A DNA stretch of 64,000 nt. Source: Buxus sempervirens (lineage: Eukaryota; Streptophyta; Magnoliopsida; Buxales; Buxaceae). The position numbers and the translations under genes are program-made. Shown here piece by piece: positions 1 through 64,000 of the stretch. The notes beneath the pieces were generated by a model, which did not search any database, was not told the DNA's origin, and saw nothing but the letters and a program-made list of their open reading frames with translations. Numbering within the stretch: the stretch's first letter is position 1; every line of letters begins with the position of its first letter. The stretch is from positions 26,096,858 through 26,160,857 of the forward strand of contig OX387190.1 of the NCBI GenBank assembly GCA_947561395.2. Direction: 5' to 3'.

Positions 1-707
1 TAAAAATGAATAAAATTCCTGAAAGTGATTTTTAAAGTATTGATAAGAAGCATTCTAGAGTTATTTAACTTCTGACACATTACATAAATCGAAAGGTAGA
101 ACTATAAACACATATATAGAATGGTTCTCTAATGGTTAACAAATAGACTCAACCCAAAATGTAGACAAAAAAAAATCACATATTCATCTGAATAATTTTG
201 ATATTTTTCTTCGTTAACAAATAATCTTCTTCATTACAGGAGAATTGAATGAGTTTATTTAATTTTTCTCAACTTTCATGCATTAATTAGAACTGTTTCA
301 ATCCCTAATGACTATTAGTGGCTAAACTGGAATCAAATCAAATTTCTTTTTCTCAATCAACTACTTTGTAACCAAAATTATTGGGCTTTCGCAATGTTGA
401 TTAATCTATGCTCTTGACTGAAAATATGAGCTGCTTGTTCTATCCAATATCAAGCCATCTGACAAATTAAAAATAAAATTGTCCAGATCAAATTCTATTG
501 ACCATATCCCATTTCATATTTAGGCTACTTTCAATCCCTTCATATATCCTTAAATAACTAAGGAGAACATTGTAAAGGTTAAAGTTTTCCTTTAATTATA
601 TTTATATATATTCCAACTAACAAAAACTTATATATATCTACATGACAAGTACAAAATATGTAATATATTAAGTAGCAATATTCCTGCAAGTTCCCCATTC
701 TATCACT
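1..707. other. AT-rich intergenic DNA
   Basis: The stretch is AT-rich with no convincing open frame, RNA gene or repeat. Its right end is the 3' flank of the minus-strand NF-YB gene and should carry that gene's 3' untranslated region and poly(A) site, which I cannot place precisely. Confidence 0.6.
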
Positions 708-1292
708 TCATTCATGTTGTTGTAGTTGTTGAATTGCATTCGGTGAAAAGGGCACTGAAAAAGGCTGATTAGCATAGAACATTGAATGATGAGATGTGTA
801 ATCTGTTGGAGAATTATCACTGTCCAAAGCTACATGATGTGGTTGTTCTGCTTGCTTTGGAATGTTAAGCTTCTCCCCCTCCATGTCCCTGTATCTTAAC
901 AGATAAAGTTTAAGTGGGTTCACATAATCCTCAAACCCCAGAGTTGTGATTGCCCATATGATATCATCACCATTAATGGTCTTCCTTTTCTCTCTTTGGC
1001 ACTTATCCGACGCCTCGCCGGTGACAAAGCTGATGAACTCCGAGACACATTCTTGAACGACTTCCTTCGCATCCTTCGATATCTTCCCATTTCCCGGAAT
1101 GACCTTCTTCATGATCCGGCCAACGTTCGCGATCGGAAGAAAGCGATCTTGCTCTCTGTTGCTGTTGCCGCTGTTACTGCTTCTGCTGTTGGTGTTCTTG
1201 CCTTCATGGCTTCCATTCTTCGAGCATGGACTCTCTGGACTTCCTCCACTTCCCTGGTTGATCCCACTTCCATGGTTGTCATTCTCTTCCAT
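708..1292 (-). CDS. NF-YB: NF-YB subunit of the CCAAT-binding NF-Y complex (HAP3 type)
   Basis: The 194-residue protein is a histone-fold subunit that pairs with NF-YC and then recruits NF-YA to bind CCAAT boxes in nuclear promoters. The core runs from about residue 47 to 137: [18 protein letters not shown] opens it, [18 protein letters not shown] forms the central helix and [13 protein letters not shown] the third. It has the general (non-LEC1) B-domain type, judged from [11 protein letters not shown] rather than the YMPIANVIRIM style of LEC1. The N-terminal 45 residues are Ser/Gly/Asn-rich and the C-terminal tail is Gln/Pro-rich, as is common in the family. The gene is intronless, usual for many NF-YB genes. 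The start at 1292 is the first Met of the frame. Other open frames on both strands at 996-1417 are shadows. The family call is firm; the subfamily number is not assigned. Confidence 0.93.
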
Positions 1293-1550
1293 ATCTGGGA
1301 TTTGTTTTGAGCTGTGGAGATGTTGTGGAGGATGAAATAAGTGTGTACGGAAAGCTTAAAAATAGGCAAACTGGATAGGGGGAAAGGAGACTTGGCTGAA
1401 TTTTGTTCTTCAGCCATGGGACCCGCTCCTTGCGTTGAGCGCGTAACTAACTGTGTTGCCGCTCAACTAACTCTTCTCAACCAGCAATCCGGTCCAACTG
1501 GCTCAAACCAAGACAATCGGTTCATAACATGTATATAATTAGCTAACGAA

Positions 1551-1616
1551 CATACATACATACCTACCTACCTACCTACCTACATACATATATATATATA
1601 TATATATATACATACG
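1551..1616. repeat. Microsatellite (TACA/TACC)n followed by (TA)n
   Basis: Consecutive CATA, TACC, TACA and then TA units run without interruption, upstream of the NF-YB gene (about 260 bp 5' of its start codon). It is probably length-polymorphic. No function is implied. Confidence 0.95.
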
Positions 1617-3598
1617 CTCTTTTTTAATTGAATCAAGATTCATTTGGCCTGGTTTGAATGCTTATCATGCATGTTGGTGGTGGTAATGGCGGCAATGATA
1701 ATTATGAGGTGGAGATGATTATAGTGGTGGTAAAGGATTGTGACAGTGATGATGGTGGTGGTAAAGATAGTCATAAGTGGTTTGATTAATCGAACAAAAA
1801 ATTACAAAATGCCACTAAAAAAAATCGATATTGATTTTCTATTTATAAAGCTAAAAAATTTCATGCTTCTAAAAATAAAATTGTTTTTGAATTTTTTTTA
1901 ATTAATTAAAAAACTATACTTAACAAATACAATTTTGGTTTCTTGAGAGTGCCCCTAAGAAAACTGAAAAGACTTTCCTTAAATTAACTGATGATGCTTG
2001 ATGCTATACCTATTTCCTTAGAATACCTCTTAACAATTTTAACTGCTATTTGATCCTCTTAATAACTACCAAAAACTAAGTTCTATGCACATGCATATAT
2101 AGATAATATCTCATAATATGAATTTATCTATTATTCTATAAAAGAAACTGTATATTCTCAATTGGCATTCGTTGCTCAAATAAGCCTTCCTTTTTGTTAT
2201 ATATCAACTTTTATCTCTCAATTAATTTTTTATCGAAATATGTAACTTATTTATAACTAGCGTTGTTCATGGGCCGGGTGACCCGCCCATCCTGACGTGA
2301 CCAGCCCATTTTTAGATGGGTTTAGTCATGCAATGATTGACCATAGGGTTGGGTTGAGAATGATTTTTGAAATCTCGAAAAATTTTTGGACAGAAATAAG
2401 AAATGTTTTTTACTTATTACTATTTAATTAATTATACTTTTTTTCTAACCCTAAACTACTTATATCCACTCCATAAGTCTTTGCTCCTCCATCTTTTCTT
2501 CAAAATGGTAATACTTTTTGTTGGCATGTGAAATATCTTCCCAACATTTGTTTTGAATTACCAAAAAAAGACTAACGTTTTTGCCTTCTTTTAAATTAAA
2601 AAATTAGATGTCTAAATGATTGTTATTGGGCGAGCTTGGTCGGGCTTGTGTATTTAAGTGTGCTCATTGAACGAACTTGGTCATTTAGTCACAAGCCCGA
2701 TCATCAGATTGGGCAGGCTTGGACAAAGACCATATCGCTTATGTGTGACCTCTGGCTTGGCACGAACCTGCCCAAGCACGCCCAATGATCAACCCTATTC
2801 ATAACTATCTGACCTCTGACCCGGCACGACCCGCCCGAACCCATCCAAACCCGCCCAATGATCAGCCCTACTCATAACTACCTAAAAAATAACGCACGTA
2901 CCACCCGCTAATGCCAAGTTAACACAACAAATCCTCCCAAGTGTCCTGTAGATCTGAGTCATCTGACGAATGAAAGTTGCTTTACGTTTACTCATTGGTT
3001 CTTTTCAAATTTGGTAGATTTAAGGTTGTCAAAAACTAATTCGAGTCATTATTGGCAAATGGAAACCGCGACAGTTGAACACTGGACCACTTTTGATCAT
3101 GGCTCGACAAACCCTGAATCGTCGTGGACCAGGCTAATGTGCAGCAGCAATTGGACCCAGAGGTGCTCAAATTGATGAGGTCCTAATCGAAATCAAAGCA
3201 GCTGTGAGATTTTAAGAAAGAAGCCTTAAGAGTATGAAATAAAGAAGAATTTATCCTGGTTGAACAAGTACACCTGAAAATTAACATCTTTCCGCAGGAA
3301 CAAAATGCACGGCAAGCAATTTTTTACAGTTTCAAGAATGCATTGAATTCCCATTAGTACTTAGTAATATGATTTTACAGTCAAAAACTCCTGATCTCCA
3401 CATCCTCTCTAAATAATAAGAAAAGAATAACCTAAAAGAAAGACCGCAAAAGAACAATCAACAACCAAAATGATACATTGGACTGGATTACAAAAAACCG
3501 CAAATGAAACTTGAAATCAAATGAAAGCTGATGAAAAAGAATACCGTATCTCGACGGTAAGGTATTCAGGAACATGTGAAGAGATAAATGGAGCATGC
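1617..3598. other. Intergenic region between NF-YB promoter and PMT 3' end
   Basis: No coding signal is seen. It contains a GGTGGT-rich patch near 1675-1760, a foldback repeat (listed separately) and, at its right end, the 3' untranslated region of the PMT gene. The NF-YB promoter must lie in the left few hundred bases; I see no unambiguous TATA box. Confidence 0.55.
2258..2882. repeat. Degenerate foldback (MITE-like) repeat with CCCGCCC motifs
   Basis: The left end reads GTTGTTCATGGGCCGGGTGA. The right end carries two nearby copies of a unit ending in CGCCCAATGATCA(A/G)CCCTA followed by CATAACTA (about 2755-2815 and 2818-2880), in inverted relation to the left end and to an internal TTGGGC segment near 2625-2710. 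This is the look of common plant hAT-type miniature elements with G/C-rich GGGCCGGG ends. I could not define a clean terminal inverted repeat or target duplication, so the class is tentative. Confidence 0.4.
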
Positions 3599-6500
3599 TC
3601 AAGCAATTGCTGACATTATTGTTTCTACCTCTGTCGGCCGCCACATGGTCTTTTGGACACAAAGCAATCCTTCCTTGTCCTTGGAATAAGTCATTCGGAT
3701 CTCCCATTGCATAGACCTCACCATGCTCTCCACCTCACCAATTATTTCAACATTGTCACGTACAATTAGCTTTCCTTCTGGCCTTAGAACGCGGTCAACC
3801 TCTGCAATCACAGATTTTAGGTTGCACCTGCAGCAACAAACAATCACCAAATGAGAACAGAACATATGGTAGCAATGCACAACCGGTTCTCTCCGTAGAA
3901 GGAACTACAACAATAAACAATGTACAGTAGAAAATAAAACACACCTCTTTTTGAGCTTCGAGAACAGATGATCTGCATGAAGGAGATCATAGGATCTAGG
4001 GTATGTGCTGAAGGATTCACACCAATCATGATAAATTCCAAACAGGCCCCTTTCGTAAATTATTGGAAGTGTGTCTGGCGAGTCAATTGGGACAACATTC
4101 ATGACCCAAACTTTCAAATCTCTCAAGGCTGCAGCAAACCTGAAAGCAAGGAAATGCAATTAAGTGGACGAAGGATTGCCAGATGGGAAACTGGAGCTAT
4201 TATCGCTTTTGGGGAAAATAATGGCAACAGCATGAAGGATTTTTCCGACTTTCGATAAAGACAACAACCAATCTCCAGCTACCAAGGAATTCATTACCCG
4301 AGACAACCAAAGAAAAAAGCCAAAACTAATAGCATTAACTTACCCTCCATACACTGATCTCATGTCCATGACATTCCTCACTGAAGTCCAGCTAATACCC
4401 ATTCCATTCAAATATGACTTGGTCACAACACGTTTCCAGTGGTTATAGTCTGCCACGAAATCATCTGGTGCTGCTTTCCCATAAACTCCAACTTGAGAAC
4501 TCTTCAACCAGTAAGACGGTTTCTCCAACCTCACTGGCCACTGCTCTGGCCACTGAGATCCACGCTGTGATTCATCCGCTGGAACTTTGTGCATGCATGC
4601 CTGCAATGGCACATTCCTGTACACAAACATGCAATCACTTTAAGAGAAAAATATGGGCTAATTTCAATGGTGAAACTGATTGCTGTGTTTAGGGTTTTTG
4701 CAGAAACATACTCTTCGGTAAATCCCTTTGTAAGTGCCAATGATACACATGATTGAAATAATCATTAAGAAAAGAAATTTTTTATACTTGCCAAATAATT
4801 ATGGGTGGGTAGGTGATGCTGGGTGGAATGAAATTTAGCATTTCCTTCATGCAATTGAAATGTGCCCTCTCAGCACCTCCAAATCTCAAAAATAAATAAA
4901 TAGTCCATGGCTCTTTTACAATGTAACACGAGAGGGCAACGAACCCAGAAATATAAAATTTACTTCCATGCGTCATACAATTAGTAGTTAGACTGAAAAG
5001 AAAATGACATGCTTCTCGCCCTTGGAATCATTTATGATTAAAAAAAAACCATAAGAAACAAGTAAAACGAATTTACTCTACAGTTGTTAAAGAATGTACC
5101 ATGCTGCATTAGGATCGTCAGATTCTTGGCAAAGTGGAGGCTCGTTTTGTTGTCTCTTCTGGTAGCACTTGTTGGAAATAGGCTTTCTATATATTGCTGC
5201 GCCTACTCCATTCACTTTATCCTTGTTGATCTTCAAAAGCTCCCAGCACATTGACTTTGTTAGCTCAGACATTGCTGCCATCAATTTCCACAAAAAGACA
5301 ATCATCATGACCAATCATCTCATTACACTCCAAAAAGAAAAACATACACCAAACGAGAAAAATAATATACCTTTCCAGATCCCAACATCTTCTTCAAGTT
5401 TCTGGTAAACTGGTGTAGCAGACCAGACAAAGAAACCACCAGGTCGCAGTACACGATTAAGCTCTAAGAGAAGTTTTCCACCTGTATATTGTTCATAAGA
5501 ATTAATCTCATAGCAGAAGAAAAGAGAATTATTTAAAACAGTGCTGTCTGAAAAGTATTGTAAGTAATACCTTCAATATGCCATGGGACTCTACAGCGGG
5601 CACAATGAACAATGTCAAAGACATTAGCAGGGAAGGGTAGCCTCTTGGTGCCCATCACAGCTGATATAGCTGGGATTCCCCTTTCAAGTGCAAATTGGAC
5701 CTGTGCTTCATGTTCATCTTTAGGAGCAAATGACATAGTAAGCACATCTTTGTCAAAGAGGAACCCTCCAAAGCTAGCAACCCCACACCCAACATCCAAT
5801 ACTACACATGTACGTTTTCCCCATGCAACATCAGGCACAGTCTGCAGCAAAAGCACATCAAGGTTACAGGTAAACTATCCCAGCCAACAACAAGCATAAT
5901 TCCACCAATCTGTAACTCTTTGTATTGTAAAGCACAAAGCAATCATGCAATCTTGTGTAATTAGAAAAAGAAACCCTTTGGAATACAAAGATCAAAACTA
6001 AAAAGGTACATTTTTATTGGGATTATGTACAAATTAAAAATAAAGCATGACCAAAGCACAACATTAAATATGATAAACCATTTTTTATATGACAATTTTA
6101 AGATTTCAAATGTAGCATGAATACTACAGATGATCAAAATAGAAGGAAAACGATATGAGTGAACTTAGAAGCAGATCGTACTCGTTCTAAGGAAAAAAAA
6201 TGTGAGAAAAGTGAGTTTAAGAAGATAAAAGGATAATAAGTACTCACATCCTCAATAAACTCAATGTAATGAAGAGCTCCATGCTTAAACTGTGTGCCAC
6301 CACCAGGAAACGTAAGGTACTCACCAGAGACTTTCACCCAATTCTGATGTCCCTTAACCTGAGCAAGCTTGGTATGTGGAACATTATGGTACCATATCTA
6401 AAAGAAAAAAAAATATTTATTCATCTTAACCTGCAGAAGCTACTAATGGAAGTGAATTTGAATTTAGATTGAGTTGGAAAATAAATGGTATACTTTTTCC

Positions 6501-7573
6501 CTGCTTGTAGGCCACTCAACTGGGCGTCTGTACCCTTTAGGAAGAGCAACAAGGCACGCAGGGGCTTCCTCAGGACAATGCCTCTCTCGATGCTCATAGT
6601 GCTTTGTACTCCGAAGCTTCTTAATGGCTTGCACATTGTCAAGGCATGGAATGTAATCATGCCCAGCACTGACATTGCACACCTTCCAGCTGTAAACATT
6701 TTGGCCCTTGTTTTTCAAAGATTGTTGAGCTTCCTTTTCATTCTTTGATTCCAAAGCTTGTGTTGACCATGCCCCATTTTGAGTCGTAGTTTCATTCAGA
6801 ATTTCTGACTGGGCTGCAGCAGGAAATACCTCATTTGATACCTGGCTTTTGGCCTCGCCATTTACCTTATTCTCACTAGAACCTTGGTCTGACTCCTTTT
6901 CTTGATTTTGCTCCACCTTCTCTTCTGTCTGTTCCTCCACTTTATCTTCTTGCTTTGTTTCACCTGGGTTCTCTGTCTCTGATTTCTTATCACCCTCATC
7001 TGAGTTTGATTTATTTTCTCCTGATCCCTCTTCAGATTCTCCCTCACCATTTGCATTTGTGGTTTTACCGTCTTCTGCTTTTGTTTCTCCAGCTTCTGAA
7101 TTTGACTCTCCCTCCTGTGTCTTTGATTCTTCACTTTCAGTTTTTTCATTTCCATTCTCATTTTTGGAAGAATTCTCAGATTCGGCATTTTTATCTTCAC
7201 CCTCCTTCAAAGACTTCTCTTTCTGGCTCTCCTCTGCAGCATTTTCAGTTGTCTTCTCGGGTCGGTTCTCCTCAGCAACAGAATTGTTCTCATCCTGAAC
7301 AGGGGTGACGGTGCTGTCTTCTTTCACTGCATCATCAGGTAAATCACCTTGACTATCCTCAAATTGACGAGAATCATTCTCAGTAACTTGTTGTTTCACT
7401 TCAGTTTTACTCTCTTCAGAAGGCACGTCGTCATTTTGAATAGGAACTACAGATGATGATGTCATCATCCAAACCCCCACCAAGCAAAGAGCAACAAGCA
7501 CAACAATTGTAACCGTTGAACAGTAATTCGATGACTTCCGACCATCCACTCTGGAATATTTTCCCAACGCCAT
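3599..7573 (-). CDS. PMT26-like: Probable Golgi methyltransferase, PMT24/25/26 type (DUF248, Methyltransf_29)
   Basis: This is a type II Golgi membrane protein of the QUA2/PMT family, thought to methylate cell-wall pectin with S-adenosylmethionine. Eight exons join in phase: 7573-6494, 6397-6248, 5841-5571, 5481-5371, 5274-5100, 4616-4344, 4139-3945 and 3827-3599. All introns are GT-AG and the sum is 2484 nt, giving 827 residues, about the size of Arabidopsis PMT26. Exon 1 encodes a short cytosolic tail, a membrane anchor (about residues 18-40, [17 protein letters not shown]) and a long Glu/Lys/Ser-rich stem (about 45-285). The catalytic domain follows. The SAM-binding motif [13 protein letters not shown] opens near residue 424, and the second methyltransferase-like half contains [16 protein letters not shown]. 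The last exon ends in the family-typical Lys/Trp-rich block. No breaks are seen, so the gene looks functional. Confidence 0.95.
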
Positions 7574-8700
7574 GATTTTTCATACAAATATCTCTCAAAT
7601 TGTAAACCTGGAGAGCACAAAAAATGAATAAAATAGAACAAAACCAAACCTCAATCTGTCGAAGTTATTAAAACTAATTATACATATAAAAAAAATTCTG
7701 AACCGAATTGTACTATAAATGCCACACGTCAGAAACAACGGAAATTATTACACTGGCTCAGATTTACGCAATCACTAGATCTGATTCTACAATGACAGAA
7801 AGTTTAAGTAAACTAATGGCTGGAACAACAACAGAAAATATCAATTTGCAACTGAGATCTTCAAAGTACGAAAAGTAGGTCATTATCAGAGCACACCAGA
7901 TCCATAAATACAAAACGAAATTTACAACAACAAAAAACCAACTAGTTGCCAAAATCGAGAAAAGAAAAAGTTAGTTTAAAATGCCGAAAACACCATATCC
8001 ATTACTCTTAAAAAGAGGTACAAAAAATTTAAAGCCTTAATACCAGCTCAAATCAAATAAGTTAAGATCCACATCAAATCCACAAAGAAACACCAAAACA
8101 GAGCACAACATTCACACATTTAGAAATGAAAAAAAATTTTATATCAATATCCTAGCAAACAAGACATTAAGCCCATACATTTTCGGACAAAAAAGGAAAT
8201 AAAAATCGCTCATTTAAAACAAAACACGTCGAGCTACGAAGATCTGCATCAAACATTCAAATATTCCTGACATTTCAACCATTTTCAGCCAACAATCAAG
8301 AAAAACAATAAAACCACATCTCCAAATCAAAATCATAAAACAAAAACCAAAGATGGTGACCAAAAACATATAAGATCTGCATCGAACAAAAAGTGAAACG
8401 ACCATTCGAAGATACAAGATCGAAAGATCCGGTGAGCCAGATTTGAGAATTCACAAACCTTATCTCTTTTGGGCAATAACCCGTTACAGATCTAGAACGA
8501 ATAACTAGGGTTCTTCGCTTCTTCTCTTTCGGTTTCTGTGGAGAGAGCAGAGATTGTGATAACGCGAGCTCAGACTCGTAGAGATCGAGTGAGATATAGC
8601 AGAGGATTCTAGTTCCTCCTTCGTGGTTTTGATTATTTTATTCTATAAAATGAGAGAGAGAGAGAGAGAGAGCTCGCATGGATGGAGACGGGATGCCAGT
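7574..8700 (-). promoter_or_regulatory. PMT 5' untranslated region with probable leader intron, and proximal promoter
   Basis: On the minus strand a donor (AAG|GTTTGTGAATT, intron from 8458) and an acceptor with pyrimidine tract (TGCTCTCCAG|GTTTAC, exon from 7607) bound a probable 851-nt intron in the 5' untranslated region, 34 nt before the start codon. Upstream of 8460 the sequence turns TC-rich and ends in a GA/CT microsatellite, typical of plant 5' leaders. The splice junctions are predicted from the sequence alone. Confidence 0.5.
8652..8672. repeat. (GA)n microsatellite
   Basis: About ten GA units lie at the 5' end of the PMT transcription unit. On the transcribed strand this is a (CT)n tract, which is common near plant transcription starts. 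Confidence 0.95.
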
Positions 8701-11700
8701 AATACCGCAAAATAAGGGCAATATCGTAATATTTGACGAAAAAACGAAAAACGCGGAGGGAGAGATATAAATTATCTAGTGTTTTGGCTGTACAAATAAG
8801 AAAACTGTAGTAGAGAAACATCAACGGTCCTGAAGGTCCACACATCAGTCGATAGGTGGGACCGAAGCAGACATGACTCGGTTACAAGATCACTCAGAAC
8901 CACATCCGGTCTACGTCCTCGCTGAAGCCGGTCAGCTGGTTATGTTTGGGTTCTAAAATTATTAAATTGGATCAGACCAATTCGGTTTTGGGTTGAACCC
9001 CCCCAGTATGAACTGAACCAAAATCTAAACTTCAAGGAGAATAGCTATAAATTGAACCAACCAAAAAGATTACAAGTGGATTAAATTTTTTATATATGCA
9101 TGGTAAAAATAACATATTAAGTCATATTTTAATTATAATATAAAGCTGGGGATATTCTCGCTTACAAGAATTCAATATCTTCTCATGCTTAAGTTATTTA
9201 TACCTATTTCTATAGGTGGCCACTAAAAAAATTTATAACAGGAAACCCCTCCTTGGGAATTGTGCCAACCAAAATTGACTGACTTTCCAAAACAACCCTT
9301 ACACATCTTATTGTGAAGATTCATTAATCAAAGAATACAATAGTCAAAACTATCTCAATTTTTTTAAAACTTAATAATCAATTGCAAAATCGTTCCCTTC
9401 TCATGTACTTCTTTCTTCATACGTGCAATATTACACGTGTGCACTTGGCTAGTATTATATAAAATAAACATGTTAAATTTTGATCTAACAAATTTATTTT
9501 TTTAAATAATGTCCCTTAATTTTTTAAAATCTTGGATGTCCCAAATAATTACTAATGCTTTTTTAAATATGCCTACACGGATATCAAATATAACTCTAGA
9601 AAATATATTTTGTTAACTTAGCCTAACAAGACCGAAACAAAATTGCAAATTTGGGTTCGTTTGGGTTTTAGGTTTTCCGGTTCCACCTGGCTCGGGTTTC
9701 AGGTTGTTTTGACATTAAATGACCTTGAGTTGGTTTTGGATGGATGGTCTATACTTGGACCAGGCCGGACCGTGTATGACGGAAAAAGGCCAGTATTGTA
9801 GGGCATTTTGGGCATTGTGTTGTTTGGTGTGTGGGAATGAAAATCCCAAAAACGGAAAGCTTTTAATGGCCCGAAGGCCCCGAACTAGAAAAGCGCGTGA
9901 GCATCGGTGCTGGAGAGAATGGCTTCGGATCTACGTCAGTGTCGTGAGGCCTACTCGCCATTTGCTTCGGCGCAACCAAACACCGATCACCGACAACCGA
10001 AACTCCCCCTCCATCCCTTTTTTTGTCTTTTTTCTTTTTTTAAAACAAATTCTCTCCATCTCACTCCTTTGAGACTTTGACAAAGATCTGACTTTGATAG
10101 CTAAGTATACGACGGTGCTGACGTGGATGATTACTTACGTCAGAAGGTGGGGCCCACCTTCGTGCCAGTCACCGACGTATCACCGAACCAAACCTTCCAG
10201 GCTTGGCAATTGGCACGATTTTGTGAGCGTACGTATCGCCGGCGCGTTCCGGTGGGAAGGGAAGAGCCGGAGAATTTGAAAACGATGTGATGCTTCAGGG
10301 ATCATGATATCATGGTCGTTGGTATTTCAGTCCTTGAGGTGTGATGGTTAATTCATTGACCCAAACCGTTGGATTCGATTTTTGTCACGCCATGAGTATT
10401 ATTCATTTATATTATTATTGAACTTTTATTAATTAAAGCTAACCTCAATTTTCTTGCCAACATTCTATATCCAAAATGCCCTCTAATCTTTTCTAAATTA
10501 AGTATCATAACTGGTTGGTATTGTATGAGTAATTAACTCCACAAAATCCCAAGTCATACACATATTCATTTTCCAAAGATAATCATGTGATTTAGTTAAT
10601 GACTTCCTTATCCCCGAGGATAGACTGAGGTTCCTTAATTAAAACTACCTTTTCAAATGTTAGTTATTTAATGATTTTATTGAAGTTTAGTTAATATTTT
10701 ATTTTACGTTTTTATCACAATTAGAAATAAGTAGATAACTTAGAAATTATTCAAATAAATTCCTTATATTTTTATAATAGATAAAAAAAAATTTTGTTTT
10801 TAGTAGCTTGTTGTGATGTAAAGAGATAATTACTTTAAAGAAAAAGGTAAATTAACATTTTTGTTTTCCAATCTCAACACGCGCATAACGCATAAGCATA
10901 TGCTTTCCTCTAATTACATATTAATGAATCTTGCAGAAATTTTTCACATGTGAGGAAAGAGAAAAAAAAAACTAATTAAAAAGGGTTTAGTAGTCCAACA
11001 TGTTTCTAGCAAAAGAGAAAAAAATGACTTTCTTTTGTTTCATCACTAGAGGAGGCACGTGCACTACTGCACCTAGCAATAGATAGTTAAAGTGGGACCT
11101 CTTTAAGTGTTAGTTCTAATTTTTTTAGGATAGACACATAGATAGTTACCTAATAAGATATAAGTGTTTGGGTGGATAATTTTATATTTGATACAAGGGT
11201 CTTAAAGGATTTTTTTGTACTCTAGTAAAAAAGCCAGCTAGAATCTCAAAATATTCCCAAGAGTTCACTTAAATAATAATATAGATTTTCTACGCAAAAT
11301 GTGGACCTCCATATATATATTTTCTTCATTTACTAAGTATTCAAAAATACAATGAACTTAGATGTGAGAGCCTAGCCATTTAATGTTACAAAACACATTT
11401 TTAGCTAAAAAGGTAATTTGATGAGTTAGAACAAATGATAGGTTGCTTAAGCAACCATAGCCTTGGCCATAATCCATTTAATACATATTATTTATATTGT
11501 CTTCCATTTACCAAAATATGTAGTGCCCAAATCAGTGACCTTAGAATGTTCACTGATAAGGTGATAACAAATCCTTTATTAATAGATGCAACATAGATCC
11601 TCTTAAAGTTTTATTGTGTCTCATTTATCAACTTGTATAATGTCCAAACTAGTATTCCATAAATGCTTGTTAGTAAAGAAATTTCTCTTTGGAAACTGAT

Positions 11701-12349
11701 TATACACTTGTGGGTATAAAATTTAGGTAGATTATGATCTCAAATAATTAGCTGAAACTTGATCTCAAAGCAATTTCATAAGCAGAGAAAATGATGTCTG
11801 TCCACCATCAATGAATCTTACATAAGTTTAAATATTATCTATGTTATCAAATAAATGATTTGAATAAATCATAATGTTGCTCCACTTGATAAAGAAATAA
11901 TCAAGTGATTTGTTGGAAAGTCCTTTTTTGTTTCTTTATTTATAGCCAATGACAAGTGTTTTGAGGGTGAAGACAACAACATCATAACCACTGGCTACCC
12001 ATCTTTTCACCTATTAGCTTTGTAAATTATGATCAAAGTCACCTCTTAATTCTTGTTTGTAAGGCTTACCACTTAATATGCTACCATTTTGGTGCACCTA
12101 AACCTGCTTGATTTGTCTATGTGATTTTGATTTGTGTATAAAGTTCATGATCTTCCTTAAACAAGAAGTATAGGGTTCAACCAAAGGTTTTGTTGTAGAA
12201 AATGCTACGTTAAAAAAATGCTTTTAAGGATTTCAAACATGATAAAGTTCCATTTATTACTCTTTTTTTTTTTTTTTGAAAATCAAGATTAAGTGGACTA
12301 TGTTAAAGGGATTTATATTCTTCTTCTTCTTCTTCTTGTTTGTTTCTTT
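8701..12349. other. Intergenic DNA, no gene recognised
   Basis: The region is AT-rich with a moderately GC-rich patch at 9.7-10.3 kb. An open frame of 117 codons at 9719-10072 resembles nothing I know and has no gene context. A (TTC)n run lies near 12319-12337. I see no transposon ends, RNA genes or recognisable protein fragments. Confidence 0.5.
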
Positions 12350-13235
12350 TCACATTTTTATATCAAAGTCCTGGACGGTGTACAATCACATTCTCATATA
12401 TGATTAAGGTCATAAAAGAACCAAGTTGAGAAGAGATTTGCTAGCTCAGCAAAGCTCTTCAAAATCTGATCAATCTCAATTAGTTTTGTTTGGTTTTTTA
12501 CGGACTAATGATGCCCAAAATTATTCGGCCCAAGTTCATTTTTATCATGAATCATTTCAGCCCAAATTTCCATTAACCTAATGGGTGAAGCTCATAAGTC
12601 GAGACTTTAAGGCTGTATTTGGAACATGGGACTTTGGGACAACCTGTTTCGTTAGAACAAAAGCACATGATTTTAAGAGAAAATTTATCAAGGCAAAATA
12701 TTCTCTCCTAAATGTAGAGAATTTGGGTGAGGGGAGACGAACAAAGAAAAGAAAGTCCTCCATCACCCACCACTACTAACACCATCCACCTATCCCACCA
12801 ACACCACACACAAACATAAACACTCCGACCACCATCACCACTCCAACCACCCACCACCACCTACCACCCAACTACAACTACTCTTACCACCACCACCACC
12901 ACAACCCTACCACTACCCACCACCTACCACCATATTGCCACCCACCACTACAACCATCGCCCCACCACCACTCCCACTACCACCTCACCACCACTACCAC
13001 TCCCCACCCATCATCTTGTTAAAAGATATTTTCTTTTCTTCCTATTTCTCATCTCATCCGAATACCGGAAAAGTAAAGAAAACCGTTATTTTCTCTTCTT
13101 TTCCTTTTTTTTTTTTCTTTTCTTTTTTCAGGTTTATTTTATTTTTAGGTTCCAAACACAGCCTAAAGCAATTAAATAAAGGAAAATTATAGAAAATGGT
13201 TGTTTTTGCATCTTATATAAATCTTTGCTAAGTCT
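12350..13235 (+). repeat. Left part of host repeat unit, copy A (interrupted by the retrotransposon)
   Basis: It opens with CACATTTTTATATCAAAGTC and GTACAATCACATTCTCATA, continues through the AGCAAAGCTCTTCAAA and AATCTCAATTAGTTTTG blocks, and then enters a CCA-rich tract (12770-13015) and a T-rich end. The same order recurs at 58870 (copy B) and 62748 (copy C). In B and C the T-rich end continues as CTAAAGTCTACCTAACGG and on into the right-hand part. In copy A that junction is split: the left part stops at TCTACGGC and the right part resumes at 53814. Open frames rich in Pro/Thr over the CCA tract are artefacts of the repeat. Confidence 0.85.
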
Positions 13236-13240
13236 ACGGC
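13236..13240. repeat. Left target-site duplication ACGGC
   Basis: The five bases directly before the 5' LTR equal the five directly after the 3' LTR (53814-53818). The uninterrupted sites in copies B and C carry a single related site (CTAACGG), so this marks the insertion point of element 1. Confidence 0.95.
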
Positions 13241-13330
13241 TGTAGACACCCCAAATTGCACAAACAATCATCAAAAATCATTATCTCCTGGAAAGCCAGC
13301 ACAGAATTTGAAGAAAATAAACTTTTACCT

Positions 13331-13458
13331 GTATCCGGATACAAGTACCCTTTCCCGTATCCGGATACTCATACCGGATACGTGTGAGCCTTAGTGTATC
13401 CGGTACCATATACCGGATACCTTAAGGCCCTTTTTTATCCGGTCTGACATACCGGATA
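13331..13458 (+). promoter_or_regulatory. U3 palindrome array, TATCCGG/CCGGATA type
   Basis: Four units are seen: 13331-13342 (GTATCCGGATAC, perfect), 13357-13381, 13396-13420 (10-bp arms, 5-nt centre) and 13436-13458 (8-bp arms, 7-nt centre). They sit about 160-280 bp upstream of the TATA box. The same core is found in the leader, in front of both antisense genes and in element 2. Confidence 0.85.
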
Positions 13459-13614
13459 CCTTAAGTTTGCTTAAAATTAGGGTTTTCCGAGAGCTTTTCA
13501 CTTTTACCATCATGTCCCTCATTAAATGAGGGGAAATCGCGGAAATGACCTTAGGGTTAAGGTTGGAGGGGTTTTAGACATTAAGTTGTGTCTACCAATG
13601 ACCTTAGCCCTTGC

Positions 13615-13624
13615 CTATAAATAG
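13615..13624 (+). promoter_or_regulatory. LTR TATA box
   Basis: CTATAAATAG lies after the palindrome array and is conserved at 51903-51912 and in element 2 at 23969-23978. Transcription should start about 30 bases downstream, defining the U3/R border near 13650. Confidence 0.85.
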
Positions 13625-13730
13625 GAGCCTCCTCCTTGAGCAAATGGCACTCAACTCTTGTTTTGAATTCTCTCAAAGAAGAACTCCAAGAGAAGAAGAA
13701 AACCGCTGCGGAATCGCCTCAAGAACTCAG

Positions 13731-13732
13731 GT
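13731..13732 (+). other. Putative splice donor in R/U5 of the LTR
   Basis: ACTCAG|GTAAGCC matches the plant donor consensus and lies about 80 nt after the expected transcription start. The element 2 LTR has the same site, and solo LTR B has CCAG|GTAAGTCC at the equivalent place despite wide divergence elsewhere. A partner acceptor may be TTTTTCTTATTCAG at 18737, just before gag. Splicing is inferred. Confidence 0.55.
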
Positions 13733-15526
13733 AAGCCTCAACTTTTCTTTTTATTTTCTGTCTTTACATTCCTAGATCTAGATCTCTTCTTCTACCTTTC
13801 TGTAGTGTAAAGCCTTATTTGTATGTGTGGAAATCCTTCCCCGGCTCAAAGTATCTCAAGACTCCCTTAGCCGTAAAACGTGAAGGCGGATCTAGGAGAA
13901 ACGAGACTGGGGATTGACCCTAGTGCTAGATCCCATGTAGCATAAGGCCTTTTTGATTGATTGAAAACTGTTCTATAATCAAAGTACCCTTGATTATTTC
14001 AAAGCTCCGTGTTTAACGGGGAGAGAGAACAGAGGGAAACGATAATGGAACGGAACCCTAGGCTATGCTAGAACCTATTTTGTTGAATCTATATGCATGT
14101 TGTATTAATCTTGTTTGGTTTTTCACTCTTGCACACATATTACACTTTTTGGTGAATAGGCTCACATTTGGGGATTTATTACATTCATTGTGATAAATCT
14201 CCAATAAATGGCCTCAATAAAATTCTGGAGTGTTTTTAAATGTTTTTCAAAGGTTCTGGATTCATCTCACACAGATCACACACATTTTATTAATTTTCGG
14301 ATTTGAATTTCTTCAAAAGTGGCTTAACTTGACAGCACCTGTACCCTTACTTCGGACGCCCATAACTTCATCATCCGGATGAATTTTGGGGTGATTCCAA
14401 AACCATGGGAAATATGAGGCTGTCTAGTTTATGTCCACCAAATTTCATGAATTTCCATCAAACGGATTTTTGACACCTCTCTGTCGAAGTTAAGTGGACA
14501 GTTCAGGTTCAAATACAGAACTTGTCACTTCGACGGAGCGCCATGTGTTCGATTTAAGTCCGATTCGAGTGATTTTTGTTTCTGAGTATTCCTTTATGAG
14601 TCTATTTTCAAATCCAGTTGGTTTCATAATTTTTGGATTCTATTTGAATTATTGGTAGCTGATCTACTCAGAACTGCTCATTTGTACTTTTCTGGGTAAA
14701 TCTGTGATCTTCGGGGCCTGTTCGGGAGACCACCCAAGGCACATCCGAAGGGATTTTTGTATGAGGCTAGTTTCTTTTAAAATATGGTCATACAAACTTC
14801 AATCACACCAAATTTCGTGGACTTTTATGAAGTGGATTTTTCTAGACAATTTTCCAAAGTTGCCCACTTACCACTTTTAAAAATCCCCAGCAGCAACTTC
14901 AAAGGAGCATAACTCCTAGATTTTTCGTAGGAATGAAGTGAAATTTTGCATGAGACTCTTATTTACCCTAATCTTTCAAATGGATTTGGTTTGGTTCAAT
15001 TCAGAATTGGATTTGAATGATTTCAAGGCAAATGGCATACTTTTTACCGAATTTTCCGGATTTGATTTAACTTGGTTTTGAGTAACTTGAGCTTTGATTT
15101 CCATCTTTTGAGATATTCCAGAAATGATATTGACATGAGAGAGGATCTAGAATCCATTTAGATCTTCATGTGAATATATCATACACTTGTTCCTTTTTCA
15201 AGGCTTTTTCATGATTTTTAGCAAGCTTCTTATTTTCTTTTTAGCATGAACATACACTTGGCAACCACTTCGTGTGGATGAATGGGGGTGCCTAACACCT
15301 TCCCCCGTTCATAATCTAATCCCCTTACCCATCTCTGGATTTGATTTTCAAGTAGGATTATTTTTATCCTAGAATTTGTCTTTTGGCTATTTTTGCTACT
15401 TTTGAACTCTTTGGTGTCCATTCTCACCCCAAAATCATGAATGGTGGCGACTCTCCCAATTTTGCGTTGAGCCCGTGTGTTGACGGAGGGATGATCACTC
15501 CGGTGATTTTTCCCATGTCTCACAAC

Positions 15527-15544
15527 TGGCGACTCTGCTGGGGA
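15527..15544 (+). other. Primer binding site, tRNA-Arg type
   Basis: TGGCGACTCTGCTGGGGA starts two bases after the LTR. It pairs, with a couple of mismatches, to the 3' end (CCCCAGTGGAGTCGCCA) of plant tRNA-Arg(ACG). tRNA-Arg priming is known for Ogre-type elements. Confidence 0.8.
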
Positions 15545-17357
15545 CTTGTGGATTTAAGCCATTTTGTGTATATTCATGCTTTTTCATCACTTTTGAATGC
15601 TTGCTATTTTGTTTACTTTATTGGTATATATTGGTGTATTCTAAATCTTATTGGGATACTTTTAAATTTTACATTGAGGAAGGCATGTGTGTATGCTTGG
15701 ATATGCTAAGGATCATGTTTAGGGCCTTACTTTGTTGTGCATGCCTACTTGTTTTTTTTGTTTGCCTTGTGTTAGGAGGTTCTTAGTGCTATTATTTGAG
15801 CATGAAAACATTGAGCAAAAATCGGTAAATTCAATAGCCATCATATGGGTTTTCAAGCATGTTTTTACCATCAAAACTCTCCTTATACCATGTCAAGTAG
15901 TTGGTAAATGTTTGGGCATTAATTTGGGGTATAAGTGATGCACTTTTGAGCATGAGAAATCTGAAAATTTTAGTGCATATTTCTGGAGATTTAAAGCATG
16001 TTTTACCTCATTGAAACACTTTGGTATCATGTCAAGTAGTGCTAAAATTTTAGGCTCCAATTTGGGGTAGAAATGGTACATTTTGAGCATGAAAAAGAGC
16101 ATGAAATCTGGGATTTTAGGGAATGCTTTTGAGTTTCAAGCATGCTTACATGATTTAATGGTTGTTTGTACAAATGACATGTTTTGTATAACACTTTTTG
16201 GGCATGTAATATTTTTTGTGCATATTTAGTTATTTTGGTGCTTGCTTGCTTGTATTTGGCTTCATTATTTTTGTCATATGTACCTTGGCTTGAAATTGAA
16301 TGCATGGCTACGAAAAAGAGTGGCAAGGGGCTGGGACGTTGTGAATGTTACCACAATTTAAAATTGCACTTGAGCACTTGAAACAATTTGCACAGCCTAC
16401 CCTTTACCTATTAGGAAGTTGAACCATGAATGTGTGTAGCTTGGCGCACCGAGGTCGTGACTTCGGAAAGCGAAAGTGAAAACATTTACCTTAAAATTTG
16501 AGTCAATGATGTGATGACAATGGGATCTGTGATTCGATTCCGGGCATCACTAGACTTGAGTTCTAAGTTGCCAATTAAGCCAAAACCCAAAAACCATACG
16601 CTTGAAGGTGGAGAAACACGTTTTCGGCTAAAAGCACACAATTGCGTTTAGGGAATTGGGTGTAAATGTGGGAAGGCCGTTTGCATGTTTTACAGGCCAA
16701 GGTATAATGTGAATACTATATTGAATGAAGGTAATACAAGGTGGCAAGGTAAAGCCATGTTCTTTTCCTAAATTTAGGGAATTTTGCAAGTATGATGTCC
16801 AAGCCCAATTTGGGGCAAGTTTTGAAGGTCAAATTAAGGTGAACATCAATTGGGAATGAAAATAAATCAAATCTGGTGAAAAAATGAGTCAAAAAGGGCC
16901 ATTTCGGCAATAACCGGCAACTCAGGCCGGTTAATAACAATTGTATTCATATCCGGTATGTATTTCCGGATACAAAGGCATATGCGTGTATCCGGTTAGG
17001 GTGACCGGATATAATAAGGCATATTCTTATCCGGTATAATATACCGGATACATTCGAAAAATGCACAAATTGGCTTTTCAGCCCAAATTTTCAGAACAAA
17101 ATGCCTAAAACACTGTGGATAATCCTTAGGCACCCCGAAAAGGACATCAGAAATGTTCCCAAAAATACAAAATCAAAAAAATATATACAAAAAAAAACAC
17201 AAAAAAGAATAAAATAAAATATTCTTTCAGGATTTAACCTAAGTTTGAAAATCAAAGAGGAAACCAAGGTGTCATATTTTTTGACACCAACTCAACTCAA
17301 ACATGTGTCAGTTAAACTTTGAAACTTGAAAACTGAGAAAATTCAGCAAATTTGAAA
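15545..17357 (+). other. Leader of element 1, non-coding part
   Basis: No long frame runs through it. It is closely matched in reverse orientation by the leader of element 2 (33076-34862). Several short blocks recur with GAGCATGAAAA and TTTGGGGTA motifs (15800-16110), apparently diverged direct repeats. A palindrome array lies at 16949-17051, followed by A-rich DNA. Confidence 0.7.
16949..17051 (+). promoter_or_regulatory. Leader palindrome array, TATCCGG/CCGGATA type
   Basis: Three units are seen: ATATCCGGTATGTATTTCCGGATA at the start, GTATCCGGTTAGGGTGACCGGATA in the middle and TATCCGGTATAATATACCGGATA at the end, separated by AAGGCATAT-type spacers. It is matched at 33367-33468 in element 2. 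A second array outside the LTR suggests the motif does more than drive the LTR promoter. Confidence 0.8.
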
Positions 17358-17361
17358 AAAA

Positions 17362-18632
17362 AAACCTTTGGTTGGTTATTTTTATCAATCAAATCAGGTC
17401 AAAAAAAAAATAGGACCTTTGGAAGCCCTAGAATATTCCAAGAAACCTTTGGTTGGTTATTTTTATCAATCAAATCAAAACATTTGTGGGATACTTGGAA
17501 GCCCTAGAATATTCCAAGAAACCTTTGGTTGGTTATTTTTATCAATCAAATCAAAACATTTGTGGGATACTTGGAAGCCCAAGAATATTCCAAGAAACCT
17601 TTGGTTGGTTATTTTTATCAATCAAATCAAAACATTTGTGGGACACTTGGAAGCCCTAGAATATTCCAAGAAACCTTTGATTGGTTATTTTTATCAATCA
17701 AATCAAAACATTTGTGGGACACTTGGAAGCCCTAGAATATTCCAAGAAACCTTTGGTTGGTTATTTTTATCAATCAAATCAAAACATTTGTGGGATAATT
17801 GGAAGCCCTAGAATATTCCAAGAAACCTTTGGTTGGTTATTTTTATCAATCAAATCAAAACATTTGTGGGATACTTGGAAGCCCTAGAATATTCCAAGAA
17901 ACCTTTGGTTGGTTATTTTTATCAATCAAATCAAAACATTTGTGGGATACTTGGAAGCCCTAGAATATTCCAAGACACCTTTGGTTGGTTATTTTTATTA
18001 ATCAAATCAAAACATTTGTGGGATACTTGGAAGCCCTAGAATATTCCAAGACACCTTTGGTTGGTTATTTTTATCAATCAAATCAAAAAAATTGGGACCC
18101 TTGGAAGCCCTAGAATATTCCATGAAAACCTTGGTTGGTTATTTTTATCAATCAAATCAAAAAAATTTAGGACCCTTGGAAGCCCTAGAATATTCCATGA
18201 AAACCTTGGTTGGTTATTTTTATCAATCAAATCAAAAAAAAAATTTTGGGACCCTTGGAAGCCCTAGAATATTCCATGAAAACCTTGGTTGGTTATTTTT
18301 ATCAATCAAATCAAAAAATTGGGACCCTTGGAAGCCCTAGAATATTCCATGAAAACCTTGGTTGGTTATTTTTATCAATCAAATCAAAAAAAATTGGGAC
18401 CCTTGGAAGCCCTAGAATATTCCAAGAAACCTTGGTTGGTTATTTTTATCAATCAAATCAAAAAAATTGGGACCCTTGGAAGCCCTAGAATATTCCATGA
18501 AGACCTTGGTTGGTTATTGGGACCCTTGGAAGCCCTAGAATATTCCATGAAAACCTTGGTTGGTTATTTTTATCAATCAAAACAAAAAATTTTGGGACCC
18601 TTGGAAGCCCTAGAATATTCCAACACAAAAAA
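17362..18632 (+). repeat. 76-bp minisatellite in the leader of element 1
   Basis: About 16-17 tandem units start GGTTGGTTATTTTTATCAAT, pass an A-rich or AACATTTGTGGGA segment and end in CTTGGAAGCCCTAGAATATTCCAAG-like sequence, with unit starts 76 bp apart in the regular part (17453, 17529, 17605, 17681). Units after 18070 are shortened and carry CCATGAAAACC instead of CCAAGAAACC. The unit contains a 7-bp stem (CTTGGAA/TTCCAAG, for example 17494-17500 with 17512-17518). Since 76 is not a multiple of three, open frames in it rotate; they are not genes. Confidence 0.95.
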
Positions 18633-18809
18633 AAAAAAAAAAAAATCTGGATTGGTGTTCACCTAACCTACTGGTTTACATATATAGGGGTGTGTTTCAA
18701 ATGGAAGCTGACTTGTGTCTTTGTTTTTCTTATTCAGGTACATTTACGTTCAACCCAGGTGCACTTATTTGCAGTCATTGCTCCCGTGACCAGATCCAAA
18801 GCAAGAGCC
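18633..18809 (+). other. Pre-gag segment with putative splice acceptors
   Basis: TTTTTCTTATTCAG|GTACAT ends at 18737, and two further CAGs follow at 18758 and 18774. Element 2 keeps the first one as TTTTCCTTACTCAG|GTACA. This fits a 3' splice site that would join the LTR leader to gag and remove the minisatellite. Confidence 0.45.
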
Positions 18810-20939
18810 ATGAATACTGAAGAGAACCAAGCCCAAGCTACTGTCCCCGCTCAGGACTTTACTCAACTGCAGGAGCAAGTGGCCGGTCTGGCCAAAATGC
18901 TGGGAGACTTACTGGCGGCTCAGGCCCTGCAGGCCCAAGCCCAAAATCAGGCGTCGACTTCTCATCCGGCACCGCCACCTCAGGCCTACATACCGCCTCC
19001 GGCTCAGCCCATGCCTGAGCACATTTCTGAACCAGTCCTTGAGCCCATTCTGATCAGGGAAAATACAGTGGAGTCTGAGAAAGAGCTGGAAAAAGAAAAG
19101 GCCCGAGATGAGATGGAAAAGAAAATGCTGCTCAGGATAGAGAGGATCCAGGCAGAGCTGAAGGAAGTGAAGGGGGGAGGCAGCCATGCAGGCACCACCT
19201 TCGAAGACCTATGCATGTACCCGGACGTCTGTCTACTGGCTAAGTTCAGGTGCCCAGACTTCGATAAATTTGATGGCACGGGCTGCCCATTGAGCCATCT
19301 CAAATTATACTGCGGGGCCCTATGCCAGTTTGGCCGGGATGATGGCATACTGATCCAGCTCTTCCAGAGGAGTCTGACCGGGTCAGCCCTTCGGTGGTTC
19401 GCTACAGTGGACCATGGAAGGATCAGGAGGTGGAAGGACCTAGCCGACGCTTTCTTGGACCAGTACAAGTTCAACTCGGAGATCGTGCCGGACCGGTACG
19501 ACATGATGAGGATGACCAAGGGGAAAGATGAACCGGTACGGCAGTACGCCAAGAGATGGAGAGAGGCCGCCTCCCAGGTCAGGCCACCTATGCAAGAGCC
19601 GGAGATGATCTCCACATTTATGGGCACACTGGGCCAGCCCTTCTACAACCATCTGGTGGGTCAGATAACCACCAACTTTGCAGCCCTGGTACAGGTAGCG
19701 GACCGGATTGAAGAAGGGGTTAGGTCAGGACGGCTGATAGACTACTCTACTCTGACTGGGCAGTCTGATTCCTCTGCCTCCATGGCCCAGAAGAAAGGGG
19801 CCGGATTTAAAAAGACGGGGGCCCGAAAAGAAGGGGCGGTGAACCTAGTCCAGGCTCCTCCCGCCAAGAAGCCACTGCACGTCAACATCTCGGCACCCCA
19901 ACAGGCCCAGCAGGCCCAGCAGTCGTACCAGACCCCGCTGAATGTCAACTTCTCTCCCTCTGTGCCAGCTAACACAAGGAGGACCTTTACTAAGGAGGAG
20001 CGGGATGCCTGGTTCGCAGCAAGGAAGAACCGGGTTTTCACCCCTCTACCCATATCGTTGTCCCAACTATTGCCAACCCTGCTAAAGGGTGAATACTTGA
20101 CTCTGAAAGAGTCTAACCCAAATGCCCCAAAGGGGAGAAATTTTGACACATCGGTCACCTGTGATTTCCACATGGGTGCACCAGGGCATTCTACTGATAA
20201 CTGCTGGGTATTGAAGCATGCGGTCCAGGACCTGTTGGACCAGAAGGCCTTGGTGTTCAACACTGCTGCACCGGCCCCGTCCGGGAATGATATTGGGCAG
20301 AACCCTCTGCCTTACCACAATGGGGCTGGCCCATCCAACTCCATCACTGCCATATCCACCACGAGAAGGGCCTTTGACCCATCTCAGCTTATAGCACCTG
20401 TGGGGACTACTGTCCAGGTCCGATTTTTCCCAGAAGAGGAAGAAGAGGAGATCAACATGGTCTCCCAAAAAAATAATAATCTTGCCGCTGAGGACATAAG
20501 TTCCTCTCTAAACCGGGTCTCTTCACTCATGGCCCAAATGAATACTGCAAGACCCCCATTGGTCTTCAATTGCAGTCCACCCACTTATTCCCCATCCAAG
20601 CCGTCTAAGGCTCCACTGGTCATCAATCTTGACCCCACCACTGCTTCCATCACTTCTTCTATCCCCACCAAATCCAAACTTCAACCCTTGGTTGTAAATG
20701 TGCAGCCAGCCCATACTACCCCTAAACCGGCCCATACATCCCGGTCCAGATTCCAACCATTAGTGGTTAACATCCCTAAACTAGCCTATTCTGAGGCCGC
20801 TGTACCATGGAATTACAGCGAGGGAATCACGGCTACGGTTCCAGTGGTCAAGGACCAGAACCAGGAGGAGGTGAACCTCATGACGAGGTCGGGGAGATGT
20901 GCAGGGGGTGAAGAAAAAGAGAAAGAGACAGAAGTATGA
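18810..20939 (+). CDS. gag: Gag polyprotein of element 1
   Basis: Gag packages the element RNA into virus-like particles. From the Met at 18810 (MNTEENQAQATVP, matched in element 2) it has 709 residues. The frame is open upstream to 18510, but that part is minisatellite. The order is a Gln/Ala/Pro-rich N-terminal region, an acidic helix (about 80-125), and the retrotransposon gag core (about 140-310) with SHLKLYCGALCQFGRDDG, SALRWFATVD and QVRPPMQEPEMISTFMGTL. A zinc-knuckle-like C451-x2-H454-x5-H460-x4-C465 follows, then a long Pro/Ser-rich tail. The frame closes with TGA, after which the same frame stays open for 43 codons into the protease part, so gag and pro were probably one frame or separated by a read-through stop. 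Confidence 0.9.
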   Translation: MNTEENQAQATVPAQDFTQLQEQVAGLAKMLGDLLAAQALQAQAQNQASTSHPAPPPQAYIPPPAQPMPEHISEPVLEPILIRENTVESEKELEKEKARDEMEKKMLLRIERIQAELKEVKGGGSHAGTTFEDLCMYPDVCLLAKFRCPDFDKFDGTGCPLSHLKLYCGALCQFGRDDGILIQLFQRSLTGSALRWFATVDHGRIRRWKDLADAFLDQYKFNSEIVPDRYDMMRMTKGKDEPVRQYAKRWREAASQVRPPMQEPEMISTFMGTLGQPFYNHLVGQITTNFAALVQVADRIEEGVRSGRLIDYSTLTGQSDSSASMAQKKGAGFKKTGARKEGAVNLVQAPPAKKPLHVNISAPQQAQQAQQSYQTPLNVNFSPSVPANTRRTFTKEERDAWFAARKNRVFTPLPISLSQLLPTLLKGEYLTLKESNPNAPKGRNFDTSVTCDFHMGAPGHSTDNCWVLKHAVQDLLDQKALVFNTAAPAPSGNDIGQNPLPYHNGAGPSNSITAISTTRRAFDPSQLIAPVGTTVQVRFFPEEEEEEINMVSQKNNNLAAEDISSSLNRVSSLMAQMNTARPPLVFNCSPPTYSPSKPSKAPLVINLDPTTASITSSIPTKSKLQPLVVNVQPAHTTPKPAHTSRSRFQPLVVNIPKLAYSEAAVPWNYSEGITATVPVVKDQNQEEVNLMTRSGRCAGGEEKEKETEV

Positions 20940-22063
20940 AAAGAAGAAAAAGAAAATGAAAAAAGAAAACAAAAAGGAAAAAATAAAGTAGGAGAAGACA
21001 CCCCCCAGGGTGCAGAAAATGAGGCAGCCGACCTCATAAAAATAATAAAAAAGAGTGAATTTAATCTTGTGGATCAGCTAAACAAGGTTCCGGCCCAGAT
21101 TTCAATACTGGGCCTTTTGCTGAATTCCGAAAAGCATAGGGATGCATTGTTAAGGGTGCTACAGAGTGCACACGTATCCCAGACCATTGATCCGGACCAG
21201 CTTGGTAAAATGGTTGGTCAAATCTTGTCACATAATGTGATAAGTTTCTCAGAGGGTGAGATCAGCTCAGGTGGGTGTTATCATGTTGACCCTTTGCACA
21301 TCACAGTGCTTTGTAAAGGCTGCATGGTTGCACGGGTTTTAATTGACAACGGGTCGGCATTAAACGTTTGCCCGTTAATCACTTTTACCAAGCTGGGTCT
21401 GGACCAGTCAAGGATCAAACGAAATGGGCGGATAGTTAGGGCTTTGATAGCTCCAAGACCCACTCCCTAGGGGAGATTGAACTGCCGGTCACAATTGGGC
21501 CGAATATCTTTAACATCACATTTGAAGTGATGGATATACCCGCAGCCTTCAATCTGCTCCTAGGAAGGCCGTGGATACATTCGGCTAGGGCAATACCATC
21601 CACGCTCCACCAGAGGGTGAAATATATAAGAGGGCAAAGGGTGATAACAGTCCTAGCCGAAAACTTGGTGCCGCCCATTGTGTCACCTGATGTATCCTTA
21701 ATCAATGTGGACTTGACTGTTGACAAGATTGCATTCCACTCATTTCAGTTTGAGGCGGTAAATTTCATACCTGGGGGTGTGAGAAAAAGAAGGAAAAGGG
21801 GACCACTGCAGAAAAAATGGTCAAGAAAGTGATGGATAAATACTATTTTCACCCAGGGAAAGGCCTCGGGATCAATCTGCAAGGGATGGTGGAGCCAATC
21901 ACGGCTAAGAAACTAGTCCCAAGGGTAGGGTTGGGCTTCAAGCCCAGAGGCTGGAGAAGAATGAAATATGAAGAAGGGGAGAGCAGAAGCAGAGGAAAAC
22001 CCCCGCATCTGAGGGTGAACTTTCCAAAACCATCCTATATAATCCAAATTTCTCCTCCCAGGG
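20940..22063 (+). pseudogene. pro: Aspartic protease region of element 1, frameshifted and interrupted
   Basis: This would be the enzyme that cleaves the polyprotein. The active-site motif VLIDNGSALNVCP has its Asp codon at 21345-21347, and the flap-side block AAFNLLLGRPWIHSARA is at about 21540-21590. Reading requires two frame changes: one near 21449, after GRIVRA, and one in the A/G-rich tract near 21785-21805. The frame then runs KYYFHPGKGLGINLQGM to 22063, where the LTR of element 2 interrupts it. The next part of the coding region resumes at about 36021. Confidence 0.85.
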
Positions 22064-23968
22064 TGTGAGACATGGGAAAAATCACCGGAATGATCATCCC
22101 TCCGTCAACACACGGGCTCAACGCAAAATTGGGAGAGTCGCCACCATTCATGATTTTGGGGTGAGAATGGACACCAAAGAGTTCAAAACAAGCAAAAATA
22201 GCCAAAAGACAAATTTTAGGATAAAAATAATCCTACTTGAAAATCAAATCCAGAGATGGGTAAGGGGATTAGATTATGAACGGGGGAAGGTGTTAGGCAC
22301 CCCCATTCATCCACACGAAGTGGTTGCCAAGTGTATGTTCATGCTAAAAAGAAAATAAGAAGCTTGCTAAAAATCATGAAAAAGCCTTGAAAAAGGAACA
22401 ATGTATGATATTTTCACATGAAGATCTAAATGGATTTTACATCCTCTCTTATGTCAATATCACTTCTGGAGTATTTCAAAAGATGGAAATCAAAGTAAAA
22501 GTGGCCAAAACCAAGTTGAGGCAAATACGGGAATTTTGGTAAAAAATATGCCATTTGCCTTAAAATCATTCAAATCCAATTCTGAATTGAACCAAACCAA
22601 ATCCATTTGAAAGATTAGGGTAAATAAGAGTCTCATGCAAAATTTCACTTCATTCCGATGAAAAATCTAGGAGTTATGCTCCTTTGAAGTTGCTGTTGGG
22701 GATTTTTAAAAGTGGTAAATGGGCAACTTTGGAAAATTGTCTAGAAAAATCCACTGCATAAAAGTCCACGAAATTTGGTGTGATTGAATTTTGTATGGCC
22801 ATCTTTCCATAGAAACTAGCCTCATACAAAAATCCCTTCGGATGTGCCTTGGGTGGTCTCCCGAACAGGCCCCGAAGATCACAGATTTACCCAGAAAAGT
22901 ACAAATGAACAGTTCTGAGTAAATCGGCTACCAATAATTCAAATGGAATCTAAAAATTATGAAACCAACTGGATTTGAAAATAGACTCAAAAAGGAGTAC
23001 TCAGAAATAAAAACCACTCGAATCGGACTTAAAACGAACATATGGCGCTCCGTCGAAGTGACAAGTTCTGTACTTGGACCTGAACTGTCCACTTAACTTC
23101 GACAGAGAAGTGTCAAAAATCGGCTACACAGAAATTCATGAAATTTGGTGGACATAAACTGAACAGCCTCACCTTTCCCATGGTTCTGGAATCACCCCAA
23201 AATTCATCCAGATGATGAACTTATGGGCGTCCGAAGTAAGGGTACAGGTGCTGTCAAGCTAAGCCACTTTTGAAGAAAATCAAATCCGAAAATTGACAAA
23301 AAGTGTGTGATTCGTGTGAGATGAATCCAAAACCTTTGAAAAGCATTTTAAAATACTCCAGAATTTGATTGAGGCCATTTATTAGAGATTTATCACAATG
23401 AATGCAATAAACCCCAAATGTGAGCCTATTCACCAAAAAAAATGTAATATGTGTGCAAGAGTGAAAGGCCAAGCAAGATTAATACAACAATATATCATGC
23501 ATATAGATTCAACAAAATAGGTTCTAGCATAGCCTAGGGTTCCGTTCCATTATCGTTTCCCTCTGTTCTCTCTCCCCGTTAAACACGGATCTTCGAAATA
23601 ATCAAGGGTACTTTGATTATGGAACGGTTTTCAAACATTCAAAAGCCTTATGCTACATGGGTTCTAGTACTAGGGTCAATCCCCAGTCTCGTTTCTCCTA
23701 GATCCGCCTTCACGTTTTACGGCTAGGGGAGTCTTGAGATACTTTGAGCCAGGGAAGGATTTCCACACATACAAACAAGGCTTTACACTACAGAAAGGTA
23801 GAAGAAGAGATCTAGATCTAGGAATATAAAGACAGAAAATAAAAAGAAAAGTTGAGGCTTACCTGAGTTCTGGAGGCGATTCCGCAGCGGTTTCCTTCTA
23901 CTCTTGGAGTTCTTCTTTGCGAGAATTCAAAACAAGAGTTGAGTGCCATTTGCTTAAGGAGGAGCCTC

Positions 23969-23978
23969 CTATTTATAG
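23969..23978 (-). promoter_or_regulatory. TATA box of element 2 3' LTR
   Basis: CTATTTATAG on the plus strand is CTATAAATAG on the minus strand. It would direct transcription leftwards through the LTR and then antisense across element 1's protease and gag. Confidence 0.75.
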
Positions 23979-24143
23979 GCAAAGGTTAGGGTTAGGGTTG
24001 GTGAGAATGGTAGACACAACATAATGTCTATAGCCCACCAACCTTAACCCTAAGGCTATTTCCGAGATTTCCCCTCATTTAATGAGGGATATGATGGTAA
24101 AAGTGAAAAGCTCTCGGAAAACCCTAATTTTGAGCAAAACTTG

Positions 24144-24286
24144 CGTATCCGGTATATCAGGCCGGATACACAAGGGCCTTAAGGTATCCGGTATATAATA
24201 CCGGATACACTAAGCACTGCTTGTATCCGGTACTTGTCACCGGATCCAAAGAAATGTATTTGTATCCGGCCTGAGTTGCCGGATAC
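24144..24286 (-). promoter_or_regulatory. U3 palindrome array of element 2
   Basis: Four units of GTATCCGG...CCGGATAC with centres of 6-9 nt: 24144 (centre TATATCAGG-like), 24184, 24222 and 24261. One arm is damaged (CCGGATCC near 24241). The array sits upstream of the minus-strand TATA box, as in element 1. Confidence 0.8.
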
Positions 24287-24327
24287 AAGGAAAAAAGCCT
24301 TTTTTCCAAATTTTAACACAGGCAATA

Positions 24328-24409
24328 CTTATTTACTTGTAATATCGTTTAAGTAAATGTCCTCGTATTTTTTAATCTCCATTTACTTAAGATATTACAT
24401 GTAAATAAG
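24328..24409. repeat. Long inverted repeat in distal U3 of element 2
   Basis: The arm at 24328-24359 (CTTATTTACTTGTAATATCG...) and the arm at 24380-24409 pair over about 30 bp with one mismatch and a 2-nt bulge, around a 20-nt loop. It is absent from element 1's LTR. Confidence 0.85.
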
Positions 24410-24861
24410 CAAACACCCCCCCCCCCTTTGAATCCATTAAAAATAGTTCCAGACCCAAATTCCCAGTGAATAAAAAGTCAACTTTCCAGTTCTAGGCAAA
24501 ATTCCGATTTTTCAGGTCTGGAAAAAAAGGTTCAATATGTTAAAACCAAGGTATTCGCCAAGATTTAAAATCTCAAAAAATTCTTTTATGCAATAACATG
24601 GCTAAAAACCTGATTACCGGGAAAAATTATCTTGAAATCTGGCTTTAAAAAATATTTCATTTTCTGGGGTCAAAAGTCAACAAAATTCAACCGGAAAAAG
24701 TTTGACTTTGCCCAAAAGATTGAATTCGGGCCTTTTCCTTTACGGCTTTGGATTCAAATGGGTTAAGTATCTCAAACCCAATGCAAAGAATTGAAAATTC
24801 CAATAAAATATTTCTCTCCTTCAAGATTTATAAAAAATCGTGCAATTTTGGGGTGTCTACA

Positions 24862-24877
24862 ACTGCCCCTCTTTGCT
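24862..24877 (-). other. Polypurine tract of element 2
   Basis: On the minus strand GCAAAGAGGGGCAGT abuts the LTR start TGTAGACACC. The same sequence precedes element 1's 3' LTR. It primes plus-strand DNA synthesis. Confidence 0.88.
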
Positions 24878-27831
24878 GGAGTTGTAGCACAATGAACAGC
24901 AAAGAATAGACACAACTCAAAATTGCACGTTTGAAAGACACCTCATTAATTGAACTTGCTTTGGTCAAACAAATGAGTGATAAAAAAACATGGATTTGAA
25001 GATAGCCATTGAAACCCCTGCTGTGTATAGTCTGACGGGGTGGCGTCTCTTCCTTATCTCAGATTTCTTTGAGCTCTCGTGGCTATGAAAAGAAATCTGA
25101 GACAAGCAAATTTTGAAAAGAATGTGGATTTAAAATTGACCTCTGCAAAGTCAATTGCTTTTGATGTTTTTCAACAATAAGGAAGGAAATATTTTATTGA
25201 ATTTTCCTGATTGATTTTCTTATTTGATTTACCTGGGTGCCATTTGATGCCCAAACCTGTGCTTGAATATTCTGCAACTTGCTTTTGCTTCTTCATCTTC
25301 TTGCTCTCTCAATAAGGATGTATGTGCCATTGCTGCCTATAGCCTGCCTTCATTCTTTTCAACTACCCAAGTGAATGCCTTTTCTTGATTGATGGATTTG
25401 AAAATTATGATCTGTTGATCTAACCTCATGCCCTTACCACCCATGACCTCTCATTCATGCCTTCTTACTGCTCCAGTAAAATCCTTCTTCAGAATTAGAA
25501 ACCTTTGTTTAAAGGAGAAAACATGCAACTACTTCGAAGTTTCTTTTTTTTTTTCAAATCCAAAGACTAAGACCTGACTACTTCTTCCAGATGCTGTAAT
25601 TTATTCCAATGAAAACCCAGAGGGAAAGGCGCTGAGCATGCCCCTGTTTTGATTGCTTGAAGTAGTATTTGCCCCTCAGCAGAGACGATCCTCTTTTTTC
25701 CCTTTTTTTTCTTTTCTTTTTTCTTCCTTTTTTTTTCTTCTTTTTCTCTTTCTTCTTTTTTTTCTTTTTTTTTAACATTTGCAAAAAGAAACCCTTATAA
25801 AGGAATGCAAATACAAAAATAGGTTTTATACTAGTGGCCTCAGAATTCTTTAATGCTTGCAAAACCAATGTTTTTATGAAAAGACATAGATGCTCATCAT
25901 AGGCCAAAAATATATTTTTTTGCTTTTTTTGTGCTTTTTTTTTTTTTTTGAAAAATGATCCAATCACTTATTAGCATATAGTCCAAATGAATTAAAATCA
26001 AGTTGAATAATGAAAAGATTATTTCAGAAAATGAAGAAAGACCAAAATAAGCCTTCAGAACCTTTAGAATCATTCCCATGACCATCGGCTTGTCAATTGA
26101 TGCTCCAGATATGCCGACTCTTTCAATCTGACTATTTTGCCCCAGTCTAGAAAGACATTTTCCTTCATCCAATTGAAGAGCAATTGTTTCTCCATTGTAT
26201 CCATGATATGAGAATTTATGACTTCAACTTCAGCAATCATTTCCTAATGGCAATTTTGATGGCCATCAACTTGTTCACAAATGCTTTATACCATAGCTCT
26301 GATTATGTTGCTTCAATCTTGAAAAGATGATTTTCCTCAATCACTCGAAAAGTGACTGTATCTCAAAATAACCACCAACATGGGGACTTCACCTGGATTT
26401 ATGCCAATTCTGGACTTTCCTCTCCGACGATTTCCTTCTTTCTGATTGTTTGCCATGTAGCGCCCTTCTAGGTTTTCACTACATTTTCTCCATTTTTCTC
26501 TTTTTTTTTCCTTAATCCTTCATCACCAGCAGCTATGTAGTTAAAACCGCCTTAATTCAAAATTTCTTAATCAAAGAGGACTTATGGATTGGACGAAATG
26601 AAGGCTTGGTGTTTGTTTAGAAAGAAAAGGAATAAAAGGCTCAAATACCATATGATCTAATGGGTTAACTGAAATTGCAATTTTTAAGGCATTTCTTCCC
26701 TTGGAATGAATACAAAATTGTCCCCCAATAATGAAGTTCTTCACCCACTTTGATTTCTTCATTTAAAACTTGTTTCCCATTATTGAACTTCTTTTCTCAT
26801 TCTTCCCTTCACAATTTTGAAGATATAGCATTTGATGATCTGTTTTTCTTCTTTCTTCCCTCTTTTTTTTTTTCATTTCTTTACCCCCTTTTCTGAAAAC
26901 ATCTTCAAAATCCCTTTTGAACTTCAATAATGCCCCCCTTCTCTTGTCCCTTCATTCTTTCTTTTTTATGCCTTAATAAATTTGCCCCAGTGTGGGGTTG
27001 CAATTCTCAGTTTTGGTTACTTGGAAAAATTTATCAAGCTCAAAGAGTCTAACTAGGGATTTCAAAAAATTTTGGGGATATAAGAAAGAAAGGCCTCTTA
27101 TCATTTTAAGAAAAGTTTGAATTTTCAGACTTGACAGAGTTGTACTACATGACTGGCTCAGGATTTTTCTTTTTCTTTTTTTTTTTTTTTTTTGTCACCG
27201 CCACCTGGGAAGATAAAATTTCAATCATAAAACATCCTTCTCATCGGATCAGCCTCTTAAATCGCAATCCAAATCTTTCCATATTTTCCGATGGAGAGTG
27301 CAAACTAGGAGTCATCTTCAAATGCAAAAATTTCATCTTCCAATTTCTTCTTCATCTGCTTTTCCTTGATGAGCAAGTGATGCGATCCTCTCTGTATTTT
27401 TATGAAATAAATCTTTGTACTTGCTGCTTTCAAGTGAGAACTTCGGGTCATCTTTGGTTCTAAAGTCCATAAGATTGGTCACTTCAAAATTTTGCAGAAA
27501 TATTCTTCTCATGACACTTAAAAAGATTTGAATTTTCATATAAAATGTCTTTTTCTTCGATTTCGGTCTCAAAATTGAGCCCAATGTCGAAGTCATATTC
27601 AACTTAATGAAATTCAATGAGAGATATGACTCATAAGTAAAACAGGACCTTGTTGAAAACATTTTTTTTTTTTTTTAGAAAAATGTTAAAGGGGAAAATC
27701 TTTTTTTTTTTTTTAACAAAAATCTTAAAGGAAAACTCTCTTTTTTTTGTTTTTTTTTTTGAAAGAGCCTTTATTGAAATCACTTCCTGAGAACAAGGCT
27801 CCTTAGGATCCTCAGGAAATGTGCATTCTTC
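24878..27831 (-). other. Non-coding 3' region of element 2
   Basis: Between the gag stop and the polypurine tract lie 3 kb with no pol-like frames in any reading direction. It includes several poly(T) and pyrimidine tracts on the plus strand (25690-25775, 27160-27195, 27660-27760), which give Lys-rich open frames that are not genes. I see nothing homologous to the antisense genes of element 1. Confidence 0.7.
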
Positions 27832-29904
27832 TTAAGGGGGTTTCTTTTCAGAGAACAAGGGAATTTGAAAATTGCCCCTGTTCTCAAAGGCAAAAGCTAA
27901 CTTTTCTTTCTTTTTCAGAAAATTTCTTTCTGCTGCTGAGTGAGGCAAGTTTCTCTTTTCATGATTTGGGATGATCCCCTTCTCTGGGGTATTGTGCTCA
28001 GTTTCTGAAAGAAGTGACATTCCTTTATACGGAATCTGGATAGCAGCCCAGTCAATAAATGGAAGCTTAAACTTGGCCTCAATCTTTTCATTTAAATCTT
28101 CTTCTTTCCTTTCCTGGGATTCTCCTTTTTTAGTTGCCTCTACTTCATTTCCTTCTTGTATGAAGAGTGGTTCCATACCCTTCAGACAATCCAATTTGTC
28201 CATACTGAACTCTTGTTCAACATCCAGTGCTATGCCATTTGTCTGCTCAAACTGCTCAAATGGAATTGTTTGCACCTCCTTTGCCCTTTCACCTGTCATT
28301 TCATTTTCTTTCACCTTCGGCTTAAAATCTGCCCCTGTGTGAGTCTCTTTCTCCACATGGCCCCCTTCATCTTCTTTTTCAAAATAAACCTGGACTGTGG
28401 TACCAACCGGAGAAATAAGTTGAGAAGGGTCAAATCTTCTTTTTCCTAAAAAAATTGACCCTATTGCATTTGAGCTGCTTGCCCCATTGTTGCTGGTGGG
28501 AGGAGGAGTGGGTGTGACTGAATTGAATGATAAAGAGTTATTATCCAGCAAATCCTGAATTGCATGCTTTAGGGCCAAGCAACGATCTGTGGTATGCCCT
28601 GGAGTGCTCATATGATACTCACAAATTGCAGATGGATCATAACCCTTCCCCTTGCTTGCATGAGGATTTGGCAACCTCAGAGTCACGTAACCCTTTTGAA
28701 GTAGGGTAGGCAAAAGTTCAGATGGTCTCATAGGCAGTTTTGAAAACTCCCTTCTCTTCCTTACTTCTGTTTCCTCCTTCACAGGCTGTGCAGAAGGGAC
28801 ATTAATTTGGATAGGCAGCAAAGGAACTGGATGGGCATTGATTTGAACGGGTCCCTTGGGAAGCTGCACCATATTCACTTCTGCTTCTCTCCTTTCCTCA
28901 TATTTTCTCTTTCCATTACCATTTCCCTTGTTATGAGTGGAGTCTTGTTGACTGATCATGGTGGAATAATCAATTATCTTGCCAGATTTGATCTCATCCT
29001 CAATCCGGTCTGCCACCTGTACCAGGGCAGCAAAATTGGTGGTGATCTGACCCACTAGGTGATTGTAGAAGGGTTGCCCCAGCGTACCCATGAATGTTGA
29101 GATCATTTCAGGTTCCAGCATAGGCGGCCTGACCTGAGAGGCAGCCTCTCTCCACCTCTTGGCATATTGCCGCACAGATTCATCTTTGCCCTTGCTCATC
29201 CTCATAATGTCGTACCGGTCTGGCACAATCTCCGAGTTAAATTTGTATTGGTCTAAGAAGGTGTCTGCCAGGTCCTTCCATCCTCTAATCTTCCCATGAT
29301 CAACTGTGGCGAACCACCTAAGAGCTGACCCGGTCAAACTCCTCTGAAAGAGTTGGATCAGTATGCCATCATCCCGGCCAAATTGGCATAGGGCCCCGCA
29401 GTATAGTTTCAAGTGGCTCATAGGGCAGCCTGTGCCATCAAATTTGTCGAAGTCCGGGTACTTGAACTTGGCCGGTAGACATACATCCGGGTACATGCAG
29501 AGATCATCAAAGGTGGTACCTCCGTAGCTGTTTCCCCCCTTCACCTCTTTCAGTTCTTTCTGGATTCTCTCGATCTTGTGCAGGAGTTTCCTTTCCATCT
29601 CTTCCCTGGCTTTTTCCTTTTCCATTTCTTTCTCAGAGTCCACCGTGTTTTCCCTAATCAGAATGGGTTCAGGGACTGGTTCAGAAATGGGCTCAGGCAT
29701 GGGTTGAGCCGAAGGCGGAATGTAAGCCTGAGGTGGTGGTGGTGCCTGATGGGAAGTTGATGCTTGGTTTTGGGCCTGGGCCTGTTGGGCTTGAGCCGCC
29801 AGTAAGTCTCCCAGCATCTTGGCCAGACCAGCCACTTGCTCCTGCAGCTGAGCAAAGTGTTGAGCGGGTACGGTGGCTTGGGCTTGGTTCTCTTCAGTGT
29901 TCAT
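27832..29904 (-). CDS. gag: Gag polyprotein of element 2, fused to a post-protease segment
   Basis: From the Met at 29904 (MNTEENQAQATVPAQ) it has 690 residues; the frame is open to 29973, past a likely splice acceptor at 29955. The N-terminal two thirds matches element 1 Gag closely: SHLKLYCGALCQFGRDDG, ALRWFATVDHGKI, QVRPPMLEPEMISTFMGTL, then the knuckle CEYHMSTPGHTTDRC. After that the sequence skips the entire protease. It continues into an acidic linker and LPFIDWAAIQIPYKG, whose counterpart LPFIDWAAVKIPEEV in element 1 lies downstream of the protease (36142). The frame has no internal stop. It looks like a maintained structural protein of a non-autonomous element, with its protease removed in frame. 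Confidence 0.9.
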   Translation of the reverse strand: MNTEENQAQATVPAQHFAQLQEQVAGLAKMLGDLLAAQAQQAQAQNQASTSHQAPPPPQAYIPPSAQPMPEPISEPVPEPILIRENTVDSEKEMEKEKAREEMERKLLHKIERIQKELKEVKGGNSYGGTTFDDLCMYPDVCLPAKFKYPDFDKFDGTGCPMSHLKLYCGALCQFGRDDGILIQLFQRSLTGSALRWFATVDHGKIRGWKDLADTFLDQYKFNSEIVPDRYDIMRMSKGKDESVRQYAKRWREAASQVRPPMLEPEMISTFMGTLGQPFYNHLVGQITTNFAALVQVADRIEDEIKSGKIIDYSTMISQQDSTHNKGNGNGKRKYEERREAEVNMVQLPKGPVQINAHPVPLLPIQINVPSAQPVKEETEVRKRREFSKLPMRPSELLPTLLQKGYVTLRLPNPHASKGKGYDPSAICEYHMSTPGHTTDRCLALKHAIQDLLDNNSLSFNSVTPTPPPTSNNGASSSNAIGSIFLGKRRFDPSQLISPVGTTVQVYFEKEDEGGHVEKETHTGADFKPKVKENEMTGERAKEVQTIPFEQFEQTNGIALDVEQEFSMDKLDCLKGMEPLFIQEGNEVEATKKGESQERKEEDLNEKIEAKFKLPFIDWAAIQIPYKGMSLLSETEHNTPEKGIIPNHEKRNLPHSAAERNFLKKKEKLAFAFENRGNFQIPLFSEKKPP

Positions 29905-30134
29905 AGCTCTGCCTTTGGATCTGGTCACGGGAGCAATGATTGCAAATAAGTGTACCTGAGTAAGGAAAAGCAAAGAAACATGTCAGCTCCCATTTAATCT
30001 GAGTCACACACCTATAAATGTAGATAAGTGGGTTAGGTGAACACAAGTCCGGATTTATTTGTTTTTTTTTCTATATTTTTCCATTTTTTGTTTTGTTTTT
30101 TTTTATTGTTGGAATATTTTAGGGCTTCCAAAGG
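29905..30134 (-). other. Pre-gag segment of element 2 with conserved acceptor
   Basis: On the minus strand CTTTTCCTTACTCAG|GTACA ends at 29955, matching element 1 around 18737. Upstream is a short T/A-rich stretch and the edge of the 43-bp repeat array. Confidence 0.45.
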
Positions 30135-31290
30135 TCCCAAAGAATGAGAAATGTCTAAAATTCAGAGGCTTTTAGACGGCCCAAAGGATACGTGTCTATA
30201 ATTCAGAGGCTTATAGACGGCCCAAAAAAGTTGTGTCTAAAATTCAGAGGCTTTTAGATGGCCCAAAGGATTGTGTCTATAATTCAGAGGCTTATAGACG
30301 GCCCAAAAAAGTTGTGTCTAAAATTCAGAGGCTTTTAGATGGCCCAAAGGATATATGTCTATAATTCAAAGGCTTATAGACGGCCCAGAGGATATGTGTC
30401 TATAATTCAGAGGCTTATAGACGGCCCAAAGAAATTGATGTTTGAAATTCAGAGGCTTTCAAATGGCCCAAAAAGGTTTTTTCTAAAATTCAGAGGCTTT
30501 TAGAAGGCCCAAAGGATATATGTCTATAATTCAGAGGCTTATAGACGGCCCAGAGGATATGTGTCTAAAATTCAGAGGCTTTTAGATGGCCCAAAAAGGT
30601 TGTGTCTAAAATTCAGAGGCTTTTAGATGGCCCAAAGGATATATGTCTATAATTCAAAGGCTTATAGACGGCCCAGAGGATATGTGTCTATAATTCAGAG
30701 GCTTATAGACGGCCCAAAGAAATTGATGTTTGAAATTCAGAGGCTTTCAAATGGCCCAAAAAGGTTGTTTCTAAAATTCAGAGGCTTTTAGAAGGCCCAA
30801 AAAGATTTGTCTAAAATTCAGAGGCTTTTAGATGGCCCAAAAAGGTTTGTCTAAAATTCAGAGGCTTTTAGATGGCCCAAAAAGGTTGTCTAAAATTCAG
30901 AGGCTTTTAGACGGCCCAAAAAAGTTGATGTTTGAAATTCAGAGGCTTTTAGATGGCCCAAAGGATATATGTCTATAATTCAGAGGCTTATAGACGGCCC
31001 AAAAGGGTTGTGTCTAAAATTCAGAGGCTTTTAGATGGCCCAAAAAGGTTTGTCTAAAATTCAGAGGCTTTTAGATGGCCCAAAAAGGTTGTCTAAAATT
31101 CAGAGGCTTTTAGACGGCCCAAAAAAGTTGATGTTTGAAATTCAGAGGCTTTCAAATGGCCCAACAAGATTGTGTCTAAAATTTAGAGACTTTTAGACGG
31201 CCCAAAATAGGTTGATGTTTGAAATTCAGAGGCTTTCAAATGGCCCAAAAAAGTTGTGTCTAAAATTCAGAGGCTTTTAGACGGCCCATT
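30135..31290 (-). repeat. Tandem hairpin array, about 27 units of 40-44 bp
   Basis: Every unit has the form stem, constant TTCAGAGGC, complementary stem, then (A/C)(T/C)GGCCCA and a short spacer (plus-strand reading). Four stem types occur: GTCTAAAA/TTTTAGAC (30153-30177), GTCTATAA/TTATAGAC (30194-30218), TTTGAAA/TTTCAAA (30441-30463) and TTCTAAAA/TTTTAGAA (30481-30505). Changes in one arm are matched in the other, while the loop stays fixed. Some units have one unpaired closing position (TTTTAGAT). The array lies in the leader of element 2 upstream of gag and is absent from element 1. Confidence 0.93.
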
Positions 31291-33075
31291 TTTTGATTTG
31301 ATTGGTAAAAAGAAGACCAACCAAGGGTTCATGGAATATTCTAGGGCTTCCAGAAGTCCCATTTTTTTATAACTTGATTGGTAAAAAGAAGACCAACCAA
31401 GGGTTCATGGAATATTCTAGGGCTTCCAGAGGTCCCACTTTTTTTTTTTGACTTGATTGGTAAAAAGGAGACCAACCAAGGGTTTTTATGGAATATTCTA
31501 GGGCTTCCAAGGGTCCCAATTTTTTGATTTGATTGATAAAAATAACCAACCAAGGTTTTCATGGAATATTCTAGGGCTTCCAAGCGTCCCAATTTTTTTG
31601 ATTTGATTGATAAAAATAACCAACCAAGGTTTTCATGGAATATTCTAGGGCTTCCAAGGGTCCCACAAATGTTTTGATTTGATTAATAAAAATAACCAAC
31701 CAAAGGTGTCTTGGAATATTCTAGGGCTTCCAAGTATCCCACAAATGTTTTGATTTGATTGATAAAAATAACCAACCAAAGGTGTCTTGGAATATTCTAG
31801 GGCTTCCAAGTATCCCACAAATGTTTTGATTTGATTGATAAAAATAACCAACCAAAGGTGTCTTGGAATATTCTAGGTCTTCCAAGTATCCCACAAATGT
31901 TTTGATTTGATTGATAAAAATAACCAACCAAGGTTTTCATGGAATATTCTAGGGCTTCCAAGGGTCCCAATTTTTTTGATTTGATTGATAAAAATAACCA
32001 ACCAAAGGTTTTCATGGAATATTCTAGGGCTTCCAAGGGTCCCAATTTTTTGATTTTTTTTTTTGATTTGATTGATAAAAATAACCAACCAAGGTTTTAA
32101 TGGAATATTCTAGGGCTTCCAAGGGTCCCAATTTTTTTGATTTTTTTTTGATTTGATTGATAAAAATAACCAACCAAGGTTTTAATGGAATATTCTAGGG
32201 CTTCCAAGGGTCCCAATTTTTTGATTTTTTTGATTTGATTGATAAAAATAACCAACCAAGGTTTTCATGGAATATTCTAGGGCTTCCAAGGGTCCCAATT
32301 TTTTGATTTGATTGATAAAAATAACCAACCAAGGTTTTCATGGAATATTCTAGGGCTTCCAAGGGTCCCAATTTTTTGATTTGATTGATAAAAATAACCA
32401 ACCAAAGGTTTTCATGGAATATTCTAGGGCTTCCAAGCGTCCCAATTTTTTTGATTTGATTGATAAAAATAACCAACCAAGGTTTTCATGGAATATTCTA
32501 GGGCTTCCAAGCGTCCCACAAATGTTTTGATTTGATTGATAAAAATAACCAACCAAAGGTGTCTTGGAATATTCTAGGGCTTCCAAGTATCCCACAAATG
32601 TTTTGATTTGATTGATAAAAATAACCAACCAAAGGTGTCTTGGAATATTCTAGGGCTTCCAAGTATCCCACAAATGTTTTGATTTGATTGATAAAAATAA
32701 CCAACCAAAGGTTTCTTGGAATATTCTAGGGCTTCCAAGTATCCCACTTTTTTTGATTTGATTGATAAAAATAACCAACCAAGGTTTTCATTTTTTTTTT
32801 GATTTGATTGATAAAAATAACCAACCAAGGTTTTCATGGAATATTCTAGGGCTTCCAAGTGTCCCACTTTTTTTTGATTTGATTGATAAAAATAACCAAC
32901 CAAGGTTTTCATGGAATATTCTAGGGCTTCCAAGTGTCCCACTTTTTTTTGATTTGATTGATAAAAATAACCAACCAAGGTTTTCATGGAATATTCTAGG
33001 GCTTCCAAGTGTCCCAAAATTCTTTTTTTTTTTTTGATTTGATTGATAAAAATAACCAACCAAGGTTTTCATTTT
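31291..33075 (-). repeat. 76-bp minisatellite in the leader of element 2
   Basis: About 23 units of the same family as 17362-18632, in reverse orientation. Units near 31640-31920 and 32500-32740 keep the ACAAATGTTTTGATTTG segment and full 76-bp length. Others have poly(T) in its place. Units near 31300-31500 read GGTAAAAAGAAGACC. The mosaic order of subtypes suggests repeated unequal exchange or template switching. Confidence 0.95.
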
Positions 33076-34862
33076 TTTCTTCTTCCAATTTGCTGAATTT
33101 TCTCAGTTTTCAAGTTCCAAAGTTTGACTGACATATGTTTGAGTTGAGTTGGTGTCAAAAAATATGACACCTTGGTTTCCTCTTTGATTTTCAAACTTAG
33201 GTTAAATCCTGAAAGAATACTTTATTTTATTCTTTTTGTTTTTTTTTTTTTGTATTTTGGAACATTTTTTTATGTTCTTTTCGGGGTGCCTAAGGATGAT
33301 CCCAGTGTTTTAGGCAATTTATTCTGAAAATTTGGGCTGAACAGCCAATTTGTGCATTTTTTGAACGTATCCGGTATAATATACCGGATAAGGATATGCC
33401 TTATGGTATCCGGTTACCCTAACCGGATACGCGCATATGCCTTTGTATCCGGAAATACATACCGGATATGAATAGAAGTGTTATTAACCAGCCTGAGTTG
33501 CCGGTTATTGCCGAAATGGCCCTTTTTGACTCATTTTTTTCACCAGATTAGTTTTTTTTTCATTCCCACTTGATGTTCACCTTAATTTGACCCTCAAAAA
33601 TTGCCCCAAATTGGGCTTGGACATCATACTTGCAAAATTCCCCAAATTTAGGAAAAGAACATGGCTTTACCTTGCCACCTTGTATTACCTTCATTCAATA
33701 TGGTATTCACATTATACCTTGGCCTGTAAAACATGCAAACGGCCTTCCCACATTTACACCCAATTCCCTAAACGCAATTGTGTGCTTTTAGCCGAAAACG
33801 TGTTTCTCCACCATCAAGCGTATGGTTTTTGGGTTTTGGCTTAATTGGCAACTTAGAACTCAAGTCTAGTGATGCCCGGAATCGAATCACAGATCCCATT
33901 GTCATCACATCATTGACCCAAATTCTAAGGTAAATGTTTTCACTTTCGCTTTCCGAAGTCACGACCTCGGTGCGCCAAGCTACACACATTCATGGTTCAA
34001 CTTCCTAATAGGTAAAGGGTAGGCTGTGCAAATTGTTTCAAGTGCTCAAGTGCAATTTTAAATTGTGGTAACATTCACAACGTCCCAGCCCCTTTTTCGT
34101 AGCCATGCATTCAATTTCAAGCCAAGGTACATATGACAAAAATAATGAAGCCAAATACAAGCAAACAAGCACCAAAACAACTAAATATGCACAAAAAATA
34201 TTACATGCCCAAAAAGTGTTCTACAAAACATGTCATTTGTACAAACAACCATTAAATCAAGTAAGCATGCTTGAAACTCAAAAGCATTCCCTAAAATCCC
34301 AGAGTTCATGCTCTTTTTCATGCTCAAAGTGTACCATTTATACCCCAAATTGGAGCCTAAAATTTTAGCATTACTTGACATGATACCACAGTGTTTCAAT
34401 GAGGTAAAACATGCTTAAAATTTCCAGAAATATGCACTAAAATTTTCAGGTTTCTCATGCTCAAAAGTGCATCACTTATACCCCAAATTAATGCCCAAAC
34501 ATTTACCAACTACTTGACATGGTATAAGGAGAGTTTTGATGGTAACAACATGCTTGAAAACCCATATGATGGCTACTGAATTTACCGATTTTTGCTCAAT
34601 GTTTTCATGCTCAAATAATAGCACTAAGAACCTCCTAACCCAAGGCAAACAAAAACAAGTAGGCATGCACAACAAAGTAAGGCCCTAAACATGATCCTTA
34701 GCATATCCAAGCATACACACATGCCTTCATCAATGTAAAATTTAAAAGTATCCCAATCAGATTTAGAATACACCAATATACACCAATAAAGTAAACAAAA
34801 TAGCAAGCATTCAAAAGTGAGGAAAAAGCATGAATATACACAAATAGGCTTAAATCCACAAG
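33076..34862 (-). other. Leader of element 2, non-coding part
   Basis: It is closely similar to 15545-17357 of element 1 in reverse orientation, including the palindrome array and the GAGCATGAAAA blocks. No gene is seen. Confidence 0.75.
33367..33468 (-). promoter_or_regulatory. Leader palindrome array of element 2
   Basis: Three units: GTATCCGGTATAATATACCGGATA, GTATCCGGTTACCCTAACCGGATAC (10-bp arms, 5-nt centre) and GTATCCGGAAATACATACCGGATA. The middle unit pairs better than its counterpart in element 1 (16988-17011), so the two arms have changed together. Confidence 0.8.
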
Positions 34863-34880
34863 TCCCCAGCAGAATCGCCA
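34863..34880 (-). other. Primer binding site of element 2
   Basis: On the minus strand TGGCGATTCTGCTGGGGA, two bases inside the 5' LTR. It differs from element 1's by one base and again fits the 3' end of tRNA-Arg. Confidence 0.8.
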
Positions 34881-34882
34881 GT

Positions 34883-36020
34883 TGTGAGACATGGGAAAAA
34901 TCACCGGAATGATCATCCCTCCGTCAACACACGGGCTCAACGCAAAAAGTGGGAGAGTCGCCACCATTCATGATTTTGGGGTGAGAATGGACACCAAAGA
35001 GTTCAAAACAAGCAAAAATAGCCAAAAGACAAATTTTAGGATAAAAATAATCCTACTTGAAAATCAAATCCAGAGATGGGTAAGGGGATTAGATTATGAA
35101 CGGGGGAAGGTGTTAGGCACCCCCATTTATCCACACGAAGTGGTTGCCAAGTGTATGTTCATGCTAAAAAGAAAATAAGAAGCTTGCTAAAAATCATGAA
35201 AAAGCCTTGAAAAAGGAACAATGTATGATATTTTCACATGAAGATCTAAATGGATTTTAGATCCTCTCTTATGTCAATATCACTTCTGGAGTATTTCAAA
35301 AGATGGAAATCAAAGTAAAAGTGGCCAAAACCAAGTTGAGGCAAATACGGGAATTTTGGTAAAAAATATGCCATTTGCCTTAAAATCATTCAAATCCAAT
35401 TCTGAATTGAACCAAACCAAATCCATTTGAAAGATTAGGGTAAATAAGAGTCTCATGCAAAATTTCACTTCATTCCGATGAAAAATCTAGGAGTTATGCT
35501 CCTTTGAAGTTGCTGTTGGGGATTTTTAAAAGTGGTAAATGGGCAACTTTGGAAAATTGTCTAGAAAAATCCACTGCATAAAAGTCCACGAAATTTGGTG
35601 TGATTGAAGTTTGTATGGCCATCTTTCCATAGAAACTAGCCTCATACAAAAATCCCTTCGGATGTGCCTTGAGTGGTCTCCCGAACAGGCCCCGAAGATC
35701 ACAGATTTACCCAGAAAAGTACAAATGAACAGTTCTGAGTAAATCGGCTACCATTAATTCAAATGGAATCCAAAAATTATGAAACCAACTGGATTTGAAA
35801 ATAGACTCAAAAAGGAGTACTCAGAAATAAAAACCACTCGAATCGGACTTAAAACGAACATATGGCGCTCCGTCGAAGTGACAAGTTCTGTACTTGGACC
35901 TGAACTGTCCACTTAACTTCGACAGAGAAGTGTCAAAAATCGGCTAGACAGAAATTCATGAAATTTGGTGGACATAAACTAGACAGCCTCACCTTTCCCA
36001 TGGTTCTGGAATCACTCCAA
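34883..36020 (-). repeat. Truncated 5' LTR of element 2
   Basis: It matches 22064-23200 almost base for base, then stops inside the LTR at ATCACTCCAA and runs straight into element 1 coding sequence. About 1.66 kb of the LTR is missing, including the TATA box, transcription start and splice donor. Confidence 0.92.
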
Positions 36021-36298
36021 TACTGGGAGCAGCAGATGGGCCTGGGCCACAGCCCGAGCAGCAGTTGGATTATTTTGGGGATGTTGGGGCCTTCTTCGCC
36101 ATGACTGAAGGCGAAAAGACTGATGGTGACATGGACCTGCCGTTCATTGATTGGGCCGCAGTGAAGATTCCAGAGGAGGTTACTTCTGAACTGGGCCCCG
36201 TAGCAGAAAAGGGCAGTACCCACCCGGTGAATAGGCATCGGATTCTAGGTTTGAAGAGCGGGCTTTCCCTATTTCCCCTGCTCCCCAAAATTTTGTAA
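36021..36298 (+). pseudogene. Element 1 coding segment between protease and RT
   Basis: The frame picks up from 22063 after the nested element and reads a Pro/Gln-rich stretch, then AFFAMTEGEKTDGDMDLP and LPFIDWAAVKIPEEV. It resembles the end of the element 2 Gag fusion. It ends at a stop at 36298. Function is unknown; Ogre-type elements have an intron near this position, so this may be exon edge sequence. Confidence 0.7.
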
Positions 36299-36743
36299 TG
36301 AACAATTGAGAGGAAACTCCCCTTACCTTTGAAGCAACGTTAGTTCGGCAAACTGACGCGGGTTCCAAAAAAAAAACTCCAATAGTGGAATGCCATTTCC
36401 CTGAAGGTTCTAATGGGCCTTCGTCTTCAGGGGAATTATGTTTAGAAGGCCCACAAAAACCCAAAAAGATTTTTCTATTTTTTCTAGAAAATTTAATTTT
36501 TTCAAAAAAGTCCAAACCACTTATGAACCATATAATCAGACCGAATTGGACCAAGTTGAATATGACTTCGACCTTGAGCTTGACTTTGATCTCATGGGGG
36601 TCGAAGAAGAGACCGAGGTCGAAGAAGAAGACGTTCCAAAAGAAATTGAATATCAATTGGAACGTCATGAAAAGGGGGTCCAACCTAATATTGAGGAGAC
36701 CATATCCATAAATCTTGGGACCAAAGAGGACCCAATTACAAGG
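36299..36743 (+). pseudogene. Degenerate protease-RT linker of element 1
   Basis: A frame from 36438 reads a Tyr/Asp/Glu-rich acidic stretch (LDQVEYDFDLELDFDLMGVE) and ends in ETISINLGTKEDP, a block that in Tat elements introduces RT. The expected roughly 30 residues between this and the RT start are missing and the frame changes at about 36740, so a small deletion lies here. Between 36299 and 36437 no frame is kept. Confidence 0.6.
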
Positions 36744-38891
36744 ATGTGTTTGCTTGGTCGTATCGGGACATGCCGGGGTTGGACACTGACATGGTGGTGC
36801 ACAAGTTGCCAATTTTGCCAGGGGTTAAGCCGATTAAGCAGAAGCTGAGAAGATTGAAGCCGGAATGGACCTTGAAGGTCAAGGACGAAGTGGTCAAACA
36901 ATTTCAAGCCGGATTTTTGGCCGTCTCTACGTACCCAGAGTGGCTCGCAAACATAGTGCCGGTACCCAAGAAGGACGGAAAAGTCCGAATGTGCGTGGAC
37001 TATAGAGACTTGAACAGGGCAAGCCCGAAGGACGATTTTCCGCTTCCACACATCGACATTCTGGTCGATAATACTGCGGTACATAGCCTGTTTTCCTTCA
37101 TGGATGGTTTCTCGGGGTACAATCAGATCAAGATGGCTAAGGAGGATCAAGAGAAAACAGCATTTATCACACCTTGGGGCACATTCCACTACACAGTCAT
37201 GCCGTTTGGGCTCAAGAACGCTGGGGCAACATACCAGCGGGCCATGACTGCACTATTTCATGACATGATCCATAAGGAGATGGAGGTCTACGTGGACGAT
37301 ATGATTGCCAAATCATGCAAAGAGGAGGACCACTTGATCAATCTAAAGAAAGTGTTTGATCGGCTCAGGAAGTACAGTCTACGGCTTAACCCGGCTAAAT
37401 GCGTCTTTGGGGCTACATCAGGGAAGTTATTGGGGTTTATAGTGAGCCGAAGAGGAATTGAAATTGACCCGGCTAAAGCCAAGGCCATAATTAAAATGCC
37501 AGCACCCAGAACTGAGAAAGAGGTCAGGGGTTTTCTTGGAAGGATTCAATACATAAGCCGATTCATAGCACAGCTCACTGCTATCTGTGAACCAATTTTC
37601 AAACTTTTGAGGAAAGATAACCCGACGGTCTGGAATGAGGACTGCCAGCAGTCATTTGACACAATAAAGAGGTATTTGCTGAACCCACCTGTGCTAGTGT
37701 CACCAACTCCAGGAAGACCGCTGATCCTGTACTTGTCAGTGTTGGAAACGTCGATGGGATGTGTCTTGGGGCAACATGATGAGACTGGTAGAAAAGAAAG
37801 GGCAATTTACTATCTGAGTAAAAAATTCACGGAATATGAAGCCAAGTACTCACCATTGGAGAAGACTTGTTGTGCTCTAGTGTGGGCAACTCAGAGGCTA
37901 AGGCATTACTTCCTTAGTCACTCCACACTATTGATATCCCGGATGGACCCGCTGAAGTATTTATTTGAGAAACCGGCACTGACTGGCAGGACGGCAAAGT
38001 GGCAACTGCTACTGTCCGAATTTGACCTCACATACATCACCCAGAAGGCAATAAAGGGTCAAGCCATAGCTGATCACCTGGCTGCACATCCTCTACCAGA
38101 ATATCAACCCTTGAAGACCAACTTTCCCGATGAGGCGATTCTGTACACTGAAGAGGAGGACAGTGAGAGTTCTTGGCAGATGTTCTTCGATGGGGCCGCC
38201 AATATGAATGGGAACGGAATAGGGGCAGTCTTGGTTAAACCAGATGGTTCACATATCCCGATTGCAGTAATGCTGAGATTCCAGTGCACCAATAAGATAG
38301 CAGAATATGAAGCATGCATAATTGGATTACAAGTAGCCATGGATCATGGAGTAGAGGAACTTGACGTATACGGGGATTCGAGTCTTATCATCTTCCAAAC
38401 AACTGGTGAGTGGAAAACCAAGGATCACAAATTGATCCCCTATCACCAGTACTTGGAAGAAATAAGCACAAATTTCACTCGAATTTCCTTCAACTATATG
38501 CCAAGGGCCAAGAATCAATTTGCGGATGCTCTAGCAACCTTGGCTTCAATGATCAGCATACCAGAAGGAGTAGACATCAGACCACTGGAAATTGAGGTCC
38601 GAGATGAACCGGCTTACTGTCTCGTTCTAGAGGGAGCACCAGAAGAAGAAACACCATGGTTTCAAGATATCAAAAATTTCTTGAACAATCGGAGTCTGCC
38701 AGAAAATGCCACTGCTACTGAGAAGAGGACAATACGGAGATTGGCAAGTCAATTTCTGCTAAGTGGTGGACATGTGTACAAGAGGTCACATAACGACATT
38801 CTGCTCAGATGTGTAGCCAAGATGGAATCGGAAAGACTGATTGAGACTGTACATGGAGGAGTCTGTGGGCCCCATATGAGTGGGCACATGC
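36744..38891 (+). pseudogene. pol: Reverse transcriptase, RNase H and second (archaeal-type) RNase H, integrase start
   Basis: The frame is open throughout this segment. RT starts DVFAWSYRDMPGLD; catalytic residues lie in FSFMDGFSGYNQI (Asp codon 37103) and YVDDMI (Asp codons 37295 and 37298). The first RNase H region contains ETSMGCVLGQHDETG and YSPLEKTCCALVWA. A second RNase H follows, with a full D-E-D-D set: FFDGAANMNG (38189), YEACIIGL (38309), YGDSSLI (38375) and ADALATLAS (38525). This extra archaeal-type domain is a Tat-lineage trait. The integrase zinc-binding start (VHGGVCGPHMSGHML) is cut off at 38891 by solo LTR A; the frame reads on into the LTR to 39088 without meaning. Confidence 0.93.
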
Positions 38892-40300
38892 TGTGCGCAC
38901 CCCATTTTCGGGCCGCACAACGAGGTGCATGCGAAGTGATGCTCGCCTCGGGACTGATTTGGAGTCGCCACTGCCTGAGAGGTGCAACCAGACACAAAAG
39001 GGGGCCCCTATTCGGGCCTAATTATTCTGGTCTGCGGCTTATTAGAGTTCTGAGTAAGCTCTCGGTTGCGGTCCGGGGAAGTCCATAGACACCCTGGTCC
39101 GCCCCGTTGGTTTGACGGGTCCCTTGGATTCCCTGGTTTGCGAGTCAACTCAATTCTAAACTCACCTGTTCCTAAACCAGCGTGCACACTCGGTTAAGCC
39201 TGGTGGGATCACCTGAGTGGTGTGGGTCCCTATTATTTAATTTTATCTTTTTATCAATTAATTAGGTGGGTCTGGTATGGGCCCTGTTGGAAGGCCCATT
39301 GGAATCCAAGTTTGAGCTTAAGTCAAGCCCAAGGCCCAATTCGGGTTATTGGGTAACCCTTATTGGATTTGGTTATTTTTGTTTGGGTTGGGTCGAAGGT
39401 ATCTGGGTCTAAAAATCGGATTTTTGAAGAGTTCAAGGAACTGACCGCATATCCTATGCTGTTAAGGCGCAACCGTAGATCAAGGGCGGTTTCGCTTGAA
39501 CCGCTCTGAGTATACAGTTTGTGCCCGAGAATCCGAAAATAGCCAGAAAGGCCACGAGAATTTTTTGGTCTTCTTTACAAGGGCATCCGTGAGCTTCTGT
39601 GGGTCTCTGAGCAAACCCACAGTGGTTTGAATATCTCATCTTAGCCCAAAAGGCATGCCTTCACCCATTCATCCCCAAATACATTCGATTGATGTAAACA
39701 AACATCTAAGCAATGTACAAGCTAAACTAAACAGCTATGATTATGCATGGAGATGATGCTTTAAAACTCTTGACAGCAGAGGATAAGTAAAGAAGGCAAC
39801 AAAAGGATCATAGACTATGCATGCATCTTAGAATGATCTGGTGCATATGTAGATGATATAGGGAGTGGGCTTAATGTGCTGTACTTGTGGTTACCTCTTG
39901 ATGTGAACGAAATGCATGCTATAGGAGGCATTACAGCAAAGATATATATACAGCCCCCTTTTACCTTGGCTCAAAACATGCTCATTCTCATATATATAAA
40001 ATAAAAGACAACAAGAAGCAATACCTTGGGGTTTTACAACCCTTTTTGAGATGTATAGGCTCCTCCTTGAATCAAGAATGGCTACTGGAGCATCTTCTTT
40101 GGCCACCAACAACAAGCTTCTCCTCCTCTTCAAGTTCTTAGATGAGGGATGGATGAAGGAGGGAGGGGTAGGACAGAATTTTTGTGGTGTTCGGGGAGCT
40201 AAGGAGGCAAAGGAAGGTGGTCTCGTACCATGAGCAATGGGGGAGAAGGGGTGGGAACAGTCCACCGGATCACCAACCCCCTACTTACTGTTCGGATTTC

Positions 40301-40310
40301 CTATTTATAG
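40301..40310 (-). promoter_or_regulatory. TATA box of solo LTR A
   Basis: CTATTTATAG on the plus strand (CTATAAATAG on the minus strand), just downstream of the palindrome array in the minus direction. Confidence 0.7.
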
Positions 40311-40323
40311 AACACAGAGGCAA

Positions 40324-40603
40324 AACCGCACATACAGTGCGGTTATAACGCGGTTTGGTCTGAACCGCACAGTATGTGCGGTTTGGTCTGAACCGCATGC
40401 TATGTGCGGTTCGGCTATGTCTTTTCAGCAATGATTAGGGGACAAACTCGCGCAGGCGCAGACTGACAAACCATGCAACCGTACTGTATGTGCGGTTGAC
40501 TTTTCGACGCCGCTTGCTCTGATTGGCTCGCGAGGGCGGTGGCCGAAAAAGTCAACCGCACAGCATATGCGGTTGCGAAGCAACCGCATATGCTGTGCGG
40601 TTG
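40324..40603 (-). promoter_or_regulatory. U3 palindrome array of solo LTR A, AACCGCAC/GTGCGGTT type
   Basis: Six units: 40324-40344 (8-bp arms, 5-nt centre), 40363-40383 (9-bp arms, 3-nt centre), 40390-40412, 40476-40498, and a pair at 40553-40603 that together form a perfect 24-bp inverted repeat (40553-40576 with 40580-40603) around GAA. The core differs fully from elements 1 and 2 but the position relative to the TATA box is the same. Confidence 0.85.
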
Positions 40604-40829
40604 CGGCAAATCTTTCAGATTTGCCCCTTTTCTCTCCACTTTTGGCTTGAGTTGACGGCTGAGGTGACTCAGCCGCCCACTCGGACGAATCATGCTCCTC
40701 CAATTTTTATTATTTCCCATTTATCTCAAGTAATTCAATTAAGATATTTTTGCCCCTTCAAGGTTTGACCCTTCAGCTAGGTTTTTTCATTTTCAGCAAT
40801 TCTGGGGGTGCAAAAATGAGGTGCTGACA

Positions 40830-41798
40830 GAGCATGATTGCTGTGTACATGTTAGGAGGTGCCATCAATGCCAAATCTATGCAGATAACAAGCATGCACC
40901 CCCAGGTGAGCTGCACAACATGACATCACCCTGGCCCTTCTCTATGTGGGGCATAGATGTCATTGGCATGATCTCCCCTAAAGCATCGAACGGACACAGA
41001 TTCATCTTGGTGGCAATTGATTATTTCACTAAGTGGGTGGAAGCAGCATCATATGCAAATATCACAAGCAACCATGTGATCAAATTTTTGAAGCACAATA
41101 TCATTTGTCGCTATGGACTGCCAGGTGCCATAATATCAGACAATGCTTCAAATATTAAGAACAAGGACATGAAGAAAATGTGTGAACAGTTTCAGATCAC
41201 CCATCATAAGTCAGCTCCGTACAGGCCAAAGATGAATGGGGCAGTAGAAGCAGCCAACAAGAATATAATGAAAATCATTCAGAAGATGGTAGTGAGCTAC
41301 AAGGATTGGCATGAAATGCTGCCACTTGCTTTACATGCCTACAGAACCTCGATCCGGACTTCAACTGGGGCAACACCGTACTCCCTAGTCTATGGGATGG
41401 AAGCAGTCTTGCCCGTGGAAGTAGAGATCCCATCACTCCGAGTGCTCATGGAAGCAGAACTAGAAGAAGCCGAATGGGTCCAGTCGAGACATGATCAACT
41501 TAACCTGATAGAAGAAAAGCGGTTAAAAGCGCTGTGCCATGGACAATTGTACCAGAAGAGAATGGCCCGAGCCTACAATAAGAAAGTGAGGCCCAGAACT
41601 TTCCAAGAAGGAAACTTAGTGCTAAAGAAAATCTTACCATTTTTGGAAGATCCTCGTGGTAAGTTCAAGCCCAATTGGGAAGGTCCATATGTCGTCAAGA
41701 AAGTCCTGTCAGGGGGTGCACTCATCTTAGCAGAAATGGATGGGTCAGATTTTCCTGAGCCCATTAACTCTGATGCGGTAAAAAGGTACTTTCTTTGA
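40830..41798 (+). pseudogene. pol: Integrase of element 1, C-terminal part
   Basis: It resumes at EHDCCVHVRRCHQCQIY, the Cys pair of the HHCC zinc-binding domain. The catalytic triad is present: Asp in WGIDVIG (40956), Asp in IISDNASN (41139) and Glu in NGAVEAANK (41247), spaced D-60-D-35-E. The chain continues to GKFKPNWEGPYVVKKVL, the GPY/F-type motif, and ends KRYFL with a stop at 41798. The coding sequence itself has no stop; the loss is the interruption at 38892-40829. Confidence 0.93.
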
Positions 41799-42738
41799 GT
41801 GAATATTTCTAGGAAATGATCCGAGGCCATTTTTCTTTATTTCCTTCAAAAATTTTAATCCCTAGTCTAGCCAAGTTGAGCCGGTTCGTTTCTTTGATAA
41901 ACCCAAACCGGATTTACAGTCTTAAATTGGGGCAAAACAAATTGGGGCAAAGTAAGGAAAGAAAAAGAAAAAGAGAGGAAAAGCAATGGAAATGGCAAAT
42001 GAAAGCCAAGTGTGAAAAAAAAAATGCAAAAAATGCAATTCGGGGAAAAATGGATAAATTCATCATGACTGTAAATCCGGTTGACCTATCTCCACATTTG
42101 AGAATCTTTGGGCCTTTAATACCCTTTCTTTCATAAACTGAGCCTAGCCTTTATTTCGTCCTATTTTTAAGCCCTAGGTGATCTTAGCTTGTTCATTCAA
42201 ATATCAGAGTAAGATGGGTGATAACGGAATTCAGAAGCCGGCCCTAGTGAAAACCGTAACTGGCGCTAGGGGCAATATTGGCAAAAAGGCAAAAAGAAAA
42301 AAAAATAAGAAAAATGAAAGAAAATCAGAGGTTGAGTTGATCATGGAAATCTGAGCTTGAAGAACAGTTGGCATGAGCAGAATGGGGCAGTTTTGGCAAT
42401 TGGGGATGACTCTAAAGGTCCTAAGATGGACGGTTCTGATCCCTCAGTATTTTGTGGACTACCCTTTTCATTATTTAACCTGGTTTTAATTCCTTTAATT
42501 ATAGGTGATTAAGTGCATGGACCAAATTTCAAAAAATACAAAAAAAATATAAAAAAGAAAAATTATACTTTGGCCAGTGATGATAAATCAAATACTTTTC
42601 ATAAAACCTTTGTTTTTACAAGCATCTGAGCATTCTGAGGCCAATAATATAAAACTTTATTTTGAATTAAATCCTTTGTATTTCTACTATTGGAGTTCAA
42701 TTTTGTACAAAGGTATGAAAAATGTGCAGGAAATAAAG
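41799..42738. other. Spacer between integrase and the antisense genes
   Basis: AT- and A-rich DNA with GGGGCAAA repeats at about 41925-41955 and poly(A)-rich patches. It should hold the convergent 3' ends of the sense and antisense transcripts. No open frame of interest. Confidence 0.6.
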
Positions 42739-44438
42739 CTAGTCTCCTAGCCGCTCCTCAAGCTCCCGAATCCGAGCTGCCTGAGCTGCAATGACTCCTG
42801 AAGCCCCCTCTGCAGCGGGATCACTCAGGAAGGAAATGACCTCATCTGAAAGGGCCTGCTTAATCCTCATACTCCTAAGGCTGGCCAAAGTAGCCTGGTA
42901 CTTCTGCCGGATCATACGGACCTCGAAGCAACGGGCCTGCCTCTGCTCCTCCAGCTTCTCTTCCACGGCAATACGGCGTGAGATCTGCTCCTCAAGCTGT
43001 CTCTCCAGATAAGCGCCTTGTATCCTGAGCTCCTGGGCCTCCCGTACCCATATCTGCTGAAGCCGCTTATGAGAAGCCCGCTCAGACTCCAGAATGTCCT
43101 CATAAGTAGGAGCCAAGACTACAGGAGGATCTTCGGGTACCGGGGCCTGGGTCTGTATCTGTTCCTTGATCCAGAAGAGATAATCCTTCACATGGGCTTC
43201 TGAGAAGACTGGACCATGCATAAAGCGGACATAGGACCACTCCTTCATCAACCAGGCATTCAGCTTCATAGAAAGGGGCCCAAGACGATCCTCATATCCA
43301 CATGGGATGATAATCCCCTGGGTCGCACGGAACTGACGAAGAACCCGTAAAGGAAGATACAGCACTGCATGCTTCAGGCCCGCTAGGATCAGAAAGTTGC
43401 GATCACGGAAGCTAATCACTGTCGCTGCGTTGGGCTGATAAGTGCCAGGCCATCTTACCTGGTCCTCCTGAAGTGAGCCCAAGAAAGTGAACCAGCCTTG
43501 TTTTCCCCCTGGAATATCGGGGCACCCCCTGTTGCTCATCAACAAGGGGACTTTCAGACTCGGGAAGAAGTGTCGATTGATCTCTTCAATCTGACTCAAA
43601 TGATCAAGTAGCCAAATCTGCAAAGGAAGGGAGATATGTCAGCACATTGTTAAAAAAAAAAAAAGCAAAAAAGGCAAAAAGAAAGCCAAAAAGCAAGAAA
43701 AAAAAGAAAAAAAAAAGAATTTTTTTTTTACCTGCAGGATCGGGCACATACTAGGAAGCGTTTCGACTTCCTATTGTAGTAGTCGGTTAAGGCCTGATAT
43801 ATCCCTGCTAAAATCATAGGGGCCAACCTCTCCCTCTCCCGAACCTGGCATATCATTGAGATCAAGGCCAAGTCCACCTCATCATCATCCCGTGGGAAAA
43901 GCAACTGGTTGACCACTATCAGGGTCAACGCATTGAATCGGGCCTCCTTATCTTCCCCCCTCAAAAGCTTCTCAGTCAAAAAAGCCTTAGATAGGGTCAA
44001 AAGGATGTCAGAATCCCCCAAGTCCTTCTTCCCTACGCCCAAGAAAGTAGAAGCTTCCTTCTTGTAACTGGGCCTAAGAGGTGGATTCACCACCTGCTCA
44101 TCAAACCTCATGCCCAGGATGGTTTCCACCTCCTCAATGGTTGGGGTCATCTCATGGTTCCCAAAACGGAACAAGTTGAGATCAGGAACCCAATGACCAA
44201 TCATGGCCTCTATAATCTCCCACCTGAAGGGAACCTTGGGAATGAGCAGGGTATGGCCTAGATTGGTAGTACCCCATCTCCTCTCCTCATCTAGGGTCAT
44301 AGAGTTAACCCACCTTGTGTAAAAGGAATCCACAGGGTTGTACCTAGTGAGATTTGGGGGTTTTGATCTAAAAGGTTGTTTTGCAGGGGAGGCAGTGTGG
44401 ACAGACAATAACGGGGCAGAAGATGATCCGGATTCCAT
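42739..44438 (-). CDS. Antisense DUF7745-like gene carried by element 1
   Basis: Two exons, 44438-43752 and 43617-42739, joined at CTA|GTATGTG and TTTGCAG|ATT in phase, give 521 residues with no internal stop. The frame is open to 44531, but the TATA box at 44549-44555 puts transcription start near 44520, so the Met at 44438 (MESGSSSAPLLS) is preferred. The first exon has WVNSMTLDEERRWGTTN and the NHEMTPTIEEVETILGM block; the second has WFTFLGSL, FLILAGLKHAVLYLPLRV and LRQF with Q-x-I-I-P. These match the plan of DUF7745 proteins often found with Ogre-type elements. The C-terminal 120 residues look like a coiled coil ending RIRELEERLGD. The role is unknown. A small A-rich intron (134 nt) separates the exons. 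Confidence 0.75.
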
Positions 44439-44548
44439 TGGATGTGATGGGAGCAAGCTAGAACTCAAGAGGAGGAAGAAAAAGGCAAAAAAGGGGGTTT
44501 CTAAACTCAAAAACTCGTAAAAAATGCTCAAATCCCGAGGCAGGTTGC

Positions 44549-44555
44549 ATTTATA
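44549..44555 (-). promoter_or_regulatory. TATA box of the DUF7745-like gene
   Basis: ATTTATA on the plus strand (GCTATAAATGC on the minus strand) lies between the palindrome array and the start codon at 44438, giving a short intron-free leader of about 80 nt. Confidence 0.65.
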
Positions 44556-44567
44556 GCATCTTTTAAC

Positions 44568-44708
44568 ATATCCGGTAACTCAGACCGGATACAAAGGCTT
44601 TAGTAATATCCGGATAAGTATACCGGATACAAAGGATGCCATGAATATCCGGTATGACATACCGGAGACAAAGACCAATCAATGTATCCGGTATGTCAGA
44701 CCGGATAC
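44568..44708 (-). promoter_or_regulatory. Palindrome array upstream of the DUF7745-like gene
   Basis: Four units of the TATCCGG/CCGGATA type: 44568-44591, about 44607-44630, 44645-44667 (one arm ends CCGGAGA) and 44684-44708. It begins 13 bp upstream of the TATA box on the minus strand and is the same motif as in the LTR. Confidence 0.82.
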
Positions 44709-44902
44709 CGAGAAAAAATGCAAAAAAAGAGCTAAGGATGAAAAAATCCGAATTTTTTACCTGCTTACATGTCATAATTACATAAAATTGAGAACAAAAG
44801 ATGTGCAAGACAACATAGAATAAATCAAAGTTTTTTTCATATATATATGCAAGTTTTGGTACAATGATGATGAAAAAGACATGAAAATCCTAAAATCTCT
44901 AA

Positions 44903-47821
44903 CTACTCCTGTGCAGGATCATCCCCGCGACCTCTGCCTCGTCCTCCTCTACGACCTCTCCCCCGAGATGATCGGCGCCTATAGTAGGACAGTAGACGCT
45001 CCGCCATGTAGCGTGCTCTCCGTCCTATGAAGGACTGAAGCTGGTACTCGATGCAGTAGTCCGACGTATCAGGGGAAGGGACAGGGACAGAATCAGAGGA
45101 AGCCTCGGGCTCCGCAGCAACCGGCTCGACCGGGCCCGCAGCTACAGTAGCCTCCACTCTTGCTGATCCGGATGGCCCAGCAGCATCAGAGGAGGGACCC
45201 GGGGCAGAAATATCTGGGTCAATAGAAAAATTAGAACATTGAAGTAACCGGATAAACCCAAAGAGGGAAGAATTGAAGAAACTCACCAAGGACCTCAAGA
45301 GCAGGGTCAGGAACCACCATAGGAGATGAAGAGCCAGCAGGGACAGTCTCGGCAGGCAGGGGGGCTGCCTCAGGTACAGCCGAATCCTCAACCACAACTC
45401 CCGCAGCCACAGAAGGCTCGGCAGCAGTAGGAGGAGGACTAGGAGCTGTAATATCTGGTCAACAGAAAAAGTCAGAAATTGAAATATCAGGATAAACCAA
45501 AGAAGCAAAGCTATACTCACCAGGAATATCCGCCATGGGATCCGCAAAAGCAGCTGCCACCAGGTCCGCAGATGGGACATCCACAGGATCAGGATCCGCA
45601 GCCCGAGCAGGAGACAGGTCAGGAATGAGAAAATCATGCTCGAAGGCAATATCCTGATCATGGACCGGGCCCTGCACAAGTCAAACAAGCATATCAGAAT
45701 AATAGAAATAGAAAAATGAAAGGAATAAAAAATATGAGAAGGCCAGATACCTGTCTAGCCTGGAGCTCAGCAACCAAGGCCTCCAGCTCCCTGATCCGAG
45801 CATCCCGCTGGGCCACGACCGCATCGTGCTCCGCGATCATATCATCGATCGCAGCCCGCTGGCTCTCGAACCGGTCCCGGATAGTATTCAGCTCGTGTAC
45901 CTGCCAACAAGAACAGAAGCAGGGTCAGAAATATATAAAGGAAGAAAAGATGAAGATATGAAAAGTACAAGACTTACTGTGTCCTCATGGATCCGGATGC
46001 GGATCCCGCCAATCTCTGTCACCCCGGCACGAGTGGGTCGATCCATCAAGCATCCGATAGATACTCTCTGGAACCACTCGTCATAATCTCCGGCTACTGT
46101 GAGCCCCTCTGCATCCAGGAAATGATCAAACTGATCAACATCAAAACCCAGGAGAAGTGTGTCGGGACCCACAGCAGGAGGAGGGACGGGGATGCGAAGT
46201 GCGCTGGTGTGCTGGAAGTACAAGCGCTCTCCTAAGTATATCACCCTACCAAGCCTCCCGAGGAAACACTGGTAGGGCTGACGTCGTCGATCTCTATCGA
46301 AGGCGTCCTGTACCGCCATCTCACGAGCCACTCCAACATCCACGTCATCAAATCGGGACAGAAGGAGCTGCAAAAAAGGGAAACTGTCAGGTACAGTCAA
46401 GATACAGGAAAAGAAATAGAAAGGAAAAAAGATAGAGGACTTACATCAGATCGGCGGGCACGGTCTAAGTGCACCCGGGCAGTGCGAGGCTGGCTCCTAT
46501 CAGCATCCCGAACCTGGGCCGACCATCGCAGGGCCACAGGGAAATCCGCAACCTCAGGAACCGGGGAGAAGCGGAAGAAGGTCATATAGGTGTACATGAA
46601 CACCTAAAAAAAGAAAAATCAGTCAAGAAAAGATAAAGCCTAAGGACTTAAACCAGACAGATAAATGCAATACCTGTAGAATCTGCCAGAAGAACCGGCT
46701 GCTGACTCCATCACCTCTCGGAGATGCTAAGCCTCGAACCGCTCGGCACAGCCCGGCCAAGATGGTCCCATAGATAAGCCGACCCCATGCCAGCTGGCGG
46801 GTCTGATGGAAATCTCTCAAGGCGTCCAAAAAGAGCGGACTGACACCGGTAGTATCCTCCGGGAAGAAGCAGCTCCCCAACATCAGCAGGAATACATGTC
46901 GGAAGATCGGTGCAAAGGCTTCATCCTCCACAGAGACGGTCTCGTGCCTCCTCTCAAAATGACGAGCCAGACTCTCCCGCAGCCAGCTAATGGAAAGCCA
47001 GCCACTCCGCCCATCCCAAGCAGTAGGTGGTAGGGCCTGATATCCCAGAAGGAGGCCGATGTCCTCCGCAGAAGGCCGCTCCAGGACAATGGTCCGCCCA
47101 GTCAGAGGAATGCCAGTAATCATCACAAAATCGGAGGGGCGGATCCCCAGCTCAACGTCCGGCAGATGGAACGACTGAGTCTCTGGGAAATACCTCTCCA
47201 TCATGGCGAAGATGAGCGGACGATCAGCTCTGAAGGATGGAATGCTAAGAAAATGATCCAGGTGGCACCTCCCAAACTCCCGCCTGAGTGCCGGAGAAAG
47301 TGACTGTGCCAACTCACTAAATCTGCCCCAGCTACCCCGCAGATGGGAAGAATGATATGGAAGCGGCACATCTGCCCGGATGCACATGGAGGGGTGGCTA
47401 TCCAAGCCACGGAGGAGCTCTGTATCATGTACGGAGGCCCTCAACTCCTCCGGAACTCCTGCAAGAGCGACAGCAACCCCCTCCTGAGCCGTATATCTGG
47501 CTCTGCCTCGGCCTCTGCCACGGCCTCTCTCGCCCTCGGGGGCCTGATCCTGAACCCGGCCTCTGCCTCGGCCTCGACCACGAGCGGGTGCAACCACGGG
47601 CTAAATTCCAAAAGAAAAGTATGAAGGTTGTGTGGGAAAGGAAGATAGAAGAAAGAAGAGAAAGAAAATTTTTGAAAGCCTACCTCAGCAAAGCTCTCTC
47701 GAGAATCGCCTAATGGCTCGGACAGGGTGGCACTAGAACTAGTCTCAATCCGAGCTCGAGAAGAAGAAGGCCGGTCGGCCGGGTCAACCTCCTCACGCAC
47801 ACGAGAGCGACTCCTAGCCAT
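44903..47821 (-). CDS. Antisense Plant Mobile Domain (MAIN/MAIL1-type) gene carried by element 1
   Basis: Eight exons, 47821-47684, 47600-46674, 46603-46445, 46367-45978, 45900-45751, 45671-45521, 45454-45287 and 45213-44903, join in phase at GT-AG introns of only 66-83 nt. The sum is 2394 nt, 797 residues. After a Ser/Arg-rich start come an RG-repeat segment (about 53-80) and the Plant Mobile Domain (about 100-490): ERYFPETQSFHLPDVELG, DFVMITGIPLTG, AWDGRSGWLSISWL, VFLLMLGSCFFPEDTTG and GLCRAVRG. Exon 5 encodes a coiled coil (RIRELEALVAELQ). Exons 6-8 are Pro/Ala/Glu-rich, and the end is a second RG block (SRGRGRRGGRGRGRG). In Arabidopsis MAIN and MAIL1 affect transposon silencing. An intact spliced gene in antisense suggests selection for its product. 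Confidence 0.85.
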
Positions 47822-48392
47822 CTACATACAACAGGGAAGTGTCCTATGAGATCTAGTCCTACATTGCTTTGAATCTAAATTCAGTTTAAATTCATCAGGA
47901 ATTCTACTTTGTCTTGATCTAGATTCATTGCACATTTGTTAGGAATAATACTTGGCTTTTGGGTCCAGATTCAGTCCGTATTTAATAAAGACCTTGGTCT
48001 CTTCAAAGCTATTGTCAAGAATCCTAACTCAATTTTGTGGTCTGTTGCAGTTCAAGGGTTTCTGGAGACGGGTACAATAGATCATAATAAGCGGTTCTCC
48101 AGACACAAGCTAGTCTCAAGAGTCATCAAAGATTAACAAGGAAGGAAAAATCAATTGCAAAAAAAAAAAAGAAAAAAAAAGTACCACATGATCAAGAATT
48201 GGCCATCAGGGCCGAAAAGAGCTAATGGCAGTACAATGTCAGCAAGTCGGAAAAAACATCAAGGTAATCATGCAAAGAGAAGTCAAGAACAGGTCAGGGA
48301 CAGACAGAGCATCACACTATTCAGAATAAAAAAAAAATCCAAGCATACACTAGCAGTCGAATTATAGCAAATGGGACCAAGATCAGAGCATG
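47822..48392 (-). other. Leader-intron sequence of the PMD gene (left part)
   Basis: On the minus strand CCCTGTTGTATGTAG ends exactly at the PMD start codon and looks like an acceptor, so this region is probably the 3' part of an intron in the 5' untranslated region. No coding frame is seen. Solo LTR B interrupts it at 48393. Confidence 0.5.
48388..48392. repeat. Target-site duplication GCATG, left
   Basis: GCATG directly precedes solo LTR B and recurs at 50217-50221 directly after it. Confidence 0.93.
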
Positions 48393-49339
48393 TGTGAGAC
48401 ATGGGAAAAAAATCAAATCTAATGATTTCCTCAATCATCACACAGGATTAAATTAAACAAAGAGTCGCCACCATTCAATCTAGGTGTGAATGGACACCAA
48501 AATATTAAATAAGCATAAAAGGCAAATTTTAGGGCAAAATATCCCTCCTAAAAAAAACAACCAGAGATGGGTAAGGGGATTAAGTTATGAACAGGGGAAG
48601 GTGTTAGGCACCCCTATTCATCCACACAAGGTGGTTGCCAGGTATTGTTCATGTTAAAATAAAGGAAAAAGCTTGCTATAAAAATCACACAAAATCACAA
48701 AAAAAAAGCAAAAATATATGGTTTTTTCATATGAATAGTCTGATTGATCCAGAACTATCAAACATGATCATACCATTCCTAGGGTTTCATGATCAAAACA
48801 AATTTGAGATAAAATCAAATAAAATCAATTTAAAGTGAAAAATCCAAAAATCTGGCTTCAAGTCAAATTCTAGAAATCTGGAAAAATATGATTTTTATAA
48901 AATATTTCAAAATCGAACTTGAATAGTCCAGGACATAGATAAAGCCCAAATTTCACATTAAATTTGAAAATCAAAACCAAACATATCCACATTAATGAAA
49001 AACACCAAAAGGGGAGAATTTAGACCGTAGGGTCTTCTCTCAAAAGTGAAAAACAATTTAAAAACACATCATGAAACCCTAGAAGTTATTTTCAGGCTTC
49101 TAGATTCAGATCTACCATATTGATCATGATAAATCCAAGATCCTAGCCTAAACTCACAAAAATCACGAAAACAGTGCTGTAGGTGCAAATATGTGAAAAA
49201 TCCAAATTTTATCAAAAAGTGGGGATCTCATGCTGCAAACATCATAGATTCATGTAATTCATTCAGATATATCATAAAAAGCATTAAAACATGATCAAGA
49301 TATTTAAAATAGCCACATCTCACAAATTAGAGCACATGG

Positions 49340-49575
49340 GGGTCTACCCTACGGATCCACCTGTTCTCTTTTCCCCTAGTTCTCTCTTCACGTTTTACGG
49401 CTAAAGAGACTCTTGAGGTACTTGGAGATAGGTTTGGTTACACAAACACAATCAAAGGCTTTATTCTATAAAAAATAAAAAAACAGATATGGGGTTCTAT
49501 TCTAGGGATCCACCTGTTCCCCTTTCCCCTAGTTCTCTCTTCACGTTTTACGGCTAGAGAGACCCTTGAGGTACT
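49340..49575 (-). repeat. Tandem duplication inside solo LTR B
   Basis: The segment GGATCCACCTGTTC...TTCACGTTTTACGGCTA...GAGGTACTT...GAGA occurs twice, around 49352-49430 and 49507-49585, with a few differences. It lies downstream of the splice donor in the U5 part. Confidence 0.75.
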
Positions 49576-49792
49576 TAGAGACAAGTTTAGGAATACAAAA
49601 ACAGATATGGCCTTATTCTACAGCAATAGAGATGATCCTATTACTTCTAGAATTGAAGACAGAAAATAAAAAGGGATAGGGGACTTACCTGGATTGAGCA
49701 GGCAGGCAGCAGGAGTTCTTTTCCTTCTCTTGGAGCTTCTTAGAATTCCTTGACTTTAAAATTTCGTGGCCTTTAGCTTGAGAATCTCACCT

Positions 49793-49802
49793 CTATTTAT
49801 AG
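49793..49802 (-). promoter_or_regulatory. TATA box of solo LTR B
   Basis: CTATTTATAG on the plus strand. The donor CCAG|GTAAGTCC follows about 100 nt downstream on the minus strand (near 49691). Confidence 0.75.
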
Positions 49803-50010
49803 GCAAGCACAGGGGTATGGTTGGTCCAAGGTTTGGCAAGATAGAGTTTCAGTTTGAGTTAAACACAAGATCATGCCAATCCTTTATCCACAAGGATAAA
49901 TGAGATAATTCGAACAGATAAATAAGAGAATTCGCTTATCCAAGAGAGATATTTGGGTGCAGATAAGGCTCAAAAATTAAAAAGGTAAAATTCGCACAAA
50001 GACCCCTGTG

Positions 50011-50118
50011 ACCGTATATATATTACGGTTGCGCCCTGCCCGTATTATTAATACGGGCACGCCGTGACCGTATATCAATTGCAGGTATGACCAGTCCGTA
50101 AACAAAATACGGTTATGA
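50011..50118 (-). promoter_or_regulatory. U3 palindrome array of solo LTR B, ACCGTA/TACGGT type
   Basis: ACCGTA...TACGGT at 50011-50029, then GCCCGTATTA/TAATACGGGC at 50038-50058 (10-bp arms, 1-nt centre), then two weaker units at about 50066-50086 and 50094-50112. They stand upstream of the TATA box as in the other LTR families. Confidence 0.75.
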
Positions 50119-50216
50119 CCAATTTGGCCAGATTTTACACTTTTTTGACCTGTTTCAAATCCCAATTAATATTTTCAATTATTTTCTCATTTTTAGTGCA
50201 ATTTGGGGTGTCTACA

Positions 50217-50221
50217 GCATG
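50217..50221. repeat. Target-site duplication GCATG, right
   Basis: It matches 48388-48392. Confidence 0.93.
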
Positions 50222-50536
50222 CAACCAGGAAATCCAGCATACAATCAAGAAAATTGGCATACAATCAACAGGATGCCATCAGAGGAAACCATGGTGATCA
50301 GATATTGCAGCAGAAATCAACAAATAGCATGAAGTCCGAAAATTCCAGAATCAACAGAGCAATCAGACCAAGGATCCAATTGCAAATGAACATTCCAAGC
50401 ATGATCACTGAGCAATCAAGAGCAATTGACAACAATTCACAAAACGAAAAAGTGGTAATTCGGCTTAGCTAGGCTAAATAAGAACATGTCGATTGAAGAA
50501 TGCCAAGCTGTAATCAATGTTTGGTTGACAAAAAAT
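50222..50536 (-). other. Leader-intron sequence of the PMD gene (right part)
   Basis: AT-rich with several diverged direct repeats of an AAGCATGA/CAATCA type near 50225-50440. No coding frame. It would be the 5' part of the PMD leader intron; a possible donor is AATCAG|GTCCAT near 50537, with a non-ideal sequence. Confidence 0.4.
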
Positions 50537-50920
50537 GGACCTGATTGGAGGTAAGGGAATCGGATTGGTCGCCGAAGGTACAGGATGATGATTCAAATCC
50601 GGAAATCGCCGAGCTCGTCGGAAATCAGATGCCGAGCTAGGGCTCGGCCACTGTTGTGAATGATGAATCTCCGAAATCAGCACGTCGCCGGAGCTCAGAG
50701 ACTCGCCGGAGGTTGCCGGAACTGGTGAAGTTCGTCGGAGAAGGAAGGAGGATCGTCGGGCGTCGAAGCAAAGAAGAGAGTAGCCGGTCTTTGTAATCGG
50801 GGAAGAAAGAAGAGAAGGGGAAAAGTCGCGGTCGCGCGCGACTTATAAAACTTGGAGGATCCGGATACTCAGGCCGGATACCCGCAGGCCCTTGATTATC
50901 CGGATATACATACCGGATAC
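50537..50920 (-). promoter_or_regulatory. Promoter and 5' untranslated exon of the PMD gene
   Basis: On the minus strand a palindrome pair of the TATCCGG type (50920-50859) is followed by a TATA box (TTTTATAAG, 50850-50842) and then about 280 nt of TC- and CCGGCGA-rich sequence, unlike the rest of the element and typical of a host plant 5' leader. The leader has no obvious ATG before the proposed splice site. This suggests the element captured the gene with its first exon, or evolved a host-like promoter. Transcription start and donor are predicted, not shown. Confidence 0.5.
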
Positions 50921-50922
50921 CA

Positions 50923-51112
50923 AAGAAAAAAATAAGAAAAAACAGGAAAAAATAGAAAAAAAAAACAGGAAAAAAGGAGAAAAGAAAAGAAAAAAAAGAA
51001 AAAAAAGGAAAAAAGAAAAGAAAAAAAAAGAAGAGAAAGGAAAAGAAAAAAAAGAAAAGAAAAAAAAAAGAAGAAGAAGAAAATAGAAAAAAAAAAGGGA
51101 AACAGCAAACTT
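50923..51112 (+). repeat. Long purine tract (A/G-rich, about 190 bp)
   Basis: An almost uninterrupted run of AAAAG, GAAAAA and GGAAAA units. A Lys/Arg-only frame through it is an artefact. It sits directly upstream of the PMD promoter on the minus strand. Confidence 0.9.
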
Positions 51113-51133
51113 GTGCTATAATTCTTACTATTT

Positions 51134-51343
51134 TCTCAAAATCCTATTTTTGTCTTGAAATCCACCTCACAGCCACAAGAGCTCTGTGGAATTTAGGACA
51201 ACCTTGGGAAGTGTGCCTGGTCAAAAGGATGATATCCACTCAATTTTCAACTTGGTTTGATAAAAAAATCAGTTTTTCAAAAAAATCCTATTTTTGGGCT
51301 TAAAATCCACTTCATAGCCACAAGAGCTCGGTGGAATTTAAGA
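51134..51343 (+). repeat. Direct duplication near the 3' LTR
   Basis: TCAAAATCCTATTTTTG...CACAAGAGCTCTGTGGAATTTA at about 51134-51200 recurs at about 51277-51343 with a few differences, separated by about 75 bp. Confidence 0.8.
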
Positions 51344-51500
51344 ACTCTTAGAGAGATGCCCTCTTAAAGTGAGGGCTTTTTGGCAAATCTCCACTCAAAA
51401 ATTGTTTTCTACAGAAATTGAATTGAACCGAGCAAATCATGCTCAAGGGAATGCAATTTGGGTTTGTCTACTCTTTGCAGCTCACTGCTTCACAGCTCCC
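51344..51500 (+). other. Element 1 sequence before the polypurine tract
   Basis: Short unique stretch without a coding frame, ending in CTTCACAGCTCCC. Confidence 0.6.
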
Positions 51501-51515
51501 GCAAAGAGGGGCAGT
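51501..51515 (+). other. Polypurine tract of element 1
   Basis: GCAAAGAGGGGCAGT abuts the 3' LTR start TGTAGACACC. It is the plus-strand primer for reverse transcription and is identical in element 2. Confidence 0.9.
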
Positions 51516-51604
51516 TGTAGACACCCCAAATTGCACAAACAATCATCAAAAATCATTATCTCCTGGAAAGCCAACACAGAATTTGAAAAAAATAAACTTT
51601 TACC

Positions 51605-51746
51605 TGTATCCGGATTGAGTATCCGGATACAAGTACCCTTTCCCGTATCCGGATACTCATACCGGATACGTGTGAGCCTTAGTGTATCCGGTACCATATA
51701 CCGGATACCTTAAGGCCCTTTTTTATCCGGTCTGACATACCGGATA
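51605..51746 (+). promoter_or_regulatory. U3 palindrome array of the 3' LTR
   Basis: As in the 5' LTR, but the first unit reads GTATCCGGATTGAGTATCCGGATAC: either the 5' LTR copy lost 13 bp or this copy gained them. This is the largest difference between the two LTRs and falls in the array. Confidence 0.85.
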
Positions 51747-51902
51747 CCTTAAGTTTGCTCAAAATTAGGGTTTTCCGAGAGCTTTTCACTTTTACCATCA
51801 TGTCCCTCATTAAATGAGGGGAAATCGCGGAAATGACCTTAGGGTTAAGGTTGGAGGGGTTCTAGACATTAAGTTGTGTCTACCAATGACCTTAGCCCTT
51901 GC

Positions 51903-51912
51903 CTATAAATAG
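51903..51912 (+). promoter_or_regulatory. TATA box of the 3' LTR
   Basis: CTATAAATAG, identical to the 5' LTR. It points out of the element towards the host repeat and the peptide gene at 56144. Confidence 0.8.
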
Positions 51913-53813
51913 GAGCCTCCTCCTTGAGCAAATGGCACTCAACTCCTGTTTTGAATTCTCGCAAAGAAGAACTCCAAGAGAAGAAGAAAACCGCTGCGGA
52001 ATCGCCTCAAGAACTCAGGTAAGCTTCAACTTTTCTTTTTATTTTCTGTCTTTACATTCCTAGATCTAGATCTCTTCTTCTACCTTTCTGTAGTGTAAAG
52101 CCTTGTTTGTATGTGTGGAAATCCTTCCCCAGCTCAAAGTATCTCAAGACTCCCCTAGCCGTAAAACGTGAAGGCGGATCTAGGAGAAACGAGACTGGGG
52201 ATTGACCCTAGTGCTAGAACCCATGTAGCATAAGGCCTTTTTGATTGATTGAAAACCGTTCTATAATCAAAGTACCCTTGATTATTTCAAAGATCCGTGT
52301 TTAACGGGGAGAGAGAACAGAGGGAAACGATAATGGAACGGAACCCTAGGCTATGCTAGAACCTATTTTGTTGAATCTATATGCATGTTGTATTAATCTT
52401 GTTTGGTTTTTCACTCTTGCACACATATTACACTTTTTGGTGAATAGGCTCACATTTGGGGATTTATTACATTCATTGTGATAAATCTCCAATAAATGGC
52501 CTCAATAAAATTCTGGAGTGTTTTTAAATGTTTTTCAAAGGTTCTGGATTCATCTCACACAGATCACACACATTTTATTAATTTTCGGATTTGAATTTCT
52601 TCAAAAGTGGCTTAACTTGACAGCACCTGTACCCTTACTTCGGACGCCCATAACTTCATCATCCGGATGAATTTTGGGGTGATTCCAGAACCATGGGAAA
52701 GGTGAGGCTGTCTAGTTTATGTCCACCAAATTTCATGAATTTCTATCAAACGGATTTTTGACACCTCTCTGTCGAAGTTAAGTGGACAGTTCAGGTTCAA
52801 ATACAGAACTTGTCACTTCGACGGAGCGCCATGTGTTCGATTTAAGTCCGATTCAAGTGATTTTTATTTCTGAGTACTCCTTTATGAGTCTACTTTCAAA
52901 TCCAGTTGGTTTCATAATTTTTGGATTCTATTTGAATTATTGGTAGCCGATCTACTCAGAACTGCTCATTTGTACTTTTCTGGGTAAATCTGTGATCTTC
53001 GGGGCCTGTTCGGGAGACCACCCAAGGCACATCCGAAGGGATTTTTGTATGAGGCTAGTTTCTTTTGAAAGATGGTCATACAAACTTCAATCACACCAAA
53101 TTTCGTGGACTTTTATGAAGTGGATTTTTCTAGACAATTTTCCAAAGTTGCCCACTTACCACTTTTAAAAATCCCCAGCAGCAACTTCAAAGGAGCATAA
53201 CTCCTAGATTTTTCGTAGGAATGAAGTGAAATTTTGCATGAGACTCTTATTTACCCTAATCTTTCAAATGGATTTGGTTTGGTTCAATTCAGAATTGGAT
53301 TTGAATGATTTCAAGGCAAATGGCATACTTTTTACCGAATTTTCCGGATTTGATTTAACTTGGTTTTGAGTAACTTGAGCTTTGATTTCCATCTTTTGAG
53401 ATATTCCAGAAATGATATTGACATGAGAGAGGATCTAGAATCCATTTAGATCTTCATGTGAATATATCATACACTTGTTCCTTTTTCAAGGCTTTTTCAT
53501 GATTTTTAGCAAGCTTCTTATTTTCTTTTTAGCATGAACATACACTTGGCAACCACTTCGTGTGGATGAATGGGGGTGCCTAACACCTTCCCCCGTTCAT
53601 AATCTAATCCCCTTACCCATCTCTGGATTTGATTTTCAAGTAGGATTATTTTTATCCTAGAATTTGTCTTTTGGCTATTTTTGCTACTTTTGAACTCTTT
53701 GGTGTCCATTCTCACCCCAAAATCATGAATGGTGGCGACTCTCCCAATTTTGCGTTGAGCCCGTGTGTTGACGGAGGGATGATCACTCCGGTGATTTTTT
53801 CCCATGTCTCACA

Positions 53814-53818
53814 ACGGC
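53814..53818. repeat. Right target-site duplication ACGGC
   Basis: It matches 13236-13240. Confidence 0.95.
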
Positions 53819-53841
53819 ATAAGTCCCTAACAATGCTAACA

Positions 53842-54510
53842 CTACAAAACTAATGACTTTTAGCAGCGGACTAAGACCGCAGCTAAAAGTCGAACACAAC
53901 GACGCCTGTCCGCCGATGATTCATCTGTCTCTGATTCTTTCAGCAGCGGCTCCTCTTTCTTTTTTCCTACCCAAATCGACCCGCTTTTCTTTCAATTTTT
54001 ACAACCACGCCCCCAAATTTCTATTTTTACAAACAAACCACCCATACCCTGAACCAACCCCCCCCCCCCCCCCCCCCCTCTCTTTCTCTTTCGCTCTCTT
54101 ACCCGCAAGCGCCTAAATTACACAATTAAGCCAAATAAAAATAAAAAAAATTAATTTGCAAATTAAAAAAAAACATTAATTTGAAACTTGCACTTTCCAT
54201 TACAATATTAGTACCAAACCAAAAAAAAACCTGTTTCATGACATTTGATGGTTCAAAATCCATCTACAAACCTTATCAGAAAAAACAGGGAAAAAAAAAT
54301 TTGCTCACAACCATGATTTGATGCTTCAAAATCCATCTTCAAACCTTCAAACTCCACTGCGAAAACGGTCATCTCCAAACCTTTAAATTCATCTACATAA
54401 GTATGATTTCAACAGTATGATTGCGAAGTCAAAACATGTCCGTTATTTTACCATCAAAATTTCTACTTTGTATAGTTGATACAGAATGAAAGTATCATGA
54501 GGTTTGAAAT
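53842..54510. mobile_element. Insert in copy A with a CACTA-like left end
   Basis: It is absent from copies B and C. It starts CACTACAAAACTAATGAC followed by a foldback TTTTAGCAGCGG...CCGCAGCTAAAA (53859-53888), a pattern usual at CACTA transposon ends. I find no matching right terminus, so it is a fragment or another class. It contains a C-run at 54058-54078. Confidence 0.4.
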
Positions 54511-56017
54511 TGGGATTAAGCATTTGAAATTGATTCATCTTCATTGATTGACTTCTTTCCAAAGCTTGATCTCGTGGCTTGAAAGCGTGTTCATTAAGCG
54601 TAAGTTCAAGACACAAAACCCAAGCTTGAGCCTAAGCACAGCTAACGGAGGTAGTTGACAAACCAAGCTTGAACTCGCTATGTGATGTGATTACCAGAAA
54701 AGGATTGGCAATCCAAGCCATCGCCTCTTCGCAAAAGCGACACCAAAGTTTGGAATCGCTATGTGAAGGGATTAGAAGAAAAAGATAGCACGGCAACACA
54801 AGCCATCCCCTCTTCGCAAAAGCGACACCAAGTTTTGGACTCGCTATGTGAAGGGATTAGAAGAAAAAGATAGCACGAGCAAGGACTATTTGGATTATGA
54901 AGTTTCTATGTTATTAAGTGACAAAACATGTAATTATTATTTTTTTTTTCTTTTCTCACTCAAACTCAATGAAAGGCTGCACGAGGCCGACTTTGTTTGT
55001 AACCATTCACATGGAACCCTAATCTGCCCCTAATGGTTATGATTTGATAATTCGTAAACTGGGTTACGGTTCGATGAGGGTTCGGTACAACCAAATTCTG
55101 ACCATAAACCCCACCTTAATTCATTCAAGTATATGTGATTAATATGCACATTTCATAAAATAAAATAAAAACCTTAATAATATTAACATTTTATAGTACA
55201 GTCGGATCAACCGGATTCTCCCGATTCAAACCCGATAGAATTAGAAATCGGTTTGGTATGGGCCAGGCATTCATATGGGTTGGTAAGGGTTTGTTAGAGC
55301 CCGCCTCGAACTTGTTATGTTGTCATTCCTACTACTAGGAGCTGCATGCGCTACGCGCATAGAAACGTGAGCCCACTTAGATAAATAGCGCGAGGTAATT
55401 ACAACATGTTTAAAATAATGAGGGATTATTTTGTTTGGGAAGGGCAATGTTTGGAAAAAAAAAAAAAAGGTAGGTCAGAATCTGGAAGGAATATTCCCCC
55501 TTTTCTTTTTATTAATATTCTAAGAAAAACCTTGACTTTGATACGAAATGCCGACAAATGTACAAACCTTGACTTTGATACAAAAGGCCAAAAACCACCT
55601 GCCAATTTAAGACAAACAGGAGGTATTATTCCTTAAACTATACCAATATATATATTATTAACTAAAAGAAACTCTCTGTCGTACACTTTTGCTTCTAGCC
55701 TCATCAAAAAGAAGATTTGTGACGGCCGAAGTGGGTGTTTTAACCAGCAACAAGGAGAAAAATCCAAACCATGGTTAGCAAAGCTAATCGGCGACCCGGT
55801 TGCATCTCTGACGTTGTGTACGAACCGAACGTCTGAAAACAAAGGTCTCGTGGAGCTTATTTCCAGGATTTGACCTGAAAGTACACATCATCTGAATTTA
55901 GGAAGGGTATGATCAATTGAGAGTCGCCTTCAACTATTAAATATTAGATTTGAAGTTGGTTTGCTACTTTGAAACAATCCAACTTTCTGAGTCCTTTCAA
56001 TGCCCTTTTTAACATAC

Positions 56018-56027
56018 TATATATATG
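56018..56027 (+). promoter_or_regulatory. TATA box of peptide gene copy A
   Basis: CTATATATAT lies 117 bases before the start codon at 56144 and is preserved in copy B at 61221-61234. Confidence 0.6.
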
Positions 56028-56143
56028 ACCACTTAATTTGTGTGCCACGCCCCACAACTTAGTCCCAAGCAAATTCTTGTGAAGATCTTGTCTCTGATTC
56101 TCCCCTCCCCTCACCTCACTCGCTTCGGCATCTTCTGCCGGAG

Positions 56144-56281
56144 ATGGACCAGAAGATCATCGGTGGTACCAGCCGCCGCTTGCCCATTAGAGGGTCCATC
56201 AAGCGTCAGATATTTGCTTGTTTCTGGAAGAAGTTGAAGACCGTGATGGGTAACATTGCTGATTTCCTCGTGCACAGATGA
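56144..56281 (+). CDS. Small basic peptide gene, copy A (45 residues)
   Basis: ATGGACCAGAAGATCATC opens a frame for a short basic peptide starting MDQKIIGGTSRR and ending in FACFWKKLKTVMG and HR. I do not recognise the family. Evidence for a gene is comparative: copy B (61342-61530) keeps the start, stop, frame and C-terminal 32 residues with few changes, and both have a TATA box and a similar leader. This copy lacks 17 residues after TSRR-like sequence that B has. No signal peptide is visible; an amphipathic Trp/Lys helix is likely at the C-terminus. It could be a secreted or cytosolic micropeptide, or a chance frame kept by recent duplication. Confidence 0.5.
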   Translation: MDQKIIGGTSRRLPIRGSIKRQIFACFWKKLKTVMGNIADFLVHR

Positions 56282-56606
56282 GGTTAACTCCTAAGCATCT
56301 GCATTCTCTTGTTGCAATCTTAGTTCTTTGTTGGACCATATTATGAGATTTTTATGGATTTGGACCAGTCTTAGTGTGAACTTATACTGATTTGCAGAAA
56401 TACTAGCAGATTCAAATCTCCATCTGGGGATGGGATTGAGCAGGCGTTTAGGTGATACTGATAGTCTTGAATCATTTAATCTTAGCAGAATTCTATAATA
56501 TTGGGGCTTTTGTAACTAGTCTATTAAAAAGACTTCAATGGGATCTTTGCAGCAGTGTTATAACAGGTAACTTTCAAGGATGCAGTTTTTTCCATATAGC
56601 ATTGCA

Positions 56607-56643
56607 TCTCTCTCTCTCTCTATCTCTCTCTCTCTCTCTCTCT
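56607..56643. repeat. (CT)n microsatellite
   Basis: About 18 CT units with one TA interruption. The homologous site in copy B has only about five units (62140-62152). Confidence 0.95.
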
Positions 56644-56990
56644 GTTTCAACTTTTCTTACCAGAAGGTGCCATTTTAGGATCCAGAGCATCATCCTCAGG
56701 TCCTGGGATTGTAGTGGGTATGTGATCTAATGTTTGATAAACAAAAAGAAAGCTTAAAATTAAGTGAAAAATAAGGATTCAAGGAAGATTCTTTGAGTTC
56801 ATTCAGAGCTTTTCCAGATACATGAACAAATCAAGTAGGGGCCCACCAAGATGATCGCTTTCACCCTCATAAATACACACACAAAACCAGCTGTAACCTG
56901 GCTTGCCAACTTCAAGGAAGATTCACATACCCAGATTCACAGAAGAAGCAAGTGGTCCTACCTCCAAATAAGATTACCATGAGGCATTAT

Positions 56991-57444
56991 AAGAAGCAAC
57001 CCAGTTTGTTGCTGCTGCACCACTGTAGAGGGGATGCAGGATTTTTGCTGTGGGAGAGGTAGGATGCTGCAAACTTGCAGTTAATTCCATGGTAACTTCT
57101 TTTTTTTTCAGAAACAAAGATGAACTAAAAAAAAAAAAAAACAAAGATGAACTAGTAAAATAACCAAACCACCATGATACATAAATAAAAATGAGAATAT
57201 CTCCAATCATCATCTCCCTCAGTAAAACACCAATAAAAAAAGGTGGAAAGGTAGCCCGAAAACTAACCTGCTTAACAGCATGAACATCATCACTACACAG
57301 TTCTAAGTTACCGCACAAATTCATTCCATAACAAAGAGTCCTGAGACCTGGTACCTAGCGCAAAACCTAAGGAACTAACAGGCATGCATGAACACTCACC
57401 GCAAATAGCTAATTCCCCGAGGCAAAGCTCATTGTGTCATATGA
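56991..57444. other. Spacer after copy A
   Basis: No gene is recognised. Two A-rich runs (57127-57141 and nearby) and a short minus-strand frame without family match. Possibly intron of the pseudogene to its right. Confidence 0.5.
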
Positions 57445-57975
57445 TTACTGCGTTTCGGAGAGGATGCATGACGAAGTCTTGGCCCTTGCAAAATCAACCA
57501 GATCTTTGAAGAGGATGTCATCGGGCTTTGCTTGTTTAGTTGGGGTCGAAGATTCATGAGCACCGGGGTTTCCTTGGTTGACAGAGAGATTCTTGGTCCG
57601 GCTTACCAGCTTGGGAAACACCGCCTGATAAAGCTTCTTGTTGCTCAAAGACCCGTTGCCTATGGTTATACTTGGCAGGTGGGGGAGGCAAGAAACCAGG
57701 AAACTGGGCATCCCATGGAGCTGGAGGGAGCCGCTCGGTAGATACTGCTGCTTCTGCAGGTTCATCATATTTGGGCTGCCCAGGATACGAGGGTGCTGCA
57801 ATTGAGTTCCCAACATACGAGGAAGGAGGTGGCACAAAAGTTGGAGTTGTCGCAGGAGCACTAGAGCGTGAATTGTCCATATGACTTGGAACTGAAAAGG
57901 GCTTTTGTTCTGGAATTCCAGATGGTTTTTCCGATTTGTAGGCATCACCACTAAGATAAACAACCATCCCAGCAT
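57445..57975 (-). pseudogene. Fragment resembling the C-terminal exon of a TOM1-like (VHS/GAT) protein
   Basis: On the minus strand TTCAG|AT at 57975 looks like an acceptor; the frame then reads DAGMVVYLSGDAYKSE, a Pro/Ser-rich region with LPPAPWDAQFPGFLPPPPA and KYNHRQRVFEQQ. A frame change near 57610-57630 is needed to reach TKNLSVNQGN and KPDDILFKDLVDFARAK before the stop at 57445. The KPDD-LFKDLVD end is like plant TOM1-like proteins, which sort ubiquitinated cargo at endosomes. No VHS or GAT domain is found to the right, so this is a truncated, frameshifted remnant. The family call rests on short motifs. Confidence 0.45.
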
Positions 57976-58869
57976 CTGAACTAGGGCATGATTGGTAAAA
58001 GAATAGCTTTCATAAAGATGTATCTGTACAATTACACATTTTCCTTGATTTGACTTTTTTCTCTTTTACGTGTGAAAAAGAGGGCATTAGGAGGAGGTTT
58101 TGAACCCAGGACATGTAGGTTAACAGTTCATCCCATGGTTCTCTCCTTAGCAACTAGGTAACCCTAAATGGTCAATACGCACCGATTAGTTTGCAAATAA
58201 CATGAAACATTTTAAAAAAACTATAAAAACAGTTAATTCCCATGTAACTAAAGAAAGTTCAAATACAAAACTAAAATTTGCTAATAAATTTAAAATCAAT
58301 AGAGTTTTCAGCAGCAAACCTTGTGTATAGATTTCTAAAATAATATGAGAAACGAGAGCAAGCAGTGTAGTATAGCCTTATATAATAAGAATTTTGCAAT
58401 TTCCGGTCCAATGTCCCAAAAATAGATTTCTGTAAAATAATTTGTTAAGCAATTTCAGAAACAGAGAGAGCGAGACAGATCTAGAGAGAGAGAGAACATA
58501 TGATACAAGATCTACACATGCTAGGACTTCAGTAGGCAAGAGGTGCCTAGCTACACGCTCTAGTAGAAATAATTTATTAAGCATCAATTTTTTTTAACGT
58601 TTCTTGAAGTCCTCAGCAAGGAAGATGTTAGGATATGGTTCTATTTTGCCAATACGCTCTAGATATATTTGGATGAGACGATATGAAAAAAAGCGTTGTG
58701 GAAAAGTAAATTGAGGAGTGGGATATTTCAAAGTCAACTACACGTACAAATGTTCCAATGCACAAGCCTTCATATTTCATACCATGATGTCTCTCAGTCT
58801 CAGCAGCCTACCCATCCACATCATGTACAAATTCCACTAGTTGAATATTCAAAACCTTTTATGCTAGAG
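57976..58869. other. Intergenic stretch before copy B
   Basis: AT-rich, with a GA-rich patch near 58462-58497. No gene or transposon end recognised. Confidence 0.5.
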
Positions 58870-59415
58870 TTCATCAAACATTTTTATATCAAAGTCATGG
58901 TCAGTGTACAATCACATTCTCATATATGATTAAGGTCGTAAAGGAGTCAAGCTGAGAAGGGTTTTGCTAGCTCAGCCAAGCTCTTCAAAGTCTGACCATT
59001 CTCAATTAGTTTTGTTGGGTTTATTATGGACTCATGATGGTCAAAATTAGTCATCCCAAGCTCAGTTTTATCACGACTCATTTAAGCCCAAAATCCCATA
59101 AACATAATGACTAAAAAGCTCCATAGTTCAGATTCTATGTTTGGAACTTTAGATTTCGGCAAAAAGAAAAAAAATGCTAAAATTTTCTTTTCTCCTGTTT
59201 GGTTAAAGGGAAAGAAAGTGATTTGAAGAGAGTTTATCAAGGTAAAAAATTCTCACCTAAAAGGTAGAGAATTTGAAAGAAAAGAAAAGAAAGTCTTCTA
59301 TCACCTACCATTAACACCACCCTCCTACCCCACCACCACTATAACCACTCCCACCACCCACCACCACTATTACCACCCACCAACCTGCCATCGCTCATCA
59401 TTGCCCCACCATGAC

Positions 59416-59930
59416 GCCAAACAGAATAGAGATTATTCTGTAGGCTAGTTCGAACAGATGATAAACAGGGAAGAACACAAGCAGCTTACCCAAAACACAG
59501 AGAAAAACGTCTCTAAGGTTCAATTCAATATTAATTAATCAAATAATCCCAAAATCAATCCACAAGCCGGACTTTATAGCCAAAAATCGTCTATATTGGA
59601 AAGTTACTAAAAACGGCAAAAGCCCCTAAAGCATGCCTAAATGAAATATAGAATAAAATAAGCAACCTTTGAAAAATCTAGCCTAAATCGGGTTTAAAAT
59701 CACTTCCTAATTGACAATTCGGAGAGGAAAACAGCGGAATTTGAGGTCGAGAAAGGTGCACATCGACTTCAGTCATGTACCACAGCGTGCGCGCCGGAAA
59801 TTTGACAAAATACTAAAACGCACTCAAAATTGCCCCAATTAGAAAGATGTCACCATCACTTCTTGCCTTTGCGATGCTCTGCCAACTCATGGTATTCTAG
59901 TGCCATCAATGTGCAATTTTACAGCTCAGC
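59416..59930. other. Unrelated insert in the CCA tract of copy B
   Basis: It is not present in copies A or C. It starts near GCCAAACAGAATAGAG and ends before CATCATCTATCTCGGATC. I see no inverted or direct terminal repeat and no coding frame; it could be a retrotransposon fragment. Confidence 0.45.
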
Positions 59931-61220
59931 ATCATCTATCTCGGATCCCCCTACATCACACCACTACAACCATCATCACATCACCACTCCCACAATCACC
60001 CCCACCACCACTAACACTCCCCACCCACCATCTTGTCAAATTTTATTTTTCTTTTCTTCTTATTTTTCATCTCTCCAAACATTGAAAAAAAAAACCACTA
60101 TTTTCTCTTTTTTTTTCTATTTTTTTTTCTTTTGTAGGTTTCTTTTCTTTTCTTCCAAAATGATTCTTTGCTAAAGTCTACCTAACGGAATAAATCCTTA
60201 ACAATGCTAACCCGGACTGATTGGGATAATGCATTTGAAATTGATTCATTGATTGACTTCTTTCCAAACTTGATCTCGTGGCTTGAAAGCCTGTTCATTA
60301 AGCGTAAGTTCAACACACAAAACCCAAGCTTGAGCCTAAGCGGGCTAACGCAGGTAGTTGACAACCCAAGTTTGAAGTCGCTATGTGATGTGAATACAAG
60401 AAAAGGACTGGCAAAAGCGACACCAAGTTTGGACTCGCTATGTGAAGGGATTAATTAGAAGCAATACAAGAAAAGGACTGGCAAAAGCGACACCAAGTTT
60501 GAACTCGCTATGTGAAGGGATTAGAAGAAAAAGATAGCACGAGCAAGGACTATTTGGATTACGAAGCTTCTATGTTATTAAATGACAGTTACTGCTTTTT
60601 TGTTTCTTTTCTAACTCAAACTCAAACTCAATGGGAGGCTGCAAGTGGCCGACTTTGTTTGTAACCATACACATTAGCCTAATCCACCCCTTATGGTTAT
60701 GATTTGATAGTTCATAACTCGGCTTACGGTTTGATCGGGGTTCCGTCCAACCCGATTCTGACCTATAAGCCTGACCTTAATTCATTCAAACATATGTTAT
60801 TAATATGCACATTTCATATTAAGGTTATTTCTGCCTTAGTGGGTTTTTATTAAAAAAAAAAATGCATATTTCATATAAAAACTTTAACATATTAACATTT
60901 TATAGCACAATGGGATCAACCAGATTCTCCCGATAGAATCGGAAATCGGTTTGATATGGACCAGACATTGATATGGGCTGGTCAAATTTGTTAGAGCCCG
61001 CCTCGAACTTGTTATGTTGTCATCCCCATTATTTGGATAACCATTCTAAGAAGAATCTTGACTTTGATACTAAAAGAAGACAAATGTAGAAATGGCGAAA
61101 AACCACTTGTCAATTTAAGACAAGCAGGAGTTATTATTCCAGATTCCCTAAGGAGTGAAATGCTTGGACCATATGGTATGCATGCACCTTCTGAGTCCTT
61201 TCAATGCCCTTAATAGCACG

Positions 61221-61234
61221 CTATATATATATAG
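61221..61234 (+). promoter_or_regulatory. TATA box of peptide gene copy B
   Basis: CTATATATATATAG, 108 bases before the start codon at 61342. Confidence 0.6.
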
Positions 61235-61341
61235 CACCCCCCACAACTCAAGTCCCAAACAAATTCTTGTGAATATCTTGCCTCTGATTCTCTCATTCTC
61301 CCCTCACCTCACCTCTCTTGCTTCGGCATCTTCTGCCAAAG

Positions 61342-61530
61342 ATGGATCAGAAGATCATCGGTGGTACCAGACGCTGCTCGCCAGAGGGTAGAAAGATGTC
61401 GAAAAAGTTTCAAAATAAGGGAGAATTTCTGCCCATTAGAAGGTCCATCAAGCGTCAGATATTTGCTTGTTTCTGGAAGAAGTTGAAGACCGTGATGGGC
61501 AAAATTGCTGATTGCCTCGTGCACAGATGA
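61342..61530 (+). CDS. Small basic peptide gene, copy B (62 residues)
   Basis: The frame starts MDQKIIGGTRRCSPEGRKM and ends with the same FACFWKKLKTVMG block and HR as copy A. It has 17 residues that copy A lacks, an in-frame difference of 51 nt. Differences between copies in the shared part are few (for example GNIADF versus GKIADC). The family is not recognised. The longer frame back to 61318 adds residues before the Met conserved in both copies and is not preferred. As with copy A, coding status rests on the paired comparison. Confidence 0.5.
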   Translation: MDQKIIGGTRRCSPEGRKMSKKFQNKGEFLPIRRSIKRQIFACFWKKLKTVMGKIADCLVHR

Positions 61531-62487
61531 GGTTAACTCTCCTAAGCATCTGCATCCTCTTGTTGCAATCTTAGTTCTTAGTTAGGCCATCTTATAAGAT
61601 TTTTATGGATTTGGACCAATAGTAGTGTGAGCTTATACTGATTTGCAGAAATACTAGCTCTTAAAATAGAATATCCGTCATATGTGCTCTATCCTTTCTA
61701 GTATGAGCGATCCTTGCTCTGTCCCATATAAGTATTTCTCTTGATTCAAGGGATAACCATGGATTGTTTCCTTGTATATTGTTGCCTTATTCTAGTCCTT
61801 AAATTGTGGATCTAGATCTCAATTTATGGATTGTATAGCTTATATATTACTGTGTATGCTACTTTGTAAAGCATTGATTTTAATTCAGAATACAGAAAAG
61901 ATTCTCCTCTGCCTTTCTCTGTTACGATTTTATCACTAGCAGATTCAAATCTCCATCTGGGGATGGGATTGAGCAGGCGTTTAGGTGATACTGATAGTCT
62001 TGAATCATTTAATCTTAGCAGAATTCTATAATATTGTGACTTTTGTAACTAGTCTATATTAAAAAGACTTCAATGGGATCTTTGCAGCAGTGTTATAACA
62101 GGTAACTTTCAAGGATGCAGTTTTTCCATGTAGCATTGCATCTCTCTCTCTTTTTATTTCAACTTTTTCTTACCAGAAGGTACCATTTTAGGATCCAGAG
62201 CATCATCCTCAGGTCCTGGGATTTTGGTGGGTCTGTAATCTAATGTTTGATAAACAAAAAGAAAGCTTAAAATTAAGTGAAAAATAAGGATTCAAGGAAG
62301 ATTCTTAAGAATTCATTCAGAGCTTTTCCAGATAGATGCACAAATCAAGTAGGGCCCAGTACCGAGATGATCACTTTCACCCTCAAACACTCGCATTGCC
62401 AACTTCAAGGAAGATTCACATACCCAAATTCACAGAAGAAGCAAGTTGTCACCTCCAAATAAAATTACCATGAAGCCATTATAAGTG

Positions 62488-62747
62488 TTGAGGAATTATA
62501 TTAAATATATAAAGTTCACCCCTTACAATCAGCTTGAGCTTTTAATAGAAACGGTGTTCTACATGGTATCAGAGCCTTAGGCAAATGCCAAGTCCTGGGT
62601 TCAAACCTTCACTCCACCCATTGAGAAAAAAAAATATTTTACTCTACCCATTGATAAAAATATATATTTTACGTGTAGAACCTCCCTAAAATGGATCCCC
62701 TAAAAAAATGGGTTTGAGTCCAGCCCCTTACAATCAGCTTGAGCTCA
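62488..62747 (+). mobile_element. TRIM-like or truncated copia-type element
   Basis: TGTTGAGGAATTATATTAAA at the left resembles a small LTR start. TGGTATCAGAGCC at 62559-62571 is the initiator-tRNA-Met primer site of Ty1-copia and TRIM elements. CCCCTTACAATCAGCTTGAGCT occurs in the left LTR (62518) and again at 62725-62746, so a partial second LTR is present. No coding. It lies exactly between copies B and C. Confidence 0.55.
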
Positions 62748-63718
62748 TCAAACATTTTTATATCAAAGTCATGGTCAGTGTACAATCACATTCTCATATA
62801 TTATTAAGGGCATAAAGGAGTCAAGCTGAGAAGGGTTTTGCTAGCTTAGCCAAGCTCTTCAAAGTCTGACCAATCTCAATTAGTTTTGCTGGGTTTCTTA
62901 TGGACTCATGATGGTCAAAATTAGTCAGCCCAAGCTCAATTTTATCACGACTCATTTAAGCCCAGAATCCAATAAACTTAATGACTAAAGCGCATAAGTT
63001 GAGATTCTATGTTTGGAATCTCAGATTTCGGGAGAGAGAAAAAAAAATACTGAAATTTTCTTTCTCTTGTTTGGTTAAAAGGAAAGAAAATGATTTGAAG
63101 AAAGTTTATCAAGGCAAAAAACTATCTCCTAAAACATAGAGAATTTGAAAGAAAAGAAAAGAAAGTCTTCTATCACCTACCATTAACACCACCCTCCTAC
63201 CTCACCACCACCACCATCACAATTAGACACCACCCACCACCACTTACCACCCAAATACGACCACTCCTACCACAAATACTACACTACAACCACTCCTATC
63301 ATCACCAGCCCACAACCACCACCCTACCATTGCCCACTACCACCACCACCCTACCACTACCCACTACTACCACCACCACCCCACCATCACCCACATCACC
63401 ACCCGCCACCATCAACCACCACCTACCACCCAACTACAACCACTCCTACCACTACCACCCCTCACCATCACCCTACTACTGCCCACCCCGCCACCACCGC
63501 CGCCACCACCATCCGCCACCACGACTGTCACCACCCACCATTGCTCCACCACTACAACCATCATCCCATCACCACTCCCACAATCACCCCTACCACCACT
63601 ACCATTCTCCACCCATCATCTTGTTAAAATTTATTTTGCTTTTCTTTCTATTTTTCATCTTTCCAAACATTGGAAAAAAAAACCATTATTTTCTCCTATT
63701 ATTATTATTATTTTTTTC

Positions 63719-63752
<34 letters not shown>

Positions 63753-64000
63753 TTTCTCTTTTTAGGTTTCTCTTCTTTTCTCCTTGATTGATTCTTTGCT
63801 AAAGTCTACCTAACGGCATAAATCCTTAACAATGCTAACCCGGACTGATTGGGATAATGCATTTGAAATTGCTTCATTGATTGGCTACTTTCCAAAGCTT
63901 CATCTCGTGGCTTGAAAGCCTGTCCATTGAGCGTAAGTTCAAGACACAAAAGCCAAGCTTGAGCCTAAGCAGAGCTAACGGAGGTAGTTGACAACCCAAG
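62748..64000 (+). repeat. Host repeat unit, copy C (runs off the window)
   Basis: It is collinear with copy B from CATCAAACATTTTTATATCA, through a long CCA-rich tract (63178-63612), T/ATT-rich DNA, CTAAAGTCTACCTAACGG at 63802 and GGTAGTTGACAACCCAAG at the window end. The CCA tract gives a Thr/Pro/His-rich open frame that is not a gene. If the pattern holds, a third peptide gene would lie about 1 kb beyond the window. Confidence 0.85.
63698..63754. repeat. (ATT)n microsatellite
   Basis: Two runs of ATT units flank a short T-run. The homologous positions in copies A and B are plain T-rich. Confidence 0.95.

Follow-up and report, generated by a model that had tools for sequence, protein, structure and literature searches.

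We found that the 5' leader of a gag-bearing Ty3/gypsy element in Buxus sempervirens carries a tandem array of short hairpins whose stems vary at three positions, with both arms changed together at each, and whose arms are linked to each other far more closely than to the adjoining spacer downstream. Our best explanation, to which we give about even chances as a whole, is that these are structurally constrained hairpins of the sense RNA that are reshuffled by reverse transcription and would act on unspliced genomic RNA. The RNA-structure part of this explanation we judge probable, and the packaging role that we infer for the array is tentative.

Results

A hairpin array in the leader of a nested retrotransposon

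The window (i.e., the whole 64,000-nt stretch of DNA analysed here) contains an array-bearing element (22064-36020, minus strand) nested in a related host element (Table 1). The two elements match at 92.2% over 2212 nt of LTR and at 92.3% over 4313 nt of leader plus LTR half, and their gag products at 69% of amino acids over 559; the closest other gag relatives are three Tetracentron sinense proteins (35-39%). The host element has gag, RT, two RNase H, integrase and antisense plant-mobile-domain ORFs. Its second RNase H (aRH) is seen in one ORF (36746-39088) that holds PF00078, PF17917 and a separate PF13456, and the plant mobile domain (PF10536) lies in antisense ORFs at 43728-44531 and 46623-47597. 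In the account of PMC6317226, an aRH besides the RT-RH is the rule of the Tat/Ogre lineage and a plant-mobile-domain extra ORF occurs in 57% of surveyed Ogre elements; because both features match, we assign the host element as Tat/Ogre-like. The array-bearing element may lack pol, since no pol domain was found in the 8 ORF pieces scanned against Pfam (of 36 listed on both strands of 24300-27900).

The hairpin array, hereafter the 41-bp array, sits between a gag-proximal hairpin and a second, 76-bp tandem array, which places it in the 5' leader of a gag-bearing Ty3/gypsy element, as the first-pass annotation had proposed. In the leader of the host element in the window we find a 76-bp array (17362-18620) and no array of 41-bp units. 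A search of the 64-kb window against Rfam gave 0 matches at gathering score.

Table 1 Features of the array-bearing element and its host element, in window coordinates.
Feature	Position	Strand	Remarks
Host element, Tat/Ogre-like	13241..53815	+	LTRs 13241-15526 and 51516-53815, 98.3% identical
3' LTR of array-bearing element	22064..24312	-	TATA box and predicted 5' splice site CTCAG^GTAAGC; extent by similarity to other LTRs
gag-bearing ORF (PF03732), predicted exon 2	27832..29955	-	First gag ATG 29904
Predicted 3' splice site TTACTCAG^GTACAC	29955..29956	-	Pyrimidine-rich; CTGAC branch-point-like motif upstream; 51 nt before gag ATG
Predicted gag leader intron sites	donors 13730 (+), 23862 (-); acceptors 18737 (+), 29955 (-)		Donors in LTR; acceptors before gag
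Gag-proximal hairpin of the 76-bp kind	30109..30131	-	TTGGAA / TTCCAA
41-bp hairpin array	30153..31288	-	28 hairpin units, spacing 39-43 bp, 7-bp stem and 9-nt loop; the element's sense RNA corresponds to the minus strand
Sole mixed-stem unit of the window	30930..30960	-	Left arm TTTGAAA, right arm TTTTAGA; arms from two different types
76-bp tandem array	31289..33072	-	Unit is a TTGGAA-TATTCTAGGGC-TTCCAA hairpin and a second, GU-rich hairpin
TATCCGG...CCGGATA hairpin cluster, same leader	33368..33470	-	Stems constant, loops variable
Primer binding site of array-bearing element	34863..34880	-	
5' LTR of array-bearing element	34883..36020	-	U5-side half only; 1138 nt vs ~2249 nt in 3' LTR

About 27 tandem units had been claimed, and we count 28 (30153-31288). 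The core stem is paired at 7 of 7 positions in 27 of them. A constant loop had also been reported, and TTCAGAGGC is indeed exact in 25 of the 28 units, with TTCAAAGGC in two and TTTAGAGAC in one. On the sense strand, the loop has a conserved start, GCC, and a conserved GGGC stands immediately 5' of the stem. Within the window, 4 pairs are altered on both sides (28 units, 8 distinct rows), a number reached in 3 of 500 shuffles. The covariation score, computed with plus-strand letters and with G.U counted as a pair, was 0.393 against a shuffled mean of 0.179 (0/500 shuffles as high), and sliding the partner position gave at most 0.067.

The two arms of the stem change together at three positions

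We extended the comparison to 39 fetched loci from the best 40 scored of 1209 candidates matching this array; they are biased to close relatives because they were chosen as best matches to it. Arrays in these loci have 17-42 hairpins. The unit pattern tolerates two loop changes and one tail change and leaves the stems free, which limits the loop and tail variation visible. It gave 1064 matches in the window and 39 loci. Still counted among these are one near-copy locus (L010, 99.6% identical to L009), one window match outside the array and at least 11 hairpins like those of the 76-bp array; such extras, or units without both flanks, are omitted from the sets of 1010, 958 and 865 units. The 1010 units come from 39 sequences (the window and 38 loci, L010 left out as a near-copy).

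Full pairing was seen in 962 of the 1064 matches, in only four stem types: TCTAAAA (551), TCTATAA (309), TTTGAAA (94) and TCTGAAA (8). TTTGAAA differs from TCTAAAA at two pairs, and TCTGAAA/TTTCAGA is a type altered at pair 4 alone, all 8 copies of it in a single locus, L032. Over the 1010 units, Watson-Crick pairing was more frequent than independently varying arms would give at pair 3 (0.978 vs 0.558), pair 4 (0.984 vs 0.796) and pair 6 (0.959 vs 0.790), and not at pair 8 (0.519 vs 0.496). The stem core is thus 7 bp long with three paired-variable positions. Of the four or more two-sided positions claimed by the first-pass annotation, four hold in the window alone and three (pairs 3, 4 and 6) hold across the larger set; four independent stem types are not supported, as pair 8 does not covary. 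The fourth type it listed, TTCTAAAA/TTTTAGAA, was rejected as an independent case because it rests on pair 8.

The remaining stem is nearly invariant. Between-locus diversity was 0.005 at stem positions 1, 2, 5 and 7, 0.022 in the loop, 0.051 in the tail and 0.315 in the spacer of the same units. The 676-Mb assembly as a whole holds at least 6739 units by one exact pattern; genome-wide counts are non-independent observations. A base other than T at right-arm position 1 beside the same loop was found at 34 places, of which 32 differ from a known right arm by one or two bases and 2 are unrelated (right arms only). For the two commonest types and their mixtures, pair 3 was A/T in 4356 exact counts, T/A in 2102, A/A in 84 and T/T in 26 (i.e., matched in 6458 of 6568). 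The excess of A/A over T/T (84 vs 26) likely reflects lineage effects.

The first-pass annotation had proposed a covariation test over a tree of units. We used our own R-scape-like test (344 unique of 997 units, 60 null simulations), with the tree as a guide only, since units recombine. L3-R3 was the sole significant pair (E 0.017), with an observed score of 259.8 against a highest null of 280.7, so that at least 1 of the 60 null simulations lay above it; L4-R4 (E 9.2) and L6-R6 (E 13.5) were not significant. The test therefore upheld pair 3 and not pairs 4 and 6, and independent paired events are few.

Arms stay linked while units are shuffled

The order of units varies between elements whose leaders are 94-96% identical; we compared array order in the 22 highest-ranking of 655 pairs, and it was shared by L009 and L010 alone, which are 99.6% identical. 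Because order differs between leaders this similar, we infer that units have often been shuffled. In the sampled units, linkage between the arms (L3-R3) was D' 0.98 with normalised mutual information (MI) 0.85, across a 13-nt identical tract. Linkage from R3 to the downstream spacer, across a 13-nt tract identical but for R8, was D' 0.10 with MI 0.01, and the upstream spacer was partially linked to L3 (D' 0.75, MI 0.34); the 2x2 tables behind these D' values omit cells with other bases. Expressed as breakage per nt (-ln D'), with tract lengths taken by eye, the loop tract breaks about 25-30 times less than the left side and about 100 times less than the right. Finer spacer classes softened the contrast yet kept it (arm-arm 0.76, downstream 0.18, upstream 0.50). 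The earlier claim that pairing is kept against ordinary minisatellite drift agrees with this linkage of the arms beyond their linkage to the spacers.

Wobble bias and folding point to the sense RNA

The sense strand of a 449-nt part of the array (30152-30600) folded better than shuffled sequence (z -2.48, 0/100), whereas the opposite strand did not (z 0.29, 63/100). One-sided changes at pair 6 offer a second comparison. Because the arms are mirror images, a left C-to-T and a right G-to-A at position 6 stand in the same DNA context; in the sense RNA, the left change gives an A.C mismatch and the right change a U.G pair. Genome-wide, we counted 174 U.G against 93 A.C (binomial 8e-7, with shared descent ignored); because the patterns accept either base at pair 3 (A or T), each count includes a few mixed stems. 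In the fetched sample the bias was not significant (30 vs 20 units, or 25 vs 20 with within-locus repeats merged).

Leader DNA in the same orientation had no G>A excess at non-CpG sites (0.020 vs 0.023 C>T per site), and in the AGA/TCT context G-to-A was 0.037 against 0.053 for C-to-T (12 sites each). At CpG sites G>A exceeded C>T (0.021 vs 0.016, 25 sites each), and pair 6 is not a CpG. Together, the wobble bias and the sense-only folding point to the sense RNA. The proposal that the RNA hairpin is selected thus gains from the genome-wide bias to sense-paired changes and is held back by the few independent paired events.

A predicted leader intron contains the array

A donor, CTCAG^GTAAGC, is predicted 115 nt past the TATA box in all three full LTRs of the window (3/3). 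From an LTR ATG to this donor runs an 87-nt (29-codon) open frame that is in phase with gag; this ATG is just 28 nt downstream of the first base of the TATA box and could coincide with, or precede, the point where transcription really begins. In the array-bearing copy, the 5' LTR is without the donor half, and the donor is read from the 3' LTR. A strict pattern found the acceptor in 29 of 40 sequences. A looser one located it in 31 of the 40; in these 31, frame 0 was the longest 29 times and ran open as far as the fetched DNA extended 24 times. Nine of the 40 had no clear acceptor. The gag similarity of the two elements starts at the acceptor's own ACTCAG.

We predict from these sequence features that the leader (i.e., the primer site, both arrays and 58-72 ATGs) is an intron of the gag mRNA. 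Lying inside this predicted intron, the array would be present only in unspliced genomic RNA. If the intron is real, Gag would begin inside the LTR.

Discussion

We propose that purifying selection on the folded sense RNA would keep the arms matched, and that template switching by reverse transcriptase, between repeats and between co-packaged RNAs, would reshuffle the units. Through the predicted leader intron, the array would act on unspliced genomic RNA only, and its most likely role there would be that of a repeated, multivalent Gag-binding or packaging element. Scrambled between copies and yet still paired in its stems, the array amounts to a natural experiment. A single genome supplies thousands of units, on which tests of linkage and wobble can distinguish selection for RNA shape from mere joint inheritance. 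Should the array be a cis signal of genomic RNA, it would offer a direct way to learn which RNA plant Ty3/gypsy elements package.

The main alternative is that the hairpins spread without function: their edges would promote switching by reverse transcriptase or polymerase, so that whole hairpins are copied, and the sequence of one arm may be copied onto its partner. We consider this unlikely, although a serious contender. In retroviruses, deletion of direct repeats rose when stem-loops lay between them, and a copy-choice model predicts stalling at stem bases (both in PMC3187697); template switching can also create and maintain stems (PMC8794818). Such copying fits the break of linkage in the adjacent tail and its retention across the loop, and the same linkage picture would arise without selection if the tail were a hot spot of switching. 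Selection on any single hairpin should be weak because each array has 17-42 of them, and mixed stems are not purged, one mixed-stem lineage being found in four loci (L012, L026, L034 and L046). This redundancy and the spread of the mixed lineage speak for copying without function, and the wobble bias opposes it, since no sense-strand G.U bias is predicted and yet U.G outnumbers A.C. Loop-inverted hairpins, one trace expected of template switching inside a hairpin, numbered 0 in 39 sequences, which counts against this alternative, as does the passage of mixed stems between elements; such switching may nonetheless contribute to the pairing. Founder amplification, in which a few chance double changes were multiplied in tandem and no force maintained pairing, is an improbable account of the whole. 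The first-pass annotation had itself raised this objection, and it keeps some weight: paired events are few, just four fully paired types occur in the 1064 matches, and pair 3 alone passed the tree-based test. However, the arms remain linked while a neighbouring tract of equal length is scrambled, one-sided changes are biased to the sense-paired kind, and the three common core stem polymorphisms are all paired in units whose spacer is about 60-fold more variable than the other stem positions. There is also the type altered only at pair 4, though it is confined to L032. As sole cause, founder amplification is disfavoured.

The remaining two alternatives concern what the hairpins do. Unspliced, the leaders of the two elements run 3283 and 4976 nt from primer site to gag ATG and contain 58 and 72 ATGs, so linear scanning would be unlikely to reach gag, and the hairpins might control gag translation by shunt or internal entry. 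The predicted splice, however, would join the LTR to gag in frame with the array removed, and we hold translational control to be very improbable. A role at the DNA level (protein-binding palindromes, chromatin or a satellite seed) draws on the seeding of satellites by Ogre tandem repeats described in PMC7004042 and on the constant palindromic stems elsewhere in the same leader. A palindrome predicts equal numbers of the mirror-image one-sided changes at pair 6, against the unequal counts above, and has no need of a fixed non-palindromic loop; of the readings weighed here we give this one the least credence.

Returning to the constrained sense-RNA hairpin, we can picture a more specific version, which is speculative and rather unlikely in full. 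The GCC at the loop start would pair with the GGGC box as a small pseudoknot, loop and 5' box would be recognised, and the stem would serve as scaffold. A gag-only element would have multiplied this module within a leader that is removed by splicing, giving its unspliced RNA an advantage over that of full-length relatives in competing for Gag, and reverse transcription would reshuffle the modules at their edges.

Tandem repeats of plant retrotransposons have usually been treated as drifting by-products. Those of Tat/Ogre elements are known (PMC7004042, PMC6317226), and the FabTR-type arrays that PMC7004042 describes lie in the 3' UTR, downstream of gag-pol, whereas the present array occupies the 5' leader, inside a predicted intron, and repeats a hairpin with paired stem changes. 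This 5' position and a repeat unit that is itself a paired structure are what make it unusual. Among the literature matches listed, no paper dealt with LTR elements whose leaders carry tandem hairpins with paired changes in the stems. Retroviral leaders do carry packaging and dimerisation hairpins, which are few and distinct; here there are about 28 near-identical copies with a loop that is non-palindromic by inspection and a putative role. Gag-only, non-autonomous LTR elements are known as the TR-GAG type, and the array-bearing element resembles them in its LTRs, primer site and gag ORF; it may also share their lack of pol, given that the 8 ORF pieces scanned held no pol domain. For BARE, PMC3735527 describes separate RNA pools for translation and packaging, with a spliced gag RNA; the array described here would be carried only by unspliced RNA. 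The two-sided stem changes with a kept loop are like template-switch mutations (Monttinen and Loytynoja 2022; PMC8794818). Unlike the mutations described there, our hairpins have a sense-strand wobble bias, no loop inversion and a one-pair type confined to one locus.

Other hairpins of the two elements

Hairpins of the 76-bp units are perfect or mismatched at pairs 6-7, and because they are often mismatched there, leader hairpins in general are not so constrained. In these units, changes at loop position 8 go along with changes at tail position 13 (G-C in 365, A-T in 27 and others in 22 of 414). We treat this co-change as a lead only towards the pseudoknot of loop and 5' box, since the A-T units resemble a single founder lineage and some misfits are 41-bp units caught by the pattern. 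In the 76-bp arrays of the window (31289-33072) and the loci, the change is from GGG:CCC to AGG:CCT, as loop-tail pairing would give.

The TATCCGG...CCGGATA cluster of the leader was rejected as a second covarying case: across 36 loci there was no covariation in H1-H3, and H4 had a register misfit. In it, 36 cells were of sense G.U and 27 of the other kind. Clusters of this type occur in both elements, in LTR, leader and 3' part (13331-13427, 16911-17050, 24145-24280, 33368-33470 and 44569-44720), and within them the loop AACTCAG recurs with the stems TAACCGGC and TATCCGGT and, inverted, GTATCCGGC. Upstream of the integrase ORF (40324-40420 and 40553-40603) lie hairpins with AACCGCAC/GTGCGGTT-like arms and a perfect hairpin with 24-bp arms and a 3-nt loop. 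Locus L032 (G000:C14:9316900-9324200) is a divergent copy in which TCTGAAA/TTTCAGA hairpins are mixed with the common types, and its leader has a different hairpin cluster, CCGTAT...ATACGG.
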